Positions 1-40,499 of a stretch of 40,499 nt of DNA are shown here, one piece after another (the first letter of the stretch is position 1; the number at the start of each line of letters is the position of its first letter). The notes beneath the pieces are model-generated. The model was not told the DNA's origin and ran no database searches. It worked only from the letters and a program-made list of their open reading frames with translations. Source of the stretch: an uncultured Archangium sp. (lineage in GTDB: Bacteria; Myxococcota; Myxococcia; Myxococcales; Myxococcaceae); NCBI GenBank assembly GCA_903905455.1, contig CAIVGN010000073.1, forward strand, positions 1 through 40,499, given 5' to 3'. Both the position numbers and the translations under genes were made by a program.

Positions 1-22
1 CCGCTCGGCGTCTCCCCCAGCC

Positions 23-1447
23 TCACCACTGGCTGCGCACCGAGAGGAACCCCCAGGTCGAGGGCGCCGTGCCGCGCGCCAGCGCCTCGAGCCCGGGCAT
101 GAACACCGAGACATTGCCCGCGAGCGACACGTTCTCGAACACCGGCACCGTCACCGAGAGATCGAGTTCCGTGCCCATGTTGCCACTGACCCGCGCGGGA
201 TCGGCCGCGAGGAACACCGTTCCGTTCGCCGCGTACCAGGCGCCCTTCGGGTCCCATGCGCGGAAGTGATGCACGTCGAGCCACACGTGCGCGCCCTTCG
301 GTCGAAAGCCGATGGTCCCGCGCGCCGCGACCACGTTCTGCCAGCCGACGAAGTCCATGTACCCAAGGTGCGCGTGGCCGGTGGGGAAGAGCTGGTGGAA
401 GGTGTGCTCCACGCCATCGCCCGGGGTGCCATCACCCGAGGCGCCGCTGAACTCGCCCAGCACGTACGGCGCGCCCCACGCCGACGCGAAGGTGTACGTC
501 GCCTTGAGCGCGAAGGCCCCGGCGAGTTGCGTGTCTTGCGCCGCGCCCACCTTGCCCGTCTGGAACGCGCCCTCCCCCACCACCGCGAGCCCCCCGAGCG
601 TCGCGAAGCCCCGCGCGCCGAGCGTGAGCCGGTTCGAGTCCTTGCCCGGCCCGAGCGCCGCCGAGCCCGGGTCCTCCAGCAGCCCCAACCCGTACACGTC
701 GAAGCCCGCCTTGCCGAAGCGCGCGCGCGCGTAGAGCCCGGTGAAGTAGCTGCCCGAGTTGTGGAAGCGTCCTCCGCCCGCATCAGCCACGAGCCAGGCC
801 GGCGGCTTGAGCATCATGCCGAAGGCATCGAGGGTCACCGAGGGCGAGGCCGTCACGCGCACGAAGAGCCCGTCGAAGGCCCGCGCGGACATCGCCCAGT
901 CGAGGTTGCCGATGAGCCGGTCCTCTCCGTACGAGAGCTCCTGGCGGCCGATGCGCACGTCGAGCCACGAGGTGGCCTTCAGGTCGAGGAACCCCTGGTG
1001 CAGCCCGGTGTTGGGGGTCACGGTGACGGTGTTCGGCTCCGAGCCCCAGGCGCGGACGTCTTGCAGCTCGAGGAGGAGGCCCACGCGCTCCTTCGCCGAG
1101 GCCCGCACCGTCAACCGCGCGCGCTGCTCGAAGGCCAGGGCATGGTCGTCGGTCGCGGCGTTGAAGTCAGCGCTGTCGCGGAGATCTCCCCGGGCGAAGT
1201 ACTGCCCGCCCACCGCCAGCGAGTAGTCCTGCCAGCGGAAGCGGAGCGGCCCCTCGGGCGCTGCGAGCGCCATGCTGTGGAACAGCTCGCCCGAGCTCTT
1301 GCGGCCCGGCCCCCACGGCGTGTTCACCACGTCGAAGCCCAGCGTCTGCGGGACCGCGGCGGCCAGGGGCGCAACGCCTCCATCGACGTCCTGCGCCCAG
1401 GCACCCAGCGACACCACGAAGACCAGCGTTCCCAGTACGCGACCCAT
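23..1447 (-). CDS. alginate-export-type outer-membrane porin
   Basis: Predicted outer-membrane beta-barrel of 474 residues. The start at 1447 is preferred over an upstream in-frame one because a GGGAGG ribosome site lies just ahead and the protein then opens with a clean signal peptide (MGRVLGTLVFVV...AWA|QD). The body has alternating amphipathic strands typical of the alginate-export porin family (long barrel, GRQELSYGEDRLIGNLDW-type motif near residue 190) and ends in an aromatic residue (SQW), as barrel proteins do. Relatives of this family are often found beside nitrate/nitrite respiration genes. Uptake of nitrite or another small anion is an inference; the substrate cannot be read from sequence. 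The gene lies 117 bp behind nnrS, and a 15-bp dyad identical in half-sites to the one between norC and nirK lies about 100 bp upstream, so it probably belongs to the same regulon while having its own promoter. Confidence 0.8.
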   Translation of the reverse strand: MGRVLGTLVFVVSLGAWAQDVDGGVAPLAAAVPQTLGFDVVNTPWGPGRKSSGELFHSMALAAPEGPLRFRWQDYSLAVGGQYFARGDLRDSADFNAATDDHALAFEQRARLTVRASAKERVGLLLELQDVRAWGSEPNTVTVTPNTGLHQGFLDLKATSWLDVRIGRQELSYGEDRLIGNLDWAMSARAFDGLFVRVTASPSVTLDAFGMMLKPPAWLVADAGGGRFHNSGSYFTGLYARARFGKAGFDVYGLGLLEDPGSAALGPGKDSNRLTLGARGFATLGGLAVVGEGAFQTGKVGAAQDTQLAGAFALKATYTFASAWGAPYVLGEFSGASGDGTPGDGVEHTFHQLFPTGHAHLGYMDFVGWQNVVAARGTIGFRPKGAHVWLDVHHFRAWDPKGAWYAANGTVFLAADPARVSGNMGTELDLSVTVPVFENVSLAGNVSVFMPGLEALARGTAPSTWGFLSVRSQW

Positions 1448-1539
1448 GAAGAGCCTCCCGGGGCGCGGGCATTGCAGCATTGCAGCCAGCGGCAACCGCC
1501 CGAGATGCGTGGCCCCGGTGCAGAGAGCCGTTCAGGGCT

Positions 1540-1554
1540 GTTTCACGTTGAAAC
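1540..1554. promoter_or_regulatory. inverted repeat GTTTCA-CGT-TGAAAC, putative operator
   Basis: Perfect 6-3-6 dyad in the 117-bp gap between nnrS and the porin, centred about 100 bp upstream of the porin start. The half-sites are identical to those at 8388-8402. It lacks the TTGAT/ATCAA half-sites of FNR/DNR boxes. An NO- or nitrite-responsive regulator is inferred from gene context only. Confidence 0.6.
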
Positions 1555-1564
1555 GTGACGGAGG

Positions 1565-2722
1565 TCAGTGTTCCTTGCCGTCGACGCGCTCGGCGAGGAG
1601 CAGCGGCGTGATGCGCGCCCCGACGAGCGCAAAGCCCAGCGACCAGAGCAGCGCCGAGAGCCACACCCAGGCCGGGTAGCGGGCGGGCAGCAACTGCGGC
1701 CCCATGGTGCGCGCGAGGAAGGCCAGGACCATCGACCCCAGCGCCGCGTGTTCGACACGCCCGAAGTGGATGGGGCGCCCGGTGTGACCGTTGGCGATGC
1801 GGATCAACATCGCGGGGATGATGAGCCCCATGGCGCCGAAGGTGAACACGTGGGTGGCCATCGCGCCGACCCACGAGCCGCGCACCGCGTCGAGCACCAG
1901 CTGGGCTGCGATGGCAAAGCCGCCGGCGAACATCACCGCCAACTCGATGCGGCGCAGCGCGAGGTGCGGGCTCCACGAGAGGAACCGCCCCACGAGCAGG
2001 GCCGCCAGCGCCAGGTCGAGCGCGCTGCGCACCGAGTCGGGCAGCCACGGCGCCGTCAGCAGCACCAACGCGAGGCCCTTGATGGCGGTGTCCACCACCA
2101 CCACGCGCGGCAGCACCCGCTGCGTCCCGGCCTTCATGAACGGCGGCAAGGTGCGCTCGAGCATCACGATGAACGCGAGGCGGAAGAGCGCGAGCGTGAG
2201 GTCGCGACCTTCGACGAAGTGCGTGAAGTCGAGCATCAGCGCCTTGCCCAACCCGAACACCGGCAAGGCGATGAGGAACAACAGGTTGTCCCGGTAGCTG
2301 TCCGTCTTGCGGTGTCGGATCAACGTCCACGACACCAGGCCCACCAACGCCACCGTGAACAGGTGTGCCGACAGCATGCGCAGCGGCTCGGGCCACGTGC
2401 CGCCGAACCACATGCCCACGCGCTCGAAGAGCCACGCGCCCACGAGGAACTGCAAGGTGGGCCCGTAGTGACCGCGCACCTGCACCCAGTTCTTCGAGGC
2501 CGTGAGCAGGAAGCCTCCGAGCACCGCGAAGCCGAACCCGAAGAACATCTCGTGCGCGTGCCACTGCAGGGGGGAAAGCCCGGGCGGCGGCGAGAGCATC
2601 CCCGCGTAGAGCAACGCCCAGGTGAGCGGCAACACCACCGCCGAGACCCACGCGAGCAGGAAGAATGGCCGGAAGCCCACCAGCCACAGGGGGTGCCCGT
2701 TCCAGGCGCGCGGCGGCCTCAT
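1565..2722 (-). CDS. nnrS: NnrS family membrane protein
   Basis: Polytopic membrane protein of 385 residues, the usual NnrS length, with about twelve hydrophobic segments. The opening WNGHPLWLVGFRPFFLLAW and the following LQWHAHEMFFGFGFAVLGGFLLTA are the hallmark N-terminal motifs of NnrS, including conserved histidines proposed to bind metal or haem. NnrS proteins occur with denitrification genes and are linked to NO stress protection; the exact biochemical role is not settled. The start at 2722 overlaps the stop of the preceding small membrane gene by 4 nt (ATGA), so the two are translationally coupled. It is the last gene of the norC-led leftward operon. No truncation is seen. Confidence 0.9.
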   Translation of the reverse strand: MRPPRAWNGHPLWLVGFRPFFLLAWVSAVVLPLTWALLYAGMLSPPPGLSPLQWHAHEMFFGFGFAVLGGFLLTASKNWVQVRGHYGPTLQFLVGAWLFERVGMWFGGTWPEPLRMLSAHLFTVALVGLVSWTLIRHRKTDSYRDNLLFLIALPVFGLGKALMLDFTHFVEGRDLTLALFRLAFIVMLERTLPPFMKAGTQRVLPRVVVVDTAIKGLALVLLTAPWLPDSVRSALDLALAALLVGRFLSWSPHLALRRIELAVMFAGGFAIAAQLVLDAVRGSWVGAMATHVFTFGAMGLIIPAMLIRIANGHTGRPIHFGRVEHAALGSMVLAFLARTMGPQLLPARYPAWVWLSALLWSLGFALVGARITPLLLAERVDGKEH

Positions 2723-2934
2723 CGCGTCACGAGGAAGGCGAGCAGCGCCGTGAGAGCCACGATGCCCGCCGAGAAGAGCGCGAGGTGGAGCCGGTGCGCG
2801 TGGCGCAACTCCATGAACTCGAAGCCCACCAGCAGCGCCTTCACGCCTCCGAGGGAGACCGCCACGAAGGGACGACCGCTCGCCACCGCCACGCCCGCGA
2901 GACCAACCAGTGCAGCCCAGGTGAGCAGTCGCAT
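2719..2934 (-). CDS. small membrane protein, cytochrome c oxidase subunit IV-like (NorF-like)
   Basis: A 71-residue protein with two or three hydrophobic helices (MRLLTWAALVGLAGVAVASG..., KALLVGFEFMELRHAHRLH, LALFSAGIVALTALLAFLV). Size, the central ELRHAH segment and position after norE match the prokaryotic cytochrome c oxidase subunit IV/NorF group, small membrane partners found in nor clusters and needed for full nitric oxide reductase activity in some denitrifiers. The ATG at 2934 was chosen because it follows the norE stop by 2 nt; a longer reading of the frame back to 3456 would overlap norE entirely. The stop overlaps nnrS by 4 nt. Function is inferred from family and context. Confidence 0.75.
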   Translation of the reverse strand: MRLLTWAALVGLAGVAVASGRPFVAVSLGGVKALLVGFEFMELRHAHRLHLALFSAGIVALTALLAFLVTR

Positions 2935-2936
2935 GG

Positions 2937-3497
2937 TCACGCCCTCGCGAAGAACAGGGGGAAGAGGAAGAACCACGCAAGGTCGCACAGGTGCCAGAAG
3001 AGCGCGACCGCGGCGACCGTCTCGAGCTCGGGCGGGCGAGCCCGGTGGAGCCGGAACGCGACCACCGAGAGCAGCACGAGGCCCACCAGCACGTGCGCCA
3101 GGTGGAAACCCGTACCCAGGAAGTAAGCGTCCCAGAAGTCGTCGACGCCGAGCCGGTGGCCTGCGGCGAGGTGACCCGCGGTGTCGTGGAGCTTGAAGGC
3201 GACGAAGGCGAGGCCCAACGCGATGGCGGCGAAGAGGAACCGTTGCGCACGGTGGGTGCGGGTGAGGCGGTAGGCGTGCACTGCTTCCGCGGCGAGCAGG
3301 CCGCTCGTGATCAGCAGCAGCGTGAAGACCAGGCCCACCGTCGAGGAGAGAGCAGCTTGGCCGGCGTGAAAGAGCGCCGGTTGCTGCATGCGGAGCACGC
3401 CGATGAGCGTGAAGACCATCGCGAAGGTGACCAACTCGAGGGCGACGATGAGCCACATGAGGACGCCACCGGGCGGCTCGGTGAGGGGCCTCGTCAT
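2937..3497 (-). CDS. norE: NorE, cytochrome c oxidase subunit III-like protein
   Basis: Membrane protein of 186 residues with five predicted helices. It belongs to the haem-copper oxidase subunit III family: the stretches WDAYFLGTGFHLAHVLVGLV (about residues 122-141) and ALFWHLCDLAWFFLFPLFF at the C-terminus are the typical subunit III signatures. At this size, shorter than true CoxC, and in a nor operon, it corresponds to NorE, an accessory protein for nitric oxide reductase assembly or activity. The start at 3497 overlaps the norD stop by 4 nt (ATGA). Together with the following small COX4-like gene it forms the usual norEF pair. Confidence 0.87.
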   Translation of the reverse strand: MTRPLTEPPGGVLMWLIVALELVTFAMVFTLIGVLRMQQPALFHAGQAALSSTVGLVFTLLLITSGLLAAEAVHAYRLTRTHRAQRFLFAAIALGLAFVAFKLHDTAGHLAAGHRLGVDDFWDAYFLGTGFHLAHVLVGLVLLSVVAFRLHRARPPELETVAAVALFWHLCDLAWFFLFPLFFARA

Positions 3498-5404
3498 GAC
3501 CTCAACGCCGAGGTGGTGACCGCGGCCAGCACGGTGACCAGCTCTTCAGGGCGATTCACCACCGACGCCCGCCCATGCCCGAACATCGACGGGAGCCACG
3601 CCTTCGCCGCCGGATCCACGGCCAACGCGTGCGTCACCACCCCACCCGCCTGCGCATCGAGCACCGCGCGGTGCACGTCGGCCACGCCGTAGCGCCCCTC
3701 GTAGCGGTCCACGTCGCTCGGCTTTCCATCGCTCACCAGCAACAGCAGCTTCTGGCGCGCACCGCACTTCTGCAGCTCGGCCGTGGCATGGCGGATCGCC
3801 GGCCCGATGCGCGTGAAGCCACCCGGCTCGAGGCTCGCCACGCGGGGCGCACCCACCGACCACTTCTCGGCGAAGCCCTTGGCCACGTAGAAGCGACAGT
3901 CCCGCCGTGACTGGCTGCAGAACGCCGCCACCGCCACCTCGTCGAACAGCCCATCGAGCGCGTCCCCCAGCGCGATGACCGCTTCCTTCTCCACGTCGAG
4001 CACCCGCCGGTTCGCCACCCACGCGTCCGTCGAGAGCGAAGCGTCGAGCAACACCAACACCGCCGTGTCCCGCGTGTGCCGCCGCCGCGTGGCGTAGAGC
4101 CGCGCCTCCGAAGAGTGCCCTGCCTTGAGTGAGCCGTAGCGCGCGACCACCGCGTCCACGTCGACGTCGGTGCCGTGCCGCTGCCGGAGCTTCCAGGCCC
4201 GCGACGCCTCGAGCTGCTCGAAGACCGCGCGCAACCCGGTGGTGGTCTTCAGGAGGCGTGACCGCATCGCCTGGAGCTGCGCGTCGGCATCGGTCGCCAC
4301 CGGCACGATGCGCGTGGTGAGCCGGCACCAGTCGCGTCGCCATTGGCGCTTCGCCTCGTCCCACTCGTCGTAGAGCGCCTCCGCCGGCGCGGAGGCGTCG
4401 TCCTCGAGATCTCCCACCGCGCCGTCGAGCAAGACGTCCGCGCGGTACAGGCTGCGTGCGCGCTGGTGGCTGCGCACCACCTGCCGCAGGTCGAGCTCGT
4501 CGAGCGCCTTCTGGTGCGCCGAGAGCTCGTCGTCTCCGTCGATGCGCTTGCTGCCGCCCTTGTACGTCTCGAGCGTGTGCATCTTCTCGAAGCTGTGCAC
4601 GAGCGGGTTCTCGGCGAGCTGGTTGTCGGGCTCCTGCACGCGCTCGAGGTGCGTGACGGCCTTCTTCTGGAGCTCCGTGCCGTCGGGCAGAGACGAGGCA
4701 TCGGCGCCCGGCGCCTGGGCCGCGGGGAGCGAGGCCGCTCCGGGGAGGAGTTCGCCCCACAACGGGACCGGGGGCAGCGGCTTCCTGGTGCGCAGGAAGT
4801 GACGGGCCGGGGGCGGGAGCGGAGTGCGGGCTCCGGAGTGGGCAGCGCGTGCCCAGGCCCAGGCTTCGGCCGGGAGCGCGTCGTCGGGCGTCGCGCTCAG
4901 CGAGAGCCGCACCGTGGCCTCGAGGGCTGCGGCTTCGGCGTCGTCGGGGGAAGGGAGCGGACGCGCTTCGAGGACCGCTCGCTCGAGCCGGGGAAGCAGG
5001 CCCGCGAGCGAGGGGTATTCATCGAGGAGGCGCGCGCGGACCTTCGCCGCCGACAGGGCGGTCTCGAGGAGCGGGTTTCCCTTGCGCGGGAGCGTCAGAC
5101 CCAGCGAGCGCGTCACGCAGCTCCAAGCCACCCGCACCAGCATCGCGGCGCGGTTCAGCTCGCCGCTCGGCGCGAAGTCGAGGTGTCGCGGGAGGTAGAG
5201 CACGTCTCCGCGAACGCCCCCGACGTCGTCGGTCAACGTCACCGTGAGGGGAGCGGAAGAGAGGAGCCGCGAGAGGACCTCCAGGCGCTCGCGCTCGGGC
5301 TCGAGGTCGATGCGGCGCGTGAGCGTTTGGGGAGTGGGCGACGTGGTGAGCAGGCGTCGGGTGGCGTCCCAGGCCGCGGAGAAGAGGGCTTCATCCCAGG
5401 ACAT
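3494..5404 (-). CDS. norD: NorD, VWA-domain nitric oxide reductase activation protein
   Basis: Cytoplasmic protein of 636 residues. The C-terminal third is a von Willebrand factor A domain with a MIDAS motif DASLS at about 454-458 and a following conserved SDGKPSDVDRYEGRYG segment that is diagnostic for NorD. The N-terminal half is the poorly conserved NorD extension with an acidic/charged middle. NorD works with the MoxR-type ATPase NorQ to activate NorCB, probably through metal (FeB) insertion. The ATG at 5404 is preferred to an upstream in-frame codon at 5455 because GGAG lies 8 nt ahead and the extra residues come from intergenic repeat DNA. It is separated from norQ by a stem-loop repeat, the only gap of any size inside the operon, and overlaps norE by 4 nt. 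Confidence 0.93.
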   Translation of the reverse strand: MSWDEALFSAAWDATRRLLTTSPTPQTLTRRIDLEPERERLEVLSRLLSSAPLTVTLTDDVGGVRGDVLYLPRHLDFAPSGELNRAAMLVRVAWSCVTRSLGLTLPRKGNPLLETALSAAKVRARLLDEYPSLAGLLPRLERAVLEARPLPSPDDAEAAALEATVRLSLSATPDDALPAEAWAWARAAHSGARTPLPPPARHFLRTRKPLPPVPLWGELLPGAASLPAAQAPGADASSLPDGTELQKKAVTHLERVQEPDNQLAENPLVHSFEKMHTLETYKGGSKRIDGDDELSAHQKALDELDLRQVVRSHQRARSLYRADVLLDGAVGDLEDDASAPAEALYDEWDEAKRQWRRDWCRLTTRIVPVATDADAQLQAMRSRLLKTTTGLRAVFEQLEASRAWKLRQRHGTDVDVDAVVARYGSLKAGHSSEARLYATRRRHTRDTAVLVLLDASLSTDAWVANRRVLDVEKEAVIALGDALDGLFDEVAVAAFCSQSRRDCRFYVAKGFAEKWSVGAPRVASLEPGGFTRIGPAIRHATAELQKCGARQKLLLLVSDGKPSDVDRYEGRYGVADVHRAVLDAQAGGVVTHALAVDPAAKAWLPSMFGHGRASVVNRPEELVTVLAAVTTSALRS

Positions 5405-5444
5405 GGTCACTCCGGTGTGGCGTCGCGGACGCCGTGCGTGGCGA

Positions 5445-5492
5445 CGGCCCCTCACCCCGCCCTCTCCCCGCTGTCGCAGGGCGAGGGAGAAC
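5445..5492 (-). repeat. REP-like stem-loop element, copy 1
   Basis: 48-bp element closely matching 36964-37012, in the same orientation, abutting the norQ stop codon. Read on the minus strand it folds as CCCTCGCCC-loop-GGGAGAGGG with one mismatch. Such CCCTCTCCCC elements are dispersed in many genomes and give spurious PHPALSPLSQGEGE-like peptides in translations. Here it lies between norQ and norD and could affect read-through or mRNA stability. Confidence 0.75.
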
Positions 5493-6262
5493 TAGAAACA
5501 CAGGTCGACCAGGTCTTGCAGCGCCCGCGCGGTCGGCGCGTCGTCCGTCAACGGCTGCACCAACGTCGACTGGCAAGCCACCCGCGGCGGCAGGCCCGCG
5601 TTGATCAACCGCGCCGCCATCACCAACAACCGCGTGGACACCGTCTCGGCCAGCGCCAGCGAGTCTTGCGCGCGCACCTTCGCCGCCCAGCTCACCAGCC
5701 GCTTCGCCACCTTCACGTCGAGGCCGGTCTCACCGACCAACACCTCGACCTCCACCGCCTCGGCCGGGTAGCCGAACTGCATCGACACGAAGCGCTGCCG
5801 CGTCGAGGGCTTGAGCTCCTTGAGCCCGCGCCGGTAGCCGGGGTTGAACGACGCCACGACCATGAACTCCGGCGGAGCGGAGAGCACCTCGTCGTTGCGG
5901 TCGAGGAACAACTGCCGCCGGTGGTCGGTCAGCGGGTGGAGCAGCACCACCACGTCTTCCCGGGCCTCGGCGACTTCGTCCAGGTACAGCACGCAGCCCT
6001 GCTTCACCGCGCGCGTGGCTGGCCCGTCCTGCCACACCGTGTCCCCGCCCCGCACCAACCAGCGCCCCACGAGGTCGGCGGCGCTCGTCTCGTCGTTGCA
6101 GGCCACGGTGATCAACGGCCGTTTCAGCTTCTGCGCCATGAACTCCACGAAGCGCGACTTGCCGCACCCCGTGGGCCCCTTGAGCAGCACCGGGAGCCGC
6201 TGGGCGTACGCGTGCTCGAAGACCGTCACCTCGTCACCCACCGGCCGGTACCAGCTCGTCAT
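5492..6262 (-). CDS. norQ: NorQ, MoxR-type AAA+ ATPase for NO reductase activation
   Basis: AAA+ ATPase of 256 residues with Walker A GPTGCGKS at 29-36 and Walker B LYLDE with D95/E96. The sensor region ASFNPGYRRGLKELKPSTRQRF is typical of the NorQ/CbbQ branch of MoxR ATPases. These form rings that act with a VWA partner (NorD) to remodel and activate a target enzyme, here NorCB. The ATG at 6262 is 4 nt after the norB stop. Length is normal for NorQ, and it ends at a TAG that overlaps the first base of a stem-loop repeat. No unusual features in the protein. Confidence 0.93.
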   Translation of the reverse strand: MTSWYRPVGDEVTVFEHAYAQRLPVLLKGPTGCGKSRFVEFMAQKLKRPLITVACNDETSAADLVGRWLVRGGDTVWQDGPATRAVKQGCVLYLDEVAEAREDVVVLLHPLTDHRRQLFLDRNDEVLSAPPEFMVVASFNPGYRRGLKELKPSTRQRFVSMQFGYPAEAVEVEVLVGETGLDVKVAKRLVSWAAKVRAQDSLALAETVSTRLLVMAARLINAGLPPRVACQSTLVQPLTDDAPTARALQDLVDLCF

Positions 6263-6266
6263 GGCG

Positions 6267-7613
6267 TCACTCCTTGGCGACCGCGACGCCGGTGACCGGC
6301 GCGTTGGGCATGCCGTAGCGGATGAAATTCCAGATGAAGGCCGCCGCGCCCAGGGTGAACAGCGACGCCGCGAGGATGAGCCCGATGAAGTGCACCGAGA
6401 TCTCCTTCTGCACGGTGAGGAAGTCCATCCCCACGCGGCGCTCGAGCACCACCTGCGTCACGCCAGCGACGGCGAAGGCGAGCGTCATGGCCACCATGCC
6501 CACGTTCGAGACCCAGAACGCGAAGCCCGCGGTGACGTGCTCGTACAGCTTGCGGCCGGTGAGCAGCGGCATCGAGTAGGTGATGATCCCCAGGATGAGC
6601 ATCGCGTAGGCGCCCCAGAAGGCCATGTGCCCGTGCATCGCGGTGACCAGCGTGCCGTGCGTGTACATGTTCACCTGCGGGATGGTGTGCGCGAACCCGA
6701 GGAAGCCGGCCCCCACGAAGCTCATGAAGGCGCAGCCCACCGTCCACAACAGGGCCACGCGGTTGGGGTGCGTGCGGCCGCCCTTCTTCGCCATGGCGAA
6801 GGCGTAGATGGCCATGCCCAGGAACGAGAGCGGCTCCAGCGCGCTGAACACCCCGCCGACCATCAGCCAGTACCTGGGGGTGCCGATGTAATAGTAGTGG
6901 TGGCCCGTTCCGAGGATGCCCGAGAGGAACGTGAAGCCCACGATGACGTAGAGCCACTTCTCGATGATCTCCCGATCGACGCCGGTCAGCTTGATCAGCA
7001 GGTACGAGAGGATCGCGCCCATGATCAGCTCCCACACGCCCTCGACCCACAGGTGCACCACCCACCAGCGCCAGAAGCTGTCCACGGTCTGGTTGTCGGT
7101 GGGGATCATGCCCGGGAGGTAGAGCAGCGCCGCCGCGAGCAACCCGAAGAAGAGCACCATCGACGTGGTCGACTTCTTGGGGCTCTTCCACACCGTCCAC
7201 CCGATGTTGGCGATGAACAGCAGCACGTCGGCCACCACCAGGAAGTCGAGGGGCCGGGGGATCTCCAGGAACTTGCGGCCTTCCCACCAGTTGAAGTGGA
7301 AGCCGATGAGCGCGGTCACGCCCACCACCACGAAGGCGATCAACTGCGCCCACGCCAGCTTCGGCCAGGCCAGCTCCCGGTCGGTCTCGTCGGGAATGAT
7401 CCAGTACGCGGCGCCCATGAAGCCCGAGAGCATCCACATCACCAGCAGGTTGGTGTGCGAAGCACGCGCGGTGTTGAAGGGGATCCACTGGTGGAGGCCA
7501 TCGAAGCCCGCGTGGGCGAAGGCCATGATGAAGCCGTAGACGATCTGCAGCGTGAACAACAACATGCACGTCGCGAAGAAGCCCCACGCGACCTTCTGAC
7601 TCTGGAACTTCAT
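6267..7613 (-). CDS. norB: nitric oxide reductase large subunit NorB (cNOR)
   Basis: Integral membrane protein of 448 residues with about twelve helices, the catalytic subunit reducing two NO to N2O. Length and the absence of an N-terminal quinol-oxidase extension place it with cNOR, consistent with norC next to it. Ligands are all visible: H53 and H329 (haem b), H327 (haem b3), and H187, H238, H239 for FeB. Glutamates E191 and E260 are also in place. From H187 onward the numbering is offset by exactly 20 from Pseudomonas aeruginosa NorB (H207, E211, H258, H259, E280, H347, H349). Its ATG overlaps the norC stop by 4 nt. It is likely fully functional. Confidence 0.97.
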   Translation of the reverse strand: MKFQSQKVAWGFFATCMLLFTLQIVYGFIMAFAHAGFDGLHQWIPFNTARASHTNLLVMWMLSGFMGAAYWIIPDETDRELAWPKLAWAQLIAFVVVGVTALIGFHFNWWEGRKFLEIPRPLDFLVVADVLLFIANIGWTVWKSPKKSTTSMVLFFGLLAAALLYLPGMIPTDNQTVDSFWRWWVVHLWVEGVWELIMGAILSYLLIKLTGVDREIIEKWLYVIVGFTFLSGILGTGHHYYYIGTPRYWLMVGGVFSALEPLSFLGMAIYAFAMAKKGGRTHPNRVALLWTVGCAFMSFVGAGFLGFAHTIPQVNMYTHGTLVTAMHGHMAFWGAYAMLILGIITYSMPLLTGRKLYEHVTAGFAFWVSNVGMVAMTLAFAVAGVTQVVLERRVGMDFLTVQKEISVHFIGLILAASLFTLGAAAFIWNFIRYGMPNAPVTGVAVAKE

Positions 7614-8305
7614 CGGGCCATCTCCTTCTGCGACGACAAGAACGTGACGAGCTCGGTCAACTGCGCTTCGTCGAGGGGAAGCTTCGGCATCTTGGTGCCC
7701 GGCTTGACGGCCGCCGGGTCACGCAACCAGCGGTCGAGGTAGGCGGCGTCGAAGCGCGAGCCCACGCCGTCGAGCGCCGGGCCCACCGTGCCGCCTGCGC
7801 CTTCCAGCGCGTGGCAGGTGATGCACAGCTGCGAGAAGATCAGCGGCCGCGGGGGCGCGTTGGGTCCCGCCGCGCGCTGGGCCGGGGCGCCCAGGGTGGG
7901 CTTCGCGGGGAAGCCGTTCAGGTCCACCTTGCCGCACCACTCGAAGAAAGCGACCAGGTCGGCGATCTGCGCGTCCTCGAAGTGGTAGTTGGTCATGTTC
8001 CGTTCGCCGGGAAACATGGCCTGCGGGTTCTTGAGCTGCGCCGCGATGAACACCGGCCCGCGCCGCTCGAACACCTTCGTCAGCTCCGGCGCGTAGTACG
8101 CCCCTTCACCGAAGAGCGTGTGGCAGCCCATGCAGTTGTTGTCTTCCCAGAGGTGCTTGCCGCGCTTCACGCTGTCGGTGAGCGCCGCGGCGTTGGTCCT
8201 CCCGGGAATCTGTTGGAACGTGTCCCACGTGAGCCCGAGGAAGATGGCCGACAACAAGACCGTCCCTCCCAGGAAGAAGGCCTTCGCCGCTGATTTCGAG
8301 AGCAT
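7610..8305 (-). CDS. norC: NorC with two c-type haem sites
   Basis: Membrane-anchored cytochrome c subunit of nitric oxide reductase, passing electrons to NorB. The N-terminal anchor (residues 8-28) and first haem site CMGCH (58-62), with the ERNMTNYHF ligand region near M104, match classic NorC of about 150 residues. This protein is 231 residues because it carries a second cytochrome c domain: an Ala/Pro-rich linker (about 133-155), CITCH at 161-165 and a KMPKL methionine at 206. A TTG further upstream (8335) could add 10 residues; the ATG at 8305 is preferred because the protein then begins like NorC homologues, though no strong ribosome site is visible for either. First gene of the leftward operon, divergent from nirK. 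Confidence 0.92.
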
Positions 8306-8387
8306 GGCGGGAGCGCTCTTCAGCGAACGTGCCAAGGCGGCCGCGCTCGGAGTCGTGCACCCGGGTCGTCAGCCGACGTTCCGTGTA

Positions 8388-8402
8388 GTTTCAGAGTGAA
8401 AC
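8388..8402. promoter_or_regulatory. inverted repeat GTTTCA-GAG-TGAAAC in the norC-nirK divergent promoter region
   Basis: Perfect 6-3-6 dyad centred 90 bp from the norC start and 109 bp from the nirK start, in an AT-richer patch of the 198-bp divergent spacer. The half-sites are identical to those at 1540-1554 upstream of the porin. A single dimer here could control both directions. The cognate regulator is unknown. Confidence 0.65.
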
Positions 8403-8503
8403 AAACTAGCCACCGGATTTCTCCCGGGATCGCGGGGGCTTCCGGTGGGCCTCGCCTTGCACTGGTCACCTCGGAGACAGCAACACCACCAGGGAGTCTG
8501 CCG

Positions 8504-9916
8504 ATGAACGTCGTGATCTTGAGTCTGGCGCTGTGGAGTCTGACCACCGCGTTGCCCGAGGAGAAGGCCCTCCTCACCGAGCCGCCGCTGGTGCCGCCGG
8601 CGATCACCCGCACCACGCCCGCCAGGGTGAAGGTGGAGCTGGAGGTCATCGAGAAGGTGATGCAGCTGGCCGACGGCGTCGACTACACGTTCTGGACCTT
8701 CGGCGGCACCGTGCCCGGGCGTTTCATTCGCGTTCGCGAAGGGGACACCGTCGAGTTCTGGCTGGAGAACCACCCCAACAACAAGCTGCCGCACAACATC
8801 GACCTCCACGCGGTGACGGGGCCGGGCGGCGGCGCGGCGAGCACCTTCACGGCGCCGGGCCACAAGAGCCGCTTCACCTTCCAGGCGCTCAACCCCGGCC
8901 TCTACATCTACCACTGCGCCACCGCGCCGGTCGGCATGCACATCGCCAACGGGATGTACGGGATGATCTACGTGCAGCCCAGGACGCCGCTGCCGAAGGT
9001 CGACCGCGAGTACTACGTGGTGCAGGGCGACTTCTACACGGACGCGGACTTCGGCCAGAAGGGACTGCAGCCGTTCTCCATGAAGCGCGCCATCGACGAG
9101 CGCCCCTCGTACGTGGTGTTCAACGGCAGCGCGATGTCCCTGGTCGGGGACCGGGCGCTCAAGGCGAAGGTCGGCGAGACGGTGCGGTTGTTCGTCGGCA
9201 ACGGCGGCCCGAACCTCGTCTCCAGCTTCCACGTCATCGGCGAGATCTTCGACCACGTGTACCCGGAGGGCGGCAGCAAGGCGCAGGACAACGTGCAGAC
9301 CACGCTCATCCCCGCGGGCGGCAGCGCCATCGTGGAGTTCAAGCTGAACACCGACGGCACGTACATCCTCGTGGACCACTCCATCTTCCGCACCTTCAAC
9401 AAGGGCTCGCTGGGCATGCTCAAGGTCGAAGGCCCGGGCCGCAAGGACATCTACTCGGGCAAGGAACTCGACGACGTGTACCTGGGCGACGAGTCGGTCG
9501 CGACGTCGATCAAGGCCACGCCGGCCACCACGCCGCTCTCGGGGATCAAGCCCGACGGCAAGGCGCTCTTCCTCGCCAACTGCTCCATGTGCCACCAGGC
9601 CGAGGGCCAGGGCGTGCCCGGCGCGTTCCCTCCGCTGGCCAAGAGCGACTACCTGGCCAACATCTCGAACAAGAAGCGCGGGGACCTCGTGGAGTTCGTG
9701 CTCCGCGGCAAGACCGGCAAGGTCGTGGTCAACGGCAACGAGTACAACGGCGTGATGACCCCGGTGGCCGGCCTCGACGACGAGAAGCTGGCCACGGTGC
9801 TCACCTGGGTGAGCAACGCCTGGGGCAACAGCGCGCCGGCCTTCACCACCGACGAGGTGAAGAAGCTGCGCGAGGCGCTGCCCGAGGTGAAGGCCACCCC
9901 CAACGGGCACGAGTGA
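8504..9916 (+). CDS. nirK: copper nitrite reductase NirK with C-terminal cytochrome c domain
   Basis: Periplasmic enzyme reducing nitrite to NO. It has 470 residues against about 340-380 for two-domain NirK, because a cytochrome c domain with CSMCH (360-364) is fused at the C-terminus. Type 1 copper ligands H97, C138, H146, M151 and type 2 ligands H102, H137, H292 are present, as are catalytic D100 and H243. The fused haem matches three-domain enzymes such as that of Ralstonia pickettii, in which the haem is thought to feed electrons to the type 1 copper. The ATG at 8504 has GGGAG 8 nt upstream and starts a signal peptide; an in-frame GTG at 8396 would run through the operator and is rejected. 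Followed after 4 nt by nirV. Confidence 0.97.
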
Positions 9917-9920
9917 CGCC

Positions 9921-10667
9921 ATGCGCGCGCTGCGGCTGCTGACCCTGCTCGTCCCCGCCTTCGCCTTCGCCGGCGAGGTGGTGACGTTACCCGGGGGCCG
10001 CTTCGCGCCGCTGTTTGGTCTCGACGTGGGACAGAGCGCCTTCCCCGTGGGGACCTTTCGACTCGACGTGCGGCCCGTGTCGCGCGCCGAGTTCGCCGCC
10101 TTCCTCGAGGGGAATCCCGCGTGGAGGAAGGGCAAGGCGCCCAAGACGCTGGTCGATGAGCGCTACCTGGCGACCTTCACCCCGGCGAAGCACCCCGCGG
10201 GGCCGGTGACCCAGGTCTCGTACTTCGCGGCGCGCGCGTACTGCGCGGCGAAGGGGGGCCGGCTGCCCAGCACGCTGGAGTGGGAATACGCCGCCGCGGC
10301 CGACGAGACCCGCCGCGACGCCTCGCGCGAAGCCGACTTCGCCCAGCGCATCCTCGACTGGTACGGCCAGCCCAACCGCGAGGGCGACCTCGAGCAGCCC
10401 GGCAGCCCGCGCAACGTCTACGGGCTCGAGGCGTTGCACGGGCTGGTGTGGGAATGGACGGACGACTTCAACGCCGTCTTCGTGTCGGGCGACAACCGCC
10501 AGGATGGCGACACCAACCCGAAGTTCATGTGCGGCAGCGGCGCGACCGGCAGCGCGCGGCGCGAGGACTACGCGGCCTTCATGCGCTACGCGTTGCGCTC
10601 GAGCCTCACGCCGCGCTCGACGTTGCCCAGGCTCGGTTTCCGTTGTGCCTACGAGGTGAACCCATGA
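9921..10667 (+). CDS. nirV: NirV, formylglycine-generating-enzyme-like protein
   Basis: Exported protein of 248 residues with a signal peptide (MRALRLLTLLVPAFAFAG) and an FGE-sulfatase (SUMF1-like) fold. Signature stretches are PVSRAEFAAFL, PVTQVSYFAARAYCAAKGGRLPSTLEWEYAA (about 92-125), VWEWTDDF and the terminal LGFRCAYE. Such proteins directly downstream of nirK are called NirV; their role in nitrite reductase maturation is assumed from conservation of the pair rather than proven. It starts 4 nt after the nirK stop and its stop overlaps the next ATG by 4 nt, so the three genes are one transcript. Confidence 0.88.
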   Translation: MRALRLLTLLVPAFAFAGEVVTLPGGRFAPLFGLDVGQSAFPVGTFRLDVRPVSRAEFAAFLEGNPAWRKGKAPKTLVDERYLATFTPAKHPAGPVTQVSYFAARAYCAAKGGRLPSTLEWEYAAAADETRRDASREADFAQRILDWYGQPNREGDLEQPGSPRNVYGLEALHGLVWEWTDDFNAVFVSGDNRQDGDTNPKFMCGSGATGSARREDYAAFMRYALRSSLTPRSTLPRLGFRCAYEVNP

Positions 10668-11215
10668 GAGCGCTCCTGTTGTGGTGCTGCCTGCTGGCGC
10701 CGCTGGCCCACGCGCAAGACGACGCGAAGAACGTGCTCGCCCTCGACACCACGTGGCGCACCGAGCAGGGCGAGCCGCTGAAGCTCTCCGCGCTCAAGGG
10801 GCGCTGGTACGTGCTGACCTTCGTCTACACCTCGTGCGCTGGCACCTGCCCGCTGACCACGCGCAAGCTGAAGCGTCTCGAGCAGGTCCTCGCGCAGGCC
10901 GGCAAGCCACTGGACCTGGTGGTGGTGAGCCTCGACCCCGCGCACGACACGCCCGAGGCGCTGGTCGCGTACCGCAAGCGGTACCAGCTCGAAGAGGCGA
11001 AGCGCTGGCGGGTGCTGGTCGGCGACGACGCGCAGGTGCGCACGCTGACCATGCTGCTCGAGTTCAAGTACACGAAGAACCCCGAGTCGGGCGTCATCCT
11101 CCACGACAACACGGTGTTCCTCGTGGGGCCCGAGGGCACGGTGAAGACGACCATGTCCTCGCTCGATCAACCGCTCGAGGCGTTCGTCGCCGCGGTTCCC
11201 AGCGCCCGGAAGTGA
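10664..11215 (+). CDS. SCO1/SenC-type copper chaperone
   Basis: Thioredoxin-fold SCO protein of 183 residues with a signal peptide (cleavage likely after LAHA). The copper ligands are visible: CAGTC (C58, C62) and H147 in ILHDNTVF. The family delivers copper to, or reduces thiols of, CuA sites in oxidases. Here it is translationally coupled (ATGA overlap) to nirV and co-transcribed with nirK, so copper loading of NirK is the likely role (inference). The adjacent cNOR has no copper, which supports NirK as the target. Confidence 0.9.
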   Translation: MRALLLWCCLLAPLAHAQDDAKNVLALDTTWRTEQGEPLKLSALKGRWYVLTFVYTSCAGTCPLTTRKLKRLEQVLAQAGKPLDLVVVSLDPAHDTPEALVAYRKRYQLEEAKRWRVLVGDDAQVRTLTMLLEFKYTKNPESGVILHDNTVFLVGPEGTVKTTMSSLDQPLEAFVAAVPSARK

Positions 11216-11331
11216 CCTGCAGCGACTGAGTCCTTGCGGACCTTGGGGCCAAGCGCCTCCGAAAAGGAGCGTCCCGAGGCGCGAGGAGTTAGACACGGCC
11301 CGGGGGGCGGCGTGATGACGGACGGCAGGGT

Positions 11332-12525
11332 GTGGAGGAGTCGGGGCGAGCCGGTGCGTGCGATGCCACCGGGGCTCGCGACGGGTGCACCGTGCGCTTG
11401 ACGGTGAAGGTGGCCCACTCGCTCGAGGCGCTGCGACCCGAGTGGGAGCAGCTGGAGCGCACCTCCTTTCCCCGCACGCCCTTCACCCAACCGAGGTGGT
11501 CCTCGCTGTGGCTGCGGCACTTCGCCCAGCAGCGGTCGTCGTTGAACGACACGCTCCTGCTGCTCTCCTTTCGTGATCAAGAAGGCGCGCTGCGCGGCGT
11601 GGCGCCGATGGTGGTCTCCCAGCGGCCGGCCTTTGGGCCCCTGCGTACCCGCATGCTGCAGTCGCTCGGCTCCGACCCCAACGTCACCGAGTTGAGCGGG
11701 CGGACCTCTGCGCCCGAGCATGCGCCTGCCGTGATGACGGCGCTGTTGCAGTACCTGGAGCAGCACCGCGCGTCGTGGGACCTGGTGTACTTCAGCAGCC
11801 TGCGCGACACCGAGCGGGAGGTGCTCGCGCAGAGCCCCGGCGTGCACTGGGCGGGCGAGCGGCCGGACTTCGTGCTGGAGCTGCCTCCGACGTGGGAGGC
11901 GTTTCGCGCGGGGCTGGGGCGCAACATCAAGGAGTCGCTGCGCAAGTGTTACAACTCGCTCAAGCGCGACGGCTACGACTTCGAGGTGAAGGTCCGCACC
12001 GCGCCCGCGGAGATGGAGGAGGCGCTGACGCAGTTCTTCCGCCTCCACGCGGCGCGCGCTTCGCTGCCGGGCGCCGTGGAGCACCACGACGTCTTCGCCC
12101 ACGAGCACTCGCGGCGGTTCTTGCGAGACTACGTGCACGAGGCGGCAGCGGCCGGGGAGGCGCGCTTCTTCCAATTGGTCATCGACGGGCAGGTGGTGGC
12201 GACGCGCCTCGGCTTCGTCCTCGACGAGCACCTCTACCTCTACTTCTCGGGCTTCGACCCCGCGTGGCGGCACCACAGCGTGATGACCACCACGGTGGCC
12301 GAGGCGATCCGCTGGGCGATCGACGCGCGGCTGCGCTTCGTCAACCTCTCGCCGGGCCGCGACGTCTCGAAGACCCGCTGGGGCCCCTGCGAGCTGACGT
12401 TTCACGCGGCCTACCTGCGGAGCCACTCGCTGCGGGGTGCGCTGGTGCACCACGCCTACCAGGCGTCGCGCGACGAGCACTCGAAGCTCAGCCGGCTGCT
12501 GGCCTTCGCGAAGCGCCGGAGCTGA
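11332..12525 (+). CDS. GNAT-fold (BioF2-like/CelD-type) acyltransferase family protein
   Basis: Protein of up to 397 residues. The C-terminal half carries the Acetyltransf_6 (BioF2-like, CelD-related) pattern: NIKESLRKCYNSLKRDG, FFRLHAAR, ARFFQLVIDGQVVATRLGFVLDEHLYLYFSGFDPAWRHHSVM and FVNLSPGRDVSKTRWG. Members act in exopolysaccharide or peptidoglycan-related acyl or aminoacyl transfer, but the substrate is not predictable. The start is uncertain: GTG at 11332 gives the longest form, while GTG at 11392 removes a 20-residue low-complexity leader and fits the domain start better. It is 116 bp downstream of the nirK operon and convergent with the next gene, ending 7 bp from that stop. No functional link to denitrification is evident. 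Confidence 0.75.
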   Translation: MEESGRAGACDATGARDGCTVRLTVKVAHSLEALRPEWEQLERTSFPRTPFTQPRWSSLWLRHFAQQRSSLNDTLLLLSFRDQEGALRGVAPMVVSQRPAFGPLRTRMLQSLGSDPNVTELSGRTSAPEHAPAVMTALLQYLEQHRASWDLVYFSSLRDTEREVLAQSPGVHWAGERPDFVLELPPTWEAFRAGLGRNIKESLRKCYNSLKRDGYDFEVKVRTAPAEMEEALTQFFRLHAARASLPGAVEHHDVFAHEHSRRFLRDYVHEAAAAGEARFFQLVIDGQVVATRLGFVLDEHLYLYFSGFDPAWRHHSVMTTTVAEAIRWAIDARLRFVNLSPGRDVSKTRWGPCELTFHAAYLRSHSLRGALVHHAYQASRDEHSKLSRLLAFAKRRS

Positions 12526-12532
12526 CGCGTCG

Positions 12533-14125
12533 CTAGGGCAGCACTTCGAAGGCGACGGCCGTGGGGTCGACGAGGCCACCGGCCCCCGGGTCGACGGACA
12601 ACTGCGGCACCAAGACGTTGAGCCCGGTCGCGGCGTCCCACGTGCCGACGTTGGCGAACTGCACGGCGTAGACGGCGCGGGTCGCGAGCACGGGGTCGGC
12701 GTCGGGCAGGGCCAGCGAGAGCCGGTAGGCACCGGCGCCGAGGCTGGCGGGCAGCCGGAGGCGCAGGTCGAGGGCGTGCGGGCCGGGTTCCCAGCGGCGC
12801 GCGTCGACCGTGGTGACCGGAGCCACGAGGCGGGTCGCGCCGCGCTCGAGCACCACCTGCAGCGGGCGGGGGTTGAAGAGGGAGCCGTAGCCCTCGTTGC
12901 GCAGCTGCAGCCGCAGCGCGAGCACCCCGCCGGGCCGCACCGCGACGGAGTGCCCGAGGGACTCGAGCACCAGCCGGTAGCCGAGGCGGCGCCGCACCTG
13001 CTCCATGCAGCCGCCCGTGGTCCACGAGGCGAGCACGTCGGGGTGGTAGAGCGAGTTGACGAAGGCGAAGTGGAGGCGCTCCATCTCGGCCGTGGCGCTC
13101 GCGCACTCGGAGCGGGGCGGGTCTACCGCGCAGGTCTCTCCTCCGACCGGGGTGAAGCGGCCCGAGGCAGCGACGTAGCTCTTCCATGTTTCGACGGGGG
13201 ATTGGTAGGTGCCGAAGTCGGTGGCGTCGGCGAGGAAGCAGTCGTTGTGGTGGCCAGTGCGCGCGGCGTCGGTGCCGGAGTACGCGGCCGATGCGGGCAA
13301 CGCGCCTCCCGGGAACATGGCGTCGACGAAGTGCGGCGTGCGGACCTGCACCATGCGCGAGGTCGGCAGCGCCCGCAGGATGCCGGTGAGCACGGCGGTG
13401 TGCTCCGCGGTGGTGTCGAGGCCGTTGGTCGAGGAGTGCCACTCGCCCCAGGCCCCGATGAAGCCCGCCTGCATCACCGCGATGACGTCGGCGTTGCGCG
13501 CCAGGAGCGGCTGGAGTTGGACCAGGTGCGAGAGGATCTGCGCGTGCGAAGCGTCGGCCGCGCCGATGGGGCCGTCGTTGTATTGAAAGCGGAGGATGAC
13601 CTTGATGCCGGCGGTGCGGGCGCGGCCCAGGCCACTCTCGAGGTCGGTGAGCAACGTGGCGGACAGCGGCGCAGTGCGGAAGGCGTCGAGGCGCACGCCG
13701 GCGAGCGCGAGGGTCATGCCCGCCGTGCGCACCGAGTCGGAGGGCGTGCCGTCGGTGAGATCGATGACGTCGTAGAAGCCGCGCTCGGGGTTGAGGAGGC
13801 CGGCGTCGAGCGGCTGGAAGAGGAGCGTGGCGAGGGCGGGTTCGGCGCCTGCGTCGATGGCGCCTGCGTCGATGGCGCCTGCGTCGATGGCGCCTGCGTC
13901 GATGGCCCCTGCGTCGGCGGCGCCTGCGTCGGCGGCGCCTGCGTCGGCGGCGCCTGCGTCGGCGGCGCCCGCGTCGAGGAGGCCCGCGTCGAGGAGGCCC
14001 GCGTCGAGGAGGCCCGCGTCGGCGTCAGCGTTGCCGGCATCGGGCTCGTCCCCCGGCAACTCGGAAGCGACGCCCGGCGCGCAGGCAGCGAGCAACAGGA
14101 ACAGTCCGAGGGCGCGCAGGCTCAT
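12533..14125 (-). CDS. lipoprotein with DUF4874 and DUF4832 domains
   Basis: Predicted lipoprotein of 530 residues; lipobox LLAAC with C15. After the signal lies an Asp-Ala-Gly-rich linker built from perfect pentapeptides (DAGLL x3, DAGAA x4, DAGAI x4). The body follows the DUF4874-DUF4832 pattern: [17 protein letters not shown], and a TIM-barrel-like [11 protein letters not shown] segment with a conserved Glu resembling glycoside hydrolase active sites, then a beta-sandwich end ([21 protein letters not shown]). This pair of domains is seen in secreted proteins thought to act on polysaccharides; activity is unproven. The start at 14125 is chosen from the signal peptide; an upstream in-frame extension to 14476 runs through non-coding DNA with a large palindrome. 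Confidence 0.85.
13846..14025 (-). repeat. 15-bp tandem repeat array coding for a DAGxx linker
   Basis: Twelve consecutive 15-bp units in three homogeneous blocks: four GTCGATGGCGCCTGC-type, four GTCGGCGGCGCCTGC-type, three GTCGAGGAGGCCCGC-type, plus one variant. Translated on the minus strand they give [10 protein letters not shown] and DAGLL pentads. Block-wise homogeneity points to recent slippage or unequal exchange. Units are a multiple of 3, so length changes stay in frame. Confidence 0.9.
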
Positions 14126-14354
14126 GGGGCGGCACTGTGGCCCAGTTAGTGGCGGCTTCGATGGAGGATTGCGTCTCCCGTGATGGGGAGAGGCCGTCTT
14201 GTTCCTTGGGTGCTCAGGCGCGGTGCAGGCAAAGGCCAAAGCCATGGGGAGCGAGGGGATTGTGTGGGCCCTGCGCCGTGCTCGGGTTGAACAGCCCCTC
14301 GGCCCGAGCGCATCGGTGACTGGTCCGTGCGGGCTGCGTCTCGGGCCATGCACT

Positions 14355-14398
14355 CTGACGGACTCGGTGGTGGTGCGCACCCCCACGGAGTCCGTCAG
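14355..14398. repeat. 44-bp near-perfect palindrome without loop
   Basis: The halves 14355-14376 and 14377-14398 pair at 20 of 22 positions, centred on GTGC|GCAC. The outer arms are CTGACGGACTC and GAGTCCGTCAG. No T-tract follows on either strand, so it is not a standard intrinsic terminator, although it could end transcription from the fnr gene. Confidence 0.8.
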
Positions 14399-14596
14399 TG
14401 TTGCTGAATCGAGGCGCCGCGCCTTCGCGGGGCTCGCACGCGAGGTGCACGGCCGACGACCGCGAACGACCGCCACCCTTCAGGCTGCTGTTCACCTCCG
14501 CACGCCCGAGCTCCCCCGCGCGCCCCAACCACGACGCGCCGTCGCGCAACCCTGACGCCGCCCCCCTTCACCCCGCAAAGGCAGCGCCCACCCGAC

Positions 14597-14610
14597 TTGA
14601 TCCAGATCAA
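14597..14610. promoter_or_regulatory. consensus FNR/ANR box TTGAT-CCAG-ATCAA
   Basis: Exact match to TTGAT-N4-ATCAA, extended by one pair to CTTGAT...ATCAAG. It lies 54 bp past the stop codon of the FNR-type regulator gene and about 470 bp upstream of the DUF4832 lipoprotein gene. The neighbouring regulator has the ExxSR recognition motif that reads this sequence. Its target transcript is unclear. Confidence 0.7.
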
Positions 14611-14664
14611 GGCACGTACGCCTGCGCGCCTGCAGGTTGCGCCGCCATGCGCGACCACTGCCGA

Positions 14665-15330
14665 CTATTCCGGGAGCGTGTCGCCGCGCGAGACGGCCTC
14701 CAGCCGCACCGCGTCTCGAATCTGGATCGACCGCGCCGAGCTGATCAACCCGGCCTCGGTCAACGAACGCAGCGCCCGCGACATGGTCTCCGGCCGCACG
14801 TCGAGCAGCGCCGCGACATGCCGCTTGGAGAACGGCGCGCGACGACCGGGCATCAACAGCGACCCGTAGCGCAGCAGGAACCGCGCGACCCGCGAGAGCG
14901 CCGGGCCGGTGCGGAGATCCGAATCGCGCGTGGCCTGGCTCAACTCGTCGAGCGCGAAGTCGAGCAGCGTCTTCGTCTCGTCGAGGCTCATCTGCGCCTT
15001 CAACGCCGTCGCCGTGATGCTGCACACCACCGCGTCGGTCAGCGCCACCACCGTGCCGCGCGCCACCTGCCCACGCAGCCCCTCGAGGCCGAGCATCGAC
15101 CGCGGCCCGCGCACGCCCGCTACCAACTCCCGCCCGCCCGCGTCGCTCGCGCTCACGCCCAGCACGCCCTCCTTCACGAAGAGCAGCGGCACCTCGTCTT
15201 CTCCCTGCGCCCAGAGCCGTGCTCCAGAACCAAGGCGCCGCGGCTTGAAGCGACACGAGCCCTTGTCCCCGAGAGGACACTCACTGCACGAATGCACCGC
15301 GGCTTGAAGCATGGGCCGGCACCCTTTCAT
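14665..15330 (-). CDS. FNR-type Crp family transcription regulator with Fe-S cysteines
   Basis: Crp/Fnr regulator of 221 residues: N-terminal cysteine cluster, cyclic-nucleotide-binding-like beta roll, dimer helix and C-terminal HTH. The cysteines C15-x2-C18-x7-C26 plus C103 (in VVCSI, at the place of E. coli FNR C122 in VCEI) suggest an oxygen-labile [4Fe-4S] cluster. The recognition helix RPETMSRAL has E181-x2-S184-R185, the motif that binds TTGAT half-sites. It is therefore expected to act as an anaerobic switch. An alternative start is the ATG at 15312; both have weak ribosome sites. It is divergent from the acyl-AMP ligase operon, with only 41 bp between start codons, so it may control that operon or itself. 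Direct control of the nor/nirK dyads is unlikely as these are not FNR boxes. Confidence 0.87.
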   Translation of the reverse strand: MKGCRPMLQAAVHSCSECPLGDKGSCRFKPRRLGSGARLWAQGEDEVPLLFVKEGVLGVSASDAGGRELVAGVRGPRSMLGLEGLRGQVARGTVVALTDAVVCSITATALKAQMSLDETKTLLDFALDELSQATRDSDLRTGPALSRVARFLLRYGSLLMPGRRAPFSKRHVAALLDVRPETMSRALRSLTEAGLISSARSIQIRDAVRLEAVSRGDTLPE

Positions 15331-15371
15331 GCCCGAGCGCCGCGCATCAACGACTCACATCAAGTCCCCGA

Positions 15372-17054
15372 ATGATCCTCGCCACTGACACCCGTTCAAC
15401 GAACTCGGCCCCGGCGTTGCAAGGCCCGCCCGCCGTGTCGTCCCCCACCCCACTGCAGGGCCCCCCGCTCCCCACGGTGCGCGCAGCGTCGCTGTGGGAG
15501 GCCCTCGCCGGCGAGCCCTTCTCGTGGCTCACGTTCCATATTGGAACACTCGAGAACGAGACCACCCTCACCCAGCTCCGGGAAGCAGCGCTGACGTGGG
15601 CGCACGGCGTCACCGAAGCCCTCGGTCATGAAACACCGGCGCGCATCGGGGTGCTCTTGCCCAACGGCCCCGACTTCGTGGCGGCCTTCTTCGCGGCCCA
15701 GGCGCTCGGCGCCGCGGCCGTGCCCTTGCCGTGGCCGGTGGTCGACGGCGCGCCGGAGCGCGTGCGCGAGTCGCTCGAGCCGGTGCTGCAGCGCGCGAAG
15801 TTGTCGGCGTTGATCACCACGCCCTCGATGGCGACCGTGGCGTGGGGTGTGCCGCTGATCACCGCGCCGGGAACACAGCTCGCCACCCCGCGGCCCACCG
15901 GCCCCGACGGCACCGCCTTCATCCAGTTCACCTCCGGCTCGACCGGAGATCCCCGGGGCGCCGTCATCTCCCAGCGCGCCGCGCTCGCCTCCGCCACCTC
16001 CATGGGCGCCGCGCTCGGCCTGGGCCCCGCGGACGTCGGGGTCTCGTGGCTCCCCTTCTTCCACGACATGGGACTGGTCGGCGTGCTGCTCACCTCGCTG
16101 CTGGCGCGCTTCCCGGTGCACGTGCTGCGGCCCGGCGACTTCCTCATGCGCCCGCGCAAGTGGCTCGACCTCGTGTCGTCCACGCGGGCCACGCTCACCG
16201 TCGGCCCCAACTTCGCCTGGGAGCTCGTCACCCGCCGCGTCGCCCCCGAGGGCCTCGACCTCTCGGCGCTGCGCTGCGCGCTGAACGGCAGCGAGCCCAT
16301 TCACCGCACCACGCTCGATGGCTTCTCGAAGAAGTTCGCCGCCGCCGGCTTCAACCCCGCCGCGATGCTCCCGGTGTACGGCCTCGCCGAGGCCACCCTG
16401 GGCGTCGCCTTCTCCCGCCCCGGCGCGCTGCGCGAAGACGTGCTCGTCGAGGGCCGCCCCATTCCCAGCAACGGGCCGCTGGTGCCGGGCATGGAGCTCC
16501 GGGTGTTGGATGCGGAGGGCGTCGCCGTGCCCGAAGGCACCCAGGGCGAGCTGTGCGTGCGCGCCCCGATGGTGATGGGCGGCTACTTCGAGCACCCCGA
16601 GGCCACCGCCGCCGCGCTGCGAGACGGCTGGTTGCACACCGGCGACCTCGGCGTGGTGCGCGACGGCAACGTCTACGTCACCGGCCGCGAGAAGGAGCTC
16701 GTCATTCAATCGGGGAGGAAGTTCCACCCCTACGACATCGAGCGCGTGGTCGCCGGCATGGTGGACGCGACGCCCAACGGCGTGGCCGCGGTCAGCCGCC
16801 CCGACGCCGCCCAGGGCAGCGAGGCCCTGGTGGTAGTCATCGAGCTGCGCCGCGTCTCGGGCGCCATCGACCCCATGTTGATTCGCGGCGAGCTGCTCAA
16901 GGTGCTCGGCGTGCGCGCCGACGTCGTGGAGTTCGTCGCCGCCGGCGCGTTGCCCCGCACCACCAGCGGCAAGGTGAAGCGCCGGGCCGTCGCCCAGGGC
17001 CTCGCCGACCTGCTCACCCACGCGCCCGTCGTCACCGGAGCCGGAAACGCATGA
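15372..17054 (+). CDS. fatty acyl-AMP ligase-like adenylating enzyme
   Basis: ANL-superfamily enzyme of 560 residues. Motifs: P-loop FTSGSTGDPRGA at 186-197, SWLPFFHDMGLVG at 225-237, YGLAEATL at 336-343, GWLHTGDLG at 419-427 and the C-terminal catalytic lysine K534 in PRTTSGKVKR. The HDMGLVG and GDFLMRPRKWLDLVSSTRAT segments favour the FAAL subgroup, which activates fatty acids as acyl-AMP and loads them on an ACP rather than on CoA. The ACP encoded two genes downstream is the likely acceptor. The first 38 residues match no part of the family; the ATG at 15372 has a poor ribosome site, so the true start may be later. First gene of a five-gene operon, divergent from fnr; the stop overlaps the next ATG by 4 nt. 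Confidence 0.88.
   Translation: MILATDTRSTNSAPALQGPPAVSSPTPLQGPPLPTVRAASLWEALAGEPFSWLTFHIGTLENETTLTQLREAALTWAHGVTEALGHETPARIGVLLPNGPDFVAAFFAAQALGAAAVPLPWPVVDGAPERVRESLEPVLQRAKLSALITTPSMATVAWGVPLITAPGTQLATPRPTGPDGTAFIQFTSGSTGDPRGAVISQRAALASATSMGAALGLGPADVGVSWLPFFHDMGLVGVLLTSLLARFPVHVLRPGDFLMRPRKWLDLVSSTRATLTVGPNFAWELVTRRVAPEGLDLSALRCALNGSEPIHRTTLDGFSKKFAAAGFNPAAMLPVYGLAEATLGVAFSRPGALREDVLVEGRPIPSNGPLVPGMELRVLDAEGVAVPEGTQGELCVRAPMVMGGYFEHPEATAAALRDGWLHTGDLGVVRDGNVYVTGREKELVIQSGRKFHPYDIERVVAGMVDATPNGVAAVSRPDAAQGSEALVVVIELRRVSGAIDPMLIRGELLKVLGVRADVVEFVAAGALPRTTSGKVKRRAVAQGLADLLTHAPVVTGAGNA
15533..15547. promoter_or_regulatory. intragenic dyad GTTCCA-TAT-TGGAAC
   Basis: Perfect 6-3-6 inverted repeat inside the ligase gene, around codons 54-59. 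It differs from the 1540 and 8388 dyads by one symmetric base per half-site. Whether it is an operator or chance is unknown; it sits where conserved ligase sequence begins. Confidence 0.25.
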
Positions 17055-18046
17055 TGCTCGTCCTCGGCGCTGGCGGTTTCCTCGGCCTCAACACCGTGCG
17101 TGCGTGCCTCGACGCCGGCATCACCCCGCGCTGTGGCCGTCGCCCCCGCGGCAACGTGCTGGGCCTGCGCGGCCTCGGCGCGCCCCTGGTGAACACCGAC
17201 TTCACCCAACCCGAGTCGCTGCGCGAGGCGATGGCCGGGGTCGACGTGGTGATCCACGCCGCCGCCCACTACCCGCGCTTCTCGCATGACATGGCGGCCA
17301 CCATCGCCCGCGGCCTCACCGAGCTCGACGCGGTGCTCGACGCCGCCGCCGCCTCGGGCGTCGAGCGCCTGGTCTACGTCTCGAGCACCGCCACCGTCGC
17401 CCCGCGCGCAGACCTCGCGCCGTCGACCGAAGCCGACCTCTTCACCGCGTGCCCCGAGCACGGCACCTACCACGCGCTCAAGTGGACCCTCGAGCAGCGC
17501 GCGCTGACCGAGTCGCGCTTCGAGGTGCTCGTCGCCTGCCCCTCGGCCTGCCTCGGCCCCTACGACTGGAAGGTCGGCACCTCGGCCTTGCTGCTCTCCA
17601 CCGCGCGCAGCATCCCGCCCCCGCACCCGGAGGGCCTCATCTCCACCGTCGACGCCCGCGACGTGGCCCTGGCCCTGGTGCACCTGGCGACCGCGGCCGC
17701 GCCTCCGAAGCGCCTCGTGCTCTCGGGCGAGACGTCCGACGCGCACGAGCTGCTGGTGAGCGTCGCGCAGCGCTACGGCGTCGCGCCCCCGCCGCCCGCG
17801 CTCGCGCCCGACGAGGCCCGCGCCTTCGCCGACGCCCAGGAGCTCGAGGCCGCCGCGAAGAAGACCCGGGCCTCGCTGCCCCGCGAGCTCGTCGACCTCA
17901 TCGTGCACGCCCCGCGCCTCGACACCTCGCGCGCCCGCTCTCTCGGCCTGTCGTTCCGGCCGCTCTCAGAAACCCTCGACGCCTGGGACTCGTGGGCCCA
18001 GCGCATGGGGATGCTCCCCTCCCACGCTTCGAAGGCGACCGCATGA
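17051..18046 (+). CDS. extended SDR family NAD(P)-dependent epimerase/reductase
   Basis: Extended short-chain dehydrogenase of 331 residues. The Rossmann motif GAGGFLG is at 6-12, and the active-site Y140-x3-K144 (YHALK) follows the serine pair S111/S112 in YVSSTATV. Overall pattern is closest to the dihydroflavonol-4-reductase/3-beta-hydroxysteroid dehydrogenase-like branch, which oxidises or reduces hydroxyl/keto groups; in this setting a beta-keto or hydroxy acyl-ACP is a reasonable substrate (inference). The start is one of two adjacent ATGs (17051 or 17054); the first overlaps the ligase stop (ATGA). It couples to the ACP gene by a further 4-nt overlap. Confidence 0.83.
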   Translation: MMLVLGAGGFLGLNTVRACLDAGITPRCGRRPRGNVLGLRGLGAPLVNTDFTQPESLREAMAGVDVVIHAAAHYPRFSHDMAATIARGLTELDAVLDAAAASGVERLVYVSSTATVAPRADLAPSTEADLFTACPEHGTYHALKWTLEQRALTESRFEVLVACPSACLGPYDWKVGTSALLLSTARSIPPPHPEGLISTVDARDVALALVHLATAAAPPKRLVLSGETSDAHELLVSVAQRYGVAPPPPALAPDEARAFADAQELEAAAKKTRASLPRELVDLIVHAPRLDTSRARSLGLSFRPLSETLDAWDSWAQRMGMLPSHASKATA

Positions 18047-18303
18047 ACGACGAACTCCCGAACCGCATCGCAGCCATGGTGGCCCAGCTCACCGTCGTCA
18101 AGGCCGCCGACATCCGCCCCGAGCACCGCCTGCGTGAAGACCTCGGCCTCGACTCGGTCTGCTCGATGGAGCTGCTCTCGATGCTCGCCGAGGAGCTCGA
18201 CCTCGACGTGCCCATGGAAGAGGCCGCCCAGGTCACCACCGTCGCCGGCACCATCGAGATGGCGCGCCGCCACCTCGCGCTCAAGCAGGCCCCCACCGCA
18301 TGA
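18043..18303 (+). CDS. acyl carrier protein
   Basis: Small acidic carrier protein of 86 residues. The LGLDSVCSMEL motif places the phosphopantetheine-accepting serine at S38, at the head of helix II, and the spacing to the C-terminal helices is normal for ACPs. It is a stand-alone ACP within the operon rather than the housekeeping AcpP, which would lie beside fabD/fabF. It probably holds the acyl chain loaded by the ligase while the SDR, dehydrogenase and radical SAM enzymes act on it (inference). ATGA overlaps at both ends. Confidence 0.9.
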   Translation: MNDELPNRIAAMVAQLTVVKAADIRPEHRLREDLGLDSVCSMELLSMLAEELDLDVPMEEAAQVTTVAGTIEMARRHLALKQAPTA

Positions 18304-19730
18304 GCGCCGACGTCGTCGACGCCCTGCTGCGCGGCGTGAAGGACTTCACCAAGCGCCACGTGCACGCCCTCGCCATCGACGAGGCGCACCGCATTCCCCC
18401 CGAGGTGCTCAGCGGCTTCGCCGAGCTGGGCCTCTTCGGCCTCACCCTGCCCCCCGAGTTCGGCGGCGCCGGGCTCACCGCGCTCGATGCCACGCGCGTC
18501 ATCACCACCATCGCCCAGGCGGACCGCTCGGTGGCCACCACCATCGGGCTCCACCTCGGCCTGGGCACCCGCGGCCTCGTCGCCTGGGGCACGCCCGCCC
18601 AGCACGAGCGCTGGCTGCCGTCGTTGGCCAGCGGCGAGGTCATCGCCGCCTTCGCCACCACCGAGCCCGGCGCCGGCAGCGACCTCTCGGCGTTGCAGTG
18701 CCTCGCCGTGGCCAACGGCGCGGGGCAGTTCACCGTCAACGGCAACAAGATCTACGTCACCAACGGCGGCCTCGCGTCGCTGCTCACCATCACCGCGGCC
18801 ACCCCCGGCCTCGGCGGCGCGGCCCGGGGCACCAGCCTCTTCCTCGTCGACCCGAAGACGAAGGGCGTGCTGCGCCAGCCCGAGGAGCACAAGCTGGGGC
18901 TGCGCGGCTCGTCGACCACCGCCTTCGTGTTCGACGAGACGGTGCTCCCCCCCGACGCGCTGCTCGGCGAGCCTGGCCAGGGCACCGCGTACCTCCACCA
19001 CGTGCTCTCGTGGGGCCGGCTCCTGCTGAGCGCCGGCTGCGTGGGCACCGCCACCGCCGCCCTCGAGGCCACGCTGCTCCACGTGCACGCGCGCAAGCAG
19101 TTCCACCGCGCGTTGATCAAGCAGGAGGTGGTGCAGCAGCAGCTCGCCCGCGCCGCGGCCATCAAGTACGCGATGTCGGCCCTCGTGGCGCACGCGGCCG
19201 CCAGCGAAGATGACCACGCGGCCCTCGCCCGCCTCACCACCAGCGCCAAGGTGTTCTGCAGCGACGGCGCGGTGGAGCTCGCCGACCTCGCCATCCAGCT
19301 CCACGGCGGCGCCGGCTACATCGAAGACACCGGCGTGGCGGTGATGCTCCGCGACGCCCGCGTCACCCGCATCTTCGAGGGCGCCAACGACGTACTCCTC
19401 ACGCACGCGGGCCTGATGGAGCTGACCGAGCCCCAGCCCGGCAAGCCCGACGCCCTCGACGGCGCCGTCGAGCAGCGCCGCCAGAAGATCCTCACCGAGT
19501 CTCCCGGCGTGCGCGCGCTCAACCGCAAGGTCGAACAGCACGCGCTGGGCAAGGCCGTGGTGTGGCGTGACGCCGCCCGCGCGGCCCTCGCCCAGGCCCG
19601 AACCCCCCTCGAGGCCGCCGCCGCCGCGCTGGTGCGCGACGAGGCCATCGCCCTCGCTGCCCGCCCCGCGCTCGACGCGCCCGCCGTCACCACCCTCACC
19701 GCTTCGCTCCTGGAAGGCGTTTTCCCGTGA
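18300..19730 (+). CDS. acyl-CoA dehydrogenase family flavoenzyme with C-terminal extension
   Basis: FAD-dependent dehydrogenase of 476 residues, about 90 longer than standard acyl-CoA dehydrogenases because of a C-terminal helical extension after residue 380. Family marks: AAFATTEPGAGSDLS (117-130), QLHGGAGYIEDTGV (333-346) and the catalytic base E360 in RIFEGAND. It should introduce an alpha,beta double bond into an acyl thioester; with an ACP and a ligase in the same operon the substrate may be acyl-ACP, as in some secondary-metabolite pathways. The extended form recalls the very-long-chain type. It starts in a 4-nt overlap with the ACP gene and ends in a GTGA overlap with the radical SAM gene. 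Confidence 0.9.
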   Translation: MSADVVDALLRGVKDFTKRHVHALAIDEAHRIPPEVLSGFAELGLFGLTLPPEFGGAGLTALDATRVITTIAQADRSVATTIGLHLGLGTRGLVAWGTPAQHERWLPSLASGEVIAAFATTEPGAGSDLSALQCLAVANGAGQFTVNGNKIYVTNGGLASLLTITAATPGLGGAARGTSLFLVDPKTKGVLRQPEEHKLGLRGSSTTAFVFDETVLPPDALLGEPGQGTAYLHHVLSWGRLLLSAGCVGTATAALEATLLHVHARKQFHRALIKQEVVQQQLARAAAIKYAMSALVAHAAASEDDHAALARLTTSAKVFCSDGAVELADLAIQLHGGAGYIEDTGVAVMLRDARVTRIFEGANDVLLTHAGLMELTEPQPGKPDALDGAVEQRRQKILTESPGVRALNRKVEQHALGKAVVWRDAARAALAQARTPLEAAAAALVRDEAIALAARPALDAPAVTTLTASLLEGVFP

Positions 19731-21016
19731 AGATCCTCTTCGTCTACCCCCGCTTTCAACGTCACGCCGAGGCGCACCCCGAACTCAAGCAGTGGGTGCC
19801 CATGAACGAGTACCTGGGCTCGCCCTCGCTGGGCATCGCCATGATGGCCGCCGTCACCCCCGACGACATCGTGCTCGAGTTCCGCGACGACCGGCTCTCG
19901 CCGGCCGACGTGCCCACCGACGCGGATGTGGTGGCCTTCAGCTTCTTCACCGCCGCCGCCTCGCGCGGCCTCGAGCTGGGCGACTACTTCCGCGCCCAGG
20001 GCAAGAAGACCATCGCCGGCGGCATCTTCCCCACCATGATGCCCGACGAGTGCGCCTCGCACTTCGACTCGGTGGTCATCGGTGAAGGCGAGCCGGTGTG
20101 GGCCCAGGTCATCGCCGACGTGCGCAAGGGCCAGCTCCAGCCCCGCTACAAGGCGACCGAGATCCAGAGCCTCGCGGCCCTGCCCCTGCCCCGCGTCGAC
20201 CTCTACATCGACAAGGAAGCCGGCTCGTTCCACCCCGACGACTACCCGGTGCAGCTCTCGCGCGGCTGTCCCCTCAACTGCCAGGCCTGCGCCCTGCCCA
20301 CGTCGATGACCACGTCGATGCGCGACTTCCACCTCGACCACGTGGTGGGGCAGCTGGAGCAACTGGCGAAGGAAGGCAAGCGCGCCTGCCTCACCGAGGA
20401 CACCAGCTGGTTCCCCGGCTCGGCCGCGAAGAAGTTGAAGGCCCTCTTCGAGCGCATCGTCGCCCGCGGCGCCCCGGCGACCATCAGCTACATCGGCATC
20501 TCGATGCCCATGATCCTCGCCACCGGCAAGCCGATGCTCGACCTGGCGAAGAAGGCCGGCGTCGACATGTTCTACCTGGTGGGCGGCTTCGACCCCGTCA
20601 CCAAGCAGGCCTTCACCGGCAAGGACCCCAAGGCGCTCTCGCGCGCCTACGAGGCCATCGCCAAGAGCCTGGACGCGGGCATCGAGCCGTACACCTCGTT
20701 CCTGCTGGGCAACGAAGACGACGACGAGGGGACCGTGGACCGCATGCTCGAGTTCGCGGCCAAGAGCGGCATCACCAAGGCCGAGTTCGCCATCTTCACG
20801 CCGTACCCCGGCACGCCCGCGTGGTTCCGGCTGCTCAAGGAAGACCGCATCCTCGACCGCACCTGGAGCCACTACAACGACGCCAACTGCGTCTTCCAGC
20901 CCAAGAACATGACCGTCGAGCAGGTCACGCAAGGCTACCTGCGGCTGTGGCGCGAGTTCTACGCGGGCAAGAACTTCCAGGACCGCTGCGTCGCCGAGCG
21001 CACCATCCAGTTCTGA
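19727..21016 (+). CDS. B12-binding-domain radical SAM enzyme
   Basis: Protein of 429 residues. The N-terminal Rossmann-like part (MKILFVYPRF..., LGIAMMAAVTPDDIVLEFRDDR, DVVAFSFFTAAASRG, IAGGIFPTMMPDEC) is the cobalamin-binding fold of the class-B type and lacks a DxHxxG motif, as is usual there. The radical SAM cluster is RGCPLNCQAC with C181, C185, C188. The C-terminal TIM-barrel part has the YPGTP segment typical of this class. Such enzymes methylate or rearrange unactivated carbons, including hopanoid C-2/C-3 methylation and lipid ring formation. In this operon an acyl-chain modification is likely, but the reaction is not predictable. GTG start overlaps the previous stop. Last gene of the operon. 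Confidence 0.9.
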   Translation: MKILFVYPRFQRHAEAHPELKQWVPMNEYLGSPSLGIAMMAAVTPDDIVLEFRDDRLSPADVPTDADVVAFSFFTAAASRGLELGDYFRAQGKKTIAGGIFPTMMPDECASHFDSVVIGEGEPVWAQVIADVRKGQLQPRYKATEIQSLAALPLPRVDLYIDKEAGSFHPDDYPVQLSRGCPLNCQACALPTSMTTSMRDFHLDHVVGQLEQLAKEGKRACLTEDTSWFPGSAAKKLKALFERIVARGAPATISYIGISMPMILATGKPMLDLAKKAGVDMFYLVGGFDPVTKQAFTGKDPKALSRAYEAIAKSLDAGIEPYTSFLLGNEDDDEGTVDRMLEFAAKSGITKAEFAIFTPYPGTPAWFRLLKEDRILDRTWSHYNDANCVFQPKNMTVEQVTQGYLRLWREFYAGKNFQDRCVAERTIQF

Positions 21017-21075
21017 GGCGCACGGCGGGGCGCTTCCCGGCGCGAGGAGCGGCCGGGTGGTAGGGTCGGCACGTC

Positions 21076-21330
21076 ATGAGCGACGCAGCCCGGCTTCCCA
21101 GGTGGGTGACCTCGAACGAAGCGTCCGTCTGGCGCGAGACCGAGGTTTCTCGCCGCCAGACCCCCGAGGCGCGCTGGGCCGACGTGCTCGCCGCGTGCGA
21201 CTCGCTCCGGTTCTACTGGGACATCCCCGGCTACGCCGAGCGCATCAAGGGGGCCGTGGATCCGTTGCCCGAGTCCTCGCGAGCCGCGCTCAGCCGTCTC
21301 CGCGAGGCGTACCGCCGGGGTGGCCGGTGA
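21076..21330 (+). CDS. hypothetical 84-residue protein paired with a nucleotidyltransferase
   Basis: Small basic protein (84 residues) that I do not recognise. It is rich in Arg and Trp, with a central WADVLAACDSLRFYWDIPGYAERIKG segment and a C-terminal helix SSRAALSRLREAYRRGG. No HTH or membrane segment is evident. Its stop overlaps the GTG start of the nucleotidyltransferase gene (GTGA), so the two are translated together. This small-first layout is common in toxin-antitoxin modules, which makes an antitoxin role possible, but it lacks the HEPN RX4-6HXY motif of known MNT partners. The ribosome site before 21076 is weak. Confidence 0.6.
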   Translation: MSDAARLPRWVTSNEASVWRETEVSRRQTPEARWADVLAACDSLRFYWDIPGYAERIKGAVDPLPESSRAALSRLREAYRRGGR

Positions 21331-21905
21331 CCGACCGGGCCTTCAACGCGGCCGAGGTCGGGCTCTCCATCGCCCACGCCCTCGAGGCCCGACAGGTGCC
21401 CTACGCGCTCGGTGGCGCCCTGGCCTACGGCGTCTGGGCCCTGCCGCGGGCGACGAAGGACGTCGACCTCAACCTCTTCCTGGCCACCGACCAACTGCGC
21501 GCGGGCTTCGAAGCGCTCGCGAGCGCCGGCGTCACGTTCGACCAGGCAGAGGCGACGAAGCAGGCCGCCGAAGAGGGGCTCTTCATCGGCTGGGTGGGGG
21601 CGTGCCGGATCGACGTCTTCACGCCCAGCATTCCGTTCTCGTGGGAGGCGCTGAAGACCCGCGTCTCGGTGAACGTGGGCGGCTCCTCCGCGTGGTTCCT
21701 CTCTGCGGAGGCCCTGTCGTTCTTCAAGATGATGTTCTTCCGAGGCAAGGACCTCGTCGATCTCGAGCGGCTCATCAGCAGCATGGGTCGGCGTCTCGAC
21801 GCTCCCTACGTGCGAAGGTGGCTGGTGGAGACGATGGGCGAGGGCGACGAGCGCGTCCTCAAGTGGGACGAGCTGTGCGCGACCTTCTGGCGCGACGCTC
21901 CGTGA
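21327..21905 (+). CDS. nucleotidyltransferase-fold protein, possible AbiEii/MNT-type toxin or antitoxin
   Basis: Protein of 192 residues starting at a GTG inside the upstream stop. The N-terminal motif YALGGALAYGVWALPRATKDVDLNLFL holds the GG (29-30) and the D45-x-D47 metal-binding pair of the polymerase-beta nucleotidyltransferase fold, with R41 placed as in AbiEii-like proteins. The rest (LSFFKMMFFRGKDLVDLERLI, YVRRWL) is also typical of that group. Such proteins transfer NMP to tRNA, nucleic acid or protein, and many are part of toxin-antitoxin or abortive infection systems. Here the partner is an unknown small protein. It is not related to the flanking lipid operon by sequence. Ends 106 bp before a convergent porin gene. 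Confidence 0.75.
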   Translation: MTDRAFNAAEVGLSIAHALEARQVPYALGGALAYGVWALPRATKDVDLNLFLATDQLRAGFEALASAGVTFDQAEATKQAAEEGLFIGWVGACRIDVFTPSIPFSWEALKTRVSVNVGGSSAWFLSAEALSFFKMMFFRGKDLVDLERLISSMGRRLDAPYVRRWLVETMGEGDERVLKWDELCATFWRDAP

Positions 21906-21977
21906 CCGCGTCGGGCCGCACCCTGCAGTTCTCCTTCGCGCCCGGCGCTGACGGTGGAGTGCCGCGGGGTGGTGAGT

Positions 21978-22000
21978 GGGAGCCCGAAGACGGGGCTCCC
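21978..22000. terminator. GC-rich hairpin between convergent genes
   Basis: Perfect 8-bp stem GGGAGCCC / GGGCTCCC with a 7-nt loop, in the 106-bp gap between the nucleotidyltransferase and porin stop codons. There is no T-tract, so termination would be hairpin-assisted or Rho-dependent; it could serve both directions. Confidence 0.5.
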
Positions 22001-22011
22001 GGTGACGCGCC

Positions 22012-23337
22012 TTAGAAGGTGACGACGGCCGCGAGCTCGCCGCCGAGAGCCTGGCGGATGGGCTCGATGCCGCCGCGGGCCTGGTCGATGGGGTCGAGCT
22101 TGTGCTCGGACCACAGGTAGAAGCCCTCGAGCAGGAACGCGAGGTTCTTGGAGAGGCGCAGCTCGTAGCCCAGGGTCACGCCGGCGTTGTGCAGCAGGCC
22201 CGGGCCGGTGCCGGCGATGGCGGCGCTCGACAGCGCGGGCAGCGAGCCGTCCGCAGGCACCGAGGCGTACGCATACGAGGGCCGCACCGCGTCGCGGTTG
22301 AGCACGCGCATCAGGCCGGCGGTGGCGTACACGAAGTGCATGTCGGTGAAGCCGTGGCGGGCCGACAGGAAGCCACCCCACTCGGCCACGTCCTTCGCGC
22401 CGCCGAAGCCGAGCGAGAGCAGCCCGATGTTGGCCATGTTCTGGCCCATGGACAGCTCGCCGCGCAGGTTGGTGCGGCCGAAGGTGACGTCCGCGAAGGC
22501 GGTGACGCCGCCGGCGAGCGTGCGCCGCTCGGCGGGGGTGCCGGCGCCGAAGCGCAACGAGGTGCCGAGGGCCGAGACGCCGACGCGGCCCTTGGCCACG
22601 AGCCACGAGGCGCGCACCGCGAAGGTGGGCACGGCGGAGAGTTCGAAGGCGCTGTCCTTGGCGGTGGCGTTGACGCCCTCCATGCCCACGGCGGCGGCGA
22701 GCTCGAAGTCGCCCACGCGGCCCAGGGCCTTCACCTGCTGGCGCATGAAGCCCACGTTGCCCGAGAGGAAGCGCGCGCCCACCATGTTGCTGCCGTGCGG
22801 GTTGATGGGGCCGTGGAGATCCCAGTCCTGGCCGGCCACGAGGGTGAACTTCTCGGTGGGGGCCCATTCGATGCGCGCCAGGCGCAGGCGGGGCAGCGAG
22901 GCGACCGTGGGCGAAGCCTTGGCGAAGTCGATGAAGTCGATCTCCACCACGCCGCGCAGCGCGCCCTTCTCGTTGAACCAGATGCCGGTGCGCGACTGGG
23001 CAATCTGGAAGGTGAGCCGCGGGTCCGCGGGCAGCGTGGCGATGACCGGGTTGGCCGCGGCGGTGATGGCCGTGGCGTTGGGCTGGCTGTACGACTCGAC
23101 GGCCGATCCCGAGGCGATGATGGTCGGCTTGAAGGTGATGTACGGCCGCGCGAACTGCAGCACCGTGTCGAGGACCGAGGCCCCCGGGGCGATGGGCGCC
23201 AGTAACGGCGTGGGGGTCACGGCCGCGACGGGCGCCGCGATGGGCACCGCGACGGGTTCGACCGCCACGACCCCCGCGTCCTCTTCAGCGAGGGCACCAA
23301 ACGAACACACGACGACGGCGAGCAGGGCTCCGCGCAT
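22012..23337 (-). CDS. outer-membrane porin (DcaP-like), partner of the ActP-type transporter
   Basis: Exported protein of 441 residues with signal peptide MRGALLAVVVCSFGALA, a Val/Ala/Pro-rich spacer and then a beta-barrel pattern. Segments such as RLTFQIAQSRTGIWF, KFTLVAGQDWDLHGPINP and the C-terminal GGELAAVVTF resemble the DcaP trimeric porin group, which passes small carboxylates; the assignment is tentative. AAAGGAAA lies ahead of the ATG at 23337. It follows the symporter gene by 23 bp in the same direction, so it probably gives the outer-membrane route for the substrate that ActP carries over the inner membrane. No truncation. Confidence 0.75.
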   Translation of the reverse strand: MRGALLAVVVCSFGALAEEDAGVVAVEPVAVPIAAPVAAVTPTPLLAPIAPGASVLDTVLQFARPYITFKPTIIASGSAVESYSQPNATAITAAANPVIATLPADPRLTFQIAQSRTGIWFNEKGALRGVVEIDFIDFAKASPTVASLPRLRLARIEWAPTEKFTLVAGQDWDLHGPINPHGSNMVGARFLSGNVGFMRQQVKALGRVGDFELAAAVGMEGVNATAKDSAFELSAVPTFAVRASWLVAKGRVGVSALGTSLRFGAGTPAERRTLAGGVTAFADVTFGRTNLRGELSMGQNMANIGLLSLGFGGAKDVAEWGGFLSARHGFTDMHFVYATAGLMRVLNRDAVRPSYAYASVPADGSLPALSSAAIAGTGPGLLHNAGVTLGYELRLSKNLAFLLEGFYLWSEHKLDPIDQARGGIEPIRQALGGELAAVVTF

Positions 23338-23360
23338 GGGGTTTCCTTTACCAGAGGGCT

Positions 23361-24896
23361 TTAAGCGCGCGAGCCGAGTTCCATCTTGCGCGTCACTTCT
23401 GCGAACTGCGCCTCGGCCGCCGGTTCACGAGCCGTGTAGGAAACGAGGATCCCGATGAGGAACGACAGCGGCATCGACACGATGGCCGGGTTCTTTAAGG
23501 GGAAAATCGCCTCGGAGTGCTTGAGCACGTCGACCCAGATGGTGGGCGAGAGGGTGATCAAGATGAGGCTCGAGAGGGTCCCGGTGACCACGGAGGCGAC
23601 GGCGCCGCGGGTAGTGAAGCGCTTCCAGAGCATCGAGAGCAGCAGCACCGGCAGGTTGGCCGACGCGGCGATGGCGAAGGCGAGGCCCACCATGAACGCC
23701 ACGTTCTGCCCCTTGAACACCAGGCCCTGCACCACGGCCACCACGCCGAGCACGGCCGAAGACACGCGGGCCACGCGCATCTGCTCGCGCTCGTCGGCCT
23801 TGCCGTTGCGCACCACGTGCGTCCACAGGTCGTGGGCGAGGGCCGCGGCGCCCGAGAGGGTCAGGCCGGCGACGACGGCGAGGATGGTGGCGAAGGCCAC
23901 GGCCGAGATGAAGCCCAGGAAGGGCGTGCCGCCCACGGCCTCGGCGAGCAGGGGCGCGGCCATGTTGCCTCCGGCGTCGACGGCCTTGATGGCGTCACGG
24001 CCGACGATGACCGAGGCCGCGAACCCGAGGATGAAGGTCACCAGGTAGAACGCGCCGATGAGGCCGGTGGCGTAGACCACGCTCTTGCGGGCGGCCCGGG
24101 CGTCGGGCACCGTGTAGAAGCGCATCAAGATGTGCGGGAGTCCCGCGGTGCCGAACATCAGCGCCAGGCCTAAGGACACCGCCTCGATGGGGCTCGAGAC
24201 CAGCTTGCCGGGCGCGAGCACCTCGGCGCCGTACTTCTGCGCGGCGGCGTCGAAGAGGGCCAGGGGGTTGAAGCCGAAGCGCGCCAGCGAGAGCACCGCG
24301 AGCAGGGTCGCCCCGCCCAGCAGCAGGATGGCCTTGATGATCTGCACCCAGGTGGTGGCGATCATCCCGCCGAAGAGCACGTAGATGAGCATCACCGCGC
24401 CGACGGCCACCACCGCGCCCTCGTAGGGAATGCCGAAGAGCATGCGCACCAGGTTGCCGGCGCCGACCATCTGGGCGATCAAGTAGAAGCTGATCACCGT
24501 GAGCGTGCCGATGCTCGAGGCGATGCGCACCGGCTTCTGCTGGAGCCGCGCGGCCACCACGTCGGCGAAGGTGAAGCGCCCGAGGTTGCGCAGCGGCTCG
24601 GCCACGAGGAAGGTGACGATGGGCCAGCCCACCAACCAGCCCACGGAATAGATGAGGCCGTCGAAGCCGCTGGTGGCCACCAGGCCGGCGATGCCCAGGA
24701 AGCTCGCCGCGCTCATAAAGTCACCGGCGAGCGCGAAGCCGTTCTGGGCCGCGCTGATGCCGCCGCCGGCGGTGAAGAACTCGCTGGTGGTCTTGGTCTT
24801 GCGCGCCGCGTACCAGGTGATGCCCAGCGTCATGCTGATGAAGACCACGAAGAAGCCAATGGCGATGAAGTTGGGCTGCCCCAGGCTGGTGTTCAT
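23361..24896 (-). CDS. actP: ActP-type sodium:solute (acetate) symporter
   Basis: Sodium:solute symporter family protein of 511 residues with about thirteen helices. Early segments ARKTKTTSEFFTAGGGISAAQNGFALAGDFMSAASFLGIAG and later LMFGTAGLPHILMRFYTVPDARAARKSV are the ActP/YjcG signatures. Usual substrates are acetate, glycolate, pyruvate or propionate; which applies here cannot be told. The start at 24896 overlaps the DUF485 stop by 4 nt, the standard YjcH-ActP gene pair. The longer open frame back to 25256 covers DUF485 in another frame and is rejected. Likely expressed from the sigma-54 promoter at 25341-25357. Confidence 0.92.
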   Translation of the reverse strand: MNTSLGQPNFIAIGFFVVFISMTLGITWYAARKTKTTSEFFTAGGGISAAQNGFALAGDFMSAASFLGIAGLVATSGFDGLIYSVGWLVGWPIVTFLVAEPLRNLGRFTFADVVAARLQQKPVRIASSIGTLTVISFYLIAQMVGAGNLVRMLFGIPYEGAVVAVGAVMLIYVLFGGMIATTWVQIIKAILLLGGATLLAVLSLARFGFNPLALFDAAAQKYGAEVLAPGKLVSSPIEAVSLGLALMFGTAGLPHILMRFYTVPDARAARKSVVYATGLIGAFYLVTFILGFAASVIVGRDAIKAVDAGGNMAAPLLAEAVGGTPFLGFISAVAFATILAVVAGLTLSGAAALAHDLWTHVVRNGKADEREQMRVARVSSAVLGVVAVVQGLVFKGQNVAFMVGLAFAIAASANLPVLLLSMLWKRFTTRGAVASVVTGTLSSLILITLSPTIWVDVLKHSEAIFPLKNPAIVSMPLSFLIGILVSYTAREPAAEAQFAEVTRKMELGSRA

Positions 24897-25249
24897 GAGC
24901 CCTTCTCCTGGCTCTGGCCGATGGCCGCCTCGAGGGCCGGGTCGTACTTGCGGTTCGCCCACCAGGCGTAGGCCGCGGTCAGCGTGAAGGCGGTGAAGAT
25001 GACCAGCACCCCGAGCGCCATGCCCACGGACAATCCCGGCGCGAGCAGCGAGCCCAGCGCGGCCTTGTTGAAGGCGATGCCCAGCACGAACGAGAAGTAG
25101 ACGAGGAGCATCACCCCCGTGAGCGTGATGGCCACCTTCCACCGGCGCAGGGCCAGGGCGTGCACCGCGACGTCGCGGGGCGAGAGCCGGGTGTCCTTCG
25201 AGTCCGCGGCGGCCAGGCGGGCCGCGTCGGCGAGGGCCCCGGGCGTCAC
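24893..25249 (-). CDS. DUF485 (YjcH-like) membrane protein
   Basis: Protein of 118 residues with two transmembrane helices (about 38-60 and 71-93), matching the DUF485 family that accompanies ActP-type symporters. The N-terminus here is longer than E. coli YjcH and hydrophilic (SKDTRLSPRDVAVHALALRRWK). The GTG start at 25249 is supported by GGAGGTG just upstream and by a GTGA overlap with the stop of a 27-codon leader ORF. It is translationally coupled to actP by ATGA. Its role is presumed to be in transporter assembly or function. Confidence 0.87.
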   Translation of the reverse strand: MTPGALADAARLAAADSKDTRLSPRDVAVHALALRRWKVAITLTGVMLLVYFSFVLGIAFNKAALGSLLAPGLSVGMALGVLVIFTAFTLTAAYAWWANRKYDPALEAAIGQSQEKGS

Positions 25250-25329
25250 CGCGCACCTCCGCGGAGCAGCGCCGGCCAGGAGATCGTTGCGGCGGCGGGA
25301 GCGACGTCGGGACGGATCGGCTCAGTCAT
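25246..25329 (-). CDS. possible 27-residue leader ORF before DUF485
   Basis: ATG at 25329 opens a 27-codon frame (MTEPIRPDVAPAAATISWPA...RGGAR) that ends exactly in a GTGA overlap with the DUF485 start, the same coupling seen throughout the window. The predicted sigma-54 start site (about 25331) would leave it nearly leaderless. It resembles nothing I know; it may be a coupling leader peptide or chance. Confidence 0.35.
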   Translation of the reverse strand: MTEPIRPDVAPAAATISWPALLRGGAR

Positions 25330-25340
25330 GAGCCGCCCTG

Positions 25341-25357
25341 TCGCAAGCCGTGAGCCA
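25341..25357 (-). promoter_or_regulatory. sigma-54 promoter for the DUF485-actP-porin operon
   Basis: Minus-strand TGGCTC-N5-TTGCGA with the required GG-N10-GC spacing, close to the consensus TGGCAC-N5-TTGCA/T. It lies about 90 bp upstream of the DUF485 start and downstream of an NtrC-type activator gene with tandem upstream sites, which fits enhancer-dependent control. Expected transcription start near 25331. Confidence 0.7.
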
Positions 25358-25454
25358 TGGGCCCCCCGGGTCACAGAACGCGGCGCGTCACGTGCAAGTG
25401 GGTGCGATCTCGATCGACTCACCGCGTCGTCGCAGCCGCTTGCGACACCTCGGT

Positions 25455-25492
25455 GTTACGAGCCGTAACGCCCACGCGTTACGAGACGACCC
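25455..25492. promoter_or_regulatory. tandem upstream activator sites (GTTACG dyads)
   Basis: Perfect 6-3-6 dyad GTTACG-AGC-CGTAAC at 25455-25469 and a degenerate copy beginning GTTACGAG at 25478-25492, with centres 23 bp apart (about two helical turns). They lie roughly 125-160 bp upstream of the predicted sigma-54 start site, a normal enhancer distance. Likely binding sites for the response regulator encoded next to them. Confidence 0.6.
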
Positions 25493-25505
25493 GCGGCCAG
25501 GGCGA

Positions 25506-26849
25506 TCAGCCCGAGCGGCCCGGGCGGGGAATGCCGAAGCGCAGGCGTCGCTCCCAGAGCGTCTTGCGGCTGATGCCCAGGCGGCGCGCGAGCTCGGTCT
25601 CGGACAGCAGGCCCTGCTGTTCCTCGACGAAACGGCGGAAGTAGCCCTCGAGCGAGGCGTCTTCCGTGGGCGCGGGCGGGGAGGCCGCGGGGGTGGGCGT
25701 GGTGTCGTCGAGGCCGAGGAGTTCGGGGGTCAGCGGCAGCTCGTCGTTCAAGATGAGCGCGCGCTCCAGCGCGTTCTCGAGCTCGCGCACGTTGCCCGGC
25801 CAGTGGTGGTGGGTGAGCGCCGCGAGGGCCTCGGGGCTGAAGCGGGGCTCGGGCTTGCCGAGCTTCTTCGCCAGCCGCGCGCCGAGCACCGTGGCCAGCT
25901 CGAGCACGTCGCCGGCGCGGTCGCGCAGGGGGGCGAGGCGCACCTCGACCACGCGCAGGCGGTAGTAGAGGTCGCTGCGAAAGGTGCCCAGCTCGCTCAT
26001 CTTCTTCAAGTCGCGGTGGGTGGCGGCCACCAGGCGCACGTCGGCGCGGCGGGTGCCGGTGGCACCCACGCGGCGCACCTCGCCGTCCTGGAGCACGCGC
26101 AGCAGCCGCGACTGGGCGGCCAGGGGGAGCTCGCCGATCTCATCGAGGAACAGCGTGCCGCCATGCGCGGCCTCCACCAGCCCGGCCCGGTCGGCGTGCG
26201 CGCCGGTGAAGGCCCCGCGGGCCGAGCCGAAGAGCTCCGACTCGATGAGCGCCTCGGGAATGGCGGCGCAGTTGACGGCGATGAAGGCGCCCTCGCGACG
26301 CAGGCCCTGGGCGTGGAGCGCGCGGGCCACGAGCTCCTTGCCGGTGCCTGACTCGCCGAGCACCAGCACCGTGGCGTCGGTGGGCGCGGCCCGGGCGATG
26401 CGCTCGAACACGGCCTTCATCACCTCGCTCGAGCCGACCAGCCCGTGCACCGGGTGGCGGCGCTCGCTCTCGGCCTGCAGCGCAGCGTGCCGGCGCTCGA
26501 GGCGCGCCTGGCTCAGCAACTTGTCGACCACCAGCAGCAGCTCGTCGGGGTCGAAGGGCTTGCTCAGGTAGTCTGCCGCGCCGATCTTCATGGCCTCGAC
26601 CGCGCTGCGCACCGAGGCGTAGCTGGTCATGATCAACACCGGCACGCCCTCGGCTTCGCTGATCAACTCGGTGCCCTGGCCGCCGGGCAGGCGCAGGTCC
26701 GAGATGATGAGGTCGAAGGCCGTGGGGTGCGCCTCGCGGGCCGCCGCGAGGGTGCCGGCCTCGACGACCGCGTGGCCGCTGCGCTCCAGGAGCCGCCGCA
26801 GCTCGCTGCGCACCACCGCCTCGTCTTCGACCACCAGGATGCGGGCCAT
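25506..26849 (-). CDS. NtrC-family sigma-54-dependent response regulator
   Basis: Protein of 447 residues with the three usual parts. The receiver domain has phospho-acceptor D51 and K97. The AAA+ domain has Walker A GESGTGKE (165-172), GAFTGA loop (212-217) for sigma-54 contact, FLDEIGELPL Walker B and the WPGNVRELEN sensor motif. A C-terminal Fis-type HTH contains ELARRLGISRKTLWERRLRFGI. It should activate the adjacent -24/-12 promoter when phosphorylated. The next gene downstream in the same direction starts 257 bp away, across the sites described at 25341-25492. No sensor kinase gene lies beside it in this window, so its signal is unknown; acetate or a related carboxylate is a guess from the target operon. 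Confidence 0.93.
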   Translation of the reverse strand: MARILVVEDEAVVRSELRRLLERSGHAVVEAGTLAAAREAHPTAFDLIISDLRLPGGQGTELISEAEGVPVLIMTSYASVRSAVEAMKIGAADYLSKPFDPDELLLVVDKLLSQARLERRHAALQAESERRHPVHGLVGSSEVMKAVFERIARAAPTDATVLVLGESGTGKELVARALHAQGLRREGAFIAVNCAAIPEALIESELFGSARGAFTGAHADRAGLVEAAHGGTLFLDEIGELPLAAQSRLLRVLQDGEVRRVGATGTRRADVRLVAATHRDLKKMSELGTFRSDLYYRLRVVEVRLAPLRDRAGDVLELATVLGARLAKKLGKPEPRFSPEALAALTHHHWPGNVRELENALERALILNDELPLTPELLGLDDTTPTPAASPPAPTEDASLEGYFRRFVEEQQGLLSETELARRLGISRKTLWERRLRFGIPRPGRSG

Positions 26850-27062
26850 GAGGCCCGGAGCCTACGGCAGGCCGCGTCGCAGGTGTCACCGCGACGTCGA
26901 GTGGCGTCCGCGACGCTCTGGCGCCGCTGGGTTGCCCGGGGCGACGCGAGATGCGCCGCGCTCCCCGGTGGCGCGATCGCCCTCGACGCCACCGACCTCC
27001 TCGCGCTTCGCGGGCACCGCCGCCGACGGCACGGGGCGCCGGGAGCCGAAGGAGCGGGCACG

Positions 27063-27095
27063 AAAAAGCCCACGGGCGCGGCGCGCTCCGTGGGC
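27063..27095 (-). terminator. intrinsic terminator after the Ig-repeat lipoprotein gene
   Basis: On the minus strand GCCCACGG - 12-nt loop - CCGTGGGC followed by TTTTT: a perfect 8-bp stem with a U-tract, 28 bp past the stop codon at 27123. The clearest Rho-independent terminator in the window. Confidence 0.85.
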
Positions 27096-27122
27096 CCTGG
27101 GTTCAGCGATGCGGCCCGGGCT

Positions 27123-30100
27123 TCAGGGCCGCTGGACGAACTGCTGGTGGAGCGCCGGGGTGTAGCGGCTGCCGGCGCGGTTGGCGTCGCAGTATTGCAC
27201 CTGGAGCGTCACCCCGTCGTCGCCGATGCTCAGGCACGAGCTGTCCGGGCCGCGCACCTGGCCGTTGGCGAAGGACAACCAGCGCTGGCCGACCGCGCCG
27301 TTGCAGGCCGCCAGCTTCACGCTGACGCCGTCGGCGGCCACGGCGAGACACCCGTTGGCGTTGCCGATGCTGCCCGTGGGGTCGACCGTCCACGACTGGC
27401 GCGCCACGCCGGTACACGGGGCGACCACGGCCTGGGCGCCGACGGCCGTGGAGCCGCCCGCGAGGTCGACGCACAGCCCGCCGGGCTCGACCAGCGCGCC
27501 GAGGCCACCGGGCACGCCGTCGATGGCGTAGTGGCGCGCACACCAGTTGGAGAAGCCACCGGTGCTGCAGCTCAGGCCGTAGGCGGCGAGCATCACGCGG
27601 TCCTTCTCGGCCATCACCGCGCTCGAGAGGTTGGGGAGCTCGGGCACCGGGTTGGTGTAGCCCCAGACCGAGAGGTCGACGTTGTACCCGCGGTGCACGC
27701 GCAGCTGGTGCGGCTGGCCCCAGCGGCGCGCGGCCTCGAGGGTGAAGAGCGACGAGGCGACGTGGTCGAGGTTGTCGTCGCCGTAGGCCAGGGTGCCGTC
27801 CATCGTCGAGATGCGCGAGGGGCCGAAGTCGGCGATCAAGGCGGTCAGGGTGTCGATGAGGGCGGTGCGGGTGTACGTCGCGGCGCCGTCGGCGGCGGTC
27901 AGCTGGGCGACGGGGGCGGTGTAGAACGGCGCGCCCGAGTTGGTGACCCACAACGAGATGGCCGAGGTGTCGGGAATGCGCAGGAACGCGGCGCTGACCG
28001 TGGGCTTCGCGTCGAGCGTGCAGGTGGTGACCAGCTTGTTGGCGAAGCTGCGCTGGGCGCAGGTCCACGTCGACGAGACGCCGGCTTCGACGGCCAGGGC
28101 GTTGCGCGCCTGGTTCTCACGCGCCTGCCAGTACACCGCGCCCGAGCCCGAGCTGCCGGCGATGACCCACACCACGCGGGTGGGCGTGTTGGAGAGGATG
28201 CTCGCCTCGATGTCGGGGTCGAAGAAGATGACGTCGTCGTCCTGGTGACCGACCGCGTAGAAGTGGCCCACGCCGGTCGGGGCGTCGATGCCCACCGACG
28301 CCGTGCCCGCCGCGCTGGTGCCGCCGGCCGCGTTGCGCTCGACGCAGCTCAAGGACACGCTGCCGAAGCTCCCCGCGGTGAAGGTGATGCTGTTGGTCAC
28401 GCCATTGGAAACGCCCGCCGCGCCGCCCGCGCTGGTGATGGTGCCGCCGCTGATGGTCCACAGGTAGGTCATGTTGGGGTTGACGTCGACCGACGCGACG
28501 AGGCCCGCGGTGCCCGGCTGCACCAGGCCCGGCGCGGTGACCACCGGCCGCTGCGGGGCGGTGAGCGCAGTGAGGGTGGCGGTGCCGGGCAGGCTCACGT
28601 CGAGGCCGTTGCTCTCGGTGCAGCGCACGGTGAGCGGGCCCTCGGCGGCCGGGGTGAAGGTGATGGTGTTGCGCCCGCCGCTGGTGACGCCCGCGGTGCC
28701 GCCGGCGCTGGTGACGGTGCCACCGGTGACGGTCCACGCGTAGATGAGGCCGGTGCGCGCGGTGACGGAGGCCGTGGTGCTCTGGCCGACGGTGACCAGC
28801 GCGCTGCTGGTGATGACCGGCTGCACGGGGGTGTTGGCCGAGGCGCTGATGGTGACGCTCTTGCTCGCCGGGGCGCCCTGGGTGTTGGCGGTGTTGAACT
28901 CGAGGCAGGTGATGCTCGCCACGCCGGCCGCGCCGGCGGTCCAGGTGATGCTGTTGATGCCCGCGGCGGTGACGCCGGCGGTGCCCCCGGTGTTGGTGAT
29001 GGTGCCGCCGCTGAGCGTCCAGAGGTACTTCATGCCGGTGCGCGCGGGGACCTGGGCCTTGAGCGCCGTGGCGCCCGCGACGACGGGGCTGGCCGCGGTG
29101 ATGACCGGGGTCACGGGGGCGGCGACGACGGTGAGGCTCTTCGAGCCCGCGGTGCTGGCGAGGTTGGCCGCGTTGCGCTCCACGCAGGTGAGCTTCAAGG
29201 TGCCGACCACGCCCGCGGTGAAGGTGAGCTGGTTGACGGCGCCGGTGGTGACGCCCGTCGCGCCACCCGCGCTGGTGATGGTGCCGCCGGTGATGGTCCA
29301 GGTGTAGGTGCGGCCGGCGACGGCGGGGACGGTGGCCGTGAGGTTCTGCGCCGCGGTGGTGACGGGGGTCGCCGAGGCGATGACCGGGGTCACGGGGCGC
29401 GCCACCACGGGCACGTTGGCGATGGCCGGCGCGCTGCTGACGTTGGCCGCGGTGAGCTCGACGACGGTGAGCGTCGCGGTGCCCACGGCGCCCGCGGTGA
29501 AGGTCACGGTGTTGCGCCCGGCGCTGGTGACGCCCGCGGTGGAGCCGGTGATGGTGCCGCCGGTGAGCGTCCACAGGTAGTGCATGCCGGTGGTCGCGGC
29601 CACGGAGGCCTTGTTGGCGGTGACCAGGGTGGTGACGGCGACGGGCGCGGTGATGGCCAGCGGGCCCGCGGAGGCGACGACGGTGACGTTCGCGCTGCCC
29701 GTCGAGGCGACGCCCGAGGTGGTGTTGGTCACCACGCAGCCCAGGTTCAGCGTGCCGACGGCGCCAGCGGTGAAGGTCACGGTGTTGCCGGTGGTGGCGC
29801 TGGTGAGGGTACCGCCGGTGATGCTCCACGCGTAGGTGACGCCGGCCTGGGCAGGCACCGAGGCGGTGAGGCCCGCGGTGAGCGTCGTGGTGCTGGTGGG
29901 CGCGGTGATGGTGGCGATGGGCGCCGCGATGGCGACCACGGTGACGTTCGCGGTGCCCGTCGAGGTGGCGCCGGTCGTGGTGTTGGTCACCACGCAGGTC
30001 AGGCCCAGGGTGCCCACGGCCCCCGCAGTGAAGGTCACGGTGTTGCCGGTGGTGACGCTGGTGAGGGTGCCGCCGGTGATGCTCCACGCGTAGGTGACGC

Positions 30101-31172
30101 CGGCCTGGGCAGGCACCGAGGCGGTGAGGCCCGCGGTGAGCGTCGTGGTGCTGGTGGGCGCGGTGACGGTGGCGGTGGGGGCGACGGCGGCGGTGATGGT
30201 GACGTTCGCGCTGCCCGTCGAGGCGGCGCCCGAGGCAGTGGTGGTCACCACGCAGGTCAGGCGCAGGGTGCCGACGGCGCCCGCGCTGAAGGTCACGGTG
30301 TTGCTGGTGGTCGCGCTGGTGAGGGTGCCTCCGGTGATGCTCCACGCATAGGTGACGCCGGCCTGGGCCGGCACCGAGGCGGTGAGGCCCGCGGCGAGCG
30401 TCGTCGCCGTGGTGGGCGCGGTGACGGTGGCGTTGGGGCCCGAGGCGATGGTGGCCCAGGCGGTGTCCGTCATGGTCGAGAGCACTGCGTCGGTGACGGT
30501 CACCGAGTGGCCGCCCGCGGTGTTGAAGGTGATGCGCACGCCGCTGACGTTGCCGTTGACGAAGACGGGGCTGGCGGGGAGCACGGCCGCCGGGTCGTCG
30601 GTGGTGACGATCATCGAGCCGGCGTAGCTGGTGGCCACGTTCCAGTAGGCGTCATAGGCCGTGACGTCGAGGGTGGTGGCCGCGCCGACGTTGATGCCGG
30701 TGCCGGTCCCGATGCTGTTGATGACGAAGCGGGCGCCGGTGCTGGCAACGACGGGCACCCCGGCCGCGGCCTGCACGCCAGCGGAGGTGGTGTCGGTGAC
30801 GGTCACGGTCTGCGGGCCGCTCGCCAGCGGCGTGAACGAGAACGTGTGCTGGCCGAGGTCGGAGGCGGTGAACGTGTAGTTCGCCGGCATCACCACCTGC
30901 GGGAAGTTGGAGGCGAAGGTGACGGTGTCCGTGAAGTCGGTGGCCACGGCTCCGGCGGAGGTCCGCGCGGTCACGGTGAAGTTGATGGGCGTGCCGGCGA
31001 CGGCCGAGGCAGGCAGCGTCACCGCGAGGGTGGTGGCGCTCCCCACGAGGGCTTCACGCTGGGTTGCGACGCTCTGGGAGGCCTCGTCGACGGGCCCACA
31101 CGCAGAGAGGAAGGAGATGACAGCGACTACCAAGACCCGACTCACGTTCGGTGACATCGACTGGAATCGCAT
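27123..31172 (-). CDS. large lipoprotein with Ig-like repeats, PIG-L deacetylase and ricin lectin domains
   Basis: Predicted surface lipoprotein of 1349 residues (lipobox LSAC). Order: an E-set/Ig-like domain (about 45-140), a second beta domain, then eight Ig/PKD-like repeats of 85-95 residues with the motif YxWxIxGGTITS...NTVTFTAGxxGTxxLTC. Next is a PIG-L/LmbE-type deacetylase domain from about 967, with HQDDD at 976-980 in place of the usual HPDDE and D1136-H1137 in DDNLDHV. The C-terminal ricin-B lectin (about 1230-1349) has two QxW-type motifs. This layout suggests a sugar-binding de-N-acetylase displayed on the cell or released; the substrate is unknown. The start at 31172 has GGGGGAT ahead and gives a proper lipoprotein signal; an upstream in-frame start at 31253 does not. 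Confidence 0.88.
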   Translation of the reverse strand: MRFQSMSPNVSRVLVVAVISFLSACGPVDEASQSVATQREALVGSATTLAVTLPASAVAGTPINFTVTARTSAGAVATDFTDTVTFASNFPQVVMPANYTFTASDLGQHTFSFTPLASGPQTVTVTDTTSAGVQAAAGVPVVASTGARFVINSIGTGTGINVGAATTLDVTAYDAYWNVATSYAGSMIVTTDDPAAVLPASPVFVNGNVSGVRITFNTAGGHSVTVTDAVLSTMTDTAWATIASGPNATVTAPTTATTLAAGLTASVPAQAGVTYAWSITGGTLTSATTSNTVTFSAGAVGTLRLTCVVTTTASGAASTGSANVTITAAVAPTATVTAPTSTTTLTAGLTASVPAQAGVTYAWSITGGTLTSVTTGNTVTFTAGAVGTLGLTCVVTNTTTGATSTGTANVTVVAIAAPIATITAPTSTTTLTAGLTASVPAQAGVTYAWSITGGTLTSATTGNTVTFTAGAVGTLNLGCVVTNTTSGVASTGSANVTVVASAGPLAITAPVAVTTLVTANKASVAATTGMHYLWTLTGGTITGSTAGVTSAGRNTVTFTAGAVGTATLTVVELTAANVSSAPAIANVPVVARPVTPVIASATPVTTAAQNLTATVPAVAGRTYTWTITGGTITSAGGATGVTTGAVNQLTFTAGVVGTLKLTCVERNAANLASTAGSKSLTVVAAPVTPVITAASPVVAGATALKAQVPARTGMKYLWTLSGGTITNTGGTAGVTAAGINSITWTAGAAGVASITCLEFNTANTQGAPASKSVTISASANTPVQPVITSSALVTVGQSTTASVTARTGLIYAWTVTGGTVTSAGGTAGVTSGGRNTITFTPAAEGPLTVRCTESNGLDVSLPGTATLTALTAPQRPVVTAPGLVQPGTAGLVASVDVNPNMTYLWTISGGTITSAGGAAGVSNGVTNSITFTAGSFGSVSLSCVERNAAGGTSAAGTASVGIDAPTGVGHFYAVGHQDDDVIFFDPDIEASILSNTPTRVVWVIAGSSGSGAVYWQARENQARNALAVEAGVSSTWTCAQRSFANKLVTTCTLDAKPTVSAAFLRIPDTSAISLWVTNSGAPFYTAPVAQLTAADGAATYTRTALIDTLTALIADFGPSRISTMDGTLAYGDDNLDHVASSLFTLEAARRWGQPHQLRVHRGYNVDLSVWGYTNPVPELPNLSSAVMAEKDRVMLAAYGLSCSTGGFSNWCARHYAIDGVPGGLGALVEPGGLCVDLAGGSTAVGAQAVVAPCTGVARQSWTVDPTGSIGNANGCLAVAADGVSVKLAACNGAVGQRWLSFANGQVRGPDSSCLSIGDDGVTLQVQYCDANRAGSRYTPALHQQFVQRP
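29667..30434 (-). repeat. three near-identical tandem 258-bp repeats coding for Ig-like domains
   Basis: Equivalent positions recur at 29836, 30094 and 30352 (period 258 bp). Three Ig-like units share almost all residues (TAPTSTTTLTAGLTASVPAQ, GVTYAWSITGGTLTS) while the five other repeats in the gene have diverged. Indicates recent duplication or gene conversion, in frame. Confidence 0.85.
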
Positions 31173-31239
31173 ACATCCCCCGGTATGAAGCTGTGTAGGT
31201 AGCGGTAAGCAGACAGGCGTCAGTGTCAACGCTTGCCGC

Positions 31240-31345
31240 ACCTCTAAGTACATTGGGGCAGGATTTGCAACCAGATGTGACCGCAGTATAATTTGGTGTA
31301 ATTACTGTAACCGAATCATGCGCTTCACTTTGGTCGTAAGTCTCT
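31240..31345 (-). promoter_or_regulatory. AT-rich promoter region of the Ig-repeat lipoprotein gene
   Basis: Marked AT-rich island in high-GC surroundings. The minus strand carries TATACT at 31285-31290, with GTTACA 15 bp upstream as a weak -35 candidate, about 110 bp ahead of the start codon. The AATTAT-rich stretch around it also holds the 8-bp palindrome GTAATTAC. The -10 is convincing; the -35 is not. Confidence 0.45.
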
Positions 31346-31353
31346 AAAACCCC

Positions 31354-32472
31354 TCAGGACTTGAGCGCGGCGCTCAGCGCAGCCCAGGCCGCGTTGAGGC
31401 GCTGCATCTCGCGGGTGGCGAAGTCCTGGAACCGGGTGCCCATGAGCGCGGTGCGATCAGGATGGTACTCGGCCGCGAGTCGCCGGTAGGCCGCCTTCAC
31501 TTCGGCCAGGGTGACCCCTTCCTTCAGATCCAGCGCCTCGTAATGCGCAGTCAGGGAGGACACCCGGGGCCGCTCTGGCTCGGCTTCGGGCCCTGGGTCT
31601 CTCTCTGGCTCGGGAGGCGGCGGCGTCCGCGAAGGCAGGCCGAACTCCTCGGCGAAGGCGGCGAGGAACTTCTGCTCGCGGGCGGTCAACTCACCATCGG
31701 CGCGGGCCACCTGCTCGAGCACCCCGGCGACGGCAGCGGCGAAGTCGGCGTCGTCGTCGAGCCACTCCTCGGCGCTGGGGTCGATGGACTTCTTGCCCAG
31801 CAGCAGCTTGAGCGTGGCCTCGAGGGCCTGCTCGCCCTCGTCGTCCAGCACGAAGAGCGCGGTGAGCCTCTCGACCAGGGCGGTACGCTCCGCAGCCGAG
31901 GGCCCGCCCGCTTCGCGCCACAGGGCCACGGCCGCGGCGATGGCGGCGCCCAGGCGGTTGTTCTCGAAGCGCTCCTTCTGGCGAAAGCCGTCGAAGTCCC
32001 AGTCACTGGTGGCGGCGACGAGCTGCTCTTCGAACACCGCCACCGCGCGAATGGCGTGCACGCGCTGGGCATCCTTCGGCGCGAGAAGCGGGATGGACAC
32101 CTCCGCGCCGATGACGCCGTCGTCGGAGACCTCGAGCTCGCCGAAGGCGCCGAAGTCACCGTCGTCGTCGACCCAGTCACCGGTGCCACGCACCAACGTG
32201 TCGGCCGGGTCGACGAGGCGGAAGAGCACCAGCGTGCCCTCGGGGACTTCGCTGTCGGCGGAGAACGTGAGGCGGAAGCGGAAGCCCGGGCCCGAGGGCA
32301 GCACCTCGGACCACGACTCGAGGGTCTCGTCGAACTGCGCCGGGGCGTCTTCTTCTTCGGCCGCTTCATCACCGTCGGCGAGGTGACCCAGGGCGGCGCC
32401 CGCGGCAGCCCCCAGGGGCCCACCGAACACGGCGCCCAGCGCGCCCCCGATGACCTTGCCGCTCCAGCTCAT
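31354..32472 (-). CDS. TerB/DnaJ-domain protein (DjlA-like layout)
   Basis: Protein of 372 residues. The N-terminus has a glycine-zipper segment (VIGGALGAVFGGPLGAAAGAALG, about 7-29) that may insert in or touch membranes, then an acidic region and a beta-rich middle (about 45-150). A helical TerB-like part (about 240-290, ADGELTAREQKFLAAFAEEFGL) follows, and a C-terminal J domain (310-372) has the HPD motif at 337-339 needed to stimulate DnaK. The order TerB-J matches DjlA-type co-chaperones; the middle domain is unusual. The ATG at 32472 has GGAGG upstream; the open frame continuing to 33819 is antisense to the Rpn gene and rejected. Client unknown. Confidence 0.85.
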   Translation of the reverse strand: MSWSGKVIGGALGAVFGGPLGAAAGAALGHLADGDEAAEEEDAPAQFDETLESWSEVLPSGPGFRFRLTFSADSEVPEGTLVLFRLVDPADTLVRGTGDWVDDDGDFGAFGELEVSDDGVIGAEVSIPLLAPKDAQRVHAIRAVAVFEEQLVAATSDWDFDGFRQKERFENNRLGAAIAAAVALWREAGGPSAAERTALVERLTALFVLDDEGEQALEATLKLLLGKKSIDPSAEEWLDDDADFAAAVAGVLEQVARADGELTAREQKFLAAFAEEFGLPSRTPPPPEPERDPGPEAEPERPRVSSLTAHYEALDLKEGVTLAEVKAAYRRLAAEYHPDRTALMGTRFQDFATREMQRLNAAWAALSAALKS

Positions 32473-32823
32473 GTGGTGGCGCCTCCGCGCTGCCTCGACA
32501 CGCGCCCGAGTGTGGCAGGCCCGGCGCGCGGGGCAACAAGGTGGCCGCAGCTCGGTCGACCTGCCCCTGCGGCGGACCGCGACGCCAGCGGTCCGCAGAA
32601 CACGAAGACGTCGCGCGGTGCACGGCGAAGATGACGTGCTCTGCGCTGGCCACGGGGGGAAGCCCCGGGTGCCGCGCTGGCGTGCGTTCACGGCGATGAG
32701 AATCGCACTGCGGCGTCCGCGCCCCATCGCCCGGGGGAACCATGCAGGCGCGCGACCTCGTGAGATTTCATGCGCTCTGCCGCGGGCACGCCCGGTGCTC
32801 CTGAGGTTGGGCGGAGAGGCAAC
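32473..32823. other. divergent intergenic region with a 9-bp inverted repeat
   Basis: 351 bp between the divergent TerB/DnaJ and Rpn-family genes; no convincing gene. It holds a perfect 9-bp inverted repeat GCGGACCGC-7 nt-GCGGTCCGC at 32572-32596 and the ribosome site GGAGAGG at 32813-32819. The repeat could be an operator or a hairpin; no T-tract follows. Confidence 0.5.
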
Positions 32824-33807
32824 GTGGGCCCACACGACAAGGCATTCCGAAAGCTGATGAAGGAAGAGGGAGTCGCCGAGGCGCTGTTGCGGGAGCGCCT
32901 GCCCCCGTCGCTGGTGGCGCGCTTCGAAGGCCCGCCGCAGCACCTCTCGGAGTCGTTCGTGGATGGCGCAGGAAAGGGCCACCTCGCTGACGTGGTGCTC
33001 GGGGTGAAGTTGACCGGCGGGGCGTCGGCGCTGGTGTTGTTCGTGGTGGAGCACAAGCGCACCGAGGGCGCCTTCGTGCTGGTGCAGGTGCTGCGGTACC
33101 TCACGTCGCTCTACGAGCAGTTGGCCCGCGCGCCGGGCACGGGGCGGCTGCCGGTCGTGGTGCCGCTGATCATCTACAACGGTGACGCCCCGTGGTCCGG
33201 GCCCCGGCGCTTCTCGGACTTGCTCGAGGCGTCTGTGGAGGTGAAGCGGCTCTCCGTGGACTTCGAGGTGGTGCTGCTCGACGTCGGCGCCGAGCCGGCG
33301 TGCTCCCTCTCGGCGCACCCCACGCTCAAGGGCGGGCTGCTGGGCCTCAAGGCCGCCGCTACGCCGCGGGCCGGACTGGGGCCGGTGCTGGGGCAGATGG
33401 TGGGCGCGCTGGCTGACGAGGAGTCGACGCTGCGGTTCTTCCTCCAGTACCTTATGAGCGTCGTCGGACGAGACGCGTTGCCCCTGGTCGAGCGGGCCGC
33501 GCAGCAACAAGGGCAGGGCAAGGAGAAGGCGATGCAGACCATCAGCGAGTTCCTCGAATCGAAGGGCTACCGGCGCGGGAAGCGGCAGGGCCTCAAGGAG
33601 GGCCTCGAGCAGGGCCTCGAAAAGGGCCTCGAAAAGGGTCTTGCAGCCTACCGCGACGGACTGCGCCGCGTGCTCCTGCGCCGCTTCAAGAAAGTGCCCG
33701 CGGCCATCGAGCATCAGGTTGCCGAGGCCGACGCAGCCACCCTCACCCGCTGGCTCGAGGCTGCGCTCGAAGCGAAGTCGCTCAAGGCGGTCTTCGCCTC
33801 GCACTGA
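32824..33807 (+). CDS. Rpn-family PD-(D/E)xK nuclease (transposase_31/YhgA-like)
   Basis: Protein of 327 residues in the Rpn/YhgA-like group: opening GPHDKAFRKLM, then the nuclease core with D56 in HLADVVLGV and E76-x-K78 in FVVEHKRT, followed by LVQVLRYLTSLYEQ and VVPLIIYNGDAPW, all family hallmarks. The C-terminus holds a GLKE/GLEQ/GLEK repeat hinge and a DUF4351-like helical tail (RRVLLRRF...LTRWLEAAL). Such proteins are DNA endonucleases linked to recombination and sometimes phage defence. The GTG at 32824 is preferred because GGAGAGG lies 4 nt ahead and the domain begins there; an ATG at 32770 would add 18 low-complexity residues. No terminal repeats are seen, so it is not an active insertion sequence. 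Confidence 0.85.
   Translation: MGPHDKAFRKLMKEEGVAEALLRERLPPSLVARFEGPPQHLSESFVDGAGKGHLADVVLGVKLTGGASALVLFVVEHKRTEGAFVLVQVLRYLTSLYEQLARAPGTGRLPVVVPLIIYNGDAPWSGPRRFSDLLEASVEVKRLSVDFEVVLLDVGAEPACSLSAHPTLKGGLLGLKAAATPRAGLGPVLGQMVGALADEESTLRFFLQYLMSVVGRDALPLVERAAQQQGQGKEKAMQTISEFLESKGYRRGKRQGLKEGLEQGLEKGLEKGLAAYRDGLRRVLLRRFKKVPAAIEHQVAEADAATLTRWLEAALEAKSLKAVFASH
33589..33636 (+). repeat. four 12-bp tandem repeats in the Rpn-family gene
   Basis: GGCCTCxAxxAG units coding for GLKE-GLEQ-GLEK-GLEK. Tetrapeptide repeats at this place are common in Rpn-like proteins and can change in number without frameshift. Confidence 0.8.
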
Positions 33808-34026
33808 GCCGCACGACACGCTCGCCGTCGGTCGCCAGGCACCGCAGCGTCACCGGCGTCCAGCGCGTCGCGCGGCTCGGCGGGCGTGAACCTCGTCCGG
33901 AAGTTGCCCGTGCTCCAGCAGGTCGACCTGTGGGGAGCACCTCCCGGGGACGCCTGGGCCCTGTACGAGTCGGACGTCGGGCTGGAAGGCTCGCGCGACG
34001 TCCTGGCTGAGCCCCGGGGTGGCCGC

Positions 34027-36873
34027 CTACGGCAGGCACAACCCCGCGTACGAGACGGTGAGCGCGTCGCTCGGGGCCGGCGCGTAGGGCGGCGCGATGG
34101 TCACCCGGCGCGTGGCGGCGTCGTAGGTCCACTGGCCCGCGGGGAACGGCACGCCACCCACCGAGACGCTCAGCGGGTGCGTGGTGCTGGCCACGTCCGG
34201 CGAACCGGCGAGCGCGAAGGTGGTGCGGAAGCCGAAGGCCTTCGGGCCGATGGCGCCCAGGGCGCTGGCCCAGCCGAGGTTGCAGATCTCCTCGGCGTCG
34301 CCGCCCAGGCCGTTCACCGCGGCCAGCGTGCGCACGCTCGCCACCCCGTCGTACACGCAGTTCGCCACCGGGGGCGTCGCCGAGAGCGGCATCAGCCCGC
34401 TGAAGGTGAGCTGGTTGGGTCCTTTGAGGTTCGTCAGCAGGTCGAGGTACGTGGAGACCGGCAGCGGTGATTGATCATCGGCGTCGCTGACGCTGATCAC
34501 CCCCAGCGTGGCGTCGGCCCGCAGGAAGCCCGCGTTGACCCCGTAGCGCAGCGGCGGCGTGAGCGCGGCAAGGGCCGGGGCGAGCACCTGCTCGATGGCG
34601 TCGCCGTTGGTGCCCACGATGACCCGCCCGGCGGCCGTGGCGAGGAGGTTGGGGGTGGTGGGCAGCAACACCGCCGGCGTGCCCTGCAGGGAGCCCCGCA
34701 CGGCCACCATGTCGGTGGTGGTGACGCCCAGGTGGTAGTCCACGCCGGTGGAGTTCGCGTAGTTCAGGAAGCTGGTGAGGTTCGCGGCCAGCGCCTGCTG
34801 CTTGTCGGACATCGAGCAACTGTCGTCGACGATCAACAGCACGTCGGCCTTCGGCGTCACCGGGCTCACGAAGGTCTCGCTGGCCACGCCCTGGGCCGTG
34901 GCCGTGCCCTGGAGAAAGAGCGCCGTCTTCAACTGCACCCCGTTCTGCGTGGCGGTGACCACCAGCGCCCCCACGTCGCGCCCGAGGGCGGGCGGTCGCC
35001 ACGCGTAGCGCGCCACCAGCGGCGCTCCGCCGGGCTGGACCACCGTGCCGTTGACCAGGGCCGCGGTCGCCGAGAAGGGCGCGCCCACCAGCGCCGAGCT
35101 GTTGAGGGTCACCGTCACCGCGCACTGGTTGTGCACCCGCACCACGCGCTCCACGCTGCGGCACGTGGGGGCGGTGGTGCCGAAGTCGAGCTCGCGGCCG
35201 GGCACCAGCACCAGGCAGTTCTGTCCCACCGTCGCCGACAGCGCGAGGGAGAGCACCGGCGCCGTGGGCGACGAAACGAACACCGTCACCTGGCCATTGA
35301 GCGCCATCGGCGTCGTGGGCAGGACGCCCACCGGGCTCAGCTCGACGATGAAGGTGCGCTTCTCGCCGGGCGCGAGCTCGAACTCCGCGATGGGCCCGCC
35401 GCCCAGGGCGTACGGCGCCGAGGCCACCTGGAGGTTCGAGAGGAGGCAGAGGTTCGCGCCGGTGTTGGTGAGCGTGAAGCCGCGCCGCACGACGGAGCCC
35501 GGCGCCACCTGGCCGAACTCCAGCGGCAGCGCCTCGGCGACGGTGAGCCCGGTGCATGGGCTCAACGTCACCCCGCGTGCGGTGAGGGCCACGTGGCGGT
35601 CGGGCGAGGAGGGATCATTCGAGTGGATGACCAGGTCCGCCGCCTTGAGCCCCGCGGACACCGGCGTGAAGGTGACTCGCAGCGGAAGGCTCGCGCCGCT
35701 GTCCAGCCCGAGCACCGGGTCGTAGCTCGCGCCGAAGGCCACGGTGAACTCGCCGGCCGCCGTGCCACTGCCGGGCACCACGTCGAAGTACGGCACCTGG
35801 CCGTTGACGCCGAAGTGCAGGTTCGCGCGCGCGTCGGGCGGCGCGATCCGCGGGCCGCTGTTCGAGACCTCCAGGTCGCGCGCCTGCGACGTCGGCGGCG
35901 AGGCCGTCGGGAAGTACGCCACGCGGCCGAAGTCCAGCGTGGGCGCGACGCTGAGCGCCGGCGCGCCGCCAGAGCCCCGCAGCGACACCGAGCCCACGAG
36001 CAACATCGGGAGCGAGGTGTTGAAGTTCAAGACGCCGAGTCTGGGCCCGAGCACCGTGGGCCTGAAGCCGATGGTCGCGCTCGCCGTTCCGCCGGGAGCC
36101 ACGGTCAGCGACGTGCCCGTCACCAGGCGGAACTGCGGGGCCGTGGTCGACACCGCGAGGTTCGTCACCGCGACCGGTTGGTCCGAATGGTTGGAGAACG
36201 TCACGTCGCGCAGCAGCTCGGTGGTGGGCGCCAGGTAGCCAAAGTCGAGCGTCGTCGGCGTCCACTCGAAGAGCGTCGCCACCGCCCGGCCCTCGAGCGT
36301 CACGCGCTGGTAGAGGCAGTCGTTGGCCGGCGCCACGTTGAAGAAGGTGGTGTGGGTGCCCACCGTCTGCGGCCGGTAGTTGACGACCAGCGACAGGGTT
36401 TGCCCCGCGGGAAGGGGGAAGGAGCCCGAGGTCGAGAGGTAGAACGAGGTGCCATCGTCAGGCTGCGTCACCGACACCGCGACCTGGTCGGCGGTGGTGT
36501 TGGTCAGCGTGAAGGTGAGCTGCTGCGTGGTGGTCAGCGCCGTGGTCGCGAAGACCAGCGAGGTCGTCGCGACGGCGCAATGGTCGAGGCCCGCGTCGGT
36601 CGGCGTCGTGCCGCCACCACCACCACCACCACCACCACCCGCGCCGCCGCCGGATCCCGCGCGTGAGATGCACAGGCCCACCACGCAGCTGTCCGTCGGC
36701 TGGCAGATGCTGCAGGCGAGCCCGAGCTGCCCGCACGCGGCGCCCACGTTGCCCGCCTGGCAGGTGCCCTGAGCATCGCAGCAGCCCGTGCAGTTCGTGG
36801 TGTCACACGACGGCGCGGGGGGCGAGCAGGCCGCGAAGGACAGGAGCAGAAGGAGCGCGGCGAGGCGGAGCAT
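34027..36873 (-). CDS. lipoprotein with choice-of-anchor-D domains and a VWA domain
   Basis: Predicted lipoprotein of 948 residues, lipobox FAAC with C16. A Cys-rich segment follows (about 22-70, CTGCCDAQGTCQAG...CGQLG..CSICQ), a style common on myxobacterial surface proteins, then a poly-Gly tract and TDAGLDHC. Residues from about 95 to 660 carry several ASH/choice-of-anchor-D beta domains (motifs TLDFGYLAP, TLDFGRVAY, PLEFGQVAPGS, ELDFGTTAPTC, and FTLTNTG). Around 690 there is a VWA-like domain with MIDAS motif DDSCSMSD, suggesting metal-dependent protein adhesion. The C-terminal part ends in a beta segment with GLCLP. A role in surface adhesion or gliding-related contact is only a guess. 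No signs of truncation. Confidence 0.85.
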   Translation of the reverse strand: MLRLAALLLLLSFAACSPPAPSCDTTNCTGCCDAQGTCQAGNVGAACGQLGLACSICQPTDSCVVGLCISRAGSGGGAGGGGGGGGGGTTPTDAGLDHCAVATTSLVFATTALTTTQQLTFTLTNTTADQVAVSVTQPDDGTSFYLSTSGSFPLPAGQTLSLVVNYRPQTVGTHTTFFNVAPANDCLYQRVTLEGRAVATLFEWTPTTLDFGYLAPTTELLRDVTFSNHSDQPVAVTNLAVSTTAPQFRLVTGTSLTVAPGGTASATIGFRPTVLGPRLGVLNFNTSLPMLLVGSVSLRGSGGAPALSVAPTLDFGRVAYFPTASPPTSQARDLEVSNSGPRIAPPDARANLHFGVNGQVPYFDVVPGSGTAAGEFTVAFGASYDPVLGLDSGASLPLRVTFTPVSAGLKAADLVIHSNDPSSPDRHVALTARGVTLSPCTGLTVAEALPLEFGQVAPGSVVRRGFTLTNTGANLCLLSNLQVASAPYALGGGPIAEFELAPGEKRTFIVELSPVGVLPTTPMALNGQVTVFVSSPTAPVLSLALSATVGQNCLVLVPGRELDFGTTAPTCRSVERVVRVHNQCAVTVTLNSSALVGAPFSATAALVNGTVVQPGGAPLVARYAWRPPALGRDVGALVVTATQNGVQLKTALFLQGTATAQGVASETFVSPVTPKADVLLIVDDSCSMSDKQQALAANLTSFLNYANSTGVDYHLGVTTTDMVAVRGSLQGTPAVLLPTTPNLLATAAGRVIVGTNGDAIEQVLAPALAALTPPLRYGVNAGFLRADATLGVISVSDADDQSPLPVSTYLDLLTNLKGPNQLTFSGLMPLSATPPVANCVYDGVASVRTLAAVNGLGGDAEEICNLGWASALGAIGPKAFGFRTTFALAGSPDVASTTHPLSVSVGGVPFPAGQWTYDAATRRVTIAPPYAPAPSDALTVSYAGLCLP
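36614..36639 (-). repeat. CCA/GGT trinucleotide microsatellite (poly-Gly)
   Basis: About eight to nine uninterrupted CCA/ACC repeats encode the glycine run after the Cys-rich segment of the choice-of-anchor-D lipoprotein. Slippage would vary linker length but keep the frame. Confidence 0.85.
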
Positions 36874-36963
36874 GGGGCGTGTGCTTAGCAGGACTTCGGT
36901 GCAGCTCGCCCACGGGTCCCAGAGGGAGGGGGCGGGGGCGATGCCGGGCGATCGTGCCCGGTT

Positions 36964-37012
36964 CGGCCCCTCACCCCGGCCCTCTCCCCGCTGACGCAGG
37001 GAGAGGGAGAAC
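36964..37012 (-). repeat. REP-like stem-loop element, copy 2
   Basis: 49-bp element matching 5445-5492 with few changes, same orientation. On the minus strand it folds as a perfect 9-bp stem CCCTCTCCC-loop-GGGAGAGGG. It starts 3 bp after the stop codon of the GH44 gene, where it may also serve as its terminator. Confidence 0.78.
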
Positions 37013-37015
37013 GCG

Positions 37016-38989
37016 CTACGGCCGGAAGACGAGGGTGGTCACGCTCATGGCCGGCATGGTGTAGCGCAGCGCGTTCGTGGTGGTCGTGGCCACGTTGGCG
37101 CCGTGCACCGGCGACGAGGAGGCCGACGTCAGCGTGTACACCTCGGCGTGCCCGAAGACGGTGCCGTGGGTGATGGCGACGGCGGCGGTCTTCGCGGTGG
37201 TGGCCTTGTTGATCAACACCACCACCATGCGGTTGGCCGACGTGGAGTCGATGCTCGCGTAGGCCGAGGCGTTGGCCACGTCGGAGTTGGTCGCCTGCAC
37301 CGAGACGTCGCCGAAGGTGCCGCCCGAGCCGTCGTAGCTCCGGTACATGGCGAAGGCCCCGAGGAGGTACGGGATGCTGGTGGTCATCGGCCACAGGGTC
37401 GCGGCGAACACGCCCTCGCGCCCGAAGATGCCCAGCACGTCGGCCTGCGCCACGCCGCCCGAGATGTGCGCACCACCGCCGTAGTAGTACTCGCTGAAGG
37501 CGAGGCCCGTGCCCGCGTAGTGCGCGGCGATCTTGCTCTTCATCGAGGGGATGAGCTTGAGCGGCTGGTTGCCCGAGTAGTCGGAGATCCAGCTCGTCTC
37601 CACGTAGGTCGGATCCCACAGCGAGCGCGGGGCCTGCACGCGGGCCGCGACCACCGCCGCCGAGGTGCTCTCGTCGATGATGCGCACCCCGCCACCCGTG
37701 GCCTCCGGGTACCAGTGGAGATCGAGCACGTCGACCAGGCGCTTGCCCGCCGCAGCGCTCGCCACCCGCACCCCGTCGAGGAAGAAGTTGGTGAAGTCGC
37801 GGCCGGCGGCGTCAGGCGCTTCCTGCAGGCTCACGTAGCCGAGGAAGCCGTAGCTCACGAAGCCGAAGACCCTGGCCAGCGGCGCCACCGCCTTGATGGC
37901 CGTCGAGTACTCGATGGTCTTGCTCAGGAGCTCGGCGTACGTGACCGGCGAGGGGTGAATCACCGGGTGCGTGCCCGACCAGAGATCGGGCTCGTTATCG
38001 AGCGAGTAGAAGATGTCGCGCGCGGGGTCCTGGTGCGCGTTGGGGAAGGCGCCCTCGAGGAAGGCGACGAACTCGTCCTGGTACACCGTGGCGTCGGTGA
38101 GGCTGGGCGCGGTGGTGAAGGCCGAGCCCTTGACCGCCACGCTCTGCTTGAAGCGCGAGGTGATGGCCTGGCCGACCACCGAGGTGCCCAGCGTGTCAGC
38201 CGCCGCCCACCCGAGGATGGGCACCGTCACCAGCGTCGCCGCTCCCGCCGCGCGGGCATCGGCCACGTGCGAGCGCACCGCTTCACCGGGCGTGTTGCCA
38301 CCGCCCAGGTAGGAGTCGCTGTTCGAGTAGTAGTCGGTGCCGGCGTTCGAGGCGTTGTTCTCCCAGTTGTAGGCAGACCACCGGTTGCCGCCGAGCCGGT
38401 TGAGCGTGAGGTTCGGCTGCTGGGCGAAGTTGGCGATGAAGTTGTTGCCGTAGATGTAGCGGCTGATGGCCGCGGCACCGACGCCGGAGTTGATGGCGAT
38501 GGTCACGTCCGCGGCGCCGGGGTTCCCGGGCGTGATGGGCGTGCCGGCGTCGACCACCACCGGCGGCGTCACCGTGCCCGCGTCAGGCACCACGGGAGGA
38601 ACGGGAGTGCCGGCGTCGACCCGCACCGGCGGCGTCACGGTGCCGGCGTCGGGCGCCACGGGAGGAACGGGCGTGCCGGCGTCGACCCGCACCGGCGGCG
38701 TCACGGTGCCCGCGTCGGGCACCACGGGAGGAACGGGCGTGCCCGCGTCCACCACCTCGGGAGGAACGACCAGGCCCCCGTCGGCCCGCCTCGGCCACCG
38801 CGGCCACTTCTGCCGCTTCGACAGGATGACGTCGAGGTCCAACGAAGGCTCGCCCGCCGACGCATTCTCGGAGCTGGCCGCACCACTGGGCGTCACGGTG
38901 ACGTCTTCGGTGGTGACCACGCCCATTCCACAGCCCGACAACGCGGCGAACACGGCAACGGCGACCAGCGGGTATTTCATCGGCTTCAT
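37016..38989 (-). CDS. GH44-family glycoside hydrolase lipoprotein
   Basis: Predicted lipoprotein of 657 residues (lipobox LSGC, C20). A linker (about 70-155) of VDAGTPVPPVVPDAGTVTPP repeats precedes the catalytic domain from about 160. The domain shows GH44 marks: YIYGNNFIANFAQQPNLTLNRLGGNRWSAYNWENNASN, the acid/base E333 in YSLDNEPDLW, HWYPE near 425-429 and the nucleophile E500 in LAFSEYYYGGG. GH44 enzymes are endoglucanases/xyloglucanases, so a surface enzyme cutting beta-glucans or xyloglucan is expected. A C-terminal beta-domain (570-657) follows, as usual for the family. The start at 38989 has GAGGAG upstream; an ATG at 38980 is an alternative, and the in-frame start at 39061 is unlikely. 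Confidence 0.88.
   Translation of the reverse strand: MKPMKYPLVAVAVFAALSGCGMGVVTTEDVTVTPSGAASSENASAGEPSLDLDVILSKRQKWPRWPRRADGGLVVPPEVVDAGTPVPPVVPDAGTVTPPVRVDAGTPVPPVAPDAGTVTPPVRVDAGTPVPPVVPDAGTVTPPVVVDAGTPITPGNPGAADVTIAINSGVGAAAISRYIYGNNFIANFAQQPNLTLNRLGGNRWSAYNWENNASNAGTDYYSNSDSYLGGGNTPGEAVRSHVADARAAGAATLVTVPILGWAAADTLGTSVVGQAITSRFKQSVAVKGSAFTTAPSLTDATVYQDEFVAFLEGAFPNAHQDPARDIFYSLDNEPDLWSGTHPVIHPSPVTYAELLSKTIEYSTAIKAVAPLARVFGFVSYGFLGYVSLQEAPDAAGRDFTNFFLDGVRVASAAAGKRLVDVLDLHWYPEATGGGVRIIDESTSAAVVAARVQAPRSLWDPTYVETSWISDYSGNQPLKLIPSMKSKIAAHYAGTGLAFSEYYYGGGAHISGGVAQADVLGIFGREGVFAATLWPMTTSIPYLLGAFAMYRSYDGSGGTFGDVSVQATNSDVANASAYASIDSTSANRMVVVLINKATTAKTAAVAITHGTVFGHAEVYTLTSASSSPVHGANVATTTTNALRYTMPAMSVTTLVFRP
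38549..38752 (-). repeat. 66-bp tandem repeats coding for a VDAGTPVPP...PDAGTVTPP linker
   Basis: The string CACGGGAGGAAC recurs at 38591, 38657 and 38723, giving a period of 66 bp (22 residues), about three full copies. It codes for the Pro/Asp/Ala/Gly spacer of the GH44 lipoprotein. Confidence 0.9.
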
Positions 38990-39152
38990 GGTGCGGCTCC
39001 TCGTAGCGGCGGGCGGACGGTTGAAGGCCCCGCGACGAAGAGAGAAGTAAGCCGCCACCACGTACGCTCGGAAGGACCGCCGACCCCACGTCGCCGCGCA
39101 TGTACGCCATTGCTGATCAACTGCTTGCGCGTGATCCTCACCGTTCGGGCAT

Positions 39153-39181
39153 CACTTATTTTCGGAAATTTCTTCGCGCAA
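39153..39181 (-). promoter_or_regulatory. candidate sigma-70 promoter for the GH44 gene
   Basis: Minus-strand TTGCGC (39181-39176), 17-bp AT-rich spacer, TAAGTG (39158-39153). Lies about 165 bp upstream of the GH44 start, in the most AT-rich part of the gap. A moderate match only. Confidence 0.35.
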
Positions 39182-39224
39182 CAGACTCCGCAGGACTGGA
39201 AAGTTCCTGAATCATGGTCGCGGG

Positions 39225-40499
39225 TCAGAACGCGAAGGACAGGTTGAGCGTCGCCCGTAAGCCGACGCCTTCGACGGTCGCGACCCGAGTGTTGAAGCGG
39301 GTCGAGCCATAGGGTCCCCCGAGCGAGAGCGGCATCGAGAGGTCGAGGGACAAGCCGAAGGAAGCGACGAGGGCCACGCGAACGTTGAGGCCGAGTTCAC
39401 CGCCGACGTTCCCCTGGTCGCCTACCAGGGTGTGCGAGCGACGGCTCAGCAGGAGCCCGGCCCAGGGCGTGAGCGAGACGCGCTGCCAACGGAAGGAATA
39501 GCCCGCGCCCGCATTGCCACTGACCTCGAAGTACCTCGCGGCCTGGCCCGGGGCATAGACGTAGGTCGCGTACTGGAAGGCGAGCACGCCGACCACGTGG
39601 GGGCCGATGAAGGCCTTCACGTTGAGCGAAGGGAAGGAGCCCACGTCGTTGCCGCCCCAGAGCCCGGACACGGAGCCGGTGGCGTGCACCCCGAAGATCG
39701 ACAATCCGCCACCGAGGTCGAGCTGGAGCCACGTGGTCTTCGTCTCCACGGGCGCCGGACTCTCGCGGACGATGGGCGGCGGCGGCGCCGGCTCCTCGAC
39801 CACCTGCTGGCGCGCGTCGAAGGGCTGCGCGGCGACGGCGAGGTAGGTGCGGGTCACGTAGCGCACGGTGGGCTCGGCTGGGGCCACGGGTTCGACAGTG
39901 GGAGGCGCGAGCAGCGCTTCGTAGGCCTTGATGAACCCCGCACGGTCGAAGAGCAGCTCGTAGCCGCTGACCGCCTCCACCGCGGTGGGCCGCTCGCGCG
40001 CGACGGCGTGGGGCTCGATCTCGACGAACTGCTTCACCAGCTCGGCGACGGTCGAGGCCGGAGGGGTGGTGAAGAGCACGGGCGCGACCTTGAGCGGCTT
40101 CACGGCGCGCGGGGCCACCACCGGAGCAGGGGGCGCCGTGAGCGTCACCGTGGTGTCCATGGCCAGCCACAGTCGCCCCGAGGCCGGCGTGACCATCCAC
40201 CGCTCGAGGGAAAGGTCGCGAGAGGCGAGCGCGCGCCATGCGTCTTCGTCGACCGTCTCGCCGTCGAGGTCGTCGCCCGCGGCAAAGAGCCCGTTGCCTT
40301 GCGCCACGGCCGGCGTGCCCCGGAAGGTGAGCATCTTGAAGAGCCCGCGCGCCGGGGCGGCGATCGACCACCGCGACTCGACCCGCGAGACCAGCGGACC
40401 CGGCACGCGCACGTCGGCGACCAATTCGAAGTGCTGCGAGGGGGCGATGAACTTCGCCTGGCTCCCGTCACTCGAGCCGAGCGCGTCGGTGTCGAGCCG
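39225..40499 (-). CDS. outer-membrane beta-barrel protein, 5' end outside the window
   Basis: The frame stays open to the last base of the window (it reads ...SSDGSQAKFIAPSQHFE before residue L at 40424), so the gene is partial: at least 424 residues with no start visible. The N-terminal part seen is hydrophilic and unrecognised (VADVRVPGPLVSRVESRW...), followed by a Pro/Val-rich middle (EEPAPPPPIVRESPAPVETK). The last 170 residues form a beta-barrel pattern (WLQLDLGGGLSIFGVHATGS, GAGYSFRWQRVSLTPWAGLLL) ending in SFAF, a typical outer-membrane C-terminus. A role as an outer-membrane component of a surface machine is possible, but no family can be named. Confidence 0.7.
   Translation of the reverse strand, partial: RLDTDALGSSDGSQAKFIAPSQHFELVADVRVPGPLVSRVESRWSIAAPARGLFKMLTFRGTPAVAQGNGLFAAGDDLDGETVDEDAWRALASRDLSLERWMVTPASGRLWLAMDTTVTLTAPPAPVVAPRAVKPLKVAPVLFTTPPASTVAELVKQFVEIEPHAVARERPTAVEAVSGYELLFDRAGFIKAYEALLAPPTVEPVAPAEPTVRYVTRTYLAVAAQPFDARQQVVEEPAPPPPIVRESPAPVETKTTWLQLDLGGGLSIFGVHATGSVSGLWGGNDVGSFPSLNVKAFIGPHVVGVLAFQYATYVYAPGQAARYFEVSGNAGAGYSFRWQRVSLTPWAGLLLSRRSHTLVGDQGNVGGELGLNVRVALVASFGLSLDLSMPLSLGGPYGSTRFNTRVATVEGVGLRATLNLSFAF

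Follow-up and report, generated by a model that had tools for sequence, protein, structure and literature searches.

The window, a stretch of 40,499 nucleotides from an uncultured Archangium sp., holds a denitrification island that is read outwards from the gap between norC and nirK. The minus strand carries, in this order, norC, norB, norQ, norD, a norE-like COX3 gene, a COX4-type gene, nnrS, dyad 1 and a porin gene, and the plus strand carries nirK followed by an FGE-sulfatase-type gene and an SCO1 gene (Table 1). Dyad 1, of the form GTTTCA-N3-TGAAAC, lies 10 bp beyond the end of nnrS and faces the porin gene, and a second dyad of the same form lies between norC and nirK. Measured from the edge of the dyad, the start codons are found at 92 bp for porin (ATG at 1447, minus strand), 82 bp for norC (ATG at 8305, minus strand) and 101 bp for nirK (ATG at 8504, plus strand). 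An earlier note on this DNA had described two perfect 15-bp dyads with identical half-sites, which are exact at both positions, and had placed the start codons 90-110 bp away, a range that fits porin and nirK and that norC just misses.

Table 1. Features of the denitrification island, in window coordinates
Feature	Position	Strand	Basis and remarks
Outer-membrane porin (Alginate_exp family)	23-1447	-	Pfam PF13372, 7.3e-37
Sigma54-like -24/-12 element of porin, TGGCTGCAATGCTGCA	1473-1488	-	Sequence match; G011 porin ortholog has TGGCCCCAACGCTGCA
Dyad 1, GTTTCACGTTGAAAC	1540-1554	none	Exact match; putative enhancer site of the porin promoter
nnrS	1565-2722	-	Pfam PF05940, 1.4e-72
COX4-type gene, norE-like COX3, norD (VWA), norQ, norB	2719-7613	-	Pfam; order kept in relatives
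norC, two cytochrome c domains	7610-8305	-	Pfam; 7 genomes have orthologs of 77-83% identity
Putative sigma54 element of norC, TGGCACGTTCGCTGAA	8319-8334	-	-24 perfect, -12 atypical
Extra half-site GTTCC	8378-8382	+	10 bp before dyad 2; relatives hold a similar half-site
Dyad 2, GTTTCAGAGTGAAAC	8388-8402	none	Exact match; putative enhancer site shared by norC and nirK
Sigma54 -24/-12 element of nirK, TGGGCCTCGCCTTGCA	8446-8461	+	Pattern kept in relatives
nirK, copper nitrite reductase with C-terminal cytochrome c	8504-9916	+	TIGR02376, 354 bits (cut-off 296); Cytochrom_C domain
FGE-sulfatase-type gene and SCO1 gene, behind nirK	9921-11215	+	Pfam; order kept in relatives

Dyad copies in the source genome and in relatives

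Within the window the dyad pattern, with up to two mismatches allowed, matched three times versus 0.27 expected from shuffled sequence; the third match (15533-15547) lies inside an AMP-ligase reading frame, is absent in the congeneric genome G011 and was set aside as chance. Over the whole source genome (8,606,101 bases in 251 contigs) the exact pattern has two copies versus 0.028 expected from base composition, and the reversed control pattern has none. Both copies are the dyads of the window, so that the random exact hits in coding DNA which the earlier note had thought conceivable did not turn up. Since the flanks of dyad 1 differ from those of dyad 2, the two are not copies of one stretch.

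Conservation upstream of nirK and norC, on which the note's reading hung, is present in degenerate form. Orthologous norC genes occur in seven further genomes of the family, and the dyad before norC/nirK is kept in seven related genomes; where the orthologous gap is intact, the dyad stays in place with changes, for example as GTTTCACTCTGGAAC in G091, GTTTCAGAATGAGAC in G052 and GGTTCAGTGTGAAAC in G009. G011 has a rearranged island, in which separate dyads, with two to three mismatches, accompany nirK, porin and norC; a dyad before porin is found in G094 as well. These variants widen the consensus to GTTYCR-N3-YGRAAC, accompanied by an extra half-site 10 bp off on one side or the other, which as GTTCC or GTTTC keeps equal spacing to the dyad in G091, G092, G009 and G052.

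Sigma54-type promoter elements beside the dyads

Downstream of the dyads we found elements resembling the -24/-12 promoters of sigma54. For nirK the pattern TGG-N10-TTGCA recurs in five genomes at a distance of 49-52 bp from the centre of the dyad, which grows to 72 bp in G011, and for norC the pattern TGGCACG-N4-CTGAA recurs at 59-63 bp in seven genomes. Chance alone gives a GG-N10-GC match this good in 2.6% of sequence windows of this kind, and the strong point is therefore not any single match but its repeated position. Such elements follow the sites at nirK, porin and several nosZ genes, with norC atypical at -12 and the nosZ promoter of the source genome weaker and 108 bp from its dyad. 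The source genome also encodes rpoN (sigma54). Sigma54 polymerase requires an enhancer-binding activator, and hence we read the dyads as probable enhancer sites of such an activator.

Denitrification genes are usually controlled by other systems: DNR and NnrR, which are of CRP/FNR type, co-regulate nir, nor and nos genes, and sites for NorR, NorR2, DNR, NnrR, NsrR and HcpR have been described (PMC1274295). The consensus sites of FNR, DNR, NnrR, NsrR, HcpR and NorR all failed to explain the dyads. Neither intergenic region holds an FNR/DNR box (TTGAT-N4-ATCAA) at up to three mismatches, in agreement with the earlier note, or an NsrR-like GATGYAT-N5-ATRCATC at up to five, and the tandem GT-N7-AC of NorR type gave one chance-level match near dyad 2 and none before porin. 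No NorR ortholog was found in the source genome, in which no match passes the NorR family model. Together with the conserved -24/-12 elements 49-63 bp from the dyad centre, this makes the dyads look like sigma54 enhancer sites rather than FNR, DNR or NsrR operators. The idea of a shared non-FNR operator thus stands, and what the earlier note missed were the sigma54 promoters; the further sites at nosZ, at a regulator gene and at a hemerythrin-like gene were out of its view.

A four-cysteine bEBP beside nosZ

An exact-dyad search of the family led to G047, in which one copy abuts the start codon of a 342-amino-acid bEBP. Its ortholog in the source genome is a 344-amino-acid protein encoded outside the window (G000:C107:59892-60926, minus strand), which agrees with the earlier suggestion that the factor is not encoded in the window and lends support to the view of a new operator whose regulator is encoded elsewhere. 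A first candidate, a 339-amino-acid bEBP at C128, was dropped because the ortholog search pointed to C107, and no evidence ties the response-regulator bEBP within the window (25506-26849) to the dyads. Orthologs are 59-79% identical to the C107 protein, and the next paralogs about 50% identical to the query.

The protein consists of about 40 residues with four conserved cysteines (C-x10-C-x2-C-x11-C; Cys4), an AAA+ sigma54-interaction domain (PF00158, 1.4e-70) and a C-terminal Fis-type HTH (PF02954, 8.4e-14). The GAFTGA loop, the contact to sigma54, is invariant in the 14-row ortholog alignment. A domain search found no GAF, PAS or receiver domain, and the regulator, in which a four-cysteine tip takes the place of the sensor domain of related proteins, is apparently undescribed; our literature searches, over openly accessible papers, returned no report of this operator or of this regulator architecture. 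Four conserved cysteines may hold Fe-S or Zn alike. Structure comparison found no convincing solved relative of the Cys4 region, which came out as disordered in a model with 14 sequences and no metal, a result compatible with a metal site that does not demonstrate one. Cys4 bEBPs, including those of other Myxococcota families, form one clade against the other bEBPs of the set (support 100/98). Among its distant members G105 has GSFTGA, and G110 and a second G009 copy have no matching loop, so that not all of them need drive sigma54.

A dyad site lies at or just before the start codon in all 14 full-length regulator orthologs; 12 fit GTTYCR-N3-YGRAAC and the other two, in G009 and G046, have one further mismatch. 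The truncated copy in G095 carries the site as well. Several genomes have a TTGACG box about 17 bp before this dyad, and binding there would therefore cover a sigma70 promoter, which suggests autorepression. In this the regulator resembles NorR2 of Vibrio, for which a site at its own gene, a single one at norR2, was earlier proposed to serve autorepression (PMC1274295).

In the source genome the regulator is flanked by dyads on both sides, the second lying between it and an adjoining clade II nosZ (TIGR04246, 897 bits, cut-off 625). Most relatives keep this nosZ-regulator order and also have a hemerythrin-like gene next to the regulator. In a set of 96 genomes from the family, nosZ and the regulator occur together in 14, nosZ alone in 5, the regulator alone in 2 (G044 and G048) and neither in 75 (Fisher 5e-11). 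Every one of the eight nirK-norCB islands belongs to a genome that also has the regulator. Because the compared genomes are related, these tests overstate independence.

The widened consensus, itself drawn in part from the regulator sites, matches the source genome eight times versus once for the reversed control. Four of these sites lie at the regulator, nosZ, norC/nirK and porin. The fifth, at C107:32077, points towards a small hemerythrin-like gene and is separated from it by a stretch that contains GGGCACGCGCCGTGCA; this gene has a site even though it is 28 kb from the regulator, and homologs lie directly beside the regulator in G008, G010, G012, G046, G047, G052, G090, G091, G092 and G095. 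In G154, from another family of the phylum, the hemerythrin-like gene is divergent from the regulator and preceded by a dyad and TGGCACTCGCCGTGCA. The remaining three are coding, tRNA-adjacent or unlinked, and neither the C115 site (before a tRNA) nor the C218 site has an N-oxide gene. In relatives the same consensus also recovered nosZ (G046), porin (G094) and norC (G095). Apparent sites ahead of the cytochrome c gene that follows nosZ are mostly start-codon context (ATGAAA), and we discounted them; an exact dyad near ftsH in G011 (C86) looks unrelated.

Proposed mechanism, alternatives and known systems

On this comparative evidence we consider it likely that the dyad is the enhancer site of a sigma54 activator, the foremost candidate being the Cys4 bEBP beside nosZ, and, taking the reading as a whole, that the dyads probably mark a switch which, in a group of myxobacteria, controls the genes that break down nitrite, nitric oxide and nitrous oxide. 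Dimers of the regulator would bind GTTYCR-N3-YGRAAC and the extra half-sites 10 bp off; once the N-terminal Cys4 motif gets its signal, they would assemble into an AAA+ ring, and this ring would open the sigma54 polymerase at promoters of -24/-12 type that lie about 50-65 bp downstream. Thereby nirK, norCB, porin, nosZ and the hemerythrin-like gene would be switched on together, and the dyad at the regulator's own start codon would permit self-repression. In its logic of enhancer binding, AAA+ ring and sigma54 opening, this scheme would be NorR-like. Because nor, nnrS and the hemerythrin-like gene are in the target set, NO is the likeliest signal, with oxygen, redox and copper as alternatives; that the protein senses NO, either directly or through damage which NO does to an Fe-S or Zn site of the Cys4 motif, seems to us about an even call. 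The earlier note had suggested, with reserve, a factor that senses NO or nitrite.

The source genome contains 52 bEBP matches, and another of these could share the dyad site, making the Cys4 bEBP one more target, as a regulator gene with a dyad before it may be one that is regulated and not one whose product binds. We regard this as improbable, because across genomes the Cys4 clade goes along with nosZ and the island, and because a site abutting the start codon is better explained by self-binding than by another bEBP acting as activator.

The dyad could also belong to a different kind of protein, for example an HxlR-type winged-helix regulator, with the Cys4 bEBP a mere neighbour of nosZ. In other genera of the family the dyads GTTTCATNATGAAAC and GTTTCAAAATGAAAC adjoin HxlR genes, so that the HxlR family can evidently use such a dyad; however, these genomes have neither the Cys4 bEBP nor the island, and we assign their dyads to a different regulator. 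In genomes with the Cys4 bEBP, by contrast, the sites lie at the bEBP start, nosZ, norC/nirK and porin, together with sigma54 elements, and no HxlR gene was seen beside them, which leaves this explanation quite improbable.

Chance, or copying of a single stretch, might be entertained for a short motif with 12 fixed bases, but the excess of exact copies over expectation, their differing flanks and the conservation of the dyads across genera make it very improbable. That FNR/DNR/NnrR, NsrR or HcpR, the usual regulators of such genes (PMC1274295), own the sites is least probable of all, as both intergenic regions lack such sites even at relaxed thresholds; additional control by them elsewhere may exist.

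The Cys4 bEBP as candidate regulator has its closest known parallel in NorR, the NO-responsive sigma54 activator of norVW and norAB (PMC1274295, PMC2941729), which acts through three sites under GAF control (PMC2941729). Each is a bEBP, and in each case NO reductase genes have sigma54 promoters preceded by inverted repeats as enhancer sites, which are putative for the candidate. NorR sites occur in the form GTCA-N3-TGAC, and the dyad core TCA-N3-TGA resembles it. NorR differs in having an N-terminal GAF domain with mononuclear iron where the candidate has the Cys4 motif, and an operator of three tandem GT-N7-AC where the present one is GTTYCR-N3-YGRAAC; moreover, the putative regulon here includes nirK and nosZ. 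In controlling nir, nor and nos together the system is like DNR and NnrR, which nevertheless are of another protein family and work with sigma70 promoters and a TTGAT-N4-ATCAA site. The AAA+ core is shared with NifA, ZraR and NtrC: ZraR is its best solved structure match, and NifA, AtoC, NtrC and NorR are the best NCBIfam models, although no GAF, PAS or receiver domain was found in the protein and all scores fall below the equivalog cut-offs (327.7 bits against 476 for NorR).

More tentatively, and with somewhat less than even confidence, we propose a new class of sigma54 activators that would control nirK-nor-nosZ in Myxococcota, and N2O reduction alone in some species; their N-terminal Cys4 motif would bind a metal site labile to NO or oxygen, and a hemerythrin-like protein may act as partner. 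As part of a bEBP, the Cys4 motif may represent a novel type of sensor for NO or redox state. Denitrification genes of Myxococcota have been reported in sludge (PMC11821767), and the proposed switch is relevant to the question of when these bacteria produce the greenhouse gas N2O and when they use it up. The candidate regulator, the operator and the listed targets can all be tested directly.

As a separate observation, G134, from another family of the order, has a second dyad between a nirK-like gene region and a gene whose product shows DUF1858 and iron-sulfur-assembly domains and a weak match to ScdA_N.

Genes associated with the island and its putative activator

Behind nirK, whose product carries a cytochrome c domain at its C-terminus, lie an FGE-sulfatase-type gene and a SCO1 gene, and the same order is found in relatives. 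In a related genome, G011 (locus L076), the gene set for AMP-ligase, carrier protein, acyl-CoA dehydrogenase and radical SAM protein is directly divergent from norC, with the dyad between them; this set is possibly a biosynthetic operon linked to the denitrification island. Homologs of the hemerythrin-like gene adjoin the Cys4 regulator, the candidate sigma54 activator, in most relatives. Despite lying 28 kb from this regulator in the source genome, the gene has a dyad of its own there, together with a sigma54-like element, and its product may partner with the sensor.

Coordinates of the features (G000, source genome; C107, contig; L, extracted loci)
Feature	Location	Remarks
nirK	window 8504-9916	
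AMP-ligase to radical SAM genes	window 15372-21016	near island
Small hemerythrin-like gene	G000:C107:31386-31874 (L192:6387-6875)	minus
Second Cys4 bEBP of G009	L185:6590-9733	divergent copy; directly ahead of a nosZ
HxlR-side dyads	L003, L007, L023, L027	dyad at 1501

Variation in nosZ control

Five genomes of one other genus of the same family (G053, G056, G067, G068 and G079) possess clade II nosZ and lack a Cys4 bEBP ortholog, thus nosZ control must differ there. The second Cys4 bEBP of the relative G009 has no matching GAFTGA loop, and its reading frame is immediately followed by ATTTCAAAGTGAAAC.

Look-alike dyads in other genera

In other genera, GTTTCATNATGAAAC or GTTTCAAAATGAAAC separates the gene of an HxlR-type regulator from a divergent gene for a dehydrogenase or a transporter; this is a look-alike putative operator, and the regulator is unrelated.

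Follow-up and report, generated by a model that had tools for sequence, protein, structure and literature searches.

The mycobactin module MbtM-MbtL-MbtN consists of a fatty acyl-AMP ligase (FAAL), an acyl carrier protein (ACP) and an acyl-ACP dehydrogenase and gives an unsaturated chain. In the ceramide operon of E. coli BL21 the genes are arranged in the order ligase, SDR, ACP and serine palmitoyltransferase (SPT). Experiments with the corresponding Caulobacter system demonstrated that the ligase loads no ACP other than its own and that SPT then uses this ACP (PMC9386255). The YghO-type GNAT family is needed for dihydroceramide formation in both E. coli and Caulobacter. Sphingolipids are also made by a PKS together with an alpha-oxoamine synthase (AOS; PMC12134224). 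Here we analyze a five-gene operon within a window of 40,499 nucleotides, which is the whole stretch of DNA under study. The operon is strongly tied to AOS enzymes, statistically and in part also physically.

Organization of the operon

The five genes on the plus strand (15372-21016) encode an acyl-AMP ligase, an SDR, an ACP, an acyl-CoA-dehydrogenase-like protein and a B12-domain radical SAM protein, as identified from the open reading frames and from matches to Pfam and NCBIfam (Table 1). They are joined by four start/stop overlaps of 4 nt, in the order ATGA, ATGA, ATGA and GTGA. A reading made from the letters alone (in the following the sequence-only reading) had described the same genes and overlaps and had regarded all catalytic motifs as intact. 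Positions and families could be reproduced, and a comparison over up to 34 homologous operons revealed that the catalytic residues are near-invariant. KS and thioesterase genes, which had been reported as absent, were also not found local to the five-gene operon. The genome containing the window has a size of 8.6 Mb, and the nearest relatives recorded are Myxococcaceae, Archangium sp. and Myxococcales MAGs.

Table 1. Position of the operon genes and of the divergent regulator gene within the window.
Feature	Coordinates	Strand	Basis of assignment
Fatty acyl-AMP ligase-like enzyme, 560 aa	15372..17054	+	Pfam AMP-binding, NCBIfam, solved relative, tree
Extended SDR, 331 aa	17051..18046	+	Pfam Epimerase, NCBIfam, tree, YxxxK
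Acyl carrier protein, 86 aa	18043..18303	+	PP-binding, DSV motif with Ser38
Acyl-CoA-dehydrogenase-family flavoprotein, 476 aa, C-terminal extension	18300..19730	+	Pfam/NCBIfam, Glu360
B12-domain radical SAM enzyme, 429 aa	19727..21016	+	Pfam/NCBIfam, CxxxCxxC, AlphaFold model
Crp/FNR-type regulator, divergent from operon	14665..15330	-	N-terminal CxxC-x7-C; Pfam

Properties of the encoded proteins

The ligase matches the Pfam domain AMP-binding with 195 bits. Its best NCBIfam model is the fatty acyl-AMP ligase PRK09192 with a score of 333 bits, which is under the cut-off of 600. The closest solved structure is 3pbk (33% identity), the sequence of which is the sphingolipid AasR of E. coli. The core motif TSGSTG is present and the catalytic K534 is found in 22 of 25 homologues; the start of the protein is uncertain due to the poor conservation of the first ~40 residues. 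In ligases of the type I layout (see below) only 25 to 27 residues are located between YGLAE and the next PG motif, so that the FAAL-specific insertion is absent. The window ligase has 27 residues after YGLAE, compared with 44 to 55 in E. coli AasR and in most of the ligases linked to the megasynthase discussed below, and the type III ligases contain a loop of 46 residues. The earlier assignment as FAAL holds for the AMP-binding core, for K534 and for the best matches, which are fatty acyl-AMP ligases, but not for the specific insertion. Despite this difference the private ACP would be the likely acceptor of the acyl chain, because its gene sits between those of the ligase and the dehydrogenase.

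According to Pfam the SDR is an extended SDR of the Epimerase type, and Y140 and K144 of the YxxxK motif are present in 25 of 25 homologues. Two arginines after beta-2 suggest that the cofactor is probably NADPH. With the NCBIfam model HpnA the protein scores 129.9 bits and does not reach the cut-off of 367.65; five other HpnA-like paralogues of the same genome score higher with this model. In the tree neither E. coli CerR nor the CerRs linked to the megasynthase fall within the clade formed by the operon SDRs (support 0.999), which rules out an assignment as CerR. The ACP matches PP-binding with 43 bits, and D37 and S38 are invariant in all 32 copies.

The dehydrogenase contains three acyl-CoA dehydrogenase Pfam domains and the catalytic E360 is conserved in 33 of 33 copies. 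The trio of ligase, carrier and acyl-CoA dehydrogenase is shared with pathways of the prolyl-PCP dehydrogenase type (PigI/PigA/PigG), and the operon could accordingly process a carrier-bound amino or aryl acid instead of a fatty acid. The missing insertion of the type I ligase would agree with such a substrate, and the prolyl-PCP dehydrogenase models RedW and PigA indeed match the dehydrogenase with 188 and 170 bits. These scores are, however, far under the cut-offs of 650 and 500, the FadE and AcrC models score higher on the same protein, and the ligase has its best matches among fatty acyl-AMP ligases. We consider an amino or aryl acid pathway to be very unlikely.

The radical SAM protein matches the Pfam B12-binding domain (PF02310) with 32.9 bits, just over the cut-off of 32.1, and in addition DUF4070. 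The radical SAM domain of Pfam scores 28.9 bits, slightly below the cut-off of 29.5. As in class B (B12-dependent) radical SAM enzymes, the B12-binding fold is N-terminal, and the CxxxCxxC cluster motif (C181/C185/C188) is present in 34 of 34 homologues. None of the NCBIfam cut-offs for HpnR, HpnJ, BchE and AprD4 is reached (24, 21, 51 and 33 bits against 650, 578, 481 and 500). The boundary of the family is sharp, with relatives at 50-79% identity and then a drop to about 30%. Comparison of an AlphaFold model (pLDDT 86.7) with solved structures identified AprD4 as the top match over the whole length (Z 30.7, 17% identity), followed by further whole-length matches with MgmA, OxsB, CysS and TsrM. 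Several of the fold matches are cobalamin-dependent methylases, and the solved structures of CysS and TokK contain pantetheinyl-linked substrates. AprD4, MiaB and RimO match the model in a similar manner as OxsB, TsrM, MgmA and CysS. AprD4 is a diol dehydratase acting with a reductase partner, and by analogy the enzyme of the operon may be a dehydratase.

Distribution and layouts in Myxococcota

Using the radical SAM family as a marker, the operon was detected in 26 of 195 Myxococcota genomes. Three layouts can be distinguished. Type I comprises 16 genomes including that of the window and has the order ligase-SDR-ACP-dehydrogenase-radical SAM. In type II (five genomes) the last two genes are exchanged (ligase-SDR-ACP-radical SAM-dehydrogenase). 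Type III, found in five genomes of one family, has the order ligase-ACP-radical SAM-dehydrogenase-AOS and is without SDR. Some of the operon copies end at contig ends, and the genome G200 contains SDR-ACP-dehydrogenase-radical SAM with no ligase nearby.

The pairwise distances among the five proteins correlate with r values of 0.82-0.95 (20 operons). The flanking genes vary by lineage, and therefore the five genes can be regarded as the unit. An overlap of the dehydrogenase stop with the radical SAM start (ATGA/GTGA) is present in nearly all type I copies, and most type II and type III copies show an overlap of the ACP stop with the radical SAM start. These conserved overlaps indicate that in all layouts translation of the radical SAM gene is coupled to that of the ACP gene or of the dehydrogenase gene. 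The recurrence of the five-gene set and of the dehydrogenase/radical SAM overlap across the phylum is far above chance. The sequence-only reading had proposed a neighborhood search for the same five families and had named scattered homologues as an argument against itself; this search showed that the unit recurs across Myxococcota and is co-inherited.

Association with alpha-oxoamine synthases

In the five type III genomes an SPT-like AOS directly follows the dehydrogenase. The genes are contiguous in four of them, and the copy of G061 starts another contig. SPT models score best with these proteins, though below their cut-offs. They contain the MATHT motif common to Myxococcus-type SPT-like proteins and are located on the SPT side of the tree. 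In two type III loci a YghO-type GNAT is encoded beside the AOS.

Within the window itself no spt gene was found. The AOS set of the window genome consists of three members. Two are BioF and KBL; the third is the C-terminal AOS domain of a megasynthase of 2301 aa with the domain order KS-AT-KR-DH-AOS (PKS-AOS), a type of enzyme that produces PKS-derived sphingolipids. The megasynthase has an acyl-AMP ligase of its own, a YghO-type GNAT and a CMAS methyltransferase as neighbors. The BioF model scores best with the AOS domain of PKS-AOS, a result that does not imply serine as its amino acid.

The megasynthase is present in 48 of 193 genomes, or in 49 if G006 with a copy cut by the contig end is included. 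It occurs in 20 of 21 Myxococcota genomes with type I or type II operons and is absent from all five type III genomes. The 167 others include 29 with the megasynthase but without the operon. This co-occurrence is a new link, with P values of 1e-12 by genome (Fisher) and about 2e-7 by genus (hypergeometric); both overstate the evidence, as the genomes are not independent and no correction for relatedness was applied. Six further operon genomes reached by another route all contain the megasynthase (6/6). In the families f3, f10 and f31 one genome contains both operon and megasynthase, and the other relatives searched contain neither of them. The type II genome G069 and also G200 have no PKS-AOS. 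G006 was dropped as an exception, since its contig holds the first 539 residues of PKS-AOS up to the contig end.

The window genome has operon and PKS-AOS on separate contigs; in G159 the distance between the two loci is ~276 kb. In G056 a ligase of the PKS-AOS-linked clade directly follows the operon. A direct adjacency of operon and PKS-AOS in this genome is unsupported: the ligases on the operon side and on the PKS-AOS side are 68% alike and represent two genes. In G041 the operon looked like a substitute for three genes of the PKS-AOS locus (ligase, ACP and CerR), but this idea was rejected because this genome has CerR next to PKS-AOS and a ligase of the linked type elsewhere.

Two further candidates were not supported as partners. 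A canonical Myxococcus-type SPT is one of them: the best SPT matches in the Myxococcaceae operon genomes range from 1e-62 to 1e-73, compared with about 1e-77 or better for the canonical SPT of other genera, and G003 gave no match; the three AOS of the window genome are, as noted above, BioF, KBL and PKS-AOS. The second is the GNAT encoded at 11332-12525 of the window as a ceramide synthase; it has no homologue by other operons and no similarity to YghO.

Our preferred interpretation, in which we have moderate confidence, is that the operon represents an acyl-ACP tailoring module for an AOS-dependent, sphingolipid-like lipid. Several observations argue against it: the PKS-AOS locus has no evident need of the operon, the operon SDR lies outside the CerR clade, the two loci are on separate contigs in the window genome and far apart in G159, PKS-AOS also exists in genomes without the operon, G069 and G200 lack PKS-AOS, and the amino acid used by PKS-AOS may not be serine. 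The main rival is that the five enzymes suffice for a stand-alone product, namely a modified fatty acid, an aldehyde or a signal, and that the link to PKS-AOS reflects shared ancestry or lifestyle. Under this explanation the chain would be set free by reduction through the SDR, a member of the cinnamoyl-CoA-reductase/DFR-like superfamily, or would be passed as acyl-ACP to glycerolipid acyltransferases. Solved structures related to the SDR are few, and cinnamoyl-CoA reductase is one of them, but the SDR shows no match to NAD_binding_4, the Pfam domain of the thioester-reductase family. The closed unit of five genes with variable flanks would fit a separate product, as would the presence of a ligase and often also an ACP and a CerR-like reductase at the PKS-AOS locus, which thus possesses its own loading enzymes. 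On the other hand, an AOS is part of the type III operons, and the co-occurrence with PKS-AOS is strong and repeated across families. A stand-alone product therefore appears possible but rather unlikely.

Regulation and genomic neighborhood

The gene for a Crp/FNR-type regulator is divergent from the operon. Its CxxC-x7-C motif is kept in five of six relatives near other operons and is a possible Fe-S redox sensor. This subfamily is present in 12 of 12 operon-bearing Myxococcaceae genomes searched and adjoins the operon in several of them; comparable scores were obtained in only two other genomes, both with the megasynthase. It is likely that the protein regulates the operon, and an oxygen- or NO-responsive control is plausible. 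Such a regulation is compatible with a sphingolipid-like module as well as with the explanation considered below.

Upstream in the window a denitrification island with genes for NnrS, NorDQBC and a NirK-like protein with cytochrome c is located, and hemerythrin, Rrf2 and a weak NnrS-like match were found near other operons. Together with the FNR-like regulator, which adjoins the operon in the window and in relatives, this neighborhood could point to a redox- or NO-regulated, non-sphingoid anaerobic membrane lipid of denitrifying myxobacteria, with the operon as a functional part of the adjoining island. NorB, however, is present in 7 of 12 Myxococcaceae operon genomes and in 0 of 14 operon genomes outside the family, which identifies it as a feature of the lineage and not as a property of the operon. 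The denitrification genes were therefore dropped as functional partner, and we regard a lipid of this kind as improbable.

Proposed function

For the tailoring module we propose the following steps. A free fatty acid would be adenylated by the ligase and loaded onto the ACP of the operon. The flavoprotein would then dehydrogenate the acyl-ACP at C2-C3, and the B12-type radical SAM enzyme would functionalize the chain at one of its carbons while it is attached to the ACP; C-methylation is the most likely reaction. The SDR would act as an NADPH-dependent carbonyl reductase, with a carbonyl of the chain itself or, once condensation has taken place, the 3-keto group as its target. Finally the acyl-ACP would be handed to an AOS and condensed with an amino acid. 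In type III this AOS would be the one in the same operon, and in type I and II, including the window, it would be PKS-AOS, which is encoded at another place in the genome. Alternatively, the chain in type I and II could become the amide-linked acyl group of the PKS-AOS lipid. Gene content, conserved motifs, co-inheritance and co-occurrence were observed directly, and we infer the substrate, the order of the steps, the dehydrogenation at C2-C3, the methylation, the part played by the SDR, the fate of the chain and the existence of one product common to the operon and the AOS module.

Judged by the families, the sequence-only reading is supported in that an acyl chain on a carrier would undergo activation, desaturation and a modification at carbon. 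It had missed the layout with an SPT-like AOS in the operon, the near-obligate co-occurrence with PKS-AOS and the agreement in gene order with the ceramide operons. Because of these three features the acyl chain is probably a building block for condensation with an amino acid and not the end product.

A more specific version of the module is an oxygen-independent route to sphingolipid-like lipids that would form a new class. The C2-C3 double bond of the acyl-ACP would become the delta-4 double bond of a sphingoid base, and the B12 radical SAM enzyme would methylate or otherwise functionalize the chain before the AOS reaction. We put this forward only tentatively and consider it doubtful in this detailed form. 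Eukaryotic sphingolipid desaturation and branching rely on oxygen-using desaturases and SAM methyltransferases. If the proposal is true, an acyl-ACP dehydrogenase and a B12 radical SAM enzyme feeding an AOS would provide an anaerobic alternative. A B12 radical SAM family so far lacking a function would also gain one, and it would be possible to predict which uncultured Myxococcota produce the lipid.

Comparison with known systems

As expected from the sequence-only reading, a characterized cluster with the same gene set was not found in the literature searched, which covered few subscription journals or preprints. Several systems are similar in part. The operon shares with MbtM-MbtL-MbtN the combination of a FAAL-type ligase, an ACP and an acyl-ACP dehydrogenase, whereas radical SAM enzyme and SDR are present only in the operon; the MbtM model gives 242 bits (cut-off 621) and the MbtN model 54 bits (cut-off 700). 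A B12 radical SAM protein has also been proposed as acyl-chain modifier in the swf clusters of sponge symbionts (PMC3908369), but the swf gene set contains a PKS, a thioester reductase and a sulphotransferase. The same type of modification was proposed for the ladderane candidate Kuste2803 (PMC2649909), which in contrast belongs to a FASII cluster, and the NCBIfam ladderane radical SAM model reaches only 40 bits with the protein of the operon (cut-off 360).

The co-occurring megasynthase resembles the SgaAB cluster for PKS-derived sphingolipids of Pseudomonas fluorescens MYb115, in which an AOS is likewise combined with a PKS of type I. In Myxococcota both parts are fused and have ligase, ACP, CMAS and YghO-type neighbors, and the five-gene operon is without counterpart in SgaAB as far as described in the available part of the source (PMC12134224).

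The order ligase-SDR-ACP is shared with the ceramide operons aasR-cerR(epi)-acpR-spt of Caulobacter (CC_1165-1162) and E. coli BL21 (ECD_02851-02854; PMC9386255). Short or 4-nt junctions are a further common feature, as is presumably a dedicated ACP that the ligase would acylate in preference to CoA, and E. coli AasR is the nearest solved ligase. In the window dehydrogenase and radical SAM genes are located where spt stands in the ceramide operons, the SDR belongs to another clade and the type I ligase is without the FAAL insertion. Due to its own clade of SDRs and the 33% identity of its ligase to AasR, the window operon is not a member of the ceramide-operon family, but it probably resembles these operons in the loading of a private ACP.

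Megasynthase cluster and surroundings of the operon

Elsewhere in the genome from which the window derives, a sphingolipid-type cluster encodes a KS-AT-KR-DH-AOS megasynthase (AOS, alpha-oxoamine synthase) of 2301 aa. A literature search found no paper on such a megasynthase cluster in Myxococcota; of the 193 Myxococcota genomes searched, about 49 encode the megasynthase itself.

Upstream of the operon lies the denitrification island, whose NirK-like copper oxidase carries a cytochrome c at its C-terminal end; genes for a formylglycine-generating-enzyme-like protein and for SCO1 come next. Close to its N-terminus, the DUF4874/DUF4832 protein contains a long stretch of tripeptide repeats of the DAG type. 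On the downstream side, neither small product matched Pfam or NCBIfam, and no counterparts of their genes were found next to other operons; by eye, the 192-aa product is nucleotidyltransferase-like.

The orphan radical SAM gene lies in 12.4 kb of sequence from which the other operon genes are absent. The ligase-less set at L039 adjoins benzoyl-CoA-degradation-looking genes and a CrtI-like flavoprotein gene, and CrtI-like genes also adjoin the operons at loci L056 and L080.

Features of the window, its genome (G000) and other loci
Feature	Position	Content
Sphingolipid-type cluster of the window genome	L127:1-11578 (G000 contig C127)	YghO-type GNAT, acyl-AMP ligase, KS-AT-KR-DH-AOS megasynthase, CMAS methyltransferase
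Denitrification island	window 1565-11215	NnrS, NorD, NorQ, NorB, NorC, NirK-like copper oxidase
DUF4874/DUF4832 protein, secreted-looking	window 12533-14125	
Two small genes, 3' of operon	window 21076-21905	84 aa and 192 aa
Orphan radical SAM family member	L038:1164-2447	
Operon relative without ligase	L039:7311-14792	SDR, ACP, dehydrogenase, radical SAM
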